The position numbers and the translations under genes are program-made. Below, in pieces: positions 1-50,448 of a DNA stretch of 50,448 nt; position 1 is the first letter of the stretch, and the number at the start of each line of letters is the position of its first letter. Source of the DNA: Fibrobacter sp. Its GTDB lineage: Bacteria; Fibrobacterota; Fibrobacteria; Fibrobacterales; Fibrobacteraceae. The DNA lies in assembly GCA_012511955.1 (NCBI GenBank), contig JAAZFC010000019.1:1-50448 (forward strand), given 5' to 3'. The notes beneath the pieces were generated by a model. The model saw only the letters and a program-made list of their open reading frames with translations, searched no databases and was not told the DNA's origin.

Positions 1-536
1 GCATCTTGCTGAGCTTTTTTATCATTATAAGTGCAAGCAGGGTCAAAACTATAGACAGGGTAATACGAGGCCGCAATCGCAGCATAACCATCTATCCAAG
101 ATTGCCAGCCTCCTTTATCATCGGGGTTATTAGAACCCGTACAAGCGTCGGAGCCGTATAAATAAACTGCGCTGTAATAGCCGTCTTTAACTCGTCCATC
201 CCGTGGCCAGCCCAAAGTATCAGTTATATAAGCAAAATCTTCGTCCAATCGTTGTAACATGGGTATAATCGAAGCCTCTGTAACTAGTGGATTTTTATTC
301 GCTCCATGGTAGAAAGCCCAGTAATCGCCGTGATAAACGCCGTTAGCGGCTTTAGCTTTATTAAAACAACTGCCCTCCACATCTTTAGTGGGTTTATTGT
401 AACTAACTCCCATGTCGCTGATATTATAATTCAATTTTTCATCATAGGTTGGCCAAATATAAGCTTCTCCTGCGGTCGCCCATGAAGTCATTAGCAATCC
501 CCCCACACAAAGAGCCATAACCCTCTTTTTAAACAT
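1..536 (-). CDS. Secreted protein of unknown function, 3' end beyond window
   Basis: This is an open frame of about 178 codons that runs off the left edge of the window, so the C-terminus is missing. The ATG at 536-534 is preceded by a strong ribosome binding site, GGAGG at 547-543. The N-terminus (MFKKRVMALCVGG, then a hydrophobic run ending in TSWATAGEA) reads as a signal peptide, so the product is probably exported. The mature part is rich in Tyr, Trp, Gly and Asp and contains HGDYWAFYHGANKNP and a YLYGSDACTG segment with several cysteines. I do not recognise the family with confidence. The layout loosely recalls secreted metallopeptidase-like DUF6055 proteins of Fibrobacter, but the matching core was not seen. 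It is separated from the tmRNA gene by that gene's terminator. Confidence 0.7.
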   Translation of the reverse strand, partial: MFKKRVMALCVGGLLMTSWATAGEAYIWPTYDEKLNYNISDMGVSYNKPTKDVEGSCFNKAKAANGVYHGDYWAFYHGANKNPLVTEASIIPMLQRLDEDFAYITDTLGWPRDGRVKDGYYSAVYLYGSDACTGSNNPDDKGGWQSWIDGYAAIAASYYPVYSFDPACTYNDKKAQQD

Positions 537-626
537 AAATAACCTCCAATGTTATATCAACAAAGGTATTCGTTATGATGATGTTTTACACTAGGGGCTC
601 ACAATTAGTGTGGAAATAAAATTCTA

Positions 627-672
627 CAAAAAAAGCCCGCTTTCTAGAAAATCGTCTAAAAAACGGGCTTTT
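627..672 (-). terminator. Rho-independent terminator of the tmRNA gene
   Basis: On the minus strand, immediately after the tmRNA 3' end, the sequence AAAGCCCG pairs with CGGGCTTT across an inner TTTTTTAGA/TCTAGAAA helix and is followed by a T run. The stem starts within two bases of the mature tmRNA end. Confidence 0.85.
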
Positions 673-673
673 A

Positions 674-1023
674 TGGAGGTGACGGGAGTCGAACCCGTGT
701 CCAAAATCGCATCGTCGTGCGCTCCTACATGCTTTCCCTTCGAATTTAAGTTCTCGCTTTGTGCTACGCCCAAGAAGGTCGGCGCAATCCAAAGCCAGTC
801 TAGTAAATCTCGGACTCACCCCCAGACATGATAAAGTCCTATCCCGATTTTATGACTAAGCATCTCCCCCTACGGGATCGGGGTTGAGCTTAGTGCCGCT
901 AATTTAAGCAGCTAGTGCGTAATTTTCGTTTGCACTTGTGTTTTTCAGGCTTTTTTACGAGGCCAACCTGCCCTCGGCATGCGACTTACGCTTCAGTGAC
1001 CCTGTCGAAGCCAAAGCACCCCC
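674..1023 (-). ncRNA. ssrA: tmRNA (ssrA), tag ANENYALAA
   Basis: This is transfer-messenger RNA, which rescues stalled ribosomes and tags the nascent chain for proteolysis. The 3' tRNA-like part contains the hallmark GGTTCGACTCCCGTCACC with an encoded CCA end at 674. The 5' end GGGGGTG at 1023-1017 pairs with CACCTCC at the 3' end to close the acceptor stem, with one G-U pair. The 5' domain has the conserved GGCTTCGACAGG. The reading frame begins at a GCA resume codon and encodes A-N-E-N-Y-A-L-A-A before TAA (about 910-939). The length of about 350 nt is normal for a one-piece tmRNA. The gene is unusual in having a second copy of its first 16 bases upstream (see the repeat at 1142-1158). Confidence 0.95.
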
Positions 1024-1024
1024 T
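1008..1024. repeat. 17-nt direct repeat, copy at tmRNA 5' end
   Basis: AAGCCAAAGCACCCCCT here is the reverse complement of the first 16 bases of tmRNA plus one base. An identical 17-mer lies at 1142-1158, 134 bp away in the same orientation. This copy is preceded by TGTCG and the other by TGTC. Confidence 0.9.
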
Positions 1025-1141
1025 TCATCTATTTTCGAGCGCTTTGGTTGAGACAGGTCGACGAAAACAGCATGGACGTTGTTTTCGGACTTGAACCGCA
1101 GGTTTGAGCCCGCAGGGCAGAACTCACGGATGAGTTCTGTC

Positions 1142-1158
1142 AAGCCAAAGCACCCCCT
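1142..1158. repeat. 17-nt direct repeat, displaced copy of tmRNA 5' end
   Basis: This is an exact second copy of AAGCCAAAGCACCCCCT from 1008-1024. It is directly abutted on its left by the hairpin at 1120-1137 and the tetranucleotide TGTC. Only the end of tmRNA is present, so this is not a second functional gene. Confidence 0.9.
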
Positions 1159-1324
1159 GAGCATGAGATATTTGCCATCATGTCAAATTGCACCGCAATT
1201 TGCGAATGCGAACTGCTAGCTCAGAGAGCGAAGCAGCAAGCAACCAGTTGGCACAAAGGGTCTTATAAATATAACACAAATCAATTAAAATTGCACCTTT
1301 TACCATAATCTAGGTTGGCATATT

Positions 1325-1358
1325 ACAAAAAAGAAAGCAGGACTATCAAGCCCTGCTA
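1325..1358 (-). terminator. Terminator after fumarase
   Basis: On the minus strand AGCAGG (from the run AGCAGGG) pairs with CCTGCT across a short loop and is followed by TTTCTTTTTT. It lies about 25 bp past the fumarase stop codon. Confidence 0.8.
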
Positions 1359-1381
1359 GTGAATTACAAGCTTAAAGTGTT

Positions 1382-2989
1382 TTAAGTAAGCCCTTCAAAA
1401 AAGTCGTTGCCTTTGTCGTCAACTAAAATAAATGCCGGGAAATCTTTCACCGTTATTTTACGCACTGCTTCCATACCCAACTCAGGGAAATCTAAAACTT
1501 CGTTAGAAAGGATATTATTTTGCGCTAAAATTGCTGCAGGTCCACCAATGGAGCCCAGATAAAAACCACCATTCTCTTTGCATGACTCTGTTACAGCTTC
1601 GGAACGATTACCTTTGGCCACCATGATCATAGAATAACCCAGACTTTGGAATTCTTTTACATAGGGATCCATACGGCTAGCTGTGGTCGGACCAAAACTT
1701 CCTGTGGGCATACCTTTGGGAGTTTTCGCAGGGCCGGCATAATACACGGGATGATTGCGGAAATAATCAGGCAATTTACCTTCTTTTTGTAGCATATCCC
1801 ACAAACGACTATGGGCAATATCCCTAGCCACAATCATTGTACCATTTAGCGATAAACGCGTTTTAACAGGATATTTAGAAAGCTCAGCCAAAACTTCTTC
1901 CATGGGACGATCTAAATCTATGGATACCGGAGTATCAGCGGCACTTTCTTCGTAGCCTTCTAAAAAGCGTGCGGGATTATCTTCAAGCTTTTCGATAAAT
2001 ACCCCTTCAGCAGTGATTTTAGCTTTGAGATTCCTATCCGCAGCACAGCTAACAGCAATGCCCACAGGACAACTAGCTGCATGGCGAGGCGCGCGTATTA
2101 CTTTAACATCGTGAACAAAATATTTTCCACCAAACTGCGCACCAATATCGCTTTCTTGAGCCATTTTTAAAATACGCTCTTCCCATACTAAATCTCGATA
2201 AACTCTCCCATTTTCATTTCCTGTGGTAGGCAATTCATCTAAATAACCCGCAGAAGCCATTTTCACAGTTTTCATGGTAAAATCAGCACTTAGTCCGCCA
2301 ATAACTATGGCTAAATGATATGGTGGACAAGCTGCGGTGCCTAAAAACTTCAATTTATCGCGGAAAAACTTTTCTAATTCTGACTCATTTAACAAGGACT
2401 GAGTCATGGGATAAAGTAGAGATTTATTGGCGCTTCCTCCCCCTTTAGCCATAAATAAGAATTGATATTCATCTTCACCTTCAGCATAGATATCTATTTG
2501 AGCAGGTAAATTATTGCCTGTGTTTTTTTCTTCAAACATCGATAAAGGTGCAACTTGGGAATAACGCAAGTTTCTTTCTTGGTAAGCTTCAAAAACACCC
2601 TGAGAAAGTGCTTCACTGTCATCACCAGGCGTGAGTACCGCTTGCCCCTTTTTAGCTATAATGGTAGCTGTTCCAGTATCTTGACAAGTAGGTAGTTCAC
2701 CTTTTATAGCAACCACCTGGTTTTCCAACATATTACGAGCAACAAAGCGATCATTTGAGCTGGCTTCGGGATCTTGCAAAATTTTTTGTAATTGAGCCAA
2801 GTGGGCTGGTCTTAACTTAAAACCAATCTCCTCCATAGCTCGTTTAGCCAAAAAACTTAGAGTTTCAGACTCAACTTCTAATATTTTGCGCCCATTAAAA
2901 TCAGAGACTTTGAGCCCTTTGTCAGAAATTTTAACATATTCTGTATTATCTTGCTCTATTTGTGTTAATTTTTCGTAAATAAATTCCAT
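1382..2989 (-). CDS. fumA: Fumarate hydratase, class I (iron-sulfur type)
   Basis: Class I fumarase interconverts fumarate and malate with an oxygen-sensitive [4Fe-4S] cluster in the cytosol. The 535-residue length matches the FumA/FumB single-chain enzymes. Three cluster cysteines are visible in the expected contexts: [10 protein letters not shown] near residue 100, AACPPYHLA near 217 and [12 protein letters not shown] near 305. The alpha-type domain is N-terminal and the beta-type domain with [12 protein letters not shown] is C-terminal. Family assignment is secure; the exact paralogue letter is a convention. In a fibrobacterial host the enzyme would fit the reductive branch to succinate, which is inference. 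The gene stands alone, divergent from the CoA-binding protein gene with 56 bp between them, and has its own terminator. Confidence 0.95.
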
Positions 2990-3045
2990 GGAGTACCTTA
3001 AGTTAAATTTACTCCATAAACTTACAAAATTAAACGGAGAAAAAA

Positions 3046-3411
3046 ATGCGCGTAGAAATATTAGGTGCGTCTAACAAGCCAGAAAGGTACTCATATCAAG
3101 CCTTACAGCGTCTTAGAGAAAATGGACACGATGTTTTTCCAGTGCATCCTGCCATAGAAAATATAGAGGGAATAACCACTTTTAGCTCTTTAGAAGAGCT
3201 TCCTCAACCCATCGATATACTAACAATGTATGTAAATCCACAAATTTCTAACAAAAATGCTGAAAAAATTCTTACATTAAAACCTAAGCGGGTTATTTTC
3301 AACCCGGGAACCGAAAACTCCGGTCTGCAAAATCAATTAGAAGCTGCGGGCATTCGTGTCCAAGAAGCTTGCACTTTGGTTTTGCTGGCCACTAAACAAT
3401 TTGAAAAATAA
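3046..3411 (+). CDS. CoA-binding domain protein (YccU-like)
   Basis: This 121-residue protein is a single Rossmann-like CoA_binding_2 domain. It starts with [15 protein letters not shown], a glycine-rich nucleotide loop, and contains [11 protein letters not shown], followed by a strand-helix pattern ending FNPGTENSG and [12 protein letters not shown]. This order is typical of small YccU-type proteins, whose physiological role is poorly known. The ATG follows a clear AACGGAGAAAAAA ribosome binding site. The next gene begins 10 bp downstream on the same strand, so the two are probably co-transcribed. Confidence 0.85.
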
Positions 3412-3421
3412 GAGAGGAACA

Positions 3422-4063
3422 ATGAATATTAGAAACCTGCTTATAGCATTAACATTAAGTGCCGGAGTTGCATTGGCCGCAGATCCTGCCCCCGCCAAAC
3501 CCGCACCAGCACCTGCCGCTCCTGCAAAAGCTGAAGCCGCACCAGCTCCTGCTGCTCCTGCAAAAGCTGAAGCTGCACCAGCACCTGTCTCTGAAGAAGT
3601 TGCTCCTGCACAAGCTGAAGCCGCACCAGCACCTGTCGCTCCTGCAAAAGCTGAAGCTGCACCAGCTCCTGCTGCTCCTGCACAAGCTGAAGCTGCACCA
3701 GCACCTGTCTCTGAAGAAGTTGCTCCTGCACAAGCTGAAGCTACACCAGCACCCGCCGCTGAAGAAGCAGTTCCTGCACAAGCTGAAGCTGCGCCAGCAT
3801 CTGCCGCTGAAGAAGCTAAAGCTGAAGCTGTTGCTGAAGAAGCTGAAGCTGTTGCTGAAGAAGCAACCCCTGCAAAAGCTGAAGAAGCCACTGTTGAAGA
3901 GCCCCCTGCTCCTGAAGCTGTTGAAGTTGCAAAAGATGGCTCTACTGCCGCAGCAACTGCTGACACTGGTAAAGAATCTGTTATCGAAAACCCATGGGAA
4001 TTTATAATCGTTACAGTAGCCTTTTTGGGTATCGTTGCAGCAATAATGTTCACTGGAAAATAA
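3422..4063 (+). CDS. Ala/Pro/Glu-rich protein with signal peptide and C-terminal membrane anchor
   Basis: The ATG at 3422 follows AGAGAGGAA and gives 213 residues; an in-frame start further upstream lies inside the previous gene and is disfavoured. The N-terminus (MNIRNLLIALTLSAGVALAA) is a signal peptide. About 150 residues of low-complexity EAAPAPAAPAKA-like repeats follow, and the last 25 residues form a membrane helix (WEFIIVTVAFLGIVAAIMF) with a short basic end. The likely product is a membrane-anchored, extended Pro/Ala spacer exposed outside the inner membrane. I do not recognise a family. The coding DNA itself is repetitive, with an 80-nt block repeated at a 120-bp offset. Confidence 0.8.
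   Translation: MNIRNLLIALTLSAGVALAADPAPAKPAPAPAAPAKAEAAPAPAAPAKAEAAPAPVSEEVAPAQAEAAPAPVAPAKAEAAPAPAAPAQAEAAPAPVSEEVAPAQAEATPAPAAEEAVPAQAEAAPASAAEEAKAEAVAEEAEAVAEEATPAKAEEATVEEPPAPEAVEVAKDGSTAAATADTGKESVIENPWEFIIVTVAFLGIVAAIMFTGK
3541..3740 (+). repeat. 120-bp-period tandem repeat inside the Ala/Pro-rich gene
   Basis: Bases 3541-3620 and 3661-3740 are nearly identical at an offset of exactly 120 bp (40 codons). The offset is a multiple of three, so copy-number changes would keep the frame. The repeat also produces long spurious open frames on both strands. Confidence 0.85.
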
Positions 4064-4080
4064 TACTTTTAAATAAGACT

Positions 4081-4111
4081 AAAAAAAGCCCGGTAATACA
4101 CCGGGCTTTTT
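4081..4111. terminator. Bidirectional terminator between convergent genes
   Basis: AAAAAGCCCGG and CCGGGCTTTTT flank a 7-base loop, with A and T tracts on both sides. The hairpin can end transcription of the Ala/Pro-rich gene from the left and of the merR-type gene from the right. Confidence 0.9.
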
Positions 4112-4130
4112 CTTTTACATTTAAACTCAT

Positions 4131-4493
4131 TCAGTCTTTTTTATCAAGCAAACTCTTTATAGATTGTAATTCTGAAAGTACAACTTTTTGAGTTTTCCTT
4201 TGTTCTGCAGCTCTTTTTTCTTGTTTAGGATTTTTATCACTTTCTGTTTTTTGCAACTGCAATCGTGCGCCTTCTATGGTATATTTTTCCATATACAACA
4301 AACGCTTTATTTTTTTTAATAATTTGATGTCTTTTTCTCTATAGTTCCTATTTCCAGCGCGATTTTTTAAGGGTTTAAGCATTGTGAACTCTTTTTCCCA
4401 ATAGCGTAATACATGGGGGGCTAATTCTAGAATTTCAGCTACCTCAGAAATTGAATAATACTTTTTAGAAGCTTCCTTAGTTCCATACTTCAT
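4131..4493 (-). CDS. MerR-family transcriptional regulator
   Basis: This 120-residue protein has a MerR-type winged helix-turn-helix at residues 10-75: YYSISEVAEILELAPHVLRYWEKEF, then the wing LKPLKNRAGNRNYREKDIKLL. A short helical C-terminal tail rich in Lys, Glu and Gln follows. No effector-binding domain or cysteine metal site is present, so it resembles the small HTH-only MerR proteins often found beside cell-envelope and lipid genes. It begins 1 bp after the gpsA stop codon and is the last gene of the der-plsY-gpsA cluster. Its target is unknown. Confidence 0.88.
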   Translation of the reverse strand: MKYGTKEASKKYYSISEVAEILELAPHVLRYWEKEFTMLKPLKNRAGNRNYREKDIKLLKKIKRLLYMEKYTIEGARLQLQKTESDKNPKQEKRAAEQRKTQKVVLSELQSIKSLLDKKD

Positions 4494-4494
4494 T

Positions 4495-5502
4495 TTAATT
4501 CCACACCTCAGCTTTAGGATCTCTATCCATAAGATCTTCTATGGCTGAAAAAGTTGGTTTATTCTTAAACAACACATTGTAAACTTCGTTAGTTATGGGC
4601 ATTTCAACTTTTGCCACTTTAGCTAGCGCCACAGCACTTTTGCAAGTGGGGACACCTTCTGCAACCATATTCATAGTTTCTAAAACATCGTCGAGTTTTT
4701 TACCCTGCGCCACCTGTTCCCCTACATATCTATTGCGAGAGTGTTTACTCATACAAGTAGTGATCAAATCTCCCATTCCTGTAAGTCCAGCAAATGTACG
4801 TGGATTGGCTCCTAAAGCCTCCCCTAAGCGCGTGATTTCTGCTAACCCCCTAGTCATCAATGCACCTTTAGCATTGTCCCCCAAACCTAGGCCATCTAAA
4901 ACACCAGTGGCTATAGCTATGACATTTTTAAGAGAGCCAGCTAACTCCACACCAATAGGATCATCTGCGGTATAAACTCGCAAAGATTTTGTGGTAAAAG
5001 CATTGCGCACCAAATCCACAGACTTACTATCTACACCAGAAGAAACTATGGTTGTTGGCACTCCTTGTACCACTTCTTCAGCATGGGATGGTCCTGAAAG
5101 CACTACTGCTTTTTCCAAAGTCAGCCAAGAAATTTCAGTCATTAAAACTTGGGTCATCCTTTGCAAAGTGTCTTCAGTAATGCCTTTAGACGCAGAGACC
5201 ACCACAGGTATGAGATTAGGTTCAAAACGATTTATTTGTTTAGCTACCGAACGCATATATTGTGAAGGAACTACCAAAAGCAGCATTGAAGCCCCTTGTA
5301 TCGCTTTTTCCATGCTTGTAGTAAACTTAACACCTAAGGGGATTTTTTTAGCAGGCAACTTTTCAGGATATTCTCTTTGGCTATTTAATAACTCAGCTTC
5401 ATCTTCTGAATTAGTCCAAAAAACCACCTCATAACCATTTTCAAATAGGACCAAACCTAAAGCTAATCCCCAACTACCACAACCAAAAACAGCAATTTTC
5501 AT
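4495..5502 (-). CDS. gpsA: Glycerol-3-phosphate dehydrogenase [NAD(P)+]
   Basis: GpsA reduces dihydroxyacetone phosphate to sn-glycerol-3-phosphate, the backbone for phospholipid synthesis. The 335 residues start with the dinucleotide loop FGCGSWGLALG. They contain the catalytic-lysine region ELAGSLKNVIAIATGVLDGL and the substrate-binding region GLTGMGDLITTCMSKHSRNR, all in family order. The start overlaps the plsY stop by four bases (ATGA). The enzyme's product is the substrate of the neighbouring PlsY acyltransferase, so the pair makes metabolic sense. Confidence 0.96.
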   Translation of the reverse strand: MKIAVFGCGSWGLALGLVLFENGYEVVFWTNSEDEAELLNSQREYPEKLPAKKIPLGVKFTTSMEKAIQGASMLLLVVPSQYMRSVAKQINRFEPNLIPVVVSASKGITEDTLQRMTQVLMTEISWLTLEKAVVLSGPSHAEEVVQGVPTTIVSSGVDSKSVDLVRNAFTTKSLRVYTADDPIGVELAGSLKNVIAIATGVLDGLGLGDNAKGALMTRGLAEITRLGEALGANPRTFAGLTGMGDLITTCMSKHSRNRYVGEQVAQGKKLDDVLETMNMVAEGVPTCKSAVALAKVAKVEMPITNEVYNVLFKNKPTFSAIEDLMDRDPKAEVWN

Positions 5503-6134
5503 CTTTTTCCTCTTCCAAAACGATTTTCAGTACCTTTCGCCAATCTAACCACATTTACTCTATGTTTATAAATTACAAATAATGACACGGCCCAGCCAAC
5601 AATTAATAAACTAGGCGCTATATGGGCAAAAATAGAGGCTGGAAATGCATAACCTAAAGATAATAGCAAACCTAAAACTAAACATGCTATTATAGAAGCT
5701 AAAGAAACATATCCACTAGCTTTTGCAACTACCGCCCATGCAGTAAAGGCTAAAATGGCCGCTAAAGGGGCTAAAACCAAAAAGACCCCCATACCTGTAA
5801 GCACCCCCTTTCCCCCCTTAAAACCTGCGAATAAGGTCAAAGAGTGCCCTAAAATAACCAAAAGTCCTGCCGCTAATGGCAACCAAGTTATTTCAGGGGC
5901 TATAGTCATTGCCAAAAAAGGGGCTAACATTCCTTTACCCAAATCTACAATCATCACTGGAACAGCTGGTCCCCAACCAAAAACTCGGACTATATTTGTT
6001 AGTCCTGCATTTTTAGAACCGTGTTGACGAATATCAGTCTTTTTCCAGAGTTTGGACACCCATACTGCTGTGGGAATCGATCCCAGCATGTATGCTGTCA
6101 CTAATGTAAGTATTATACTGTTCAAGTTCTTCAT
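5499..6134 (-). CDS. plsY: Glycerol-3-phosphate acyltransferase PlsY
   Basis: PlsY is the inner-membrane enzyme that transfers acyl groups from acyl-phosphate to glycerol-3-phosphate, the first step of phosphatidic acid synthesis. The 211-residue sequence has the family motifs: YMLGSIPTAVWVSKL near the N-terminus, DIRQHGSKNAGLTN, and FAGFKGGKGVLTGMGVF. Five or so membrane helices are evident. The annotated ATG lies inside the 3' end of der, giving an unusually long overlap of 101 bp. An AAAGG element directly touches this ATG, so a TTG nine bases downstream (6125) is a possible alternative start. Confidence 0.93.
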   Translation of the reverse strand: MKNLNSIILTLVTAYMLGSIPTAVWVSKLWKKTDIRQHGSKNAGLTNIVRVFGWGPAVPVMIVDLGKGMLAPFLAMTIAPEITWLPLAAGLLVILGHSLTLFAGFKGGKGVLTGMGVFLVLAPLAAILAFTAWAVVAKASGYVSLASIIACLVLGLLLSLGYAFPASIFAHIAPSLLIVGWAVSLFVIYKHRVNVVRLAKGTENRFGRGKR

Positions 6135-7467
6135 CCTTTCTTAGAACTAGGTCTCTTGTAAAATTAATCTTTAAAGCAGCCCCGTGCAAATCAAACTCTT
6201 CAAAAAACGCTTTTAATAAATGTCTTTTGTATGATTTATCTACTAATTTGGGCTGAGTACATTCTATGGATATCACTGGTGGATTTACTAAAATTTGGCA
6301 AGCTTTAGTCATGCGCACAGGCTTATGCTGCCGATTGGGATGTGGCCGCCTAGAGACTACTCTTTCAAAGACTTCTATTACTCTATCACGACCTAAAACT
6401 CTATAACTATTTGCATAAACACGCTTAATTTCTTGCAAAATACGGGGAACTCGCTGTCCCTCAAGGGCTGATATAGCGACAATAGGCACCCAACTGAGCA
6501 TGGGCTCTTTTTCTTGTAATTCTTTAACCATAATTCCAAAACTTTTATGGTCTTTTTCAGGCAATATATCCCATTTGTTTAACGCTATCACTAAGCCTTT
6601 GTCAGCAGCGCGAATTTGCTCCATTATGCGGAAATCTTGAATCTCAAAACCCCTCAAAGCATCTATGACTAACACGCACACATCCGCACGGCGTATAGCT
6701 TCTAAACTGCGCATATTGGAGTAAACTTCTACTTCATCGGATACCCTGGCTTTCCTTCGTAATCCAGCGGTATCAGCCACGGAAAAAAGCTGTCCTTCCC
6801 ACTTAAAAACCTCTTCAATGGAGTCTCTGGTGGTCCCAGGTTCTTCAGAAACCACAGCTCTTTCATAGCCAGTCATCTTATTGAGCAAAGTTGATTTCCC
6901 AGCATTGGGTCGCCCTAAAACAGCGAATTTTATGATCTTGCCTTGATCTTTTTGAGTTTTATTTTCAGGTAATAGAGAACTAACTTCGTCTAATAAACTA
7001 GGCATAGCCCAACCACTTAAAGCAGAAACCATGCGCGGTTCACCAAGGCCTAATTTCATAAACTCCCAAGATTCTGTTCTATCCTCTGGTTTTTCTGCTT
7101 TATTAGCTACTAAAATCGTCGGTTTTTCCATTTTATGTACTAAACGGGCAAACTGCAAATCTAAAGCTTGGGGCCCCACTCGTACATCAACCATAAATAA
7201 AACTAAATCTGCATCTGAAATAGCCGCAAAAATCTGTTGACGTACTGAATCTGCTAACTGATCTACACTATCATCCGGCAAAAAACCACCTGTATCTACA
7301 AGAGTAAAGTTTTTTTCTCGCCATGTAGCTACCTGATAATGCCTATCTCTGGTTACCCCTTCCCTATCAGATACCACAGCCGCTCTACGGCCTAAGATCC
7401 GATTAAACAAGGAAGATTTGCCTACATTAGGGCGTCCTACTATGCATAGGGTTGGTAAATTATTCAC
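6034..7467 (-). CDS. der: Ribosome-assembly GTPase Der (EngA)
   Basis: Der is a double-GTPase needed for 50S subunit maturation. Two G domains follow each other: the first with GRPNVGKSSLFN near residue 11 and DTGG, the second with GRPNAGKSTLLN near residue 185, DTAGL and NKWD. A KH-like domain with PHPNRQHKPVRMTKACQ and INFTRDLVLRKDEE follows. The family normally ends close to that last motif. Here about 30 further residues extend into plsY in another frame, which suggests the original stop codon was lost. It is the first gene of the der-plsY-gpsA-merR cluster. Confidence 0.95.
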   Translation of the reverse strand: MNNLPTLCIVGRPNVGKSSLFNRILGRRAAVVSDREGVTRDRHYQVATWREKNFTLVDTGGFLPDDSVDQLADSVRQQIFAAISDADLVLFMVDVRVGPQALDLQFARLVHKMEKPTILVANKAEKPEDRTESWEFMKLGLGEPRMVSALSGWAMPSLLDEVSSLLPENKTQKDQGKIIKFAVLGRPNAGKSTLLNKMTGYERAVVSEEPGTTRDSIEEVFKWEGQLFSVADTAGLRRKARVSDEVEVYSNMRSLEAIRRADVCVLVIDALRGFEIQDFRIMEQIRAADKGLVIALNKWDILPEKDHKSFGIMVKELQEKEPMLSWVPIVAISALEGQRVPRILQEIKRVYANSYRVLGRDRVIEVFERVVSRRPHPNRQHKPVRMTKACQILVNPPVISIECTQPKLVDKSYKRHLLKAFFEEFDLHGAALKINFTRDLVLRKDEELEQYNTYISDSIHAGIDSHSSMGVQTLEKD

Positions 7468-7526
7468 TAAGCTAATTTAGTTTTTTATAAACTAAATGTC
7501 TAAAAACATATTTGTATATTATTTGC

Positions 7527-8408
7527 ATGGAAAAATTAAAAAACATTTTAGTGGTAGGTGGAACCCACGGTAACGAAATGACAGGAATAAGCCTATTACA
7601 ATATTGGGCAAATAGCGATTATTTGCAAAGACCAGGTTTAAATATAGACACTTTACTAGCCAATCCTCAGGCAACTCAATTAGGAAGACGCTATGTAGAT
7701 TACGATCTAAATAGAGCTTTCACCAAAGAACTATTAGATAAAAGCAATGAAACTCGCAGCGAAGATATTAAACGCGCTCGTGAAATCGCTGAGATTTACA
7801 GTGAGAATGGAAGCAAATTCTGGCCAGATATGGTTATAGATATTCACAACTCCACTGCAAATATGGGACAAACATTAATTATAAATAACCCCCACCCCAT
7901 TACTCGTAGTATAGTAGCACATTTGGCTCAAGAATTTCCCATGGTGAAAATCCTCCAAGAGCCTATATTGGGAGATAATAACCCCTATTTGGCTTCTATT
8001 GGCAAACTAGATTTAACTGTGGAAATCGGGCCCCAGCCCCACGGCACTCTTAACGCCGATCTATTTTTTAGCACCGAAAAGCTTGTTCAAAGAGTTTTGG
8101 ATTTAATAGTGCAATATAATGAGAATAAATTACCCTTGGCTAGCTTAGAAACAACTTATTTCGAGCAAAGCGATGCTGTGGATTATCCTCGGAACTCTAA
8201 ACACGAATTAGATGCTATGATTCACCCAAATCTTTGGGGAGCAGATTACCAAGCTTTAGAAAAAGGGGCCAAAGTTTTTGTGGATTTTTCTGGAAATGCA
8301 ATTCAGTGGAAGGGCGAAACTACTTGGCCATGCTTTATTGGTGAAGTTGCTTATTTAGAAAAGAAAATTGCCTTTATAAAAACTGATAAAAAAACGGCAT
8401 TGTGGTAA
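7527..8408 (+). CDS. Aspartoacylase / succinylglutamate desuccinylase-family hydrolase
   Basis: This is a zinc-dependent amide hydrolase of the AstE/AspA family. Zinc ligands are visible in VVGGTHGNEMTG (His and Glu, near residue 14) and in VIDIHNSTANMG (His). DYDLNRAF and the C-terminal glutamate region TVEIGPQPHG match aspartoacylase more than succinylglutamate desuccinylase, so N-acetylaspartate or another N-acyl amino acid is the likely substrate. I chose the ATG at 7527 (MEKLKN); a TTG at 7512 is in frame. It is divergent from der and ends at a bidirectional terminator. Confidence 0.85.
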   Translation: MEKLKNILVVGGTHGNEMTGISLLQYWANSDYLQRPGLNIDTLLANPQATQLGRRYVDYDLNRAFTKELLDKSNETRSEDIKRAREIAEIYSENGSKFWPDMVIDIHNSTANMGQTLIINNPHPITRSIVAHLAQEFPMVKILQEPILGDNNPYLASIGKLDLTVEIGPQPHGTLNADLFFSTEKLVQRVLDLIVQYNENKLPLASLETTYFEQSDAVDYPRNSKHELDAMIHPNLWGADYQALEKGAKVFVDFSGNAIQWKGETTWPCFIGEVAYLEKKIAFIKTDKKTALW

Positions 8409-8449
8409 AACGCAAAGAACTTTCAAACATTTGCTGAATTGTTAAAACA

Positions 8450-8479
8450 AAAAAAGCACCAGATTAATGGTGCTTTTTT
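8450..8479. terminator. Bidirectional terminator
   Basis: AAAAAGCACC and GGTGCTTTTTT flank an 8-base loop between the convergent aspartoacylase and fibro-slime genes. Confidence 0.9.
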
Positions 8480-8494
8480 ACAAATTGTTTCAAA

Positions 8495-11107
8495 TTATTT
8501 GGTTCTCATATAGGGGACTCTAACCTGATTAAAGTCTCTAACAAAATCCTTACTTTGGGGAGAAGCGTTAGTAGTAGAACCAACTACTTCACCTAAACAG
8601 TAGGTATAATCTTTTTGGATTACATCAACTTTAAGAATGTAAACTCCAGTAGCAATGCGACGGCCAAATTGCGAAAGTGGGTAAATGTTAATTCCAGCTC
8701 TCATCATTCCTGTTTTTACCGCAGGGCGACCATCAGGACAAGAGAGTGGTGCAGCTGAACCAGCTGGGCTTACTGTCTGAGACTCTTGTAATTGACGAAT
8801 CTCCTCTTCACCTACTTCAGCTTGGTAGCGCGATACAAAGTTTCCAAAATGGTCATACAAAGACACATTAGCTTGGAAAGGTCCATCTACATCTAAGACT
8901 ACAGCAAGACAGTTATTATCGAACTCACCTCTCTCGTTTTTACGAGTTTCGCAGTGAGCTACAGACATACTTTGTGGTGAATCGCCTTTATGTGCCCCAA
9001 TCATTTTTTGGTTAATTACTTGACCATTTTCCAATGCTTTTTGAGAACCTACCACATAACCTGGGGTAGGTTCCCCAATCATTTGTTGAGGCAAGCCAAA
9101 ACCATTGCGGTTAAGTTCTTCCATTTGCTCTGGGGTTAAGTTACTAGGATCTTCAGGATAAAGGGTTAAAAGAACTTCTCCTGTGCGATCTTTGGGCAAT
9201 ATCTGCCCTGCAGAACCAAGAGGATTATATGTTACAGACTCGCCATTAGGTCCAGAACCTGTTGCAATATGTGTAGTACCTGGCTCACCCACCAATGTTT
9301 CAATAGGTAAGGGAGGACTTTCGGGATTTTTATTTAAAGGCTCAATCTCTGTGTCTATCTTAGTAGCAGAAGCAGTGGTTATAGTACCCCAGTTCCAAGT
9401 ATTAACAATGGCATTGTTGCGACTTTTAATGGGCGGTAACTGATCAGGAGGAGGGGGCATAAAAGTATGCGGCTCATCTATTTTATAGAAATTAAAAGCT
9501 AAGGAATCACCAAAAGACATAGCCACACTAGGTACTTGACATCCACCCGCGATTTCTGCTTTAGTACAATAGTGACCATTGAGCTTATAAACCATGTCAG
9601 TTCCTTCTTTACCCACTAGCTCAAAAGAATTAACCACTATACCCATGGTATCCATGGCAGTACCTTGATTACCTGGCTTAATAACTACAATGGGGAAATA
9701 ATTGACCCCAGGCTGAGCGCCGTTAATTAGCCCTACTGACTCCTCATGTAGCTCGGTAGATAAAAAGAGATATAAATCATCACCTTCGCGTTCAGCTTTT
9801 TTGATGCGAGGAGCTCCAAACATAGGCGTACTTACTTCAGCCATGGTGGTGGTTATGCGCAAATTAGAGCCATCAGTTTGACGGTCAGCGTAGAAGAAAT
9901 GCAAATCGTGCTTAGAGCGCTCTTCCCAACCATATCTCGCTGCTATTTCAGCCATGGGAATACGGGCTTCGGCGGGTAAGTGGGTTCCACCTAAGTCAAC
10001 TTCTAACATTCCATCAATAAAGATCCACATATCATCATCACCGGAAAAAGAGAAAGTATCGGTAGAATTATAAGTAAACTTGGTATAACCCATTACAGTA
10101 AAAGCGTAGTTGTGCCAACGCGCTTCTGCGCCAGGGATACCATTTGCCACTAAACTAAACGCCGCATCTGGGTTTCTGGGACCACCAGCATTTAAATAAT
10201 TCTGACAAAGTAGCCTTTCTTCTGAATTAGCTCCCCCAGCCTCACCTATCCCACCAGTTCTTTCCCATTCCTGGGGCCAGCTATCTGGCAAACCACCATA
10301 AGGTGGACACCATAAACTTAAACTTTGCTTACCAAAATTTGGTCGGCTAGCATCTCCATGGAGGGAATCTAAAGGAAAGTAAGCATTATGTTCCATTTCT
10401 CTGGAGTCAATCATATATGTGGAAGTTCCAGGAATCAATCTCAAAGTCATCAAATCTTCTATGCGCATGTTTACCCCAGGTACATCTTGATACCAATGAT
10501 CAAAATTTTGACTATTGCATAGCTCACCTACAGAATTCCATTGAGGGTTTTTTACAGGATACCAAGTGTAGGGATCTTCAGGATCGGGTTTAACCAGCTC
10601 TTGAGCCACCATTCCGCGAGTAACATAAACAGGATCTTCCCAGTTAGCGTCGGCTTGTCCACCGCAAATGGCATTAGCCACATGCTTATGCCCTTTAAAT
10701 ACTCCCCCTGCGTATCCATAACTGGCAGCCACGGCAGGATTATAACCAGCACAACTAGTTAAGGCCTTATACTCACCATAATAAGCTTGGGGTCTTTCTC
10801 CACAAGGAAGGCCATCTTCGCAAGCAGAATATTTGGGGCTATAGCCTTCTTCGGGCAACATATCGAATGGTGGGTTATTTTTTCCAAAACAAGTACTTTG
10901 AAAAGGAGGGGTAAATCCAGTAACGGTATGGGGAAAAGTCCCACTTTCAAAACTAGTTTGCATGTGTTGTGCCCGGTCATCAAAATTTTCAAAATCCGGA
11001 TGGTTTGGTTGGAAATCCCTAATAATAATGTCAAACTGCATAATCTCAGGTAACTGTGCCCAAGACATGGCTGCAAGTATTGCCAGGAACAAAAAAAGCT
11101 TTTTCAT
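8495..11107 (-). CDS. Secreted fibro-slime domain protein
   Basis: The fibro-slime domain is a lineage-marking extracellular domain of Fibrobacter, where such proteins have been linked to cellulose adhesion. The start at 11107 (MKKLFLFLAILAAMSWAQ) is preceded by CGGAG and gives 870 residues with a signal peptide. The domain core near residues 335-430 includes FTVMGYTKFTYNSTDTFSF, GDDDMWIFIDGMLEVDLGG and DLHFFYADRQTDGSNLRI. The N-terminal half is rich in Cys, Tyr and Trp. The C-terminal portion (VSLYDHFGNFVSRYQ, then IATGVYILKVDV) resembles the FlgD-like Ig fold common in secreted proteins of this group. A substrate such as cellulose is an inference. A GCATAATA inverted repeat lies about 40 bp upstream. 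Confidence 0.9.
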   Translation of the reverse strand: MKKLFLFLAILAAMSWAQLPEIMQFDIIIRDFQPNHPDFENFDDRAQHMQTSFESGTFPHTVTGFTPPFQSTCFGKNNPPFDMLPEEGYSPKYSACEDGLPCGERPQAYYGEYKALTSCAGYNPAVAASYGYAGGVFKGHKHVANAICGGQADANWEDPVYVTRGMVAQELVKPDPEDPYTWYPVKNPQWNSVGELCNSQNFDHWYQDVPGVNMRIEDLMTLRLIPGTSTYMIDSREMEHNAYFPLDSLHGDASRPNFGKQSLSLWCPPYGGLPDSWPQEWERTGGIGEAGGANSEERLLCQNYLNAGGPRNPDAAFSLVANGIPGAEARWHNYAFTVMGYTKFTYNSTDTFSFSGDDDMWIFIDGMLEVDLGGTHLPAEARIPMAEIAARYGWEERSKHDLHFFYADRQTDGSNLRITTTMAEVSTPMFGAPRIKKAEREGDDLYLFLSTELHEESVGLINGAQPGVNYFPIVVIKPGNQGTAMDTMGIVVNSFELVGKEGTDMVYKLNGHYCTKAEIAGGCQVPSVAMSFGDSLAFNFYKIDEPHTFMPPPPDQLPPIKSRNNAIVNTWNWGTITTASATKIDTEIEPLNKNPESPPLPIETLVGEPGTTHIATGSGPNGESVTYNPLGSAGQILPKDRTGEVLLTLYPEDPSNLTPEQMEELNRNGFGLPQQMIGEPTPGYVVGSQKALENGQVINQKMIGAHKGDSPQSMSVAHCETRKNERGEFDNNCLAVVLDVDGPFQANVSLYDHFGNFVSRYQAEVGEEEIRQLQESQTVSPAGSAAPLSCPDGRPAVKTGMMRAGINIYPLSQFGRRIATGVYILKVDVIQKDYTYCLGEVVGSTTNASPQSKDFVRDFNQVRVPYMRTK

Positions 11108-11147
11108 GGGTTTCTCCGTAAAATAAAGCATAAAACAATAACTCTGT

Positions 11148-11168
11148 GCATAATATATTTTATTATGC
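11148..11168. promoter_or_regulatory. Inverted repeat upstream of the fibro-slime gene, possible operator
   Basis: GCATAATA and TATTATGC form perfect 8-bp arms around a 5-base spacer in the AT-rich divergent region (11108-11265). Its position 41 bp upstream of the fibro-slime ATG is compatible with a regulator site or promoter overlap; which factor would bind is unknown. Confidence 0.45.
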
Positions 11169-11265
11169 TAAAAATGCACTATATATAATTTAATTTATAA
11201 TCAAACAAAATATTAAAAATAAAAAACTTAAATTATCTGTACATATATGTAAACAAGGTAAACAA

Positions 11266-11802
11266 ATGGGAACACCACACTATCCTACCCCTGCAACTCT
11301 TATAATTGGGCTATTACTCAGAAGTTCTAAACAATACGAGAATATTAAGTCTGAATTAATTCAGCATTATGGCGCTTTAAAGTCAGAGCTTCCCCCTTTT
11401 GAGTTTAAATGGACCTCTTATTATCAAAAAGAACTAGGTGCAAAGCCTTGGCGCGCCTTTTTGGCTTTTGAAAATTTGGTTGAGAGAACCACCATTGCCG
11501 AAACTAAGCTGTTTACCAACAAAATAGAAGAAGAATGGAGTGATGAGCAGGGGCGCACTGTAAATTTAGATCCTGGACTGATAACTTTAGGTCAACTATT
11601 TTTAGCCTCTACCAAAGATCAAAGACAAAGAGTGTATTTAAAAAAAGGTATATATTTAGAGCCTACTTTATACTTCCAAAATGGTGAATTTCACCCCTTT
11701 GAATGGACCTATAGAGACTACCAAAGCGTAGAATATCGGAAATACTTCAAAAAAGCCCGTAATGACTTAGCTGAGCAGTTAAAAGAGCGTAAATTAACTT
11801 AA
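11266..11802 (+). CDS. DUF4416 family protein
   Basis: This 178-residue protein carries the pattern of DUF4416: PATLIIGLLLRSSKQYENI at the start, FEFKWTSYYQKELG, a central AETKLFTNKIEEEW, then LDPGLITLGQLFLASTKDQ and a C-terminal EWTYRDYQSVEYRKYF. Its function is unknown. It has no signal peptide, so it is probably cytosolic. The ATG follows AAGGTAAACAA. It opens a plus-strand run of genes, with leucyl aminopeptidase starting 37 bp downstream. Confidence 0.85.
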   Translation: MGTPHYPTPATLIIGLLLRSSKQYENIKSELIQHYGALKSELPPFEFKWTSYYQKELGAKPWRAFLAFENLVERTTIAETKLFTNKIEEEWSDEQGRTVNLDPGLITLGQLFLASTKDQRQRVYLKKGIYLEPTLYFQNGEFHPFEWTYRDYQSVEYRKYFKKARNDLAEQLKERKLT

Positions 11803-11839
11803 TTATTTTTTAACTTGAGTTTTTTATTAATTTTGTGTG

Positions 11840-13345
11840 ATGAATATTAGTGTAAAAGCAAGCAAACCCGCTGACCATAGTGTTGAAGTATTATTTTTAT
11901 CTCGAAAAGACATCCACCCCCAAGTTGAAGAGTTTTATACTCTTCCACAAAATGATGCTAAAAAAAATGATTCTGACATCAAGGGCGTAAAGCCATCTCA
12001 CGGAGATATTTCAATAATTGATGGCTATCTTCGCATATATATTGATTTTAATGCAGATAAAAACCTTTCTAATTTCGAAAAATTTCGCTTAGCTGGATTT
12101 AACATCGCCAAAACAGCGCAAAGCAAAAAAATAGACAAGCTTTTTATAATGCTTGAAAACTGTGGAGAAGCAGAATTTCATCAATTATGTTTAGGGTTTT
12201 ATTACGGTTCATACAATTTTGACAAGTATAAATCTGCTAGCTCCAAAACCATAGAAAGCGCGCTTAGCGTGGTAACATCAAAAGAGCAATGCGCAACCTT
12301 CGAAAAAAGTTTAAGAAAAGCCCACAAACTAATGAACCACATTGACTTAGCACGCAACCTAGTCAATGAACCGGGTTCTGATTTTACTCCCGCTGATTTT
12401 GTAGAAAAAGCTAAAGAATTAGCCCAAAAGCAAGAGCTAAAAATCACTATTCGCGATGAAGGACAATTGGAAAAAGAGTCTTTTTATGGTTTGCTTACTG
12501 TGGGCAAAGGCTCCCCCCACTCCCCAGCTATGGTAACCCTAGAATACAGACCCAGCAATGCTGTGAGCGATGTACATTTGGGTATAGTAGGCAAAGGCTT
12601 GACCTTTGATACGGGAGGAATTTCCATTAAGCCTTCCACGGACATGTGGGAAATGAAAATGGATATGGCTGGAGCTGCAGCTACCTTGGCAGCCATGGGC
12701 GCTATTGCCGAAGCTAAAATCCCCCTCAATGTTACCGCGGTTTTGTGCATAGCCGAAAACCGGCCCGGGCGCAACGCTGTTTTACCCGGAGATATTTACA
12801 CCGCCAAAAATGGTAAAACCGTTATGGTGGATAACACCGATGCCGAAGGGCGTTTAGTGCTCACCGATGGGCTTTGGGAAGCCGGCCAATACGGAGTTAC
12901 GCATTTGGTAAACTTAGCCACTTTAACCGGTGCTATAATCCGCGCTTTGGGCGAGCAAATTGCCGGGTTATTCTCAAATTCTCAACAATTTACCGAACAA
13001 ATAATGAGTTTAGAAAGCACTAGTGGTGAAAGTTTTTGGCCCATGCCTATGCCCAAAGAATATGCAGAAAGTTTAAAAGACAAGGTGGCTGACCTCAAAA
13101 ACATAGGCGGCATTGCAGGTTCTATCACCGCCGCACTATTTTTACAAGAATTTATCCCTGCCAATGTACATTGGGCACATTGGGATATTGCAGGAACCGC
13201 ATTTAATACCAAAAAATGGAAATATTACGAGCACGGTGGCACAGGTTTTGGGGTACATACATTGGTACAATTAGCACAAAACATGGCACAAAGTCCCCAA
13301 GATTTTCCCCCTTTAACTTCACAAAAAGATGAAAGTGATGACTGA
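11840..13345 (+). CDS. pepA: Leucyl aminopeptidase (M17 family)
   Basis: This is a cytosolic dizinc aminopeptidase removing N-terminal residues from peptides. Of 501 residues, the C-terminal catalytic half has all M17 metal ligands: GKGLTFDTGGISIKPS (Lys, Asp, Lys), MKMDMAGA (Asp) and NTDAEGRL (Asp, Glu, with the catalytic Arg). The N-terminal half is the divergent domain expected in the family, including LARNLVNEPGSDFTP at its end. I took the ATG at 11840; the immediately preceding GTG is an alternative. The end overlaps the start of the GMP synthase gene by 17 bp. Confidence 0.94.
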   Translation: MNISVKASKPADHSVEVLFLSRKDIHPQVEEFYTLPQNDAKKNDSDIKGVKPSHGDISIIDGYLRIYIDFNADKNLSNFEKFRLAGFNIAKTAQSKKIDKLFIMLENCGEAEFHQLCLGFYYGSYNFDKYKSASSKTIESALSVVTSKEQCATFEKSLRKAHKLMNHIDLARNLVNEPGSDFTPADFVEKAKELAQKQELKITIRDEGQLEKESFYGLLTVGKGSPHSPAMVTLEYRPSNAVSDVHLGIVGKGLTFDTGGISIKPSTDMWEMKMDMAGAAATLAAMGAIAEAKIPLNVTAVLCIAENRPGRNAVLPGDIYTAKNGKTVMVDNTDAEGRLVLTDGLWEAGQYGVTHLVNLATLTGAIIRALGEQIAGLFSNSQQFTEQIMSLESTSGESFWPMPMPKEYAESLKDKVADLKNIGGIAGSITAALFLQEFIPANVHWAHWDIAGTAFNTKKWKYYEHGGTGFGVHTLVQLAQNMAQSPQDFPPLTSQKDESDD

Positions 13346-14831
13346 GGATTATATCGCCATTATTAGCGCTGACGATGCTTTGGCTCACGCTTTAGCTAGT
13401 TCACTGCGTCGTTTAGGGGTATTTAGCCAAGTTTTCGCCCCCACCGTCAAAATTGACCAATTACAAAAAGCTTGTGGAGTGATTTTTGCCCAAGCATCCC
13501 TATCAAAAACCTGCTCTCAAAGCGATTTTGATTTACCGTACATTGTATTAGAAGAGAACAACAAGCAAGTTCTGGAAAGCTTTGTAACTAAAACAAAATG
13601 CCCTCGCAATTGGAATATGAAAGCGTATTTACCCATAATTTCTGAGCGCATAAAAGAAATTGTAGGCGAGCGGTCCGTGTTTTTGTTGGTTTCTGGCGGG
13701 GTGGATTCCACCGTAGCCTTTGTTTTGCTCAACAGAGTGCTAGGTACAGAGCGAGTTTTAGGCTTGCATATAGACAACGGTCTAATGCGCCACAACGAAA
13801 GTCAAGAAGTTCAAGATTTTTTAAGCAAAGAACGCATTAATAACCTTCAAGTTGTGGATGCCAGCGCAGAATTTTTAAAAAAATTAAAAAATAAAGTTGC
13901 TCCCGAAGAAAAAAGACAAATTATTGGTGCGGAATTTCTCAAAGTTAAAGACAGAGAACTCGCCAAGCTAAATTTGGACCCTCAAAAATGGATGATTGCC
14001 CAAGGTACTATTTACCCAGATATTGTAGAAAGTGGTGAATTTAATAACGAAGATTTAGTTAAAACTCACCACAATCGAGTGGCTGAAGTCTATGATTTAA
14101 TGGAGCAAGGCTTGCTTTTGGAGCCTTTGGCGGAGTTATATAAAGATGAAGTTCGCTGGCTAGGTGAAGAGCTGGGTATTCCCCATCACTTGGTGTGGCG
14201 ACATCCCTTTCCAGGGCCAGGTTTGGGAGTGCGTTTGCTATGCTCCCATGGTAACTTTCAAGACAAACTTAATATAGATGAAGTGCCCCAGCTTCAAGAG
14301 TATTTAGATCAAAAAAGCATTGATGTAGAACTTTTAGCCCTGCGCAGTGTGGGTGTAAGCGAAGAAAAGCGCACTTACGCTCAGCCTTTACTGATTAATA
14401 CTCAAATGAGTTGGGAGCAATACGAAAAGCTTTCCACAGAAATATTGCAGAAGTTTCCCGTTATAAATAGAGTGGTTAAACTCATAGGGAAAAGCTCGGC
14501 GGAAACATTCCGTATCAAGGAGCAGTATTTGCAAAAAAATGATTTAGATATTTTGCGGAAAATTGATGAAGTTTGCACTGATTTTTTATATGCTGAAAAC
14601 CTATATGAAGAAATATGGCAAATGCCAGTGGTTTTGCTACCCCTAACTTTGGATAAAAAGCCAGTAGTGGTTTTGCGACCAGTGGAATCCACTGATGCTA
14701 TGACTGCGAAGTTTTGTCAAATACCTTTACATTTACTAGATAAATTATGGGTGCAACTACAAAATATCGGAGTGGGCGCTGCCTTTTATGACATCACCCA
14801 TAAACCACCAGGTACCATTGAATGGGAATAA
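13329..14831 (+). CDS. guaA: GMP synthase with reduced, non-catalytic N-terminal domain
   Basis: The enzyme amidates XMP to GMP using ATP. The ATP pyrophosphatase P-loop SGGVDS lies at residues 122-127, and the conserved WRHPFPGPGLGVRLL, RSVGVSEEKRTYAQP and C-terminal YDITHKPPGTIEWE are all present. The dimerisation part is extended by roughly 100 residues compared with E. coli GuaA, recalling the eukaryotic-type enzyme. The N-terminal class I glutaminase domain, about 200 residues in standard GuaA, is shrunk to about 110. No GICYGMQ-type nucleophile cysteine or His-Glu pair is visible. The protein probably uses free ammonia or a separate glutaminase subunit. Starts at 13329 and 13338 are both possible. 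Confidence 0.92.
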   Translation: MKVMTEDYIAIISADDALAHALASSLRRLGVFSQVFAPTVKIDQLQKACGVIFAQASLSKTCSQSDFDLPYIVLEENNKQVLESFVTKTKCPRNWNMKAYLPIISERIKEIVGERSVFLLVSGGVDSTVAFVLLNRVLGTERVLGLHIDNGLMRHNESQEVQDFLSKERINNLQVVDASAEFLKKLKNKVAPEEKRQIIGAEFLKVKDRELAKLNLDPQKWMIAQGTIYPDIVESGEFNNEDLVKTHHNRVAEVYDLMEQGLLLEPLAELYKDEVRWLGEELGIPHHLVWRHPFPGPGLGVRLLCSHGNFQDKLNIDEVPQLQEYLDQKSIDVELLALRSVGVSEEKRTYAQPLLINTQMSWEQYEKLSTEILQKFPVINRVVKLIGKSSAETFRIKEQYLQKNDLDILRKIDEVCTDFLYAENLYEEIWQMPVVLLPLTLDKKPVVVLRPVESTDAMTAKFCQIPLHLLDKLWVQLQNIGVGAAFYDITHKPPGTIEWE

Positions 14832-15964
14832 AAAAAGCTGAAAAAGCAATAATTGTAGGAATAGCTACTCCAGGGATTAGAAACTGGCAAGCCCAAGAAC
14901 ACTTAAATGAGCTAGCACGCTTGGTAGAAACCGCTTCTGCCCAAGTGGTTAGGCATTTTATCCAACGACTTAGGGCTTTTAATGCCGCCACCTTAATTGG
15001 CAAAGGAAAAGTAGAAGAGATTTTTGAACACTGCCAAGAAGTTGAAGCTAAATTGGTGGTTTTTGACGATGATTTAAGCGGTTCTCAGGTGCGAAATCTT
15101 GAAAAAATGATGCCAGGCATTAAAATCTTAGATAGAACGGGAATTTTCTTGGATATTTTTGCCCGCCACGCCCATACTGCCGAAAGTCGTATTATGGTAG
15201 AAATTGCTCAACTAGAATATTCCATGCCTCGTCTAACCCGTGCTTGGACGCATTTAAGCCGCCAAGTAGGTGGAATCGGTACTAGAGGTCCTGGGGAAAC
15301 GCAATTAGAAGTGGATAGGCGCAATATTCGCAAACGCATCAAAGAACTTAAAAAAAGATTGAAGAAAATAGAGTGCACCAGAGAAATGCAAGCAGAAAAC
15401 CGCTACGACACTTTTCATATAGCGGTGGTAGGTTATACCAATGCGGGTAAATCCACCTTAACCAACCAGCTTACCGATGCAGAAGTCCTAGTTGCAGATA
15501 AGCTTTTTGCCACCTTAGATGCCACCACTAGACAAATATTTTTGGATCCTCATAAAAAAGCTATTCTCTCTGATACAGTGGGCTTTATTCGCAAACTCCC
15601 CCACCGCTTAATCACCACTTTTCGCAGCACTTTAGGGGTAGCTAGCTCGGCTGATTGCATTTTAGAAATACTAGATGCCAATGCTCCAGACTACAAAGAG
15701 CATTTAAAAGTTACCCAAAGCACGCTGAAAAACTTGATTCCAGACGATATTCCTAGAGTTAGGGTATTTAATAAGATTGACTGCATAGATGATAACCGTC
15801 ACGAAGAGCTTAAAATCAACTACCCCGAAGCTATTTTGATTTCTGCCCAAGAACAGATAGGATTTGCCGAACTCAAAGGCAGTTTAAATAAGGTTTATGA
15901 TCGCTGGAAAGCTCAGCGAGAAAATGATATGCTCGAACAACAAGAAAATGATAGTTTATGGTAA
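14822..15964 (+). CDS. hflX: GTPase HflX
   Basis: HflX is a ribosome-associated GTPase that splits stalled or stress-damaged ribosomes. The 380 residues show the HflX N-terminal domain (NAATLIGKGKVEEI, DRTGIFLDIFARHAHTAES) and the diagnostic linker GGIGTRGPGETQLEVDRR near residue 155. A G domain follows with GYTNAGKST near residue 205, DTVGFIRKLPH, and NKID. It overlaps the guaA end by 10 bp and its stop codon overlaps the aroE start (TAATG), so it sits inside the purine/aromatic operon. Confidence 0.95.
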   Translation: MGIKKAEKAIIVGIATPGIRNWQAQEHLNELARLVETASAQVVRHFIQRLRAFNAATLIGKGKVEEIFEHCQEVEAKLVVFDDDLSGSQVRNLEKMMPGIKILDRTGIFLDIFARHAHTAESRIMVEIAQLEYSMPRLTRAWTHLSRQVGGIGTRGPGETQLEVDRRNIRKRIKELKKRLKKIECTREMQAENRYDTFHIAVVGYTNAGKSTLTNQLTDAEVLVADKLFATLDATTRQIFLDPHKKAILSDTVGFIRKLPHRLITTFRSTLGVASSADCILEILDANAPDYKEHLKVTQSTLKNLIPDDIPRVRVFNKIDCIDDNRHEELKINYPEAILISAQEQIGFAELKGSLNKVYDRWKAQRENDMLEQQENDSLW

Positions 15965-16830
15965 TGAACAAGATCAATGGTAAAACCCAGATATTAGCCG
16001 TTATTGGAGATCCTATTGCACACTCCTTATCTCCATTAATGCACAATGCCTTAATCGCCAAATTGAATTTAGATGCAGTGTATATACCTATAAATTGCCC
16101 TGCTGATAATCTGTCTAATCTTATAAATTCTCTGCGGGAAATTAATTTTTCAGGGGCTAATTTAACCATCCCTCACAAAGAAAAGGCAATTTCTTTAGTG
16201 GATAAACTCAGCCCCATAGCGCAGTTTATGGGCAGTATAAACACAATTTATTGGGAAGATGACAAACTATGTGGAACCACCACGGATCCCTACGGCGCTT
16301 TAACAAACTTGAGAGAAGAAGGAGTGAAATGGGAGAATAAAAACATTGCTATTTTAGGAAATGGCGGCGCCGCTCGTGCCTTAGCTTTTGCTTTGCTTTC
16401 TGATGAAAAATCTCCTATTCAGAGTCTAAAGATTTTCGGCCGCAACCCCCAAAATATCGCTGATTTATGCCAAGACTTACAAAATGCAAATCTGAACAAC
16501 CAAGCAAGTCTGGATTATGCTCCCTTAAATGATTTTAATAAATTTAGCGAAGATATTAATCTTATTATAAATACTACTCCTGTGGGCATGGCCCCAAATT
16601 TAGATCAAAGTCCCATAAAAGCCGAAGATATATATCCTGACCAAGTGGTTTACGATATTGTCTATAACCCTTTGCAGACCAAGCTTTTGCAAGACGCTAA
16701 AAGTCGTGGAGCGCAGACAGTAACTGGCTTAGGAATGCTAGTACATCAAGGAGCACTGAGCTTTAAACACTGGTTCCCCCATGCAGAGCCAGATATAAAG
16801 ACCATGTTTGACCAACTTTCTCAAATTTGA
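15964..16830 (+). CDS. aroE: Shikimate dehydrogenase
   Basis: AroE reduces 3-dehydroshikimate to shikimate with NADPH in the chorismate pathway. The 288 residues include GDPIAHSLSPLMHNALI at the N-terminus, the catalytic lysine in NLTIPHKEKAI, and the nucleotide loop ILGNGGAARALAFAL near residue 130. Further on are INTTPVGM and GLGMLVHQGALSF. The ATG at 15964 overlaps the hflX stop as TAATG and is preferred over the ATG at 15958. The next gene encodes the following and earlier steps of the same pathway as a fusion. Confidence 0.94.
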   Translation: MNKINGKTQILAVIGDPIAHSLSPLMHNALIAKLNLDAVYIPINCPADNLSNLINSLREINFSGANLTIPHKEKAISLVDKLSPIAQFMGSINTIYWEDDKLCGTTTDPYGALTNLREEGVKWENKNIAILGNGGAARALAFALLSDEKSPIQSLKIFGRNPQNIADLCQDLQNANLNNQASLDYAPLNDFNKFSEDINLIINTTPVGMAPNLDQSPIKAEDIYPDQVVYDIVYNPLQTKLLQDAKSRGAQTVTGLGMLVHQGALSFKHWFPHAEPDIKTMFDQLSQI

Positions 16831-16845
16831 AACTAAATTAATATC

Positions 16846-18471
16846 ATGAAATTTAAAAGCGATAAAAATATTTGGCTCACAGGCTTTATGGCCACTGGGA
16901 AAAGCCGCGTGGGTGCTGAAATAGCTCAAAAACTTAAGCGCCCATTAATAGATACTGATAAGCTTATAGAACAAAGAGTTGGCATGTCTGTGGCTGACTT
17001 TTTTGATGCAAAAGGCGAAGTAGAATTCCGCAAAACTGAACTTGCTGTTATAAGAGAATTATGCCAAAACACCAACCAAGTGATTTCTTTAGGTGGCGGT
17101 TCTTTAACTATTCCCGGAGTAGCACAGCAAATCCACGCCAATGGTATTCTAGTGGCGCTTTACGCAACCCCCGAAACCCTTTCGGAGCGCATTGGTCGCA
17201 AAGACACCCGACCTTTAATGGCAAATTTAAGCCCAGAAGAACGCCTAAAAAAAATTGAAACTATGCTTTTAGAAAGAGCTCCCTACTATGCCGAAGCGGA
17301 TTTTCGCATGGAAAGTTCCGAAGATATCAAAGTGCATCGGGTGGCAGCTCATGTTTTAGCCACCCTTCAAGTATGGGCCCATAAAGCCATGGAAGTACGA
17401 ACCAGTTCTGGGGAACGCTACCCAATTTTTATAGGATACGATTGGCTAGATGATTTTGATATTCTTTTGCATTCTCTAGAATTAGCACAGACTCATAGCT
17501 TTTTGCTGGTTAGTGATAAAAATGTGGCAAATAAGCAAAAAAAGTTGCTTAAACATCTAAAAGCTCGCGCTAAACATTGTCCTGTTTTTACTTTTATACC
17601 TGGCGAAAATCAAAAAAACTTAAAATCTCTCAATAAGTTATACACTTATATGCTCAAGAGAGGGTTTACTCGCAAATCATGTTTATTACAATTTAGCGGT
17701 GGTGTGGTCGGTGATATGGCTGGTTTTGGCGCCGCTACCTATCAGCGTGGCATTCCTTTTATCCAAATCCCCACCACCTTGCTTTCCATGGTGGATAGCT
17801 CTGTGGGCGGCAAGATTGCAGTTAATCATCCCGCGGGCAAAAATATGATTGGGGCTTTTTACCAACCCAGAGCTGTGCTTATCGACCTAAAGGTTTTAGA
17901 GACCTTAGATGATGCCGAATACATTGCGGGTTTAGCTGAAATCGTTAAATATGGTATTATATATGATAAGGAGTTTTTTGACTATTTAGAAAGCCATGCC
18001 GAAGCCCTTATGCAACGCAGCACTGAGCATTTACAACATATTGTCAGACGCAGTTGTGAAATCAAAGCCGATGTGGTTAGTCAAGATGAAAAAGAGCAAG
18101 GATTGCGCGCAATTTTAAACTATGGTCACACTTTTGGACACGCCATTGAAAAAATGACTAATTACGAGAGGTTTAGCCATGGTATGGCGGTGGGAATTGG
18201 TATGCGTGTGGCAGGCAGAGTAGCTACTTTATTAGGAAAATGGAGTGCTGCTGAAGAAGAAAGGCAAAATGTATTATTAGATCGCTTTAGCATACCCCGT
18301 AGTTTTGTTGTGGATCCACAAGTGGCTTGGAATGCCATGGGAGTGGATAAAAAGAATGACTCAGAAAATAGAGTTTATATTTTACCTACATCCATTGGAA
18401 AAGTTGAAAAAGTATTAAATGTACCCCAAGACATAATAAATCAAGCTTGGGAAAGTATTAACGGAGAATAA
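16846..18471 (+). CDS. aroKB: Bifunctional shikimate kinase / 3-dehydroquinate synthase
   Basis: Two enzymes of the shikimate pathway are joined in 541 residues. Residues 1-175 form shikimate kinase, with the P-loop GFMATGKSRVG at 13-23, the substrate region DTDKLIEQRVGMSVADFF, SLGGGS and the lid GRKDTRPL. Residues from about 185 form 3-dehydroquinate synthase, with FSGGVVGDMAGFGAATYQRG, PTTLLSMVDSSVGGKIAVNH, KNMIGAFYQP and the zinc-ligand region LNYGHTFGHAIE. All catalytic motifs look intact, so both activities are likely. The gene follows aroE by 15 bp and precedes the epimerase gene by one base. Confidence 0.95.
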   Translation: MKFKSDKNIWLTGFMATGKSRVGAEIAQKLKRPLIDTDKLIEQRVGMSVADFFDAKGEVEFRKTELAVIRELCQNTNQVISLGGGSLTIPGVAQQIHANGILVALYATPETLSERIGRKDTRPLMANLSPEERLKKIETMLLERAPYYAEADFRMESSEDIKVHRVAAHVLATLQVWAHKAMEVRTSSGERYPIFIGYDWLDDFDILLHSLELAQTHSFLLVSDKNVANKQKKLLKHLKARAKHCPVFTFIPGENQKNLKSLNKLYTYMLKRGFTRKSCLLQFSGGVVGDMAGFGAATYQRGIPFIQIPTTLLSMVDSSVGGKIAVNHPAGKNMIGAFYQPRAVLIDLKVLETLDDAEYIAGLAEIVKYGIIYDKEFFDYLESHAEALMQRSTEHLQHIVRRSCEIKADVVSQDEKEQGLRAILNYGHTFGHAIEKMTNYERFSHGMAVGIGMRVAGRVATLLGKWSAAEEERQNVLLDRFSIPRSFVVDPQVAWNAMGVDKKNDSENRVYILPTSIGKVEKVLNVPQDIINQAWESINGE

Positions 18472-18472
18472 A

Positions 18473-19441
18473 ATGTCTGTACTAGTAACTGGTGGAACGG
18501 GAGCCTTGGGCTATCATTTGCTTTCTATGCTTACCAAAACCAAAGGTAAATTACACTCTTTTAGCGATGAACCCCCCTTTCCATGGCAGGTGTGGAAACA
18601 TGTGGAGTATTATTCTGGGAACTTATTAAACTACAAAGAAATATTAGAAGTTTTGCAAAAAACCAAACCCAAAGAAGTCTATCATTTAGCTTCACAATCT
18701 AGTGTGGGATTATCTTATACTCGCCCTTATGAAACACTATCTACCAATATTTTGGGAACCCAAAACTTATTAGAAGCTATTAGGCAAACCGTACCTAAAA
18801 CCAAGGTGTTATTAGTGAGTTCTGCTGAGGTTTATGGACGGGGGACTTTGGGCTATTTAGGTGATAAATTCACTGAAGATACTCCCCCCAACCCTATCAC
18901 TCCTTATGCAACATCTAAAGCCAGCATGGAGCTTTTAGGAAACCAGTATGCCCATGCTTATGATATGCACATAGTTACCGTGCGTCCTTTTCATTTTACC
19001 GGCCCAAACCATTCCCGCCGTTTTGCATTGGCCTCCATGGCCTATCAGTTAATACAAATCAAACAAAATCGCGGTGAACCTGTGCTTTTTACAGGCAATT
19101 TAGATATCACCAGAGATGTTGTAGATGTTCGGGATTTAGCCCGCGCCATGGTTATGGTTATGAATTCTTCTGAACCCACTGAAACCTATAATGTTTGTGG
19201 CGGTAATTCCTATACCTTGCGAGGAATGTTAGAGCTACTGTTTCAATTTTCTGGGATTTATGCGGAAACTCGCGTGGATCCTAACCTAGAACGCAGCAAT
19301 GATATTCCTATTCTCATAGGTTCTCCACAAAAAATCATGGATGCTTTTAGCTGGAAACCCATGATTGGTGTAGAGGATAGCCTAGAAGATTTGTACAACG
19401 AAATGCAGCAAAGGATTCGCCAAGAAACTAAAAAGCGGTAA
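18473..19441 (+). CDS. NAD-dependent epimerase/dehydratase, GDP-mannose dehydratase-like
   Basis: This is an extended short-chain dehydrogenase of 322 residues. The Rossmann loop VTGGTGALGYHLL is at the N-terminus, YHLASQSSVGLSYTRP near residue 68, and the catalytic triad in SSAEVYG (Ser) and PYATSKASME (Tyr, Lys). VRPFHFTGPNH and RDVVDVRDLARA follow. The order fits GDP-mannose 4,6-dehydratase or GDP-4-keto-6-deoxymannose reductase, enzymes of deoxy-sugar precursor synthesis for surface polysaccharides. The exact substrate cannot be told from sequence. It closes the operon and is followed by a terminator. Confidence 0.85.
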   Translation: MSVLVTGGTGALGYHLLSMLTKTKGKLHSFSDEPPFPWQVWKHVEYYSGNLLNYKEILEVLQKTKPKEVYHLASQSSVGLSYTRPYETLSTNILGTQNLLEAIRQTVPKTKVLLVSSAEVYGRGTLGYLGDKFTEDTPPNPITPYATSKASMELLGNQYAHAYDMHIVTVRPFHFTGPNHSRRFALASMAYQLIQIKQNRGEPVLFTGNLDITRDVVDVRDLARAMVMVMNSSEPTETYNVCGGNSYTLRGMLELLFQFSGIYAETRVDPNLERSNDIPILIGSPQKIMDAFSWKPMIGVEDSLEDLYNEMQQRIRQETKKR

Positions 19442-19465
19442 TCCATCGGTAAAGTTTTGACTTTT

Positions 19466-19497
19466 ATCACAAATCAGGGTCTTTTTGTGATTTTTTT
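19466..19497 (+). terminator. Terminator after the aro/epimerase operon
   Basis: ATCACAAA pairs with TTTGTGAT and is followed by seven T residues. It separates the aromatic operon from the suf operon, whose promoter must lie within the last 25 or so bases before 19522 or overlap this hairpin. Confidence 0.75.
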
Positions 19498-19521
19498 AGT
19501 GTCAATAGCTAATTTTGTCCC

Positions 19522-20286
19522 ATGGAAACAAAAACCCAAGCAGTTTACTCTGAAAAGCTGTTAACAATAGCTAAAGCTCCTTCCCATCGCGGGGCTATTT
19601 TTCAGATGGAAGCCGATGATAAAGGCTTAGTTTTAATAGAGTCTAAAGTACAAAGTCTTAAGATTTACATTTTGGTAGATCCCGATCAAGATTTTACCTT
19701 AGAGTGTCGTTTTTTCACTTATGGTGGTCCTGTTTTTACCGCTTTAGCTGAAGAATTTTGTAATAACAGTCAAGGAAAAATCGTTGAAGATTTGCTTAAA
19801 ATTACGCCAGAAATTATCGAGCAAAACTTACGAGATAGCCCTGACATTCCCGCACTACCCTTAAATAGCCCTGAGCTTAAAGCATTGGGCCAGATAATAC
19901 AAAACCTTGTGGATAGTTATCCCGATAAAAAGCAAGCTGCTTTGGCCACCAAAGCTATTCGCGCCAATGCTAATTTTAGAATGCATACCGCCGAAGGCCG
20001 TGAACAGTCAGACAAAGAATGGTTTAATTTAAGTGAAGTAGAAAAGCTACGCGCCATAGAAACTACCCTGGACGAAAGAGTGCGACAAGCTCTGCAAATG
20101 GACGGTGGTGATTTAGAAGTTTTAGACTTAGTAAACGACACCAAAGTAATAATACGCTATCATGGGAATTGTTCTTCTTGTAGTGCTGCCATTGGCGGCA
20201 CATTGATTTTCATAGAAAATCAGCTGCGAGAAAATGTTTATTATAATCTCACTGTAGAGCCCGAACCCATGGACTGGATGATGTAA
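19522..20286 (+). CDS. NifU-like protein with degenerate IscU-type domain
   Basis: This 254-residue two-domain protein opens the suf operon. The N-terminal 125 residues align by eye with the IscU scaffold (YSEKLL, LKIYILVD, CRFFTYGG). However, the three cluster cysteines of IscU are absent at their places: PACGD is replaced by IESKVQS, YGCGS by YGGPV, and the third is lost. The C-terminal domain (residues 175-254) is a NifU/NfuA domain with GGDLEVLDL and the CxxC pair GNCSSCSAAIGG, which can carry a [4Fe-4S] cluster. It may act as a cluster carrier or SufBCD partner rather than a scaffold. SufB starts directly at the next base after its stop. Confidence 0.85.
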   Translation: METKTQAVYSEKLLTIAKAPSHRGAIFQMEADDKGLVLIESKVQSLKIYILVDPDQDFTLECRFFTYGGPVFTALAEEFCNNSQGKIVEDLLKITPEIIEQNLRDSPDIPALPLNSPELKALGQIIQNLVDSYPDKKQAALATKAIRANANFRMHTAEGREQSDKEWFNLSEVEKLRAIETTLDERVRQALQMDGGDLEVLDLVNDTKVIIRYHGNCSSCSAAIGGTLIFIENQLRENVYYNLTVEPEPMDWMM

Positions 20287-21717
20287 ATGAGTGATATAGA
20301 TTTTAATAGTCCCTATAAATATGGTTTCACTACAAATATTGAAAATGAATCCTTTGAAAAAGGCTTAAATGAAGATGTTATACGCAGAGCTTCTGCTATT
20401 CGCAAAGAACCGCAGTTTATACTTGATTTTAGATTAAAATCTTACGAAAAGCTTTTGTCCATGGAGCAACCTCGTTGGGCACATTTAGATTTTGATCCTG
20501 TGGATTTACAAGATATTGTTTATTATTCCGCTCCTAAAATGAAAAAACAATACGATTCCATCGAAGATGTGGATCCTGAACTACTCGATACCTTTGAAAA
20601 GCTCGGTATTCCCCTAGACGAACAAAAACGCTTGGCCAATGTAGCGGTAGATGCGGTTTTTGATAGCGTTTCCATTTTTACCACCCATAAAAAGAAGTTA
20701 ATGGAGCATGGGATTATTTTTTGTTCTATCAGCGAGGCCATACAAGAATATCCAGAACTTATAGAACAATATATGGGCAGCGTGGTCCCCCCTGGAGATA
20801 ACTATTTTGCCGCATTAAACAGTGCGGTTTTTTCGGACGGAAGTTTTGTTTATTTGCCCCCAGGGGTTAAAAGCCCCATGGAATTATCCACTTATTTCCG
20901 CATAAACAACGAAGAAGCAGGACAATTTGAACGCACTTTGATTGTGGCCGCCGAAGGAGCCGAAGTTAGCTACTTAGAAGGTTGCACCGCTCCTGAATTC
21001 TCTTCAAATCAACTGCATTCCGCCGTGGTAGAATTGGTGGCTTTGGACGATGCTTCCATAAAATACAGTACGGTGCAAAACTGGTACGCAGGGGATAGAG
21101 AAACTGGTCAAGGAGGAGTATATAACTTCGTGACAAAACGAGGCTTATGCGAAGGCAAAAACTCCCATATTAGCTGGACCCAAGTGGAAAGCGGATCGGC
21201 TATTACCTGGAAATACCCCTCTTGCATTCTCAAAGGCGACCATAGCCGCGGTGAATTTTATTCAGTGGCTGTTACCAACGGCAAAATGCAAGCAGACACT
21301 GGCTCCAAGATGATTCATATTGGCAAAAACACTAAATCCACCATTATTTCTAAGGGAATAAGCACCAATCAAAGCACAAATGTATATAGAGGCTTGGTGG
21401 ATGTGCGGGCCAATGCCGAAAATGCGCGCAATTTTACCGAATGTGATTCTATGCTTATAGGTTCTGAAGCCAGCGCGCATACTTATCCCTATATTAATGT
21501 GGCCAATTCTACTTCTATGGTGGAACACGAGGCCACCACTAGTAACATTAGCGCCGATCAGCTTTTTTACTTACAAAGCCGGGGAATCGACGAAGAAGAT
21601 GCCATTTCTACGGTGGTAAACGGCTTTTGCAACGATGTGTTTCTCGAGCTGCCAGGGGAATTTGCGGCGGAAGCAGGACAACTTTTGGCAATTAAATTAG
21701 AAAACAGCGTAGGTTAA
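20287..21717 (+). CDS. sufB: Fe-S cluster assembly protein SufB
   Basis: SufB is the main scaffold subunit of the SufBCD complex that builds iron-sulfur clusters. The 476-residue length is standard. Family landmarks include [26 protein letters not shown], the region EGCTAPEF with its cysteine near residue 237, and the C-terminal AEVSYLEG and [18 protein letters not shown] stretches with [13 protein letters not shown]. It lies immediately after the NifU-like gene and 9 bp before sufC. Confidence 0.97.
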
Positions 21718-21726
21718 AGGAATTTT

Positions 21727-22470
21727 ATGCTTAATATCGAAGATTTACAATGCAGCTTAGAAGATGGCACCCAAATATTAAAAGGCTTATCTTTACAGGT
21801 AAAACCTGGTGAAACTCATGCAATTATGGGCCCTAACGGATCTGGAAAAAGCACTTTGGCCCGAGTTTTGGCTGGACACCCCGCTTTCACTGTAACTGGT
21901 GGTAAAGCTGAGCTTGCTGGGGAAAACCTTTTTGATTTTGAGACATCTGAAAGAGCTAATAAAGGTTTATTTGTGGGTTTTCAACACCCCATTGAGATTC
22001 CCGGAGTAAAAAACGCCGACTTTATACGCTTAGCTGTGGATTCTAAACGAGCTTTTTTAGGTCAAGAAAAAATCGAAGATGAGGAATTTCAAGAGCTTTT
22101 AGACAAAAACCTCAATATGCTGCAAATGGGAAAAAGCTATGTGGAACGAGGTCTCAACGAAGGTTTTTCGGGGGGCGAAAAGAAGCGCAACGAAATTTTA
22201 CAAATGGCCATGCTAGACCCCAAAGTAGCTATACTAGATGAAACCGATTCAGGGGTAGATATAGATGCTCTACGCATTATTTCTGAAGGCATAAATACCC
22301 TGATGACCCCGCATAAGTCCATTATTTTAATCACTCATTATCAAAGATTATTAGACTTGGTAAAACCAGACTTTGTGCATGTGCTAAGCCAAGGAAAAAT
22401 CGTCAAAAGCGGTGGCTCGGAATTAGCTTTAGAGTTAGAAACCAAGGGCTATGATTGGTTAGTGAAATGA
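21727..22470 (+). CDS. sufC: Fe-S cluster assembly ATPase SufC
   Basis: SufC is the ABC-type ATPase that drives conformational change of SufB and SufD. In 247 residues it has Walker A GPNGSGKST near residue 36, the Q-loop FVGFQHPIEIPGV, the signature FSGGEKKRNEILQMA, and Walker B VAILDETDSGVD. The Suf-specific signature with extra lysines and Asn-Glu is intact. It has a ribosome binding site (AAAGGAATTTT) and overlaps sufD by ATGA. Confidence 0.97.
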   Translation: MLNIEDLQCSLEDGTQILKGLSLQVKPGETHAIMGPNGSGKSTLARVLAGHPAFTVTGGKAELAGENLFDFETSERANKGLFVGFQHPIEIPGVKNADFIRLAVDSKRAFLGQEKIEDEEFQELLDKNLNMLQMGKSYVERGLNEGFSGGEKKRNEILQMAMLDPKVAILDETDSGVDIDALRIISEGINTLMTPHKSIILITHYQRLLDLVKPDFVHVLSQGKIVKSGGSELALELETKGYDWLVK

Positions 22471-23432
22471 GATTAAAAGATTTAACAAAAATTGAGTCTT
22501 GGAACTATGTCCCTTTGACCATAAAAAAAACGGTTCAAGCGGAACTTTCATTAAAAGAGGACATTTCTTGTCCACTAATCCCCCACTGGGACGAATATTG
22601 GGAAAGTGAAAAGGACTTTAGCGCTTTGGCTGCGGTAAATAACTCTAGCCCTTTAATGAATATTAACGACGAACTTGTGGTGGATTTTAGCCACAAAACT
22701 CATCAAGTGATAATTGCTCCAGCTAATAAAAAATCCACTTTAATAATTCCCAGCCAAGATGCCAAAAATTTCGGCAATAAGCGCTTAGATATTTTAGTAG
22801 AAGAAAACAGCGAACTTTTGGTAATACACCCAAGTATTTTAGAATTTGAACTTCCCCAACTTATGCACTTGCATTTTTATGTGCAAAAACAAGCCCAAGT
22901 GGAGTATGTTGGCGTAAACATGGGAGGCGTGCAACGTTTGAATTTGCGTGCTTATATGCAAGGCGAAAACAGTAATTTCAACTTGCGCCACCTGGGTGTG
23001 AATAGAAAAACTGAACAAAACCACTTGTTTGTCGCCATGGAACACGAAAGTCCACGAAGTACAAGCAATCAGTTGATTCGCACTTTACAAGAAAATAAAA
23101 GCTTGTTTAGTTGCGACAACATTGTGCATATTCCCAAAAACATCACTGACTGCGAAGCTCATCAAACCATCAACTCTCTTTTGCTTAGTGGTTCGCCCAA
23201 ATCCATGACTAAGCCCACTATGCTTATATACAATGAACAGGTGCAAGCTAGCCACGGCAATACCATTGGTAGCCTAGATCCTGAAATGCTTTTTTACTTG
23301 CTCAGCCGGGGAATGGATTTAGATTCTGCCCGTAAAACTTTGATGCGTGCTTTTGCCCACGAAGTTTTTATGAATTTACCCTATCATAAAGTGTTAAAAA
23401 GCTTAGAAACCCAAGTTTTGGAGCGTTTGTAA
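22467..23432 (+). CDS. sufD: Fe-S cluster assembly protein SufD
   Basis: SufD is the SufB paralogue that completes the SufBC2D complex. I place the start at the ATG at 22467, which overlaps the sufC stop as ATGA, giving 321 residues; an in-frame ATG at 22455 lies inside sufC. The beta-helix core and C-terminal landmarks are visible: TDCEAHQTINSLLLSG, YNEQVQASHGNTIGSLD and LFYLLSRGMDLDSARKTLM. The N-terminus is shorter than in E. coli SufD, as in many non-proteobacterial versions. sufS follows with a one-base overlap. Confidence 0.94.
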   Translation: MRLKDLTKIESWNYVPLTIKKTVQAELSLKEDISCPLIPHWDEYWESEKDFSALAAVNNSSPLMNINDELVVDFSHKTHQVIIAPANKKSTLIIPSQDAKNFGNKRLDILVEENSELLVIHPSILEFELPQLMHLHFYVQKQAQVEYVGVNMGGVQRLNLRAYMQGENSNFNLRHLGVNRKTEQNHLFVAMEHESPRSTSNQLIRTLQENKSLFSCDNIVHIPKNITDCEAHQTINSLLLSGSPKSMTKPTMLIYNEQVQASHGNTIGSLDPEMLFYLLSRGMDLDSARKTLMRAFAHEVFMNLPYHKVLKSLETQVLERL

Positions 23433-24637
23433 TGACTTTACGAGCCCAGTTCCCCATGCTTAAAGCTCAAGGGGAAAAACCTTTGGCTTTTTTGGATAGC
23501 GCTGCCACCACTCATAAGCCCAAAGCAGTTATAGATGCTCTTAATTCCTTTTATAGTGAACATTATAGCTCCGTAAAAAGAGGAAATTACCAACTTTCTG
23601 CCCAAACTACTCAACAATACGAAAATGCGCGTCAAACTGTGGCTGATTTTTTCCAAGCACAGTACCTAGAAGAAATTATTTTCACCCGTGGCACCACAGA
23701 AAGCATAAATTTAGTGGCATGGTCATGGGGGTTGGAAAACCTTGAAAAGGGAGATGAAATTATCATTTCAGCCCTGGAGCATCACGCCAATATTGTCCCT
23801 TGGCAGCTAGTGGCCCGACAAAAAGGTGCCAAGATCAAGGTTTTACCCTGCGATGATTCTGCCAATTTGCAAATTGAAATATTACCAAAATTATTAAATG
23901 CCAAAACTAAAATGGTGGCGGTGAATCACATTGCTAACAGCACTGGAACCATCAATCCCCTTACAGAAATCATCGCTTTAGTGCGCAAACACAGCTCAGC
24001 ATTAGTTTTAGTAGATGGCGCACAGAGTGCCCCGCATATCCCCGTGAACTTAACCGCCTTGGATGTGGATTTCTTCGCTTGTTCGGGACATAAAATATAC
24101 GGTCCCACTGGCATAGGTATGCTTTACGGCAAAAAGCATTTATTAACAGCAATGCCCCCTTGGCAAGGCGGCGGTGAAATGATAGAAAGCGTTAACTTTG
24201 ACCACACTAGCTTTGCAGAAGTTCCTGATCGTTTTGAAGCGGGAACTCCCAATATAGCTGGGGTGCTTGGTTTCAAAGCCGCCCTTGAATGGGTTAAATC
24301 TGTTGGCATTGAACGAATTGCAAGCATTGAGAAGCATTTATTAGATGAAACTTTAAGCAAATTGCAAAGATTAGATGGTTTTAAACTACTTGCCCACCCC
24401 AAAAATCTTTCTTCGCTCTTAAGTTTTAACATAGAAGGCATAAATGCCCACGATGTGGCTATGATTTTAGATGAGGAAAATGTCGCCGTACGGGCTGGAC
24501 ATCATTGCGCCCAACCTGTGATGGATAGATTTAAACAAAGCGCCACTTTAAGGGTAAGTTTTGGTGCTTACAATGAAAGCTGGGAAATAGACAGATTAAT
24601 ATCTGCTTTGCAACGCAGCATAAATCTTTTTAAATAA
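23432..24637 (+). CDS. sufS: Cysteine desulfurase SufS
   Basis: SufS removes sulfur from cysteine with pyridoxal phosphate and supplies it to cluster assembly. Its 401 residues show FTRGTTESINLVAWSW, EHHANIVPWQ, LVDGAQSAPHIPVNL, and the PLP lysine in ACSGHKIYGPTGIGMLYG near residue 222. The active-site cysteine is in VRAGHHCAQPVM near residue 357. No separate sufE or sufU was seen in the window; the NifU-like protein at the start of the operon lacks their reactive cysteine. The TAATG junction shows tight coupling to sufD. Confidence 0.97.
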   Translation: MTLRAQFPMLKAQGEKPLAFLDSAATTHKPKAVIDALNSFYSEHYSSVKRGNYQLSAQTTQQYENARQTVADFFQAQYLEEIIFTRGTTESINLVAWSWGLENLEKGDEIIISALEHHANIVPWQLVARQKGAKIKVLPCDDSANLQIEILPKLLNAKTKMVAVNHIANSTGTINPLTEIIALVRKHSSALVLVDGAQSAPHIPVNLTALDVDFFACSGHKIYGPTGIGMLYGKKHLLTAMPPWQGGGEMIESVNFDHTSFAEVPDRFEAGTPNIAGVLGFKAALEWVKSVGIERIASIEKHLLDETLSKLQRLDGFKLLAHPKNLSSLLSFNIEGINAHDVAMILDEENVAVRAGHHCAQPVMDRFKQSATLRVSFGAYNESWEIDRLISALQRSINLFK

Positions 24638-24661
24638 TTTTAAAATAATCGCTTTTTACCC

Positions 24662-24690
24662 TTGCCATAATAAAATAAGCTTTCTATAAT
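24662..24690 (+). promoter_or_regulatory. Sigma70-type promoter of tRNA-Gly
   Basis: TTGCCA at 24662-24667 and TATAAT at 24685-24690 are separated by exactly 17 bases. The expected start site, about 24697, is a few bases before the mature tRNA 5' end. Confidence 0.85.
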
Positions 24691-24702
24691 TGAAGTCACT
24701 TC

Positions 24703-24775
24703 GCGGGAATAGCTCAGCTGGTAGAGCATAACCTTGCCAAGGTTAGGGTCGGGAGTTCGAATCTCCTTTCCCGCT
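24703..24775 (+). tRNA. tRNA-Gly(GCC)
   Basis: The cloverleaf is complete. The acceptor is GCGGGAA/TTCCCGC, the D stem GCTC/GAGC, the anticodon stem TAACC/GGTTA around TTGCCAA (anticodon GCC), and the T arm GGGAG-TTCGAAT-CTCCT. The discriminator base is U. CCA is not encoded. No duplication of either end was found, unlike tmRNA and tRNA-Pro. Confidence 0.97.
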
Positions 24776-24809
24776 TAAAAAGACTCGTCAAAAACGAGTC
24801 TTTTTTTTT
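24776..24809 (+). terminator. Terminator after tRNA-Gly
   Basis: AAAAAGACTCG pairs with CGAGTC followed by a run of nine T residues, beginning directly after the tRNA. Confidence 0.92.
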
Positions 24810-24870
24810 ATCTCGTTTTTATTAATACAAATCATTTGCATTTATTTCTTCTAAGATGTAAATTGCAAAA

Positions 24871-27800
24871 GTGAATAAAACAAATACTATCTCCGCTCCT
24901 TTTTCTGAACGCCTAATTTATCCTTTATTTGCACTTTCTGGAATTTCCGGATTAATTTATGAAGGTACTTGGGCTCGTTACTTAAAATTATTTCTCGGCC
25001 ATTCTAGCTATGGACAAATTTTAACCCTATGTATTTACATGGGCGGTCTAGGCATTGGTTCTTTTATTGCATCACGCACCCTTAAATATGTTAAGAGACC
25101 TTTGCGAGCTTACGCTATTACCGAATTTGCCATCGGAATCAGTGGTTTACTGTATCACAACCTGTATGAATTTATCACCGAATGGTTTTATAATGCAGCT
25201 TGGTCGGCACAACTGACCACCCAACAGGCAGAAGTTGCTAAAATAGTGCTGTCGGTGATTACCACAACCCCCACAGCCATTATGTTGGGGCTAACCTTCC
25301 CTTGGATTGCTGCAGGATTGATGCGACGGCACCGTGATGATGGCCAAAGCTCATTGCCTTTGCTTTACTTTACCAACTCCTTAGGCGCTGCTGGAGGCTT
25401 ACTATTTGCTAGTTATTACCTAATCCCCCATTTAGGCACCCAAGGCACATTGTGGTTTGCTGCGCTTATAAACATAACCTTAGGCGTTTTCTTTGTAAGC
25501 ATAGATAGGAATTTACGTAAAATCCCCACAGAGAAATTTGCTGAAGTGCTAACTCCAAAACCATCTCCCACTCCCCTATTTAGTAATGCACCTGGAGAAA
25601 GGATCTGGATTTGGGTAGCCGCTATTACGGGTCTAACTTCATTTGTTTATGAAGTGGTTTGGATAAGATTGCTTTCTCTGATGATGGGCTCTAGCACTCA
25701 TTCTTTTGACCAGATGATTTCAGCCTTTATCTTTGGTATTGCCATAGGAAGTCTAGTTTCTAAGAAGTTGATGCGCAAAGATGTGCTGGTGTTTTTAGCA
25801 TTAGCACAAATATTTATGGGTTTTTTCGCAATATGTACCGTATATTTTCACACCTTCTTCTTTGAAGTGATGAACACCGCCAACTTGCTCTTTGGAGAAA
25901 CTTCCCAAGGTTATGTTGGTTGGAGCATTTTAAAATTCCTCGTGGCTATATCTTGGATGGTTCCTACATCGTTTTTTGCAGGAATGACTATGCCTTTTAT
26001 CACTTATTTGGCTAGTCAATTCACGAAATCAGAAGCTTCTGTGGGTAAAATTTACGGTTGGAACACCATTGGCTCCATTGTGGGTTCTGTTCTAAGCGGT
26101 TTGTACTTAATTCCTTTGCTACAACTCAAATGGTCCTTGGTCAGTGCAGCCATAGTAGATGTATTACTAGGAGCTGCTTTACTGCTAATTTGGAGACCCC
26201 AGTGGCGACGCAAAGGGCTATTTTGGGCTTTAACCTTAGCGGCTTGTTTTCCCGTTCTATTGGTAGATTTTGATACTTATATGGTAACCGCAGGGGTATT
26301 CCGTGGGCACAAAGAATATCACCGCGAAGAAAAAGTTACGGTTTACAACGGGCGTACAGCCACAATTAGCTTCCATGAAAGCCCAGTGCACTACTATGTA
26401 AAAACCAATGGAAAGCCCGATGCTTCTATACGCAAAGATCGCACCCAACCGGTGGAAGGCGATGAGCTCACTCAAGCCGCCACCGCTCTAATTCCCATGG
26501 GCACCCGCAATGAGCCTTACGAAGCGGCTATGGTGGGATTCGGCAGCGGTATGAGTGCCCACTATCTTTTAGCAGATCCGTTGCTACAACGTTTAGATGT
26601 AGTAGAAATTGAAAAGGAAATGCTTACTCTAGCCAATAAATTTAGACCCATAAATGACAGAGCTTTTGACGATCCTCGAGTAAATCTTTATGTGGATGAT
26701 GCTCGTACTTTTTTCCATACCCATGGCAAAAGCTACGATGTACTAGTTTCCGTCCCCTCAAATCCATGGGTGAGTGGAGTTTCCAGCTTATTTTCCATCG
26801 AGTTTTACCAACATATACAGAGATATCTAAAACCTGGTGGAACCATGGTTCAATGGTTGCAGTTATATGAGTTTGACAATGAGCTTATGCTACATATTTT
26901 ACAAGCTTTACACCAATCTTTTGAGCATGTAACGCTTTATAGCATCCCCGAAGAGCCTGATATTGTAATTTTAGCTTCCGATCAGCCTTTACGACAAAAA
27001 TATATAGATCGTTTTGCAAAAACTCCAGAAATTGTTGAAGAGTTTGAGAAAATGCACCGCCCTTGGTGGACTTTTGGCGAACAAAACTTTTTAGCTACTA
27101 CTAAATCTTTGGAACCTTTGCTAAAAGGAGTGCCTGCTAACTCAGAATATGTTCCCTGGGTAGATAACCGCGCTGAAGCTACGCGCTATACAATCTCCAC
27201 GGTGGGCTTAACCTACGCCCTAGATAGTTGTGAAATGTGCTGGCCAGACTTTTTAGAACACGAGAATTACGCCCCCCGTAAAGCATTTAAAAATTGGCTC
27301 AAAGGCACCCAAGCTCCAGACAGCTACTTGCGAGAAACAGTACGCCATCAGCTTAGCTTGCATCAAGAGTATATGAGTTTCCCCGATAGTGCTTTGCTTG
27401 ACACTAATCTTAGTGATCAAGCGCAAAGCGCGATAACTCCCACTGGGCGTGAACCTTCATGGTCTAAGTTTTGGAGAGATTTCCGCAAATTTATGGCTCA
27501 ATTGCCCTTTGATAGCACCCGCAGCTCTGTGCCTGAATACGCCTTGTTCAAACGCATGATTGCTGCCCAACAAGTTCCATTAGGAATCAGCGTAGAATTC
27601 GAGTTTTTAGACCATCTATGTCATGAACGCTATGCTGAAGCAGCGCGTATGTTACCAGCCCTAAGAGAAATATTTTACCTAATGAGTATGGATCAAATAT
27701 TCCTGCGCAATGTTGCTTTAGCAGCCTTTATGGCCAACGATACCCGGGAACTAAGAATAATCTTTGATGAGGCCATTATCCGAAGCCCTTATATGGATAA

Positions 27801-27882
27801 CGCTGAAAAGAGGTTAATAGCTAGTCTTTTAGGCAAGGATGCTGAAGCTATCCCCTTTAATACCCCACCTGATTACTATTAA
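24871..27882 (+). CDS. Fused polytopic membrane / spermidine synthase-like protein
   Basis: This 1003-residue protein has two parts. Residues 10-470 are membrane helices arranged as an internal duplication: GLIYEGTWARYLKLFLG near 28 and SFVYEVVWIRLLSLMMG near 258 occupy equivalent positions, each followed by a glycine-rich helix (GLGIGSF, GIAIGSL). Residues 540-700 are a spermidine/spermine synthase-type methyltransferase fold with VGFGSGMSAHYLL, DVVEIEKEM, VDDARTFF and SNPWVSGVSSLFS. The C-terminal 250 residues are soluble and unrecognised. Such fusions are common but their product is unknown; aminopropyl transfer is not assured. The start codon appears to be GTG with no clear ribosome binding site. 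Confidence 0.82.
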   Translation: MNKTNTISAPFSERLIYPLFALSGISGLIYEGTWARYLKLFLGHSSYGQILTLCIYMGGLGIGSFIASRTLKYVKRPLRAYAITEFAIGISGLLYHNLYEFITEWFYNAAWSAQLTTQQAEVAKIVLSVITTTPTAIMLGLTFPWIAAGLMRRHRDDGQSSLPLLYFTNSLGAAGGLLFASYYLIPHLGTQGTLWFAALINITLGVFFVSIDRNLRKIPTEKFAEVLTPKPSPTPLFSNAPGERIWIWVAAITGLTSFVYEVVWIRLLSLMMGSSTHSFDQMISAFIFGIAIGSLVSKKLMRKDVLVFLALAQIFMGFFAICTVYFHTFFFEVMNTANLLFGETSQGYVGWSILKFLVAISWMVPTSFFAGMTMPFITYLASQFTKSEASVGKIYGWNTIGSIVGSVLSGLYLIPLLQLKWSLVSAAIVDVLLGAALLLIWRPQWRRKGLFWALTLAACFPVLLVDFDTYMVTAGVFRGHKEYHREEKVTVYNGRTATISFHESPVHYYVKTNGKPDASIRKDRTQPVEGDELTQAATALIPMGTRNEPYEAAMVGFGSGMSAHYLLADPLLQRLDVVEIEKEMLTLANKFRPINDRAFDDPRVNLYVDDARTFFHTHGKSYDVLVSVPSNPWVSGVSSLFSIEFYQHIQRYLKPGGTMVQWLQLYEFDNELMLHILQALHQSFEHVTLYSIPEEPDIVILASDQPLRQKYIDRFAKTPEIVEEFEKMHRPWWTFGEQNFLATTKSLEPLLKGVPANSEYVPWVDNRAEATRYTISTVGLTYALDSCEMCWPDFLEHENYAPRKAFKNWLKGTQAPDSYLRETVRHQLSLHQEYMSFPDSALLDTNLSDQAQSAITPTGREPSWSKFWRDFRKFMAQLPFDSTRSSVPEYALFKRMIAAQQVPLGISVEFEFLDHLCHERYAEAARMLPALREIFYLMSMDQIFLRNVALAAFMANDTRELRIIFDEAIIRSPYMDNAEKRLIASLLGKDAEAIPFNTPPDYY

Positions 27883-27896
27883 CCACGATATTACAT

Positions 27897-27930
27897 AAAA
27901 AAAGACCCAGCATTAAGCTGAGTCTTTTTT
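27897..27930. terminator. Bidirectional terminator between convergent genes
   Basis: AAAAGAC-CAGC and GCTG-GTCTTTT pair around a short loop, with A and T runs on either side. It serves both the spermidine synthase-like gene and the outer-membrane protein gene. Confidence 0.88.
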
Positions 27931-27945
27931 GTATTTATATAAAAT

Positions 27946-29013
27946 TTAATTTAAATAAGAAGTTAAGCGAGCAGCCATTCCGTAATCACTGCTTTGATTG
28001 TTATTAAAGAAACCAAAGGAGATTCTAAAATTATTACCAATGTTTTTCTGAACAAATATGCTTCCTAATACCTCTTTTGCACTGCCAGTGGCATCAGGTT
28101 TGCGATCACTTAACCACTCTGCTTCTAAAGAGATTAGATCGAACAAGCGACCACCTTTAAGTTCAACACCGCCAGTTAAAGGAATACCAGCAATTTTGCC
28201 ATCACCAGAGATGCCAACAAATGCTAATTCACCCCAAAAACGCCACATGCCCCAAGGAACTTCAAAAAGCGCAGTAGCGTTATGTTGAGCTACAGCTTTG
28301 GAGTCACGAATAAAATCAAACATATTGTTTCTATATGTTAGGGTTATATTGAACATTTCTAAACTTGCTAATTCTGAAAATTTAAGCTGAGCTCTTAAGC
28401 TTCCTTTGTTCAAATTATCATCAGTGCTTTCTAAAGCGGCTTTAAAAGCTAAATTAGAATAAATGCTTTTGTTAATTTCAATGGCATTCATAGGCTTACC
28501 TGCAGCTAAAAAGGCTCCACCAGGAGCTTCGTCTGCATAGTTACCAAAAAATGCACCGCCACGGTCATTAGAGATGTAGCGACCGAGCTTAGTGTTTAAA
28601 AAAGAACCTTTATGCTCTACCCAAGCTTCGTATAGCACAAACTTATCGTAACGAGCATTGGTAACTTCTGCTTCTAAAGTTTCATTTTTAGTTACTAGCT
28701 GATAATTTTCCACAGCTAAATATGAAGTATCTCTTTGAGGAACAAATTCTGCCACCACATTATTTCCAAAATCTACTGGATAACCATAAACAGTGATTTT
28801 ACCATCGATTGCGTCGGATTTAGCAGTTAGGGAAACCACGCCGCGCCCCCACCATTCCTCAACATTATTGCCAGCAGGATCATCTATATTGTTCCATAGC
28901 ACTTTTTTCCCTTGAATATCCACACGAGCCGGTATGTCTATCTCCAACTTACCAGCTACTACCGTGCTAGCTAAGGCTAATAGGGTTAATGGTATAATTT
29001 TCTTAATATTCAA
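27946..29013 (-). CDS. Predicted outer-membrane beta-barrel (porin-like) protein
   Basis: The best start is a TTG at 29013, five bases after a GGAGG, giving MNIKKIIPLTLLALASTVVAG as signal peptide and about 355 residues in all. The GTG at 29025 would place the ribosome binding site inside the coding sequence. The mature part alternates polar and hydrophobic residues as in beta strands and repeats short turns with Gly, Asn and Asp. It ends in an aromatic-rich final segment (FRISFGFFNNNQSSDYGM, then ARLTSYLN), consistent with a porin-like barrel. No specific family was recognised and the cargo is unknown. It is preceded by 70 bp of AT-rich DNA. Confidence 0.72.
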   Translation of the reverse strand: MNIKKIIPLTLLALASTVVAGKLEIDIPARVDIQGKKVLWNNIDDPAGNNVEEWWGRGVVSLTAKSDAIDGKITVYGYPVDFGNNVVAEFVPQRDTSYLAVENYQLVTKNETLEAEVTNARYDKFVLYEAWVEHKGSFLNTKLGRYISNDRGGAFFGNYADEAPGGAFLAAGKPMNAIEINKSIYSNLAFKAALESTDDNLNKGSLRAQLKFSELASLEMFNITLTYRNNMFDFIRDSKAVAQHNATALFEVPWGMWRFWGELAFVGISGDGKIAGIPLTGGVELKGGRLFDLISLEAEWLSDRKPDATGSAKEVLGSIFVQKNIGNNFRISFGFFNNNQSSDYGMAARLTSYLN

Positions 29014-29086
29014 AATGACCTCCACTGTAATTGTTAGTGTTTTAATTAAGTTATAAATAATTCTACATATTTACATGAGTTTTAAC

Positions 29087-29779
29087 TTATTTAATACCGA
29101 ATTTAGTTTTTTTAGCAAAAGAACCAAATTTTTCTTGATAATTAAACAAGTTATTATATAAATCCAACATATCTTCTACCCATATAGGATCTCTTTCCCC
29201 AATAATTTCTGTGAATTGATGAACAGCTAAAATACTATTATAAGGGCCAGCCGCAGAACCTTTAACCTTAAATGATGTTTTAGGTTCACGCTGTTGTTTA
29301 TAAACCCTAGCCCAAGCTCTTTGGGAGCGCAACATTCTGCGCAGCCAAAGTTTGCGCACTTCAAAAATTATTCCTTGAGCCTCTTCTTTTTCTTCATTAT
29401 CTAAAAGTTTTTTAGCGTAAGATAACTGTTTTAAAAAACCATCTCGCTCAGGAATAGGGAGTAAAATTCTCCTTTGCTTAAAAGCATTTTCCAAGCGAGA
29501 AATTTCTTTTTGCAAATATTCAGCAGTCCACGGTGATTGCACAGGATTTACGCTTTGAGTTGTGGGCCGACTTGCTTTTTTATGATGTTTTTGCTGAAAT
29601 TTATGTAACCACTTTTCTACACGCTCTATGCTAATATCGCATTCAACATTTAAACCTAAAGTATGATATTCTGTGGCGCGTTTAAGCATAAAATTGGGGT
29701 AGGCAAAACGCCACCAAGGCAATGACAAGCTCTGGTGTTCTTGAACTATTTTTTGCTTTAAACTTTCAATTCTTTCCAT
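29087..29779 (-). CDS. Unrecognised protein, last gene of the stator-like operon
   Basis: The ATG at 29779 (MERIESLKQKIVQ) overlaps the end of the upstream OmpA-type gene by 14 bp and gives 230 residues; an upstream in-frame start at 29821 is less likely. There is no signal peptide or membrane helix. The sequence is rich in Lys, Arg, Glu and Trp and mostly helical, with charged heptad-like stretches such as YLQKEISRLENAFKQRRIL near residue 95 and KLWLRRMLRSQRAW near 145. It is predicted to be cytosolic. I do not recognise a family. Its tight coupling suggests it works with the channel and OmpA proteins. Confidence 0.75.
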   Translation of the reverse strand: MERIESLKQKIVQEHQSLSLPWWRFAYPNFMLKRATEYHTLGLNVECDISIERVEKWLHKFQQKHHKKASRPTTQSVNPVQSPWTAEYLQKEISRLENAFKQRRILLPIPERDGFLKQLSYAKKLLDNEEKEEAQGIIFEVRKLWLRRMLRSQRAWARVYKQQREPKTSFKVKGSAAGPYNSILAVHQFTEIIGERDPIWVEDMLDLYNNLFNYQEKFGSFAKKTKFGIK

Positions 29780-30431
29780 AAACAGAATCCATGGTTGATT
29801 CGTTTTGACGCAAAGGTGCAACGCTAATTTCTACTCTTCTATTTAATTGGCGATTTTCGGCACTGGTATTAGGATAGCGGGGGTGAAACTCACCAAAGCC
29901 CGCCGCAAAAATTCGCTGGCTAGGATAACCATTAGCGATAAGGGATTTTACTACGGTGGTAGCTCTTTCTGCCGATAATTCCCAATTTGTATAAGTGGCA
30001 GACCTAATGGGATTATCATCGGTATAACCAGCCACCATAATCACTTCTCCCGTGTCCAAAACATCGAGTAAGCCAACTCCTATAAGCTTTATAACCGAGC
30101 TTCCCTGGGATGTTAATTGCGCACTACCGGTGGGAAAAAGCAAGGAAGCTTGGATTTGGATATTGCCATCTTCTAAGGCTATTAATCCGCTTTCTAAGGG
30201 CGCTTTTAAACTTTGAGAAAGCAACGCATTGCGTTCTTGGGCTATTTTGCGCACTTGTTCCTGACATGAAAGCACTTCTTGCTCCGTGCGGGTAAGATCT
30301 TGATCTTTCTGTTCTTTTAAAGTAGCCATAGCCACAAAAGCCAAGATAAAAAGAGAAAGTAACCCTACGGTTAAATCGGTAAAACCTAACCAGCTACCAC
30401 TTTCTTCTTGATTTTTCAACTTAATTCGCAT
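29766..30431 (-). CDS. MotB-like OmpA-family stator protein
   Basis: This 221-residue protein has the layout of MotB/ZorB-type stator subunits: a short cytosolic N-terminus, one membrane helix at about residues 17-38 (FTDLTVGLLSLFILAFVAMA) and a coiled linker. An OmpA peptidoglycan-binding domain from about residue 90 contains LFPTGSAQLTSQG, VAGYTDDNPI, NWELSAERATTVV, AAGFGEFHPRYPN and NRRVEISV. The aspartate at residue 19, at the start of the helix, is where MotB carries its proton-binding Asp. The start forms TAATG with the upstream MotA/ExbB-like gene, so the two are almost certainly partners in one complex. Confidence 0.88.
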   Translation of the reverse strand: MRIKLKNQEESGSWLGFTDLTVGLLSLFILAFVAMATLKEQKDQDLTRTEQEVLSCQEQVRKIAQERNALLSQSLKAPLESGLIALEDGNIQIQASLLFPTGSAQLTSQGSSVIKLIGVGLLDVLDTGEVIMVAGYTDDNPIRSATYTNWELSAERATTVVKSLIANGYPSQRIFAAGFGEFHPRYPNTSAENRQLNRRVEISVAPLRQNESTMDSVYGKN

Positions 30432-32029
30432 TATTGCTCCGCAGTACTAGAACGAATTTGCTCCATTAATTCCAACATTATTTCTTGGCTACGCAAGGCA
30501 TTTTCTTCCAATAACTCAGTGGTCTTTTCCGTGAAAGATTCTAAGACTATTTGAATTTGTTCTACGCTGTGGGCCGGACCATTTTCTCCGCTAGATTTTT
30601 GAGAAAGTTGCTGCAATAATCCCTCTATGCCTTGGTTAAACAACTCCAAAGAGGCTTGTAATTCCGATTGATTGGTGCGCATCAGAGCAGCGGTCTCCCC
30701 TACTCCTTCGTGAAGCTGAGTGCTGATATTTTGTTCCATTTCCATGCGAGAATCCATTTGTGCTACTAAGGAACTTTGCCTGCTTAAAAGATCGTTAGTG
30801 CTCGCGCTAAGTTCACCAAAAGATTGTTGTATGTTTTGCGCAAGCTGTTCTATGGATTGCGTGCTAGAATCAATATTTTGATCAATTTCTTTCTGCGCAT
30901 TTTGCGAAATTTCTTTAGCTGTATTGTCTAAATTGGCCAAAATTTGTTGCAAATTAGTGCCTAAGGACTCTTGTAAAGCTCCCACGCTTTGCTCCACACT
31001 GCTCCACGCATTCTGTGCGTTTTGCGCCAAATCATTTTGCCAATCCCTTTGCTGGTTCGCTTGATTTTCCAACCAATTTTCCCATAAACTATGCAATTCC
31101 CCAGAGTTTTGAGCTAAAATCTTTTCGCTTTGAGTTACAATTTCTTGCATATTTTGCAAATTAGCACTTAAGTTTTCTTGAAGTTCTTTTTGTACATCGC
31201 CACTGATTTTTTCCCAGGAAGCATTCATGGTACCGCCTAGTTCTTCAGCGATTTTTTCTAAGGAGTCTTGCAGCATGACCACAGAACTTTGATTTTGCTC
31301 ATTTAAATCTGCCCGCACCGCCACCAAAAGTTCTTTAAACTCCGACCAATAAGCATCTTTTTCATCTGTGGATTGCTGATAATCAGCTTGCATTTGAGGA
31401 ATTAATTTAAACTGGGTGTATTCTTCTACATCGGCCATAAAAAGCATTTGCCTATTCACCAACAAACTATGACTAATATTTAGGAAAAGCGCAGCTATTA
31501 AACCGGCAAAGCTAGTGCCGAAAATCCCCATCATAGAAGAAAAAATATTTTCGATGGCGCTTATGGTTTGGGATGTTTGACCGGAGTCTAAAGAACCGCC
31601 CGCATTGGAAATAGCCACCATTAAACCGTAAAAAGTTCCTGCTAAGCCCAGTAAAATAACTACTCCCCCAGCAGAACGCCCTAAATTCACCGATGACCGA
31701 GCGGATTGCAATTCAGCAAAAATTCGCGAATCTAAGTTTTGCTTAGCGGCAAAGATTTCTTTAATTTTTTTAACTCGGTCTGCCAAAATACTAGACTCAG
31801 CAATATTGTTGTAACTAGAAGTTTTTGCATCTTTAAGCAATAGTTTTTGTCGATCCAAATATATGGCTGTTTTACGATATTTGATCATAGAAACAATAAA
31901 AACTAAAATAATTGCCACTATGATAATCCAACCAAACAAAGGTGGAGCAAAATGCCCCGCGGCAGCTATTAAAACCACCAAGCCAAAAATCATAAGCAAT
32001 AAAATATTTGTTGATGCTTTAGGAATCAT
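30431..32029 (-). CDS. MotA/TolQ/ExbB-like channel protein with long helical tail
   Basis: Of 532 residues, the first 50 hold two membrane helices (ILLLMIFGLVVLIAAAGHF; GWIIIVAIILVFIVSMI). Two more lie at about 125-200 with the family hallmarks VVILLGLAGTFYGLMVA and MMGIFGTSFAGLIAALFL. From about residue 230 to the end is roughly 300 residues of Gln, Asn, Ser and Glu-rich helical repeats (ENLSANLQNMQEI, QKEIDQNIDSSTQSIEQLAQ), predicted to project into the cytosol as a long coiled tail. This channel-plus-tail design is shared with ZorA of Zorya anti-phage systems, and distinguishes it from plain ExbB or TolQ. It overlaps the upstream gene by 11 bp. Confidence 0.85.
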   Translation of the reverse strand: MIPKASTNILLLMIFGLVVLIAAAGHFAPPLFGWIIIVAIILVFIVSMIKYRKTAIYLDRQKLLLKDAKTSSYNNIAESSILADRVKKIKEIFAAKQNLDSRIFAELQSARSSVNLGRSAGGVVILLGLAGTFYGLMVAISNAGGSLDSGQTSQTISAIENIFSSMMGIFGTSFAGLIAALFLNISHSLLVNRQMLFMADVEEYTQFKLIPQMQADYQQSTDEKDAYWSEFKELLVAVRADLNEQNQSSVVMLQDSLEKIAEELGGTMNASWEKISGDVQKELQENLSANLQNMQEIVTQSEKILAQNSGELHSLWENWLENQANQQRDWQNDLAQNAQNAWSSVEQSVGALQESLGTNLQQILANLDNTAKEISQNAQKEIDQNIDSSTQSIEQLAQNIQQSFGELSASTNDLLSRQSSLVAQMDSRMEMEQNISTQLHEGVGETAALMRTNQSELQASLELFNQGIEGLLQQLSQKSSGENGPAHSVEQIQIVLESFTEKTTELLEENALRSQEIMLELMEQIRSSTAEQ

Positions 32030-32939
32030 ATTTACCTCTTAAACTACTTGCAGGACTCTGAAACAGATCCAATTGTCCTGCAGAAAAACCTCGTAAAAAC
32101 AAAGTCCACTTATTGTAATACCATTCGTCACTATGACTAATTAAACCTTCTAAATAATCACAAAAATCATGTAAAAAAGCTAAAAAACCCGTCTCCCAAA
32201 CACCGGTGGGATTCCAGATAGATCCAATTTGGCGAGTAGCCGCATCGGCGCTAGCAAAGCTAGTTTTTTTTCTTGATTCACTTTTAAAAGCATTGCTAAA
32301 ATATCTAAAAGCTATGGTACTAATTCCATCGCGAAATGTTTTGAATATTCCGATTTCACTTTCGCGCATTCCCGCTTCAAAAGATGGCAAAACTTTAGAC
32401 AAAGGACTATTTACAGACTCTTGATGCCACTCAGCCACTAAGCGTTCTTGAATATGCAAAATGCGACTAAAATGCATTACCAAAAGTTTTTCAGCATCCC
32501 CCACCATTAAATGCAAAGTTTCAAAATAAAAATCTTTGATTTGTTGTTCCGATGTACCTAAATTAAAAAACCACCCAGAATCTGCTTTTTGTAGCCAATT
32601 GCCTTGCTGTAATTGTGGAGTTAAAGTTTTTAAAGTATAGCGTTGATGCCATTTATCTCTAAATTCACAACTTTTTTGAGAAAATTCTTTTTGTAAGGCA
32701 GGAAACAAATCTTGGGCAAGCTCCCAAGCTCCTTCGCTACGAGAAACATATTCACCGCTTCCATAACTCTGTTCTTGCTCTAAACTGGCGTTGATATGCT
32801 CTTGTAAAATCACTGTCCAAGCGCTAGACATGCCAGTGGCAAACTTGCCTAGCACATCTTCACGAATAGGACGACTAGGCAAAAGATTTATACTTTTGCC
32901 CGTCATTTTTCTTATGGCTCTACGAAATGCTTCTTTCAT
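32019..32939 (-). CDS. Unrecognised cytosolic protein in the stator-like operon
   Basis: This 306-residue protein has no signal peptide and no membrane helix. It begins with a basic segment (MKEAFRRAIRKMTGKSINLL) and is rich in Trp, Phe and Ser. Features include WHQRYTLKTLTPQL, a helical middle (LLVMHFSRILHIQERLVAEW) and an aromatic C-terminal region (WYYNKWTLFLRGFSAGQLDL). I do not recognise a family. Its size does not fit ZorC or ZorD of Zorya. It overlaps the MotA-like gene by 11 bp, which argues for a functional link to the channel complex. Confidence 0.75.
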   Translation of the reverse strand: MKEAFRRAIRKMTGKSINLLPSRPIREDVLGKFATGMSSAWTVILQEHINASLEQEQSYGSGEYVSRSEGAWELAQDLFPALQKEFSQKSCEFRDKWHQRYTLKTLTPQLQQGNWLQKADSGWFFNLGTSEQQIKDFYFETLHLMVGDAEKLLVMHFSRILHIQERLVAEWHQESVNSPLSKVLPSFEAGMRESEIGIFKTFRDGISTIAFRYFSNAFKSESRKKTSFASADAATRQIGSIWNPTGVWETGFLAFLHDFCDYLEGLISHSDEWYYNKWTLFLRGFSAGQLDLFQSPASSLRGKYDS

Positions 32940-32977
32940 AATTTTCGTTACAAGCCTAAATATAACTACCTAGCTGT

Positions 32978-33664
32978 TTAAAAACGAGATTCGATGTGTT
33001 CTAAAACATGTTGGGGGATTTTGACCTTGCTGCTATCAAGTTTCTTTTCATCTTTTTGCCAGATATTATCCTCTCCCACTATCTCAAAACCACCAGCTTC
33101 AAAAAAAGCAAAAGCATTATTTTCCACTTTGCTTTTATCTATAAATAATTTATTGCTGCGCACATCTAAAGCGTAACGGTTACCTTCAAATAGCAAGCTT
33201 TCTAGTTTAATTCCCGTGTGATTTCTTAATTGTAAACCATAAAAACCATTGCGAAACACAGTGTTCTTAATGTATCCCACTGAGCCATTAAGCACATTGC
33301 GGAAAGCATTGTTCACCACTAAATAGTTTATAGCTAAAGTGTTGCTTCCAGTGTTAAAATCCATACCTATCCATGAATCGGTGGAATCCATAGTGGAAAT
33401 TTCTACAGGATGTGTCGGGCTTCCATTAACAATCACCGTACCTTGGCAATAAATTTTATGATAACCATCAATAATAATTTTAGTTCCAGCCTCAATTATC
33501 AAAGTATCACTGGGTTTTTGTGCTAAACTGCGGTTTATTATCCATGGACTAGATTTTGCCTGCAACACAACTTTATTTTGCAAAGAACTTAAAGTTCCTC
33601 CCCACAATTGCGCAAATACAATACAAACTAAAATAAACGCATATTTTAAATAGGAATTATTCAA
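32978..33664 (-). CDS. Exported parallel beta-helix protein
   Basis: This gene of 228 codons starts with TTG, overlapping the previous stop as TTGA. The N-terminus (YLKYAFILVCIVFAQLWGG) is a signal peptide. The mature part shows short repeated strands with Asn and Gly turns (GTVIVNGSPTHPVEI, VNNAFRNVLNGSVGYIKNTV, NRYALDVRSNKLFIDKSKV), typical of a right-handed beta-helix. No pectate-lyase catalytic residues are apparent, so a structural or binding role is more likely than enzymatic. It is second in the operon, 38 bp before the next gene. Confidence 0.75.
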   Translation of the reverse strand: MNNSYLKYAFILVCIVFAQLWGGTLSSLQNKVVLQAKSSPWIINRSLAQKPSDTLIIEAGTKIIIDGYHKIYCQGTVIVNGSPTHPVEISTMDSTDSWIGMDFNTGSNTLAINYLVVNNAFRNVLNGSVGYIKNTVFRNGFYGLQLRNHTGIKLESLLFEGNRYALDVRSNKLFIDKSKVENNAFAFFEAGGFEIVGEDNIWQKDEKKLDSSKVKIPQHVLEHIESRF

Positions 33665-34500
33665 AAATCACTCTCCATACTTATGCTTTGCAAGACTCTC
33701 ATGGGGCCTAAATTTGAGGTTTGGGGCATGGAATTTATTTGGATCACACCAGACACATCTAAATTGGCTTTTACTATCACCCCTGCAGTAGCATTAAATA
33801 AGATTTCTCCACTTCCCAAAATAAAATCATCACTGGTCAACTTTATCTGTTTTTCAGACAATTCATCTACTTTGTACTTAACATTCATACGAATACGCAC
33901 AAACTTTTGCTGATTACGGTCATAAACATCATTAATCTCAAACCACTTATAAATAAATGATTTTTTCTCATCTTCGGTGAAATAATGCTGTCTTTCCCAA
34001 GTGTAACCCATATAAACAGGTGCTGCAGGCAAAACTGGTTGAATTTTTAACAATAAACGGCGCAAATCAATGTCAGTGTGCTCTAAATCGGGCACCATCT
34101 CTGTCAAACTGACATCGTGCATTTCGCCAGCAGTGTTCATTTTAAACTGAAACTCCTGTTGCAATAAATATCTTTCAATATGATTGCACTCTTCCACGGA
34201 TTTTTCATCAGAAGTATAATAAATAGAATCAGGCAGAATTTGATAGCGACCACTTCCATCATCATAGGCCATAACTAAACTCGATTTCACCCTAGCTTTT
34301 AAAAGAGAATTTAACACCGAAGGCTGAGTAGAATCCTCACTGGTAATAACTTTCATCTGGGACCTTAACACATACTCCTGGTCAGACATATTGTGAATAT
34401 TAAAAGCCAAGTTTAATTTCTTTTCTTCACAAGAAAAAAAGAACACCAGTAAAATCAAGAGAGTGTATTTGCTATAAAATTTCAATTTTTGTATAAACAT
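33661..34500 (-). CDS. Predicted lipoprotein, first gene of the stator-like operon
   Basis: The ATG at 34500 (MFIQKLKFYSKYTLLILLVFF) gives 279 residues; a TTG at 34518 is in frame but less likely. The hydrophobic start ends in a lipobox, FFSC, followed by EEKK, so the mature protein is probably a lipid-anchored envelope protein. The body is beta-rich, with GRYQILPDSIYYTSDE, MGYTWERQHYFTEDEKK and MNVKYKVDELSEKQIKL; no family was recognised. It begins the operon, divergent from aconitase with 124 bp between the starts, where the operon promoter must lie. Confidence 0.78.
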   Translation of the reverse strand: MFIQKLKFYSKYTLLILLVFFFSCEEKKLNLAFNIHNMSDQEYVLRSQMKVITSEDSTQPSVLNSLLKARVKSSLVMAYDDGSGRYQILPDSIYYTSDEKSVEECNHIERYLLQQEFQFKMNTAGEMHDVSLTEMVPDLEHTDIDLRRLLLKIQPVLPAAPVYMGYTWERQHYFTEDEKKSFIYKWFEINDVYDRNQQKFVRIRMNVKYKVDELSEKQIKLTSDDFILGSGEILFNATAGVIVKANLDVSGVIQINSMPQTSNLGPMRVLQSISMESDF

Positions 34501-34624
34501 TAATTTACCTAAAAGCAAAATAAGAAAAAACTATAAAAAAGGTATATTTCATTTAAAATATTATACAGAACAGTTTTAATATAGTCTCAAATTTGCGCTA
34601 AAAAGCATAAAACAAGGATTGATC

Positions 34625-36880
34625 ATGCTCTTTGATATTGAAATGATTCGCGAAGTTTATACCCGCTACCCTGAAAGAATTGCCACTGCTCGTAAAGTGC
34701 TTAGCAAACCATTAACCCTAACTGAGAAAATCCTCTATACTCACTTAGTCGCAGAAAATAGAGAAGAAAAATACATTCGTGGGGAGGATTTTGCCGAATT
34801 TAATCCCGATCGCGTGGCCATGCAAGATGCCACCGCACAAATGGCTCTTTTACAATTCACCACAGCGGGTAAAACTCGCACCGCTGTTCCAAGCTCTGTG
34901 CATTGCGATCATCTGATTATGGCTCAAGATGGCGTAAGTGAAGATTTACCCCGTGCTTTAGATGAAAACTCCGAAGTTTATGATTTTTTATCTTCGGTTT
35001 CCGCCAAATATGGCATAGATTTTTGGAAACCAGGAGCGGGAATCATCCACCAAGTGGTCTTAGAAAACTACGCCTTCCCCGGCGGCATGATGATTGGCAC
35101 TGACTCTCACACGGTGAATGCTGGTGGCTTGGGAATGCTAGCCATCGGTGTGGGTGGCGCCGATGCGGTGGATGCCATGGTGGGATTGCCCTGGGAACTT
35201 AAATATCCCGAAATAATTGGCGTAAAATTAACCGGAAAACTCCAAGGTTTTGCCAGCCCCAAAGATGTAATCTTAAAGTTGGCTGGAATTTTAACCGTTA
35301 AAGGCGGAACTAACCGCATCATAGAATATTTTGGCCCGGGTGCCCGCAGTTTAAGCTGTACTGGAAAAGGGACTATATGCAATATGGGAGCCGAAGTGGG
35401 AGCAACTTGCTCAACATTTAGCTATGACGAGGCCATGGAGCGTTATTTAATAGCCACTGGTCGTCAAGAAGTAGTAGATGCAGCGGCGCCCATCAAAGCA
35501 CATTTACAGTGTGATCCTGAAGTGGAAGCCAATCCTGAGGTCTATTTTGACCAGGTAATTGAGATAGATTTAAGCACTTTGCAACCCCATTATAATGGTC
35601 CTTTTAGCCCAGATAGAGCGTTTCCGGTAAGTGAAATGGCTGAATCTTTAAAAGAACATGAAAGTCTCCCTGAAGTTAGCGCCGCTTTAATAGGAAGTTG
35701 CACTAATTCATCTTATGAAGATCTTTCTCGAGCCGCTTCGCTGGTGCAACAAGCTTTGGATTTGGGAATTGAGCCCAAGTGTCCTTTGATTATCAATCCT
35801 GGCTCAGAACTGGTGCGCGCCACCGCTGAAAGAGATGGTATTTTGCAAGTTTTCCAAAACTTTGGAGCTATTATAATGACCAATGCTTGTGGTCCATGTA
35901 TAGGAATGTGGAGACGACCCGGAGCTGAAAACCAAGAAAAAAACTCCATTGTGCATAGTTTTAACCGAAATTTTGCTAGTCGTGCCGATGGGAACCCCAA
36001 TACCCACGCTTTTGTGAGTAGCCCAGAGATGGCGGTGGTGGCTTGTTTAAGTGGCGATTTGCGTTTTAACCCAGACATCGATGCTTTGACCAATATGGAA
36101 GGAAAAAAAGTGCGTTTAGAAATGCCCACGGGCTTGGAATTGCCACCCCAAGAATTTAGCGCAGAAGATATTGGCTATCGCGCTCCGGCCGCCGATGGTA
36201 GCACCATTGAAGTGATTATCGATCCCAAATCTGAGCGTTTGCAAAAACTGGAGCCTTTTGCTCCTTGGGACGGCAAAGATATTTGCGATGCTAAATTGCT
36301 TATAAAAGCTTTGGGTAAATGCACCACGGATCATATTTCCATGGCTGGCCCTTGGTTAAAATATCGTGGGCACTTAGAAAACATTTCAGGGAACTTGCTT
36401 ATTGGAGCGGTAAACGCTTTTAATGGTGAAAAGAATCAAGTGGTGGAGCAACTCGGAAAAACCACAATGGGAGTGCCCCAAGCTGCGCAAACTTATAAAG
36501 ATGCAGGGGTTACGAGCATTGTGGTGGGAGATGAAAACTATGGCGAAGGAAGCTCTAGGGAACACGCCGCCATGGAACCGCGCTTTATGGGTGTAAAAGC
36601 GGTGATAGTCAAGAGCTTTGCTCGCATTCACGAAACTAATTTGAAAAAACAAGGTATGTTGGCGCTGACTTTTGTGAATCCTGAGGATTACGATAAAATC
36701 TTAGCTGATGATACTTTGTGCATCACAGGTTTAGAGCATGAACCTGCGGCAAACCAAATAAAAATGCGCTTAGAACACCAAGATGGAAGTCATGATGAAA
36801 TAGCCTTAAATCATAGCTATAACGAGCAACAGTGGAAATGGTTTAAAGCGGGCAGTGCGCTCAACGCCATGAAAAGTTAA
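34625..36880 (+). CDS. acnA: Aconitate hydratase
   Basis: Aconitase isomerises citrate and isocitrate with a [4Fe-4S] cluster in the TCA cycle. The ATG at 34625 follows AAGGATTGATC; the TTG at 34619 is an alternative. The 751 residues match the mitochondrial-type length. Cluster cysteines lie in [11 protein letters not shown] near residue 358 and in [10 protein letters not shown] near 423 (two). Substrate-binding segments [24 protein letters not shown] and the C-terminal swivel domain with [15 protein letters not shown] are present. It is a lone gene upstream of tRNA-Pro. The symbol is by convention, since the mitochondrial-type branch is named variably. Confidence 0.95.
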
Positions 36881-36939
36881 AACAAGACTAATTTTACCCT
36901 TGTATAAATTGCTTTGTTTACTAAATTTGAATTTCCATT

Positions 36940-37013
36940 CGGGATGTAGCTCAGTCTGGTAGAGTACTTGAATGGGGTTCAAGTGGTCGGTGGTTCGAAT
37001 CCACTCATCCCGA
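36940..37013 (+). tRNA. tRNA-Pro(GGG)
   Basis: The acceptor is CGGGATG/CATCCCG, the D stem GCTC/GAGT, and the anticodon stem CTTGA/TCAAG encloses ATGGGGT (anticodon GGG). The T arm is GGTGG-TTCGAAT-CCACT and the discriminator base is A. No CCA is encoded. The last 16 bases of the gene plus three flanking bases recur exactly at 37372-37390. Confidence 0.95.
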
Positions 37014-37016
37014 TAA
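36998..37016 (+). repeat. 19-nt direct repeat, copy in tRNA-Pro 3' end
   Basis: AATCCACTCATCCCGATAA covers the T-loop end to just past the tRNA-Pro 3' end. An exact copy lies 374 bp downstream at 37372. This copy is preceded by GGTTCG, the other by GGTGTC. Confidence 0.95.
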
Positions 37017-37020
37017 GATA

Positions 37021-37058
37021 AAAACAGGTTATGTAACAACATGACCTGTTTTTTTTTG
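37021..37058 (+). terminator. Terminator after tRNA-Pro
   Basis: AACAGGT pairs with ACCTGTT, continued by an inner ATGT/ACAT helix, and is followed by nine T residues. Confidence 0.9.
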
Positions 37059-37061
37059 CAT

Positions 37062-37181
37062 AAATTATAATTAGAACTTCCAGCCTCGCTGCCGAACAGT
37101 CGACGCAGTTCGGGCTAAAAGCGTCTATGCATAGGCTGGAGAGGATGAGAACCAAAAACTATTCGCAGCGAGCGAGATGCT
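37062..37181 (+). repeat. Direct repeat, copy 1
   Basis: Bases from the AATTAGAACTTCC region to GAGATGCT recur nearly unchanged at 37425-37544. The core is almost identical from CTTCCAGCC on. It folds into an outer CCAGCC/GGCTGG stem around a GCCGAAC/GTTCGG hairpin. Between copies, a T and an A flanking the inner loop change together to C and G, which would preserve a base pair. Confidence 0.88.
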
Positions 37182-37276
37182 AGACAAGGCACATAAGGTA
37201 AAAAACACGAGTCATACAACTCGTATTTTGAGTGTTTTTTATCCGCAATGTAACGAAGTATAGCGCTCGCACAGCC
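37165..37276 (+). repeat. Dispersed repeat, left copy
   Basis: The sequence runs from GCAGCGAGCGAGATGC to ATCCGCAATGTAACGAAG and GCGCTCGCACAGCC. A diverged copy lies at 50319-50432, sharing GAGATGC, the AAGGT-type segment, GTATTTTGA, ATCCGCAATG.AACGAAG and GCGCTCG. The middle is an imperfect hairpin (AAAAAACAC with GTGTTTTTT, enclosing GAGT/ACTC). Confidence 0.85.
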
Positions 37277-37371
37277 AGAATAAGTGGTTTGACTCCGAAG
37301 GCATGGAAGCCGGAGAAGGACTCGACGCTTGGCGTTGAGCCCGTAGGGCACCGAGCAGGACGCTCGGTGTC

Positions 37372-37390
37372 AATCCACTCATCCCGATAA
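37372..37390 (+). repeat. 19-nt direct repeat, displaced copy of tRNA-Pro 3' end
   Basis: This is an exact copy of 36998-37016, abutted on the left by the hairpin CCGAGC/GCTCGG (37351-37367) and TGTC. It is followed by its own terminator, as if it had once closed a tRNA gene. Confidence 0.92.
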
Positions 37391-37421
37391 AAAGGTCTTG
37401 CATTAGCAAGGCCTTTTTTTT
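37389..37421 (+). terminator. Second terminator, after the displaced tRNA-Pro end
   Basis: AAAAGGTCTTGC pairs with GCAAGGCCTTTT, including G-U pairs, and a T run follows. Its sequence differs from the first terminator. Confidence 0.85.
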
Positions 37422-37424
37422 ACC

Positions 37425-37544
37425 CTAATTAAAATTAGCACTTCCAGCCTCGCTGCCGAACAGCCGACGCGGTTCGGCTAAAAGCGTCTATGCATAGGCT
37501 GGAGAGGATGAGAACCAAAAACTATTCGCAGCGAGCGAGATGCT
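37425..37544 (+). repeat. Direct repeat, copy 2
   Basis: This is the second copy of the 37062-37181 repeat at an offset of about 363 bp. It stops at GAGATGCT, exactly where the dispersed repeat would continue, and is joined instead to TGCGACAA motifs. Confidence 0.88.
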
Positions 37545-37652
37545 GTTGCGACAAGAATTTCACAAATAAAGTATGGGAATGCGACAATCTTATCGGGGAG
37601 TAGTCAGTAGGGGGATGCGACAAGCTTCGCGGGCAGTAGTAAGTTGCAACAA
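37545..37652 (+). repeat. TGCGACAA motif cluster, left
   Basis: Three related motifs follow each other: GTTGCGACAAG plus TTTCACAAA (37545-37566), ATGCGACAATCTTATCGGGG with AGTAGT (37578-37613) and GATGCGACAAGCTTCGCGGG with CAGTAGT (37614-37652). Versions of the first and third occur at 50170-50220. Confidence 0.8.
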
Positions 37653-37700
37653 ATTGCGTGAGGGATAGTAGCGATATACTTTGCGTTTTCATCGATACAT

Positions 37701-37763
37701 CTCTGGGCGCTTCTTAGATGATTTTCACAAACTCGCATCAGCTAGTTTGTAAAGAGCCCGGAA
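37701..37763 (+). repeat. Two-stem structured element, left copy
   Basis: The outer stem TCTGGGC/GCCCGGA (one G-U pair) encloses a conserved CTTAGATGATTT and an inner hairpin CAAACT/AGTTTG. The copy at 50237-50299 keeps the same architecture with different stem bases. Confidence 0.75.
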
Positions 37764-37915
37764 GTCATCTCGGTACAATTTTTCACTCATTTTACTTTCA
37801 TTTTGCAGAAAAATCACTCTATGACCGTTGGAAAAACGCAAAGATACAAGCGGAAAGCCCGACCCTGCTGGCAGGGACACGCCCAAAATCACTACTTATT
37901 ACTTATACTTGGTTT

Positions 37916-38602
37916 ATGCAAAAAGGAAAATCATATTTAAAATTATTGCTTTTAGCGTTCATAATCCTGGGGTTTAACTCATGCAGTACCACAGGATCTA
38001 TCCCCTCAGTAGCTGGATTTATGAACCCTAAAGACGAGCTTAACATTTTGCAATCTACCTTTAAAGGCGGAGAGCTACAAGATAATGACGGTTATGAAGA
38101 GTCTCCTGTTTATATGGATGGTGGTATATTTATAGGTTTTAGAGATTTTTTAAGATTCGGTGTCGAGGCTGGTATTGGAGATAGCAAACTTATTGCCGGT
38201 ATTAATTCGGATTATTTTGGAGCTTTAGCGTGGCTTGCTGCACCCACCAGTAGCCTTGCATCAATTACTTAAGGAGCAGCTTTAGCGGCACAATACCCTA
38301 TATATTATGAAAACTTTATTGTTAGATTTGGCACCTACCCTTTTATAAATAAATTATACACATACACCTACAATCGCGAAGACTATATTGGTTTGCGAGA
38401 TGTTGGAGCGCGTAGCCATTATGTAACCGGCATGGGCACTTATATGTCTGTACAAACTTCTGGCAAAATAAACCTTGGACTTTCATTTGATGGGCAAATT
38501 GCACGCAGAGTCAAAACCCATGAAATAACACATCAATTTGGCTTTAGTATTTTCGCATCTTTTGACAAAAAAGAGAAATCTGCAGCTACAATTCAACAAT
38601 GA
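37916..38602 (+). pseudogene. Lipoprotein gene interrupted by an in-frame stop
   Basis: From the ATG at 37916 (MQKGKSYLKLLLLAFIILGF) a lipoprotein signal ends in the lipobox FNSC. The frame is clean except for one TAA at 38270-38272 and then continues to 38602. Conceptual translation through the stop gives about 228 residues and matches the intact paralogue just downstream: SVAGFMNPKDELN versus SVAGFMNPKNELT, YFGALAW versus HFGALVW, RFGTYPFINKLYT versus RVGIYPFFQKLHI, and ARRVKTHEITHQFG versus SRRAKTHERIRQIG. The stop falls where the paralogue has Tyr (TAC), so a single substitution explains it. Function is unknown. Confidence 0.8.
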
Positions 38603-38657
38603 TTTGAGAGTCAAAATCCACAACTTTTATCCAAGCTAATATGCTATTATTTGTTTT

Positions 38658-39305
38658 ATGAAAAAAAAGGAAACACCATATTTATTTGTTTTAATACTGC
38701 TTGCAAGCATTATATGGCTAAACTCATGTGTAGGCACAAGCTCCAGCCCCTCAGTGGCAGGGTTTATGAATCCCAAAAATGAGCTTACCTTTGGTAGAAA
38801 CACGGTTAAGTATGGCAAACTAGCCCATAAAGACGGTTATCTTGAAAATTCTACTTCCCGTGATTTAATGTCTTTTTATTCTAGTGACTTCAATCACTTC
38901 AAATGGGGTGTGGACATAAACTTCACTGATGTTAAGGGAACATTGGGTGCAAGTAACGAACATTTTGGTGCCTTAGTTTGGGCGGGATTACCCAATTTCG
39001 ATAAAATTGACTTTAACTACGGTGGTGCTTTAGTTGCCCAACATTATATGGTTTCAAAGGAAACAACGGTCAGAGTAGGCATTTACCCTTTTTTTCAAAA
39101 GTTGCACATCTTTAAACACAGAGAAGAACCTCAAATCGAGCCTGTGGAGCTTCGCAGCATCTATGAGACTGGCATAGCCGCCTATTTTTCCATGGCTGTT
39201 ACTGAAAAACTTGGGATTAGCATAGATAACAAAGTAAGCCGTAGAGCAAAAACCCACGAGCGTATTCGTCAGATAGGAGCCACAACATATTATCAATGGA
39301 AATAA
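38658..39305 (+). CDS. Predicted lipoprotein, intact paralogue
   Basis: This 215-residue protein starts MKKKETPYLFVLILLASIIW and has a lipobox LNSC followed by VGTSSSPSVAGFMNPKNEL. The rest alternates polar and hydrophobic residues with many aromatic residues, suggesting beta strands and an outer-membrane-associated fold. It is clearly related to the interrupted gene upstream, so the two arose by tandem duplication. I do not recognise the family. It converges with jetD, with 23 bp between them. Confidence 0.8.
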   Translation: MKKKETPYLFVLILLASIIWLNSCVGTSSSPSVAGFMNPKNELTFGRNTVKYGKLAHKDGYLENSTSRDLMSFYSSDFNHFKWGVDINFTDVKGTLGASNEHFGALVWAGLPNFDKIDFNYGGALVAQHYMVSKETTVRVGIYPFFQKLHIFKHREEPQIEPVELRSIYETGIAAYFSMAVTEKLGISIDNKVSRRAKTHERIRQIGATTYYQWK

Positions 39306-39328
39306 ACATCTTCTATGGCCTCTGAATT

Positions 39329-40183
39329 TCACAAGTTATCAATATAAAACTCTTGATCTAAGCCTTTTCGCTGGGCGTGTATTATTGTGACTAAGTTACG
39401 CAACTGAGGTTCGGCGATGGTTTCAGGATTAAAATTCATAGTTTGCACATGGTAGCGTTCCCTAAGCCCATAATTTTGGATGTCTTTTTCCATGCTAGGA
39501 GGTATAAAAAATTGCGCTCGCGAACCCAAATGCTTTTTATATTCATGCAAATATATGCCTATACCCGCCAAGTCAAAATCACCAAAATGCAAGTAGGGAT
39601 TCGATATTTTTTGCAACCAACTAATAACATCGCGATTTTGATTTTGAGGGTAGCGAGAAATAAACAAAGGCTTGAACTGAGAAAATAGATGTTTTTGCTC
39701 TTTGATGTGAATGAAATTTTGCGCATTTTCCATTCCAATCACTGTTACATCGGACGGTATGGTAAAAGTCTCAAAATCTGCAACAAAAACAAAACTCCCT
39801 GGCTTGGGGTTTAGCATAAAATCTTCTTGCCTTAAACTCGCCAAAATAGGCTCATAACAATTAACTAAAAAACCCGTAAAAGCGCGCCCCTTGGCCAATT
39901 TAGAATTTCCAGCTACTTTTACCATTGCTCCCCGCGAAGCTTCGGTTTCTAAAGCAGCTACATATTCCTCCAAATCATAAATTTGCATTTGATTAGCTAA
40001 ATAATCATCCAAAGCCTGACCATTAATTAGCTCCACCGTTTTGCGGTGTTTTCCTGTGATAAAAACGATATTTTCTTGATATAACTCTGTGATTAAAGCA
40101 CTTTTTGCGTAGCTGTAAGCCAACTTGGCACCATTTTTAAGCTCAGCTAAAATTTTAGCTCTTTTTAGAGATAGTTTTGTCAA
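39329..40183 (-). CDS. jetD: Wadjet nuclease subunit JetD
   Basis: JetD is the TOPRIM/topoisomerase VI-like subunit that cuts circular plasmid DNA after extrusion by the Wadjet SMC complex. The 284 residues carry a helical N-terminal region and a C-terminal TOPRIM-like (DUF2220-type) domain. The metal-binding Glu152 is in VIGMENAQNF, and Asp202 and Asp204 are in HFGDFDLAG. The protein is shorter than the longest JetD forms. It starts at a TTG overlapping the jetC stop (TTGA), so translation is coupled. Last gene of the operon. Confidence 0.9.
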   Translation of the reverse strand: MTKLSLKRAKILAELKNGAKLAYSYAKSALITELYQENIVFITGKHRKTVELINGQALDDYLANQMQIYDLEEYVAALETEASRGAMVKVAGNSKLAKGRAFTGFLVNCYEPILASLRQEDFMLNPKPGSFVFVADFETFTIPSDVTVIGMENAQNFIHIKEQKHLFSQFKPLFISRYPQNQNRDVISWLQKISNPYLHFGDFDLAGIGIYLHEYKKHLGSRAQFFIPPSMEKDIQNYGLRERYHVQTMNFNPETIAEPQLRNLVTIIHAQRKGLDQEFYIDNL

Positions 40184-43100
40184 AATGTACGCTCTCCATG
40201 TACTTTTACTAAACGACTGACCCGAGTCACATATTTCGTAGCATCGGCAGCAGAAGCTTCTTTAGACAGCTTATAGGTGTATTTATAATCTATGGCATTT
40301 TGACTGGTAGGTGAACCATTTATTAACAAGATATTGCGCTCATTGGCGAAACGCAAAATTCCCTGGACATTGTTGGGATGCAAGCGTCCAATTTCATCCA
40401 TCATGCAATGTAATTTAAAATCTTTAAACTTACGCGATGCACTGTCCTTAAAAACATTTAACAACAAAATGTTAATCATTGCTTTTACCAGCACATCAGT
40501 TCCTTCACTACCCACATTGGACAACTTTTCTACCCAACCGGAATCGTTATCGTTTTCGACAATTCTAAACTGCAAATCAAAGGATTCAGACAAGGTTAAA
40601 GTGGTATTTTTAGTGCGTTCTAGCTCTTTGATCAGTTGATTTAACAACTCCACCGCCTGGTGATTACTGGTACTACTTTCAGCGGAGGTAAACAAGTTGT
40701 TTTCTCCCAAAATCAAGTTATGTTCATCGTAAAACTCTTTAATTTTAAGCAATAATTTTACAATGGAGTTAGAACTTTTTTGAGTGCGCATTTCCATTTC
40801 TTTTATGGCTTGTACAAAGTTTTTAGCCACAAAATCATCATTAATTTTTTTGATAACTTTTTCAATCTCGGCTTCTTTAGAGCTTAATTCAGTGGTTTCT
40901 TTGGCTATTTGTTGCACAATATTGGCAAAACGCTCATTAACCCGCTTCTCATATTCATGGATTTTATCTTCTTCAATAAATTCTTTTAGACTATGAGCAA
41001 AATCCATAAATTCTCTGTCGCTGACAAATTTGGTGGCAAATTTAAAAATATTGCGCTCTCCAAAGTTCCCCGTAAACCTGTTAATTACTTGCTGCATTTC
41101 TTTAAAATTGTCTATAACTTGATAATGCCTATCTTTGATTTCAGCAATTATCTTTTGGGCACTAAGATCTTCCATATCTGTAGAAGCTGAAACTTTATCA
41201 TTTAGCTCACAAAACTCATAAAGTTCAGATTTTTTGAATTTTTCAAACTCCGCTTCATCTGTGGCAAAAACAGTTAAAACGCTATTTAATTTCTTCACCA
41301 AAGCATCTTGTTTAGCAAACTTGGTTTCCATATTTGCCAAAGCTAATTCTTGCTCAGTTACTAGCTGTTTATGTTTTATTTCTAGGCTATTGCGCTGGGC
41401 ATTTAGCTCGGGCACTAAGTCAAAAAGCTCACGCTTATCTTTTTCATATTCAATTACCAAGCGTTCATTTTTTTGAATGGTCCCAAGTAAATTGTCAATT
41501 TCAAGCAAACTTTTTTCTATTTGTTCCAAACGAATTACATTGGCACCGCGAGAAGCCAGCTCAGAGCTCTCTTGGCTTTGCAATTCGGCGAGGTGCTGCT
41601 TACACTCAGCGCTATTTTTATGAATTTCACTTTCTAAATGCTCAATCTTTATCGCAAAATCCTGTTCCAAGTCTTGAATTTCACTATCTCGTCGCTTTTT
41701 ATTGACTGTAACCTTACGTTTTAAATTGATACCTAAATTTTCCAACAGCTTATCTTTATGCAGCCGCTCTGCGGTAAGCTTTTCTAACTCAGCCTCTAAC
41801 CCACTGGAAACTGCTTGCTTTTCTTCTACACTCCGTTGCTTCCACTCGTGCAATTCAACATTTTTTTGCTTAATTCTGACCTTGCTGCGTTCTATATTGT
41901 ACTCATTTTCTGCTATGGCTTCTTGAAGTGCTTTAATTTGCTTTTGATATTTGTTTTTTAAGCGCAACAAACCTGCGTCATGGTCTGCCCAATACTCTAG
42001 TTCCAATTGTTCTTGGCGCTGCAATTCAGTTTGCAAATCAGTAATTTCTTCTTTAAATTCAGCTAAAGTCTTAACTTTATTTGGCACTTGTGAGAGATCT
42101 AATTCCACTCCATAAAAATTAGGATTAGTGGTATTTAACAAACGGGGATTAAGATCGGTACTGAATAATACATCGCTCCGATCTATTACTTTAGCAATGG
42201 TATTTTCCCATTGGGGATAATTATCGTTGAGCCAACCATATAAAGCAGTGCTACTTTGGGCTATTTTAGCTTCTAAACTTTTTATTTGTGCATTTAATTC
42301 ACTTTGCTCGGCTTGGGATTTCTCTACTTGGGTGTCAAATTTAAATTGTTGTTGAGTCTGTTCATTTTCCCAAGCTTTACGAGTGTTTTGCATGGTGTTT
42401 TTACAATTGAAAACTATAGATTTAGCAGTAGAAACATCTTTTTCCAACTTTTGTAAATCGCCTTGACAATTTTTAATTTCTTCTTGGAAAAAAGTGCGAT
42501 ATTTTAACTCAGCCTGCTGATTTTTAACTTGATTAATAGACTCAACAACTTGAGCAACAACTTCTGTGGCCAAATTAATTTCACTCGTGCTATCCTGCTG
42601 AATTTGTTCCAACAAGGCCTGATAATTTTCTGTTATTTCGTGAATTTTCTTAGCTTTAATAGCATTTGTTTCATTAATTTTGGCACGGTGTTGATTGTTA
42701 AATTCTTGCTCTCGATTAGAAATTTGCATCATCAAAGCTTGATATTTTTGCGTTAATTCGGCAAATTCAGTTGTTAACAGATTTTTCTCATCAAGTAAAG
42801 CCTTTTGGTTGGCTAACAACGAATCTTTTTGTGCCATTTGCTCTAAAATAGCAGTGATATCTTGCAGTTCATAAGCATTTTGTTTTTCTTTGGCTTTTTG
42901 GAGTTCCTTTTTCAGATAATCTAAATCAGAAATTAACTTTTGCTCACGCTTTTTATGATTTTCCTGCATATTGTCGCGACTTATTGCCAACTTGCGCAAC
43001 ACTTCGCTTTCGCGCTTAAGTTCTGATGCTAGCAATGGTTTTTGCTCATTTACCCAAACCATACGCATTAAAAGTTGCCGTATAAAGCCTTTTTTATCGC

Positions 43101-43878
43101 GACTTAAAAAATTTAGCACCCTATATTTTTCTATAACTCGATCAGCTTGGTTTTTGACCAATATTTGCCCATTACGCTGTTTTTTAAACCAAATTTGAAT
43201 ATCATTTATTTGGGTTTGAAAATCTCGCAAATGATTATGGGCATAATTTGCTAAATCTATTTTAAACTCATCTTCGGACAAAGAATTTATGATAGTGTCT
43301 TTAATGAACTTCGCCTCTAAATTAGAGTTTAAAAACACATTTTGAATAGTGCGAGGAATATTTTGAAACTGCTTGCTTTCAATAAGAGCATATTTACGAA
43401 AATTAGGTGCTAAAGATTTATTATCTCCGTAAATTATTTTGCGAAATTCTTCATAACCTGTTATAAGTTTAGAGTAATGAATATGGCGGCCAAAACCAGC
43501 TCTAATATCCTCCCAAGTGGCCAAAGCCCTGTTATCGGTACTTATAAATAATTCTTTTTGATAATTATGCTCAAAAAACCTAAAAGCAACTTTGCCACTG
43601 ACTTTGTATGCCAACACGCAAAATTTCATTTCATCTTTAGAGACCTCATAAATTATATAAGAATTTTGATAAGGAAAATAATATTCATCAAAACTCATTT
43701 TTTCGCGAGGAATCCCTAGTTTAGTTTTGTTGGCATTATAAAAAAATAAAATGGCCCGCAACAAAGTACTTTTACCCACTCCCTGGGTGCCAATAAAGTG
43801 CACATTACCATCTAATTCTATTTCCGCATAATTTACTGCTGCACTATTTATAAAAACTATTTTATTTAGGTATCTCAT
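40180..43878 (-). CDS. jetC: Wadjet SMC-like ATPase JetC
   Basis: JetC is a MukB-like SMC protein that extrudes DNA loops with JetA and JetB. In 1232 residues the Walker A motif GTQGVGKST is at 30-38. Long coiled-coil segments fill residues 290-500 and 600-950, and a central hinge-like region lies near 540-610. The C-terminal head has the signature-like LSNVGSEGTDVLVKAM and the Walker B LHCMMDEIGRLHPNN. All ATPase motifs look intact. The 17-bp overlap with jetB and the order A-B-C-D match known Wadjet operons. The subtype (II or III rather than I) is my impression from subunit sizes. Confidence 0.93.
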   Translation of the reverse strand: MRYLNKIVFINSAAVNYAEIELDGNVHFIGTQGVGKSTLLRAILFFYNANKTKLGIPREKMSFDEYYFPYQNSYIIYEVSKDEMKFCVLAYKVSGKVAFRFFEHNYQKELFISTDNRALATWEDIRAGFGRHIHYSKLITGYEEFRKIIYGDNKSLAPNFRKYALIESKQFQNIPRTIQNVFLNSNLEAKFIKDTIINSLSEDEFKIDLANYAHNHLRDFQTQINDIQIWFKKQRNGQILVKNQADRVIEKYRVLNFLSRDKKGFIRQLLMRMVWVNEQKPLLASELKRESEVLRKLAISRDNMQENHKKREQKLISDLDYLKKELQKAKEKQNAYELQDITAILEQMAQKDSLLANQKALLDEKNLLTTEFAELTQKYQALMMQISNREQEFNNQHRAKINETNAIKAKKIHEITENYQALLEQIQQDSTSEINLATEVVAQVVESINQVKNQQAELKYRTFFQEEIKNCQGDLQKLEKDVSTAKSIVFNCKNTMQNTRKAWENEQTQQQFKFDTQVEKSQAEQSELNAQIKSLEAKIAQSSTALYGWLNDNYPQWENTIAKVIDRSDVLFSTDLNPRLLNTTNPNFYGVELDLSQVPNKVKTLAEFKEEITDLQTELQRQEQLELEYWADHDAGLLRLKNKYQKQIKALQEAIAENEYNIERSKVRIKQKNVELHEWKQRSVEEKQAVSSGLEAELEKLTAERLHKDKLLENLGINLKRKVTVNKKRRDSEIQDLEQDFAIKIEHLESEIHKNSAECKQHLAELQSQESSELASRGANVIRLEQIEKSLLEIDNLLGTIQKNERLVIEYEKDKRELFDLVPELNAQRNSLEIKHKQLVTEQELALANMETKFAKQDALVKKLNSVLTVFATDEAEFEKFKKSELYEFCELNDKVSASTDMEDLSAQKIIAEIKDRHYQVIDNFKEMQQVINRFTGNFGERNIFKFATKFVSDREFMDFAHSLKEFIEEDKIHEYEKRVNERFANIVQQIAKETTELSSKEAEIEKVIKKINDDFVAKNFVQAIKEMEMRTQKSSNSIVKLLLKIKEFYDEHNLILGENNLFTSAESSTSNHQAVELLNQLIKELERTKNTTLTLSESFDLQFRIVENDNDSGWVEKLSNVGSEGTDVLVKAMINILLLNVFKDSASRKFKDFKLHCMMDEIGRLHPNNVQGILRFANERNILLINGSPTSQNAIDYKYTYKLSKEASAADATKYVTRVSRLVKVHGERTF

Positions 43879-44434
43879 TTTCTATATCTTCGGGAATGTG
43901 GATAATATTGATGATATCTTTAAGATAATTAAAAGAAGTTAATACCTTGTAAGTTTCAGAAATTTCATTTTCTAGGGCTACGAAATTGTCTTTCTCTAGT
44001 TTTTCTATGACTTTTTTAACTCTTTCAGAATAGTTTTTTTTAGCGATACCCAACTTACTTAAATTTTCTAATTTGGATTTCAAATCAGCATTGTTTTTAA
44101 GCTGATTTACAATATCTGCTGGTGAAAACCGAAAACCCACATCAAAAGCGGAATCAAAGCTTTTAAAAAAATCTAAATAATCAATCCAAGCAAAAGCATT
44201 ATCCAGTTTTCGTTCTAAATCTGCATTTTGCTCTACCCTACTGAAATAAAAATATTCATTGCCTTGTTCTAGCACATAGTTGATTTGTTTAAAATATTGA
44301 TACAAGTGTTCAAAAGTACTCTGATCTTCTAGCACCCTGTACAGTTTGCTATTGTTCTCGTCAGGGCTGTTTGAACAAATAAATAACCCCCTACGCAACA
44401 CATCAAATATTTCAGCAGTATATTTAGACATCAT
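43862..44434 (-). CDS. jetB: Wadjet MukE-like subunit JetB
   Basis: JetB is the small winged-helix accessory protein of the Wadjet condensin (DUF4194-like, equivalent to MukE). The 190 residues start with YTAEIFDVLRRGLFICSN and contain a helical region and a loop with FSRVEQNADLERKLDNAFAW. The assignment rests mainly on position and size between jetA and jetC, plus the general fold pattern. It begins 2 bp after jetA and ends within jetC. Confidence 0.82.
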   Translation of the reverse strand: MMSKYTAEIFDVLRRGLFICSNSPDENNSKLYRVLEDQSTFEHLYQYFKQINYVLEQGNEYFYFSRVEQNADLERKLDNAFAWIDYLDFFKSFDSAFDVGFRFSPADIVNQLKNNADLKSKLENLSKLGIAKKNYSERVKKVIEKLEKDNFVALENEISETYKVLTSFNYLKDIINIIHIPEDIENEIPK

Positions 44435-44436
44435 AA

Positions 44437-45633
44437 TTACCTAGCCATTACAACAGCATGTTCAATACCATTAAATATGCGATATTCGTTGGTTACAAGT
44501 AAATCATTTTCAAAAAGTGAAATCACTTGACAAAAAATAGTAACTCGTTCTGCAAAATCTACCTCTTTAAAGAAGTCGTACTTGTAAATAAAACTAAATA
44601 AATCATCACTGGTTGCTAAAAAAGTATTTTTAACTTCTGCGTAATTAATCATCACCTCTTTTTCAACTATAGCTGTTAAATAATCACTGGCAATGGGTGC
44701 TGCTAGTTCGTTTTTGAGAGGCGGAAGATGCTTTTTGCTATGCGCTAAGCGCTTAATAAGTTCAAAACTTTTATCGTCCAAACGCAAAAAATCCAATGAT
44801 AATTTTAGAGGTTCTATGCGCCGCGGTTCATATAATAGTGCATTTTGCTGAGACAAAACCTGCCTCAAATTGCTTTGGGATTCTATTAAAAAATGATCTT
44901 TAAGGTACTTAAGTTTTCGCAATTTTTCTAAAAACTCGCCCTGAATTTTGATCTGATGTAAGTAATCGATGATTTGCTTTTCTATTTCAATCAAGTTGTG
45001 TGAACATTCATTTAAGCGTTGCTTAAGCTCAATTATTTCGCGGTTTAGCTCCACATCTAAAGCACGATTAAAAAAAGTAAGCTCATCTTCATTCACTAAT
45101 TTTAAGCTTTGATCTATTAAGCTTTTAATAATTGTGCGTTTTTCATCGAAGTTATTAAGCTTTAATTGTTTGATTTTATAATTTATTTCGTTTTTAAAGG
45201 TGTTTTCCACATTGCGGCGCAAATCTATGGCGCTTTTTATGGTGATTATCCCTATTTTGCGTAGGGTCTTTTTGATAAACTTCAAATAGCCATGCTTGCG
45301 ATATTGGTTGCTTTCATTTAGATAATAAACAATATTTTCTTTAATATGCTTAATGTTGTCATCAATATACGCTAAATTAATTTCTTCGTTTATATCTAAA
45401 ACTTGTTCAAAAAACTCTAAATAGAGGTCGTCTAGTTCTAAAACACCTGCATTTTCCCTAACTACACCTTTACCCAGCAAAAAAGCCAAACGATGTTCTT
45501 CGTAATTTAGCAACTCCAAAGCATCACTATATTTGTAATCCATGGACTTGCGTTTACTAAACATTTCAGCAATTAGTCTAGTTTCGCGGTTTAAAGCGGA
45601 AAATAGTTCTTTTAGATCATAAAAAGCACTCAT
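44437..45633 (-). CDS. jetA: Wadjet kleisin-like subunit JetA
   Basis: JetA is the MukF-like kleisin that bridges the JetC heads. The 398 residues begin FYDLKELFSALNRETRLIAEMF and contain a long helical middle (KQRLNECSHNLIEIEKQIID). The C-terminal segment is winged-helix-like (FIYKYDFFKEVDFAERVTIF). It is shorter than DUF3375-type JetA of type I systems. Identification depends partly on the operon context, which is unambiguous. An AhpD-like gene ends 33 bp upstream on the same strand. Confidence 0.82.
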   Translation of the reverse strand: MSAFYDLKELFSALNRETRLIAEMFSKRKSMDYKYSDALELLNYEEHRLAFLLGKGVVRENAGVLELDDLYLEFFEQVLDINEEINLAYIDDNIKHIKENIVYYLNESNQYRKHGYLKFIKKTLRKIGIITIKSAIDLRRNVENTFKNEINYKIKQLKLNNFDEKRTIIKSLIDQSLKLVNEDELTFFNRALDVELNREIIELKQRLNECSHNLIEIEKQIIDYLHQIKIQGEFLEKLRKLKYLKDHFLIESQSNLRQVLSQQNALLYEPRRIEPLKLSLDFLRLDDKSFELIKRLAHSKKHLPPLKNELAAPIASDYLTAIVEKEVMINYAEVKNTFLATSDDLFSFIYKYDFFKEVDFAERVTIFCQVISLFENDLLVTNEYRIFNGIEHAVVMAR

Positions 45634-45666
45634 ATACTACCACTAAACAAGTCCTTGATGTTGAAG

Positions 45667-46275
45667 TTAGCCCATTAATCTACGCACAAAGCCGTGGAGC
45701 AAAGCCAATGGTAAAATCAAAACCCCGCCTACCAGCATGCGAAACTCGTAAAAGACAGTGCTGCCGCGATATTTTTGCCCTTGTAAGCGCGACAAAAAAG
45801 CACTAAAAGGAATGCCATAGATGTTCCCTACCAGCATAATCTGACAAGCAGCAAGGATAATCCCAGCCTTTTCAGAGCCATATTCAGCCACAATAGTATG
45901 GTAAAGCTTTTTTTCAGCTTTACCTTTAGTGTCCGCAAAATGTTGAGCAAACATAATAGCTTTAGCTTCTTCAGGAACAATAAATTCATTGCTACCGCTT
46001 AAAAAACTATGAATTTCTTCATTGCTCATACCCTGCTCCAAGGCCATTTTGGTGTGCTGAAAAGAACAAGCGGCACAGCCATTCACTTCAGTAACTGCCA
46101 ACTGCAGCCTTTCAATGAACTTTTCATCCACCAACTTTGATTTACGATTAGCTACCAACTTTTGAGCTGCACTGGGCAGAAAAACCATAGCGCCATACAA
46201 TTCGCGCAAGCTAAATTTACGCTTATATTCATTGGTTTTTAACACCGATGATTTTAAATTTTCAGAAGTATTCAT
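45667..46275 (-). CDS. AhpD/carboxymuconolactone decarboxylase-like protein
   Basis: This 202-residue helical protein has the AhpD-type redox motif CAACSFQH (two cysteines two residues apart, followed by His) near residue 75. The helix-rich core runs before and after it (NEEIHSFLSG, EEAKAIMFAQHFAD, IILAACQIMLVGNIYG). AhpD-family proteins reduce peroxiredoxin-type partners or act as alkylhydroperoxidases. The C-terminal 35 residues (MLVGGVLILPLALLHGFVRR) may form a membrane helix, which is unusual for the family. It lies upstream of jetA on the same strand with a 33-bp gap, so it may be the first gene of the Wadjet transcript. Confidence 0.85.
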   Translation of the reverse strand: MNTSENLKSSVLKTNEYKRKFSLRELYGAMVFLPSAAQKLVANRKSKLVDEKFIERLQLAVTEVNGCAACSFQHTKMALEQGMSNEEIHSFLSGSNEFIVPEEAKAIMFAQHFADTKGKAEKKLYHTIVAEYGSEKAGIILAACQIMLVGNIYGIPFSAFLSRLQGQKYRGSTVFYEFRMLVGGVLILPLALLHGFVRRLMG

Positions 46276-46351
46276 AGATGCAAATTTACATTTTTAAACA
46301 CTACAAAAATGATATTAAACCTCTCATGGTAATTAAACTATTATTAGTATT

Positions 46352-49300
46352 ATGAAAAACAATCTCTTAGCCTTTATTTTACTAGTAATACCCTTTGGGC
46401 TTTATGCTGAAACAGCCGTTACCAAACCAGATGGTGATGGAACAGCTGAAAACCCATACAAAATTGAAAACTTAGAAAATCTACGCTGGTTATCTGAAAA
46501 TGAAGATGATTGGGATAAACACTTTGCCCAAACAGCGAATATTGATGCCACAGAAACCGATATCTGGAACGATGGCAAAGGTTTTAGCCCCATTGGAAAC
46601 ATTTCTGAAAAGTTTACAGGCAGTTACAATGGCAATTACTACAGAATGGAAAGCTTGTACATTAATCGTACAGATGAAAACGACATAGCTTTGTTTGGAT
46701 ATACTGATGGCGCTACCATTGAAAAACTTCAACTTGATAATGTAAATATAAAAGGAACCAGCCATATTGGTGGAGTAGTTGGATACAGTGAAAACAGCAC
46801 CATCTCTCAAGTGGCTATGACTGGGTACTTAAAGGGCAACAGAAATGTAGGCGGTATTTGTGGAAACAATGATAACTCAACTATCCAAGAAGCTTTCTCT
46901 AATGCAATTATTATTGCAGATGTAGATAATAATGGTGGAATTGTTAGTTATAATGACGGTGGAACCATAGAAAACTCTTATAGTTTATCAGTTATTCATG
47001 CAGTAGATGGATCTAGTTCAGGTGGAATTGTGGGAACGACTTATGATGGCGAAGTAGCAAATTGCTATTTCGCCGGCACCTTTAAAGGGTCCAGTGATAA
47101 AAAAGGCGGAATAGTTGGTGGAACTATCGAGCCAGATATTACATACGGCAACTTTTGGGATATTGATGTAAGCGATGTAACCCGTAATATGGGAGATGGC
47201 AGAGGCTTATCAATTGCGGAAATGAAAGATGTAAAAACCTATGTGATTGAAGGTTGGGATTTTAAATTTGAAAATGCAGTTGATTATAAATGGAATATAA
47301 AAAGCAATATAAACAATGGATATCCTTTCTTAGATTGGCAATACCCTACTGAAGAAACTATTGAAGACATAGCACCAATTTTTTCTATAAAAACCTTAAA
47401 TGCAGACACGCTAACAAACTCAAGTGTAATAATTAACATAGACTATACGGGTACACCTGCCATAACAGAAGTTGGGGTATGCTATGGTTTAAATGAATCT
47501 CCAGAAAAAGACATTGATATTACTGATAAATTCACAGGAAGTATTAAAATAGGAGAACTCACTATTCCTATCACTAATTTAGATAAAGACAACTTTTATC
47601 ATCTTAGAGCTTATGTCAAGGTAAATGGAAAAACACAATATAGTGATGAATTTATGTTTGACACATATAAAGGGCAAGAGCCAGCAGGCACAGGTTCAAA
47701 AGAAAAACCATATTTAATATCAAATTTTGATGAACTTTTATGGATCTCGTACAATAGCGATAGTTGGGATAAACACTTTGAACAAATAGCAGATATTGAT
47801 GCTACATTTTCCAAAGAACTAAACAGTGGTGAAGGTTTTAGACCCATAGGAAATTATTATACAAGATTCTCAGGTAGTTATAATGGCAATTATTATAAAA
47901 TAGAAGGTCTATACATTAATCGCCTAAATACAAATCATGTAGGTCTGTTTGCTTATGCTTATGATGCTAGCATTGAAAAACTTCAACTTAAAGAAGTAGA
48001 GATTAAAACTAATAGCCATGCTGGCGGAATAATCGGCCATGCAAGCAATAGCGCAATTTTTCAAACTTCTGTAACCGGCACCCTAGAAGGAAGGACCATA
48101 GCTGGTATTTGTGGTAGTGCTCATGATCGTTCAACCATTAAAGAATCTTTTTCTGATGCTATCATCACAGGAAATAGCTTAGGTGGTATAGTTGGTTATG
48201 TTAAAGATAGTGAAGTAATTAGCAATTATAGCAGATCCGGTCTCTATGCAAAATTCTCCACTTCTATAGTTGGTGGAATAGTTGGCTATGGTTATAGCAT
48301 TGACAATTTACAAGATAACTATTTTGCTGGAGCTATATATAGAAAAAGTGATTATGTAGGCGGCGTTATTGGGCTAGGAACTAGCACTATAGAAAGTGGC
48401 AACTTTTGGGACAAGGATCTTAGTGATTTCACATACACTTCTGATAATGGAGTAGGAAAATCCACCGCAGAAATGAAAAATATCAAAACCTTTGTAAGTG
48501 CAGATTGGGATTTTGCCTTTGATGTTATATGGAATATTAATAGCGATATAAATGATGGATATCCTTTCCTAAGTTGGCAATATCCTTTCGAAAGTGCTTA
48601 TGACGGAGACTTGACGCCTATATTGTCATTAACAGAAATTTTGACGAATTCAAAAACGGATATAAATGCGACAAATTTTATAGAATATATGGGCGTTCCT
48701 GAAATCACAGAGTTTGGTTTATGCTATGGTTTAAAAGAAGCACCAGAAAAAGATGTGGACAATACAGAAAAAATCACAGAAAGTATTGAAAAAGGAAGTT
48801 TCACTGTACCTATAACTAATTTTGATGAAAATGAAATCTATTATATTAGAGCTTATGCCTATGTAGATGGAAAAACATATTACAGTGAAGAGTTTGAGTT
48901 TGACACCTTTTTCGGTCAAAAGCCAAAAGGTACAGGTTCAAAAAAAGATCCATATTTAATATCAAGTTTTGATGAGCTTTTGTGGGTCTCCTACAATAGC
49001 GATAGTTGGGATAAGCATTTTAAACAAATTGCAGATATTGATGCAAGTATCTCAAAAAGATTGAATGGAGGTTATGGTTTTAGTCCCATAGGTGATTACT
49101 ATGAAGTTGAATTTTCAGGAAGTTATAATGGCAATTACAAAACCATTGAAAATTTATATATCAATAGCCCCAATAAAAAAGGAGTTGCTTTGTTTGGCGA
49201 AACTATGGGGGCAACCATTGAAAAACTCATACTTAAAAATGTTGATATTGAAGGTAAACATGTGACCGGTGGTATAATTGGGCACTCTTATAAAACTACA

Positions 49301-50128
49301 ATTTCACAAGTTGCTGTTTCTGGATTAATAAAAGGTCTTGAAGCTGTGGGAGGAATATGTGGTGAAGCAGAGAAAGGCACAATAACAGAATCTTTTACAG
49401 AAGCAGAAGTAATGGGAGAAACTGCACTTGGCGGTATAGCAGGTCTAGTTTATGGACAAAGTGTAAAAAACTGTTATAGTAACTCAACAATCACAAGTAA
49501 ATACCTTGAGGCAGTTGGCGGTATTATTGGAGTTAATGATGGGGGAAGTATTTTAATAAACAATTATTTTACTGGAGACTTTATTGGCGAAATATTTAAA
49601 GAATTTGTAGGTGGAATATTAGGAGCTGGAGATTTCTTAGAACAAGACCTTGGAAATGTTTGGGATGGTAAAAAGTCTAATTTAATGAGCAACTTTGGAG
49701 AGGCTGAACCCAAAACCACCGCTGAAATGAAAAATATCAACACTTTTATAGATGCTGGTTGGGATTTCGTAGGTAAGGGAGACGATGAGATTTGGGATAT
49801 AGATGGAAATAGAAATAATGGTTATCCATTTTTGGCTTGGGCACAAAAATTCATAAAAGACGACACCAGTGTAAAGCTTGTGCATAAAATCAAGACAAAT
49901 AAGTCAGTTACCATGCATTTAAACCCATTCAGCGATGTTGTAATCATCACTGGAGAAGGAATCAACCGTGTAAAACTTTACACAATATCTGGCGTGCAGT
50001 TGTTAAATTCTATATACAATAACGAATCTAAAGTAGAAATTCCAACATCGCAATTTAAGCAGGGAATTTATCTATTCGTAATTGAAAATATGGGAAGCAC
50101 AGAAACGCGCAAACTGATAAAACGCTAA
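46352..50128 (+). CDS. Giant secreted GLUG-repeat protein with C-terminal sorting domain
   Basis: This 1258-residue protein has a signal peptide (MKNNLLAFILLVIPFGLYAE). Three large units start near residues 28, 444 and 859. Each opens with a GTxxxPY-type segment followed by a conserved DxWDKHF (DSWDKHF in units 2 and 3) and a GSYNGNY core, and then GLUG-type repeats (GGIVGY, GGICG). Units are separated by fibronectin-III-like linkers (EVGVCYGLNESPEKD; EFGLCYGLKEAPEKD). The last 80 residues (VKLYTISGVQLLNSIYNN, then KQGIYLFVIE) resemble a type IX secretion sorting domain, implying cell-surface attachment or release. The role is likely adhesion, which is inference. It is divergent from the AhpD-like gene. 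Confidence 0.85.
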   Translation: MKNNLLAFILLVIPFGLYAETAVTKPDGDGTAENPYKIENLENLRWLSENEDDWDKHFAQTANIDATETDIWNDGKGFSPIGNISEKFTGSYNGNYYRMESLYINRTDENDIALFGYTDGATIEKLQLDNVNIKGTSHIGGVVGYSENSTISQVAMTGYLKGNRNVGGICGNNDNSTIQEAFSNAIIIADVDNNGGIVSYNDGGTIENSYSLSVIHAVDGSSSGGIVGTTYDGEVANCYFAGTFKGSSDKKGGIVGGTIEPDITYGNFWDIDVSDVTRNMGDGRGLSIAEMKDVKTYVIEGWDFKFENAVDYKWNIKSNINNGYPFLDWQYPTEETIEDIAPIFSIKTLNADTLTNSSVIINIDYTGTPAITEVGVCYGLNESPEKDIDITDKFTGSIKIGELTIPITNLDKDNFYHLRAYVKVNGKTQYSDEFMFDTYKGQEPAGTGSKEKPYLISNFDELLWISYNSDSWDKHFEQIADIDATFSKELNSGEGFRPIGNYYTRFSGSYNGNYYKIEGLYINRLNTNHVGLFAYAYDASIEKLQLKEVEIKTNSHAGGIIGHASNSAIFQTSVTGTLEGRTIAGICGSAHDRSTIKESFSDAIITGNSLGGIVGYVKDSEVISNYSRSGLYAKFSTSIVGGIVGYGYSIDNLQDNYFAGAIYRKSDYVGGVIGLGTSTIESGNFWDKDLSDFTYTSDNGVGKSTAEMKNIKTFVSADWDFAFDVIWNINSDINDGYPFLSWQYPFESAYDGDLTPILSLTEILTNSKTDINATNFIEYMGVPEITEFGLCYGLKEAPEKDVDNTEKITESIEKGSFTVPITNFDENEIYYIRAYAYVDGKTYYSEEFEFDTFFGQKPKGTGSKKDPYLISSFDELLWVSYNSDSWDKHFKQIADIDASISKRLNGGYGFSPIGDYYEVEFSGSYNGNYKTIENLYINSPNKKGVALFGETMGATIEKLILKNVDIEGKHVTGGIIGHSYKTTISQVAVSGLIKGLEAVGGICGEAEKGTITESFTEAEVMGETALGGIAGLVYGQSVKNCYSNSTITSKYLEAVGGIIGVNDGGSILINNYFTGDFIGEIFKEFVGGILGAGDFLEQDLGNVWDGKKSNLMSNFGEAEPKTTAEMKNINTFIDAGWDFVGKGDDEIWDIDGNRNNGYPFLAWAQKFIKDDTSVKLVHKIKTNKSVTMHLNPFSDVVIITGEGINRVKLYTISGVQLLNSIYNNESKVEIPTSQFKQGIYLFVIENMGSTETRKLIKR

Positions 50129-50169
50129 GTGTGGAATTGCTACTGGCGTTTCGGAGAGTTGAGTTAGGT

Positions 50170-50220
50170 GATGCGACAAGCTTGACGGGCAGTAGTTAGT
50201 TGCACCAAGCCTTTCACAAA
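50170..50220 (+). repeat. TGCGACAA motif cluster, right
   Basis: GATGCGACAAGCTT with CGGGCAGTAGT and AGTTGC matches 37614-37652 closely. It runs directly into GTTGC, CAAG and TTTCACAAA (50199-50220), matching 37545-37566 at 18 of 22 positions. Confidence 0.8.
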
Positions 50221-50236
50221 CTAACTACTAACCATT

Positions 50237-50299
50237 TCTCCGGACTATGCTTGGATGATTTAGTCAGCCCACTAATGCTGGCTGATTAAGTGTCCGGAA
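50237..50299 (+). repeat. Two-stem structured element, right copy
   Basis: The outer stem TCCGGAC (50239-50245) pairs with GTCCGGA (50292-50298). The conserved CTTGGATGATTT follows the 5' strand, and the inner hairpin TCAGCC/GGCTGA is nested inside. Confidence 0.78.
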
Positions 50300-50448
50300 T
50301 TTACAAGAATACTTTTTTCGGAGCGAACGAGATGCAATGCGAGGCGCACTAGGTGAAAATTATGAAACATACACACAGTATTTTGAATAATTTTAATCCG
50401 CAATGCAACGAAGCAGTGCGCTCGTGTAGCCCAAAATTTACAAGAATA
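50298..50448 (+). repeat. Dispersed repeat, right copy, bracketed by 14-bp direct repeats
   Basis: AATTTACAAGAATA occurs at 50298-50311 and again at 50435-50448. Between them lies the diverged copy of the 37165-37276 repeat. This could be one unit of a longer tandem array cut by the window edge. Confidence 0.8.

What the first reader, a model, noticed from the sequence alone, without database searches (positions are those of the whole stretch)
29087..34500. Six-gene operon built around a MotA/MotB-like stator with a long cytosolic tail
A MotA/TolQ/ExbB-like channel with about 300 residues of helical tail and a MotB-like OmpA protein with an Asp at the helix start are translationally coupled (TAATG). 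This pair resembles ZorA and ZorB of the Zorya anti-phage systems, in which an ion-driven motor signals to cytosolic effectors. Here the partners are not ZorC, D or E: two unrecognised cytosolic proteins (306 and 230 residues), an exported beta-helix protein and a lipoprotein. Tight overlaps imply one machine spanning both membranes. It could be a new motor-coupled defence system or an envelope force-transduction device.
Basis: partly seen in the sequence, partly recalled or inferred. Interest (0 to 1): 0.8.

Follow-up and report, generated by a model that had tools for sequence, protein, structure and literature searches.

The report
Core Zorya-like motor operon in Fibrobacter
Fibrobacter and its relatives carry, as a fixed part of the genome, an operon for an ion-driven membrane motor built like the Zorya type III anti-phage system, and in some relatives the same partner proteins persist with the motor missing, which suggests an everyday cell-envelope role rather than an optional immune system.

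Summary
The six-gene operon is real: lipoprotein, beta-helix, 306-aa protein (G), ZorA-like channel with long tail (A), ZorB-like OmpA protein (B), 230-aa protein (F), minus strand, A/B joined by TAATG. Gene order G-A-B-F is that of Zorya type III (DUF3348-ZorA-ZorB-DUF2894). B matches ZorB3 strongly, A matches solved ZorA, F shares DUF2894's C-terminal motif. G has no demonstrable similarity to DUF3348.

The distribution is unlike a typical defence system. Of 137 Fibrobacterota genomes, G is present in 101 of the 102 of this class and in none of 35 outside it. Its tree follows taxonomy, and tadA usually lies upstream. B occurs in 82 of those genomes, never without G. The other 19 lack B; the loci examined keep G, F and a membrane-anchored tail with A's C-terminal domain but no channel. 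The spacer there can be a coil or include PKIEI-type repeats.

Best reading: a vertically inherited Zorya-III-like stator attached to a G-tail-F envelope module that can exist without it. An anti-phage role is possible but not indicated. Function is inferred, not shown. New variant of a known kind.

The parts
33661..34500 (-). Gene 1: exported lipoprotein, 279 aa from ATG at 34500 (285 aa from TTG at 34518); no family above cut-off
   Evidence: ORF; Pfam DUF6263 only 0.015; lipobox in 62 of 65 relatives; also upstream of G in stator-less genus g15
32978..33664 (-). Gene 2: exported protein, weak beta-helix, 228 aa
   Evidence: ORF; Pfam Beta_helix 0.0016, under cut-off; found in 64 of 66 Fibrobacteraceae loci
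32019..32939 (-). Gene 3 'G': helical cytosolic protein, 306 aa, in the position of DUF3348 in Zorya III
   Evidence: no family; class-wide gene; AF2 pLDDT 79, no PDB fold match; DUF3348 similarity not significant
30431..32029 (-). Gene 4 'A': ZorA-like stator subunit, 532 aa
   Evidence: PADLOC ZorA3 4.9e-14; solved ZorA matched at 2e-14
31385..32029 (-). A residues 1-215: membrane/channel domain, including GGVVILLGLAGTFYGLM and SMMGIFGTSFAGL
   Evidence: invariant columns G122-M137 and F163-G176
30713..31384 (-). A residues about 216-439: helical spacer of variable length
   Evidence: 218 to 373 residues between channel and C-terminal domain in 64 relatives
30434..30712 (-). A residues about 440-532: conserved C-terminal domain (NQSE...ENA..QEI)
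   Evidence: conserved also in channel-less homologues
29766..30431 (-). Gene 5 'B': ZorB-like, one TM helix plus OmpA peptidoglycan-binding domain, 221 aa; its start overlaps the A stop codon (TAATG)
   Evidence: PADLOC ZorB3 2.7e-45; hhalign vs ZorB3 7e-38; TAATG
30375..30377 (-). Codon of Asp19 of B, expected ion-carrying residue
   Evidence: conserved in Fibrobacteraceae B and Zorya-III ZorB
29087..29779 (-). Gene 6 'F': cytosolic helical protein, 230 aa from ATG at 29779
   Evidence: PADLOC ZorF3 (DUF2894) 0.019; hhalign vs DUF2894 4.4e-5 against controls of 0.1 or more; AF2 pLDDT 79
29144..29248 (-). F C-terminal motif GPYNS...DPIWVEDMLDLYNNLF, shared with DUF2894 (AGPLNS...SPxYLxxF)

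Best explanation
The operon encodes a Zorya-III-related, ion-driven inner-membrane motor that is a vertically inherited core trait of the Fibrobacterales, not an accessory island. Expected mechanism, by homology with solved ZorA5B2: five A subunits surround two B subunits; B's OmpA domains grip peptidoglycan; ion flow past Asp19 of B turns the A ring; and the bundled A tail carries the motion or a signal over about 220-370 residues to a conserved C-terminal domain, which docks the cytosolic proteins F and/or G. The exported lipoprotein and beta-helix protein act on the envelope side. Because G, F and the tail's C-terminal domain persist without the channel in two separate parts of the class tree, the cytosolic G-tail-F assembly would be the working unit and the motor an add-on that energises or gates it. 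Most likely role: a constitutive envelope-linked function (for example envelope-stress sensing or maintenance) rather than dedicated phage immunity. Shown: genes, order, homology of A and B (and of F's C-terminus), distribution, channel-less homologues, inheritance of G. Inferred: 5:2 assembly, ion flow, docking, role.
For: ZorA/ZorB type III matches; the four of B's plasmid best hits that I opened are DUF3348-ZorA-ZorB-DUF2894 operons; hhalign B 7e-38, A channel 9e-13, F C-terminus 4.4e-5; solved ZorA matched. Core and vertical: G in 101 of 102 class genomes and in none of 35 outside, a G tree that follows taxonomy, tadA upstream in 57 of 66 loci. Nested distribution: B in 82 genomes, always with G; 19 genomes with G and no B. 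Channel-less tails with the same C-terminal domain. Key residues kept: B D19, D138, R156. Present in genomes with and without FliG, so not a flagellar part.
Against: No experiment on any of these proteins. A Zorya III system from Stenotrophomonas does protect E. coli from phages (PMC8565338), so a core operon could still be defence. A Wadjet-like locus lies 4.8 kb away in this genome. G lacks demonstrable DUF3348 similarity, and the A-tail match to Zorya III tails is not significant (E 0.034 against controls of 0.047-0.24). Whether families f3-f5 lost the stator or never had it is unresolved.
Confidence: 0.55

Rival explanations
1. It is a working anti-phage system, a divergent Zorya type III: the motor senses envelope disturbance at phage entry and the tail activates F/G to stop infection. 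It happens to be fixed in this class.
For: Same gene order and A/B type as Zorya III; Zorya III protects E. coli (PMC8565338); a Wadjet-like locus nearby in this genome.
Against: Core, vertical, constant neighbour tadA, whereas the Zorya subtypes are described as differentially distributed, 'typical of anti-phage systems' (PMC11890865). No nuclease or other effector domain detected in G or F. Stator-less lineages keep the rest.
Confidence: 0.25
2. It is a force-transducing machine for the cell surface, for example for cellulose adhesion or surface movement, with the beta-helix protein and lipoprotein as output parts.
For: Exported lipoprotein and beta-helix protein in the operon; F. succinogenes adheres to and degrades cellulose (PMC6851124); a 23.9-kDa inner-membrane OmpA-family protein, FSU_0151, changes in abundance with cellulose (PMC6851124, PMC4619616), but that it is this B is unconfirmed (size fits, pI mostly does not).
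Against: The tail and its conserved domain point into the cytosol; G and F are predicted cytosolic and are the most widely conserved parts; FSU_0151 was lower, not higher, on cellulose.
Confidence: 0.15
3. A/B are ordinary ExbB/TolQ or flagellar MotAB proteins in an unrelated operon.
For: MotA_ExbB and OmpA domains.
Against: B scores 152 bits to ZorB3 against 76 to ZorB1; A is the most divergent of six MotA/ExbB proteins of the genome (28 bits against 89-108); a long tail; present in genomes without FliG.
Confidence: 0.04

Closest known systems
Zorya type III (DUF3348-ZorA-ZorB-DUF2894; PMC8565338)
   Same: Gene order helical protein-A-B-F; ZorB3-type B; ZorA-type channel and long tail; F's C-terminal motif GPxN as in DUF2894; no ZorC/D/E
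   Different: G has no demonstrable DUF3348 similarity; F matches DUF2894 only at the C-terminus; two exported proteins lie in the operon; core and vertical in a class; stator-less relatives exist. Naming: the text of PMC8565338 calls DUF3348 ZorF and DUF2894 ZorG, while the PADLOC model for DUF2894 is named ZorF3.
Zorya types I and II (ZorAB with ZorCD or ZorE)
   Same: ZorAB stator with cytosolic tail; solved ZorA structures match A
   Different: No ZorC, ZorD or ZorE in the operon; lower scores than type III for B
TolQR-Pal / ExbBD-TonB
   Same: MotA/TolQ/ExbB channel family; envelope coupling
   Different: No TolA/TonB-like partner, B is OmpA-type, long cytosolic tail
Flagellar MotAB
   Same: A/B stator with OmpA-type peptidoglycan-binding B
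   Different: Present with or without flagellar FliG; no rotor in the operon

Membership tests
Zorya (any type) | ZorA-type MotA/ExbB channel with long cytosolic tail | tested here: met
   PADLOC ZorA3 4.9e-14; solved ZorA 2e-14; but far below the NCBIfam ZorA cut-offs
Zorya (any type) | ZorB-type OmpA protein with membrane Asp and peptidoglycan-binding residues | tested here: met
   ZorB3 2.7e-45; D19, D138, R156 shared with 10 ZorB3
Zorya type III | DUF2894 protein downstream of ZorB | tested here: inconclusive
   C-terminal motif only: hhalign 4.4e-5, controls 0.1 or more; PADLOC 0.019
Zorya type III | DUF3348 protein upstream of ZorA | tested here: not met
   PF11828 over cut-off in 0 of 41 genomes; hhalign 0.025, not significant.
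Zorya type III | Gene order helical-A-B-helical | tested here: met
Zorya type III | Protects against phages | not testable with these tools
   needs cloning and phage challenge
Anti-phage defence system (as a kind) | Patchy, horizontally moving, in defence islands | tested here: not met
   core in class, tree follows taxonomy, tadA neighbour; but a Wadjet-like locus is 4.8 kb away in this one genome
ExbB/TolQ-Pal type | closest to housekeeping ExbB/TolQ | tested here: not met

The most novel reading that the evidence does not exclude
The G-tail-F assembly is an uncharacterised core envelope-linked machine of the class Fibrobacteria that can dispense with the ZorAB stator and may predate it. 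Zorya type III would then be one way of attaching a motor to such an assembly, i.e. a defence-associated motor system derived from, or repurposed as, housekeeping equipment, with natural motor-less versions as built-in controls.
Probability: 0.3. Interest if true: 0.8.

Novelty: new variant of a known kind. Interest (0 to 1): 0.6.

Why it matters
Zorya motors are described as phage sensors that drive cytosolic effectors, and how the tail passes the signal on is open. Here nature supplies both versions of one operon: with the motor, and without it but with the same C-terminal tail domain and the same partners, on spacers as different as a coil and PKIEI-type repeats. This makes two questions directly testable: which part of the machine needs the motor, and whether a Zorya-like system can be a fixed housekeeping device. 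It also cautions against reading every ZorAB profile hit as defence.

Tried and rejected
DUF3348 homology of G: not shown. Tail C-terminal domain against Zorya III tails: aligned in register but not significant. Remnants of ZorA membrane helices in channel-less tails: none found, so gain versus loss outside Fibrobacterales stays open. PDB fold searches of G and F: no match at E <= 0.001. Apolipoprotein, tape-measure and similar matches of A: put down to helical, low-complexity composition. FSU_0151 of F. succinogenes as the S85 B: size fits, pI mostly does not, no proof. Testing whether Zorya III is core in Burkholderiaceae: not possible with the handles held. Promoter/terminator scan: no more promoter-like sites than chance.

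Full report
OBSERVATION. The window lies in a Fibrobacteraceae genome of 2.68 Mb. Six minus-strand ORFs run from 34518 to 29087. A and B are joined by TAATG. A is a MotA/ExbB protein with a tail of about 317 residues; B carries an OmpA domain and a membrane Asp19; the first gene has a lipobox and the second a weak beta-helix match.

NEAREST RELATIVE. PADLOC ranks A with ZorA3 (4.9e-14) and B with ZorB3 (2.7e-45, 152 bits, against 76 for ZorB1). A profile of A matches the solved ZorA chains 8qyd and 8qyk at 2e-14 and 2e-13. Searching plasmids with B, the four best-hit regions I opened are all DUF3348-DUF802(ZorA)-OmpA(ZorB)-DUF2894, i.e. Zorya type III, in the same order as here. Profile comparison gives 7e-38 for B and 9e-13 for the A channel, and 4.4e-5 for the C-terminus of F against DUF2894 (unrelated and reversed controls 0.1 or higher). 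G against DUF3348 gives 0.025, which I do not count as evidence. So A/B are Zorya-III-like, F is probably DUF2894-related at its C-terminus, and G is unplaced.

CONSERVATION OF THE OPERON. One scan of 84,980 species genomes with the G family returned 66 loci, all Fibrobacterota; the scan patterns came from Fibrobacterales sequences, so this does not bear on distant relatives. In 60 of the 66 all six genes are present in order. Of the other six, five lack genes that would lie beyond or at a contig end; only L086 has room on both sides and lacks a recognisable beta-helix gene. In all, 27 of the 66 stretches were shortened by a contig end. Gaps are tiny (medians -4 to +9 bp). In 57 loci a tadA gene lies immediately upstream, median 46 bp. 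In the window itself the upstream neighbour is a divergent aconitase gene.

DISTRIBUTION. Of 137 phylum genomes at least 80% complete, G is found in 101: all members of the class (families f1-f4 in this set) except one 88%-complete MAG, and none of the 35 genomes outside the class. It is single-copy in nearly all: G101, a MAG, shows two full-length copies, and two MAGs in the genome-contig scan gave two loci each (L115/L124, L126/L128); the other doubled rows are split matches. B's membrane/linker region is found in 82 of these genomes, all with G; the 19 with G and no B are 7 of genus g6, 10 of family f3 and 2 of f4. Outside that set, g8 (G007) and f5 (G039) also show G without B beside it. 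The G tree follows the genome taxonomy and needs two changes of stator state: f1+f2 carry the stator, with one apparent loss in the g6+g8 clade, while f3-f5 either lost it or never had it. Long branches are flagged in that tree, so I rely on it for grouping only.

CHANNEL-LESS TAILS. In the stator-less loci examined the gene between G and F encodes one or two hydrophobic N-terminal stretches, a spacer, and the same C-terminal domain as A (NQ...GL..LL..L ... EN..R.QEIL.E). The spacer looks like a coil in f3-f5; in g6/g8 it includes repeats such as PKIEIPKIEIPKIE. Among stator-bearing A proteins the channel and the C-terminal domain are conserved while the spacer runs from 218 to 373 residues. 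The lipoprotein gene also precedes G in stator-less genus g15. Hence the C-terminal domain, G and F are the constant parts.

STRUCTURE. AlphaFold2 gives G as helical apart from a short hairpin (mean pLDDT 78.8, pTM 0.75) and F as all-helical (79.4, pTM 0.46); neither has a PDB fold match at E <= 0.001. No nuclease, helicase or other enzymatic family is detected in them.

HOW IT LIKELY WORKS. By homology with ZorA5B2, whose tail, ion flow and peptidoglycan binding are needed for defence (PMC11890865), the A ring should turn on ion flow past B Asp19 while B holds the cell wall, and the tail should pass this on to F/G. B keeps D19, D138 and R156. These steps are inferred. The core, vertical distribution with a constant neighbour argues for a constitutive role; PMC11890865 calls the uneven distribution of the Zorya subtypes typical of anti-phage systems. 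Against this stands the fact that a Zorya III system protects E. coli (PMC8565338). FliG is absent from many genomes with the operon, so it is not a flagellar part.

VERDICT. A real, conserved operon; a divergent, core, Zorya-III-like motor with natural motor-less relatives. It works like a Zorya stator as far as sequence can say, but it does not pass as a full type III member because the DUF3348 test failed. New variant of a known kind; the functional reading is a hypothesis.

Noticed in passing
window 39329-45633 (-): Wadjet/MksBEFG-like plasmid-defence operon: JetD/MksG-like (DUF7281), DUF3584 SMC-like JetC, MksE, and a 398-aa protein in the JetA/MksF position (no family match); about 4.8 kb from the operon with aconitase between.
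   Followed up: partly
L192:5728-10991, L194:3425-8465; related hits in G028, G032-G037: Five-gene operon apart from the usual flagellar FliG gene: a ~600-620 aa exported-looking protein with FliG_M and FliG_C domains (and a weak FliF_C match in one), a 359-374 aa protein without a family, a lipoprotein (TPR match in L192), and its own MotA and MotB. Looks like a non-flagellar rotor-stator set; no paper found. Five loci fetched, families checked in two.
   Followed up: partly
stator-less tails, e.g. L058:4974-5672, L061:5183-5860: The spacer between membrane helix and conserved C-terminal domain is partly made of PKIEI-type repeats in genera g6/g8.
   Followed up: partly
window 46352-50128 (+): 1258-aa protein with GLUG motifs and an M26-type N-terminal match, likely a surface protein.
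   Followed up: no
window 24871-27882 (+): 1003-aa membrane protein with a spermidine-synthase domain.
   Followed up: no
window 27946-29025 (-): 359-aa protein downstream of the operon with no Pfam, NCBIfam or PADLOC match.
   Followed up: no
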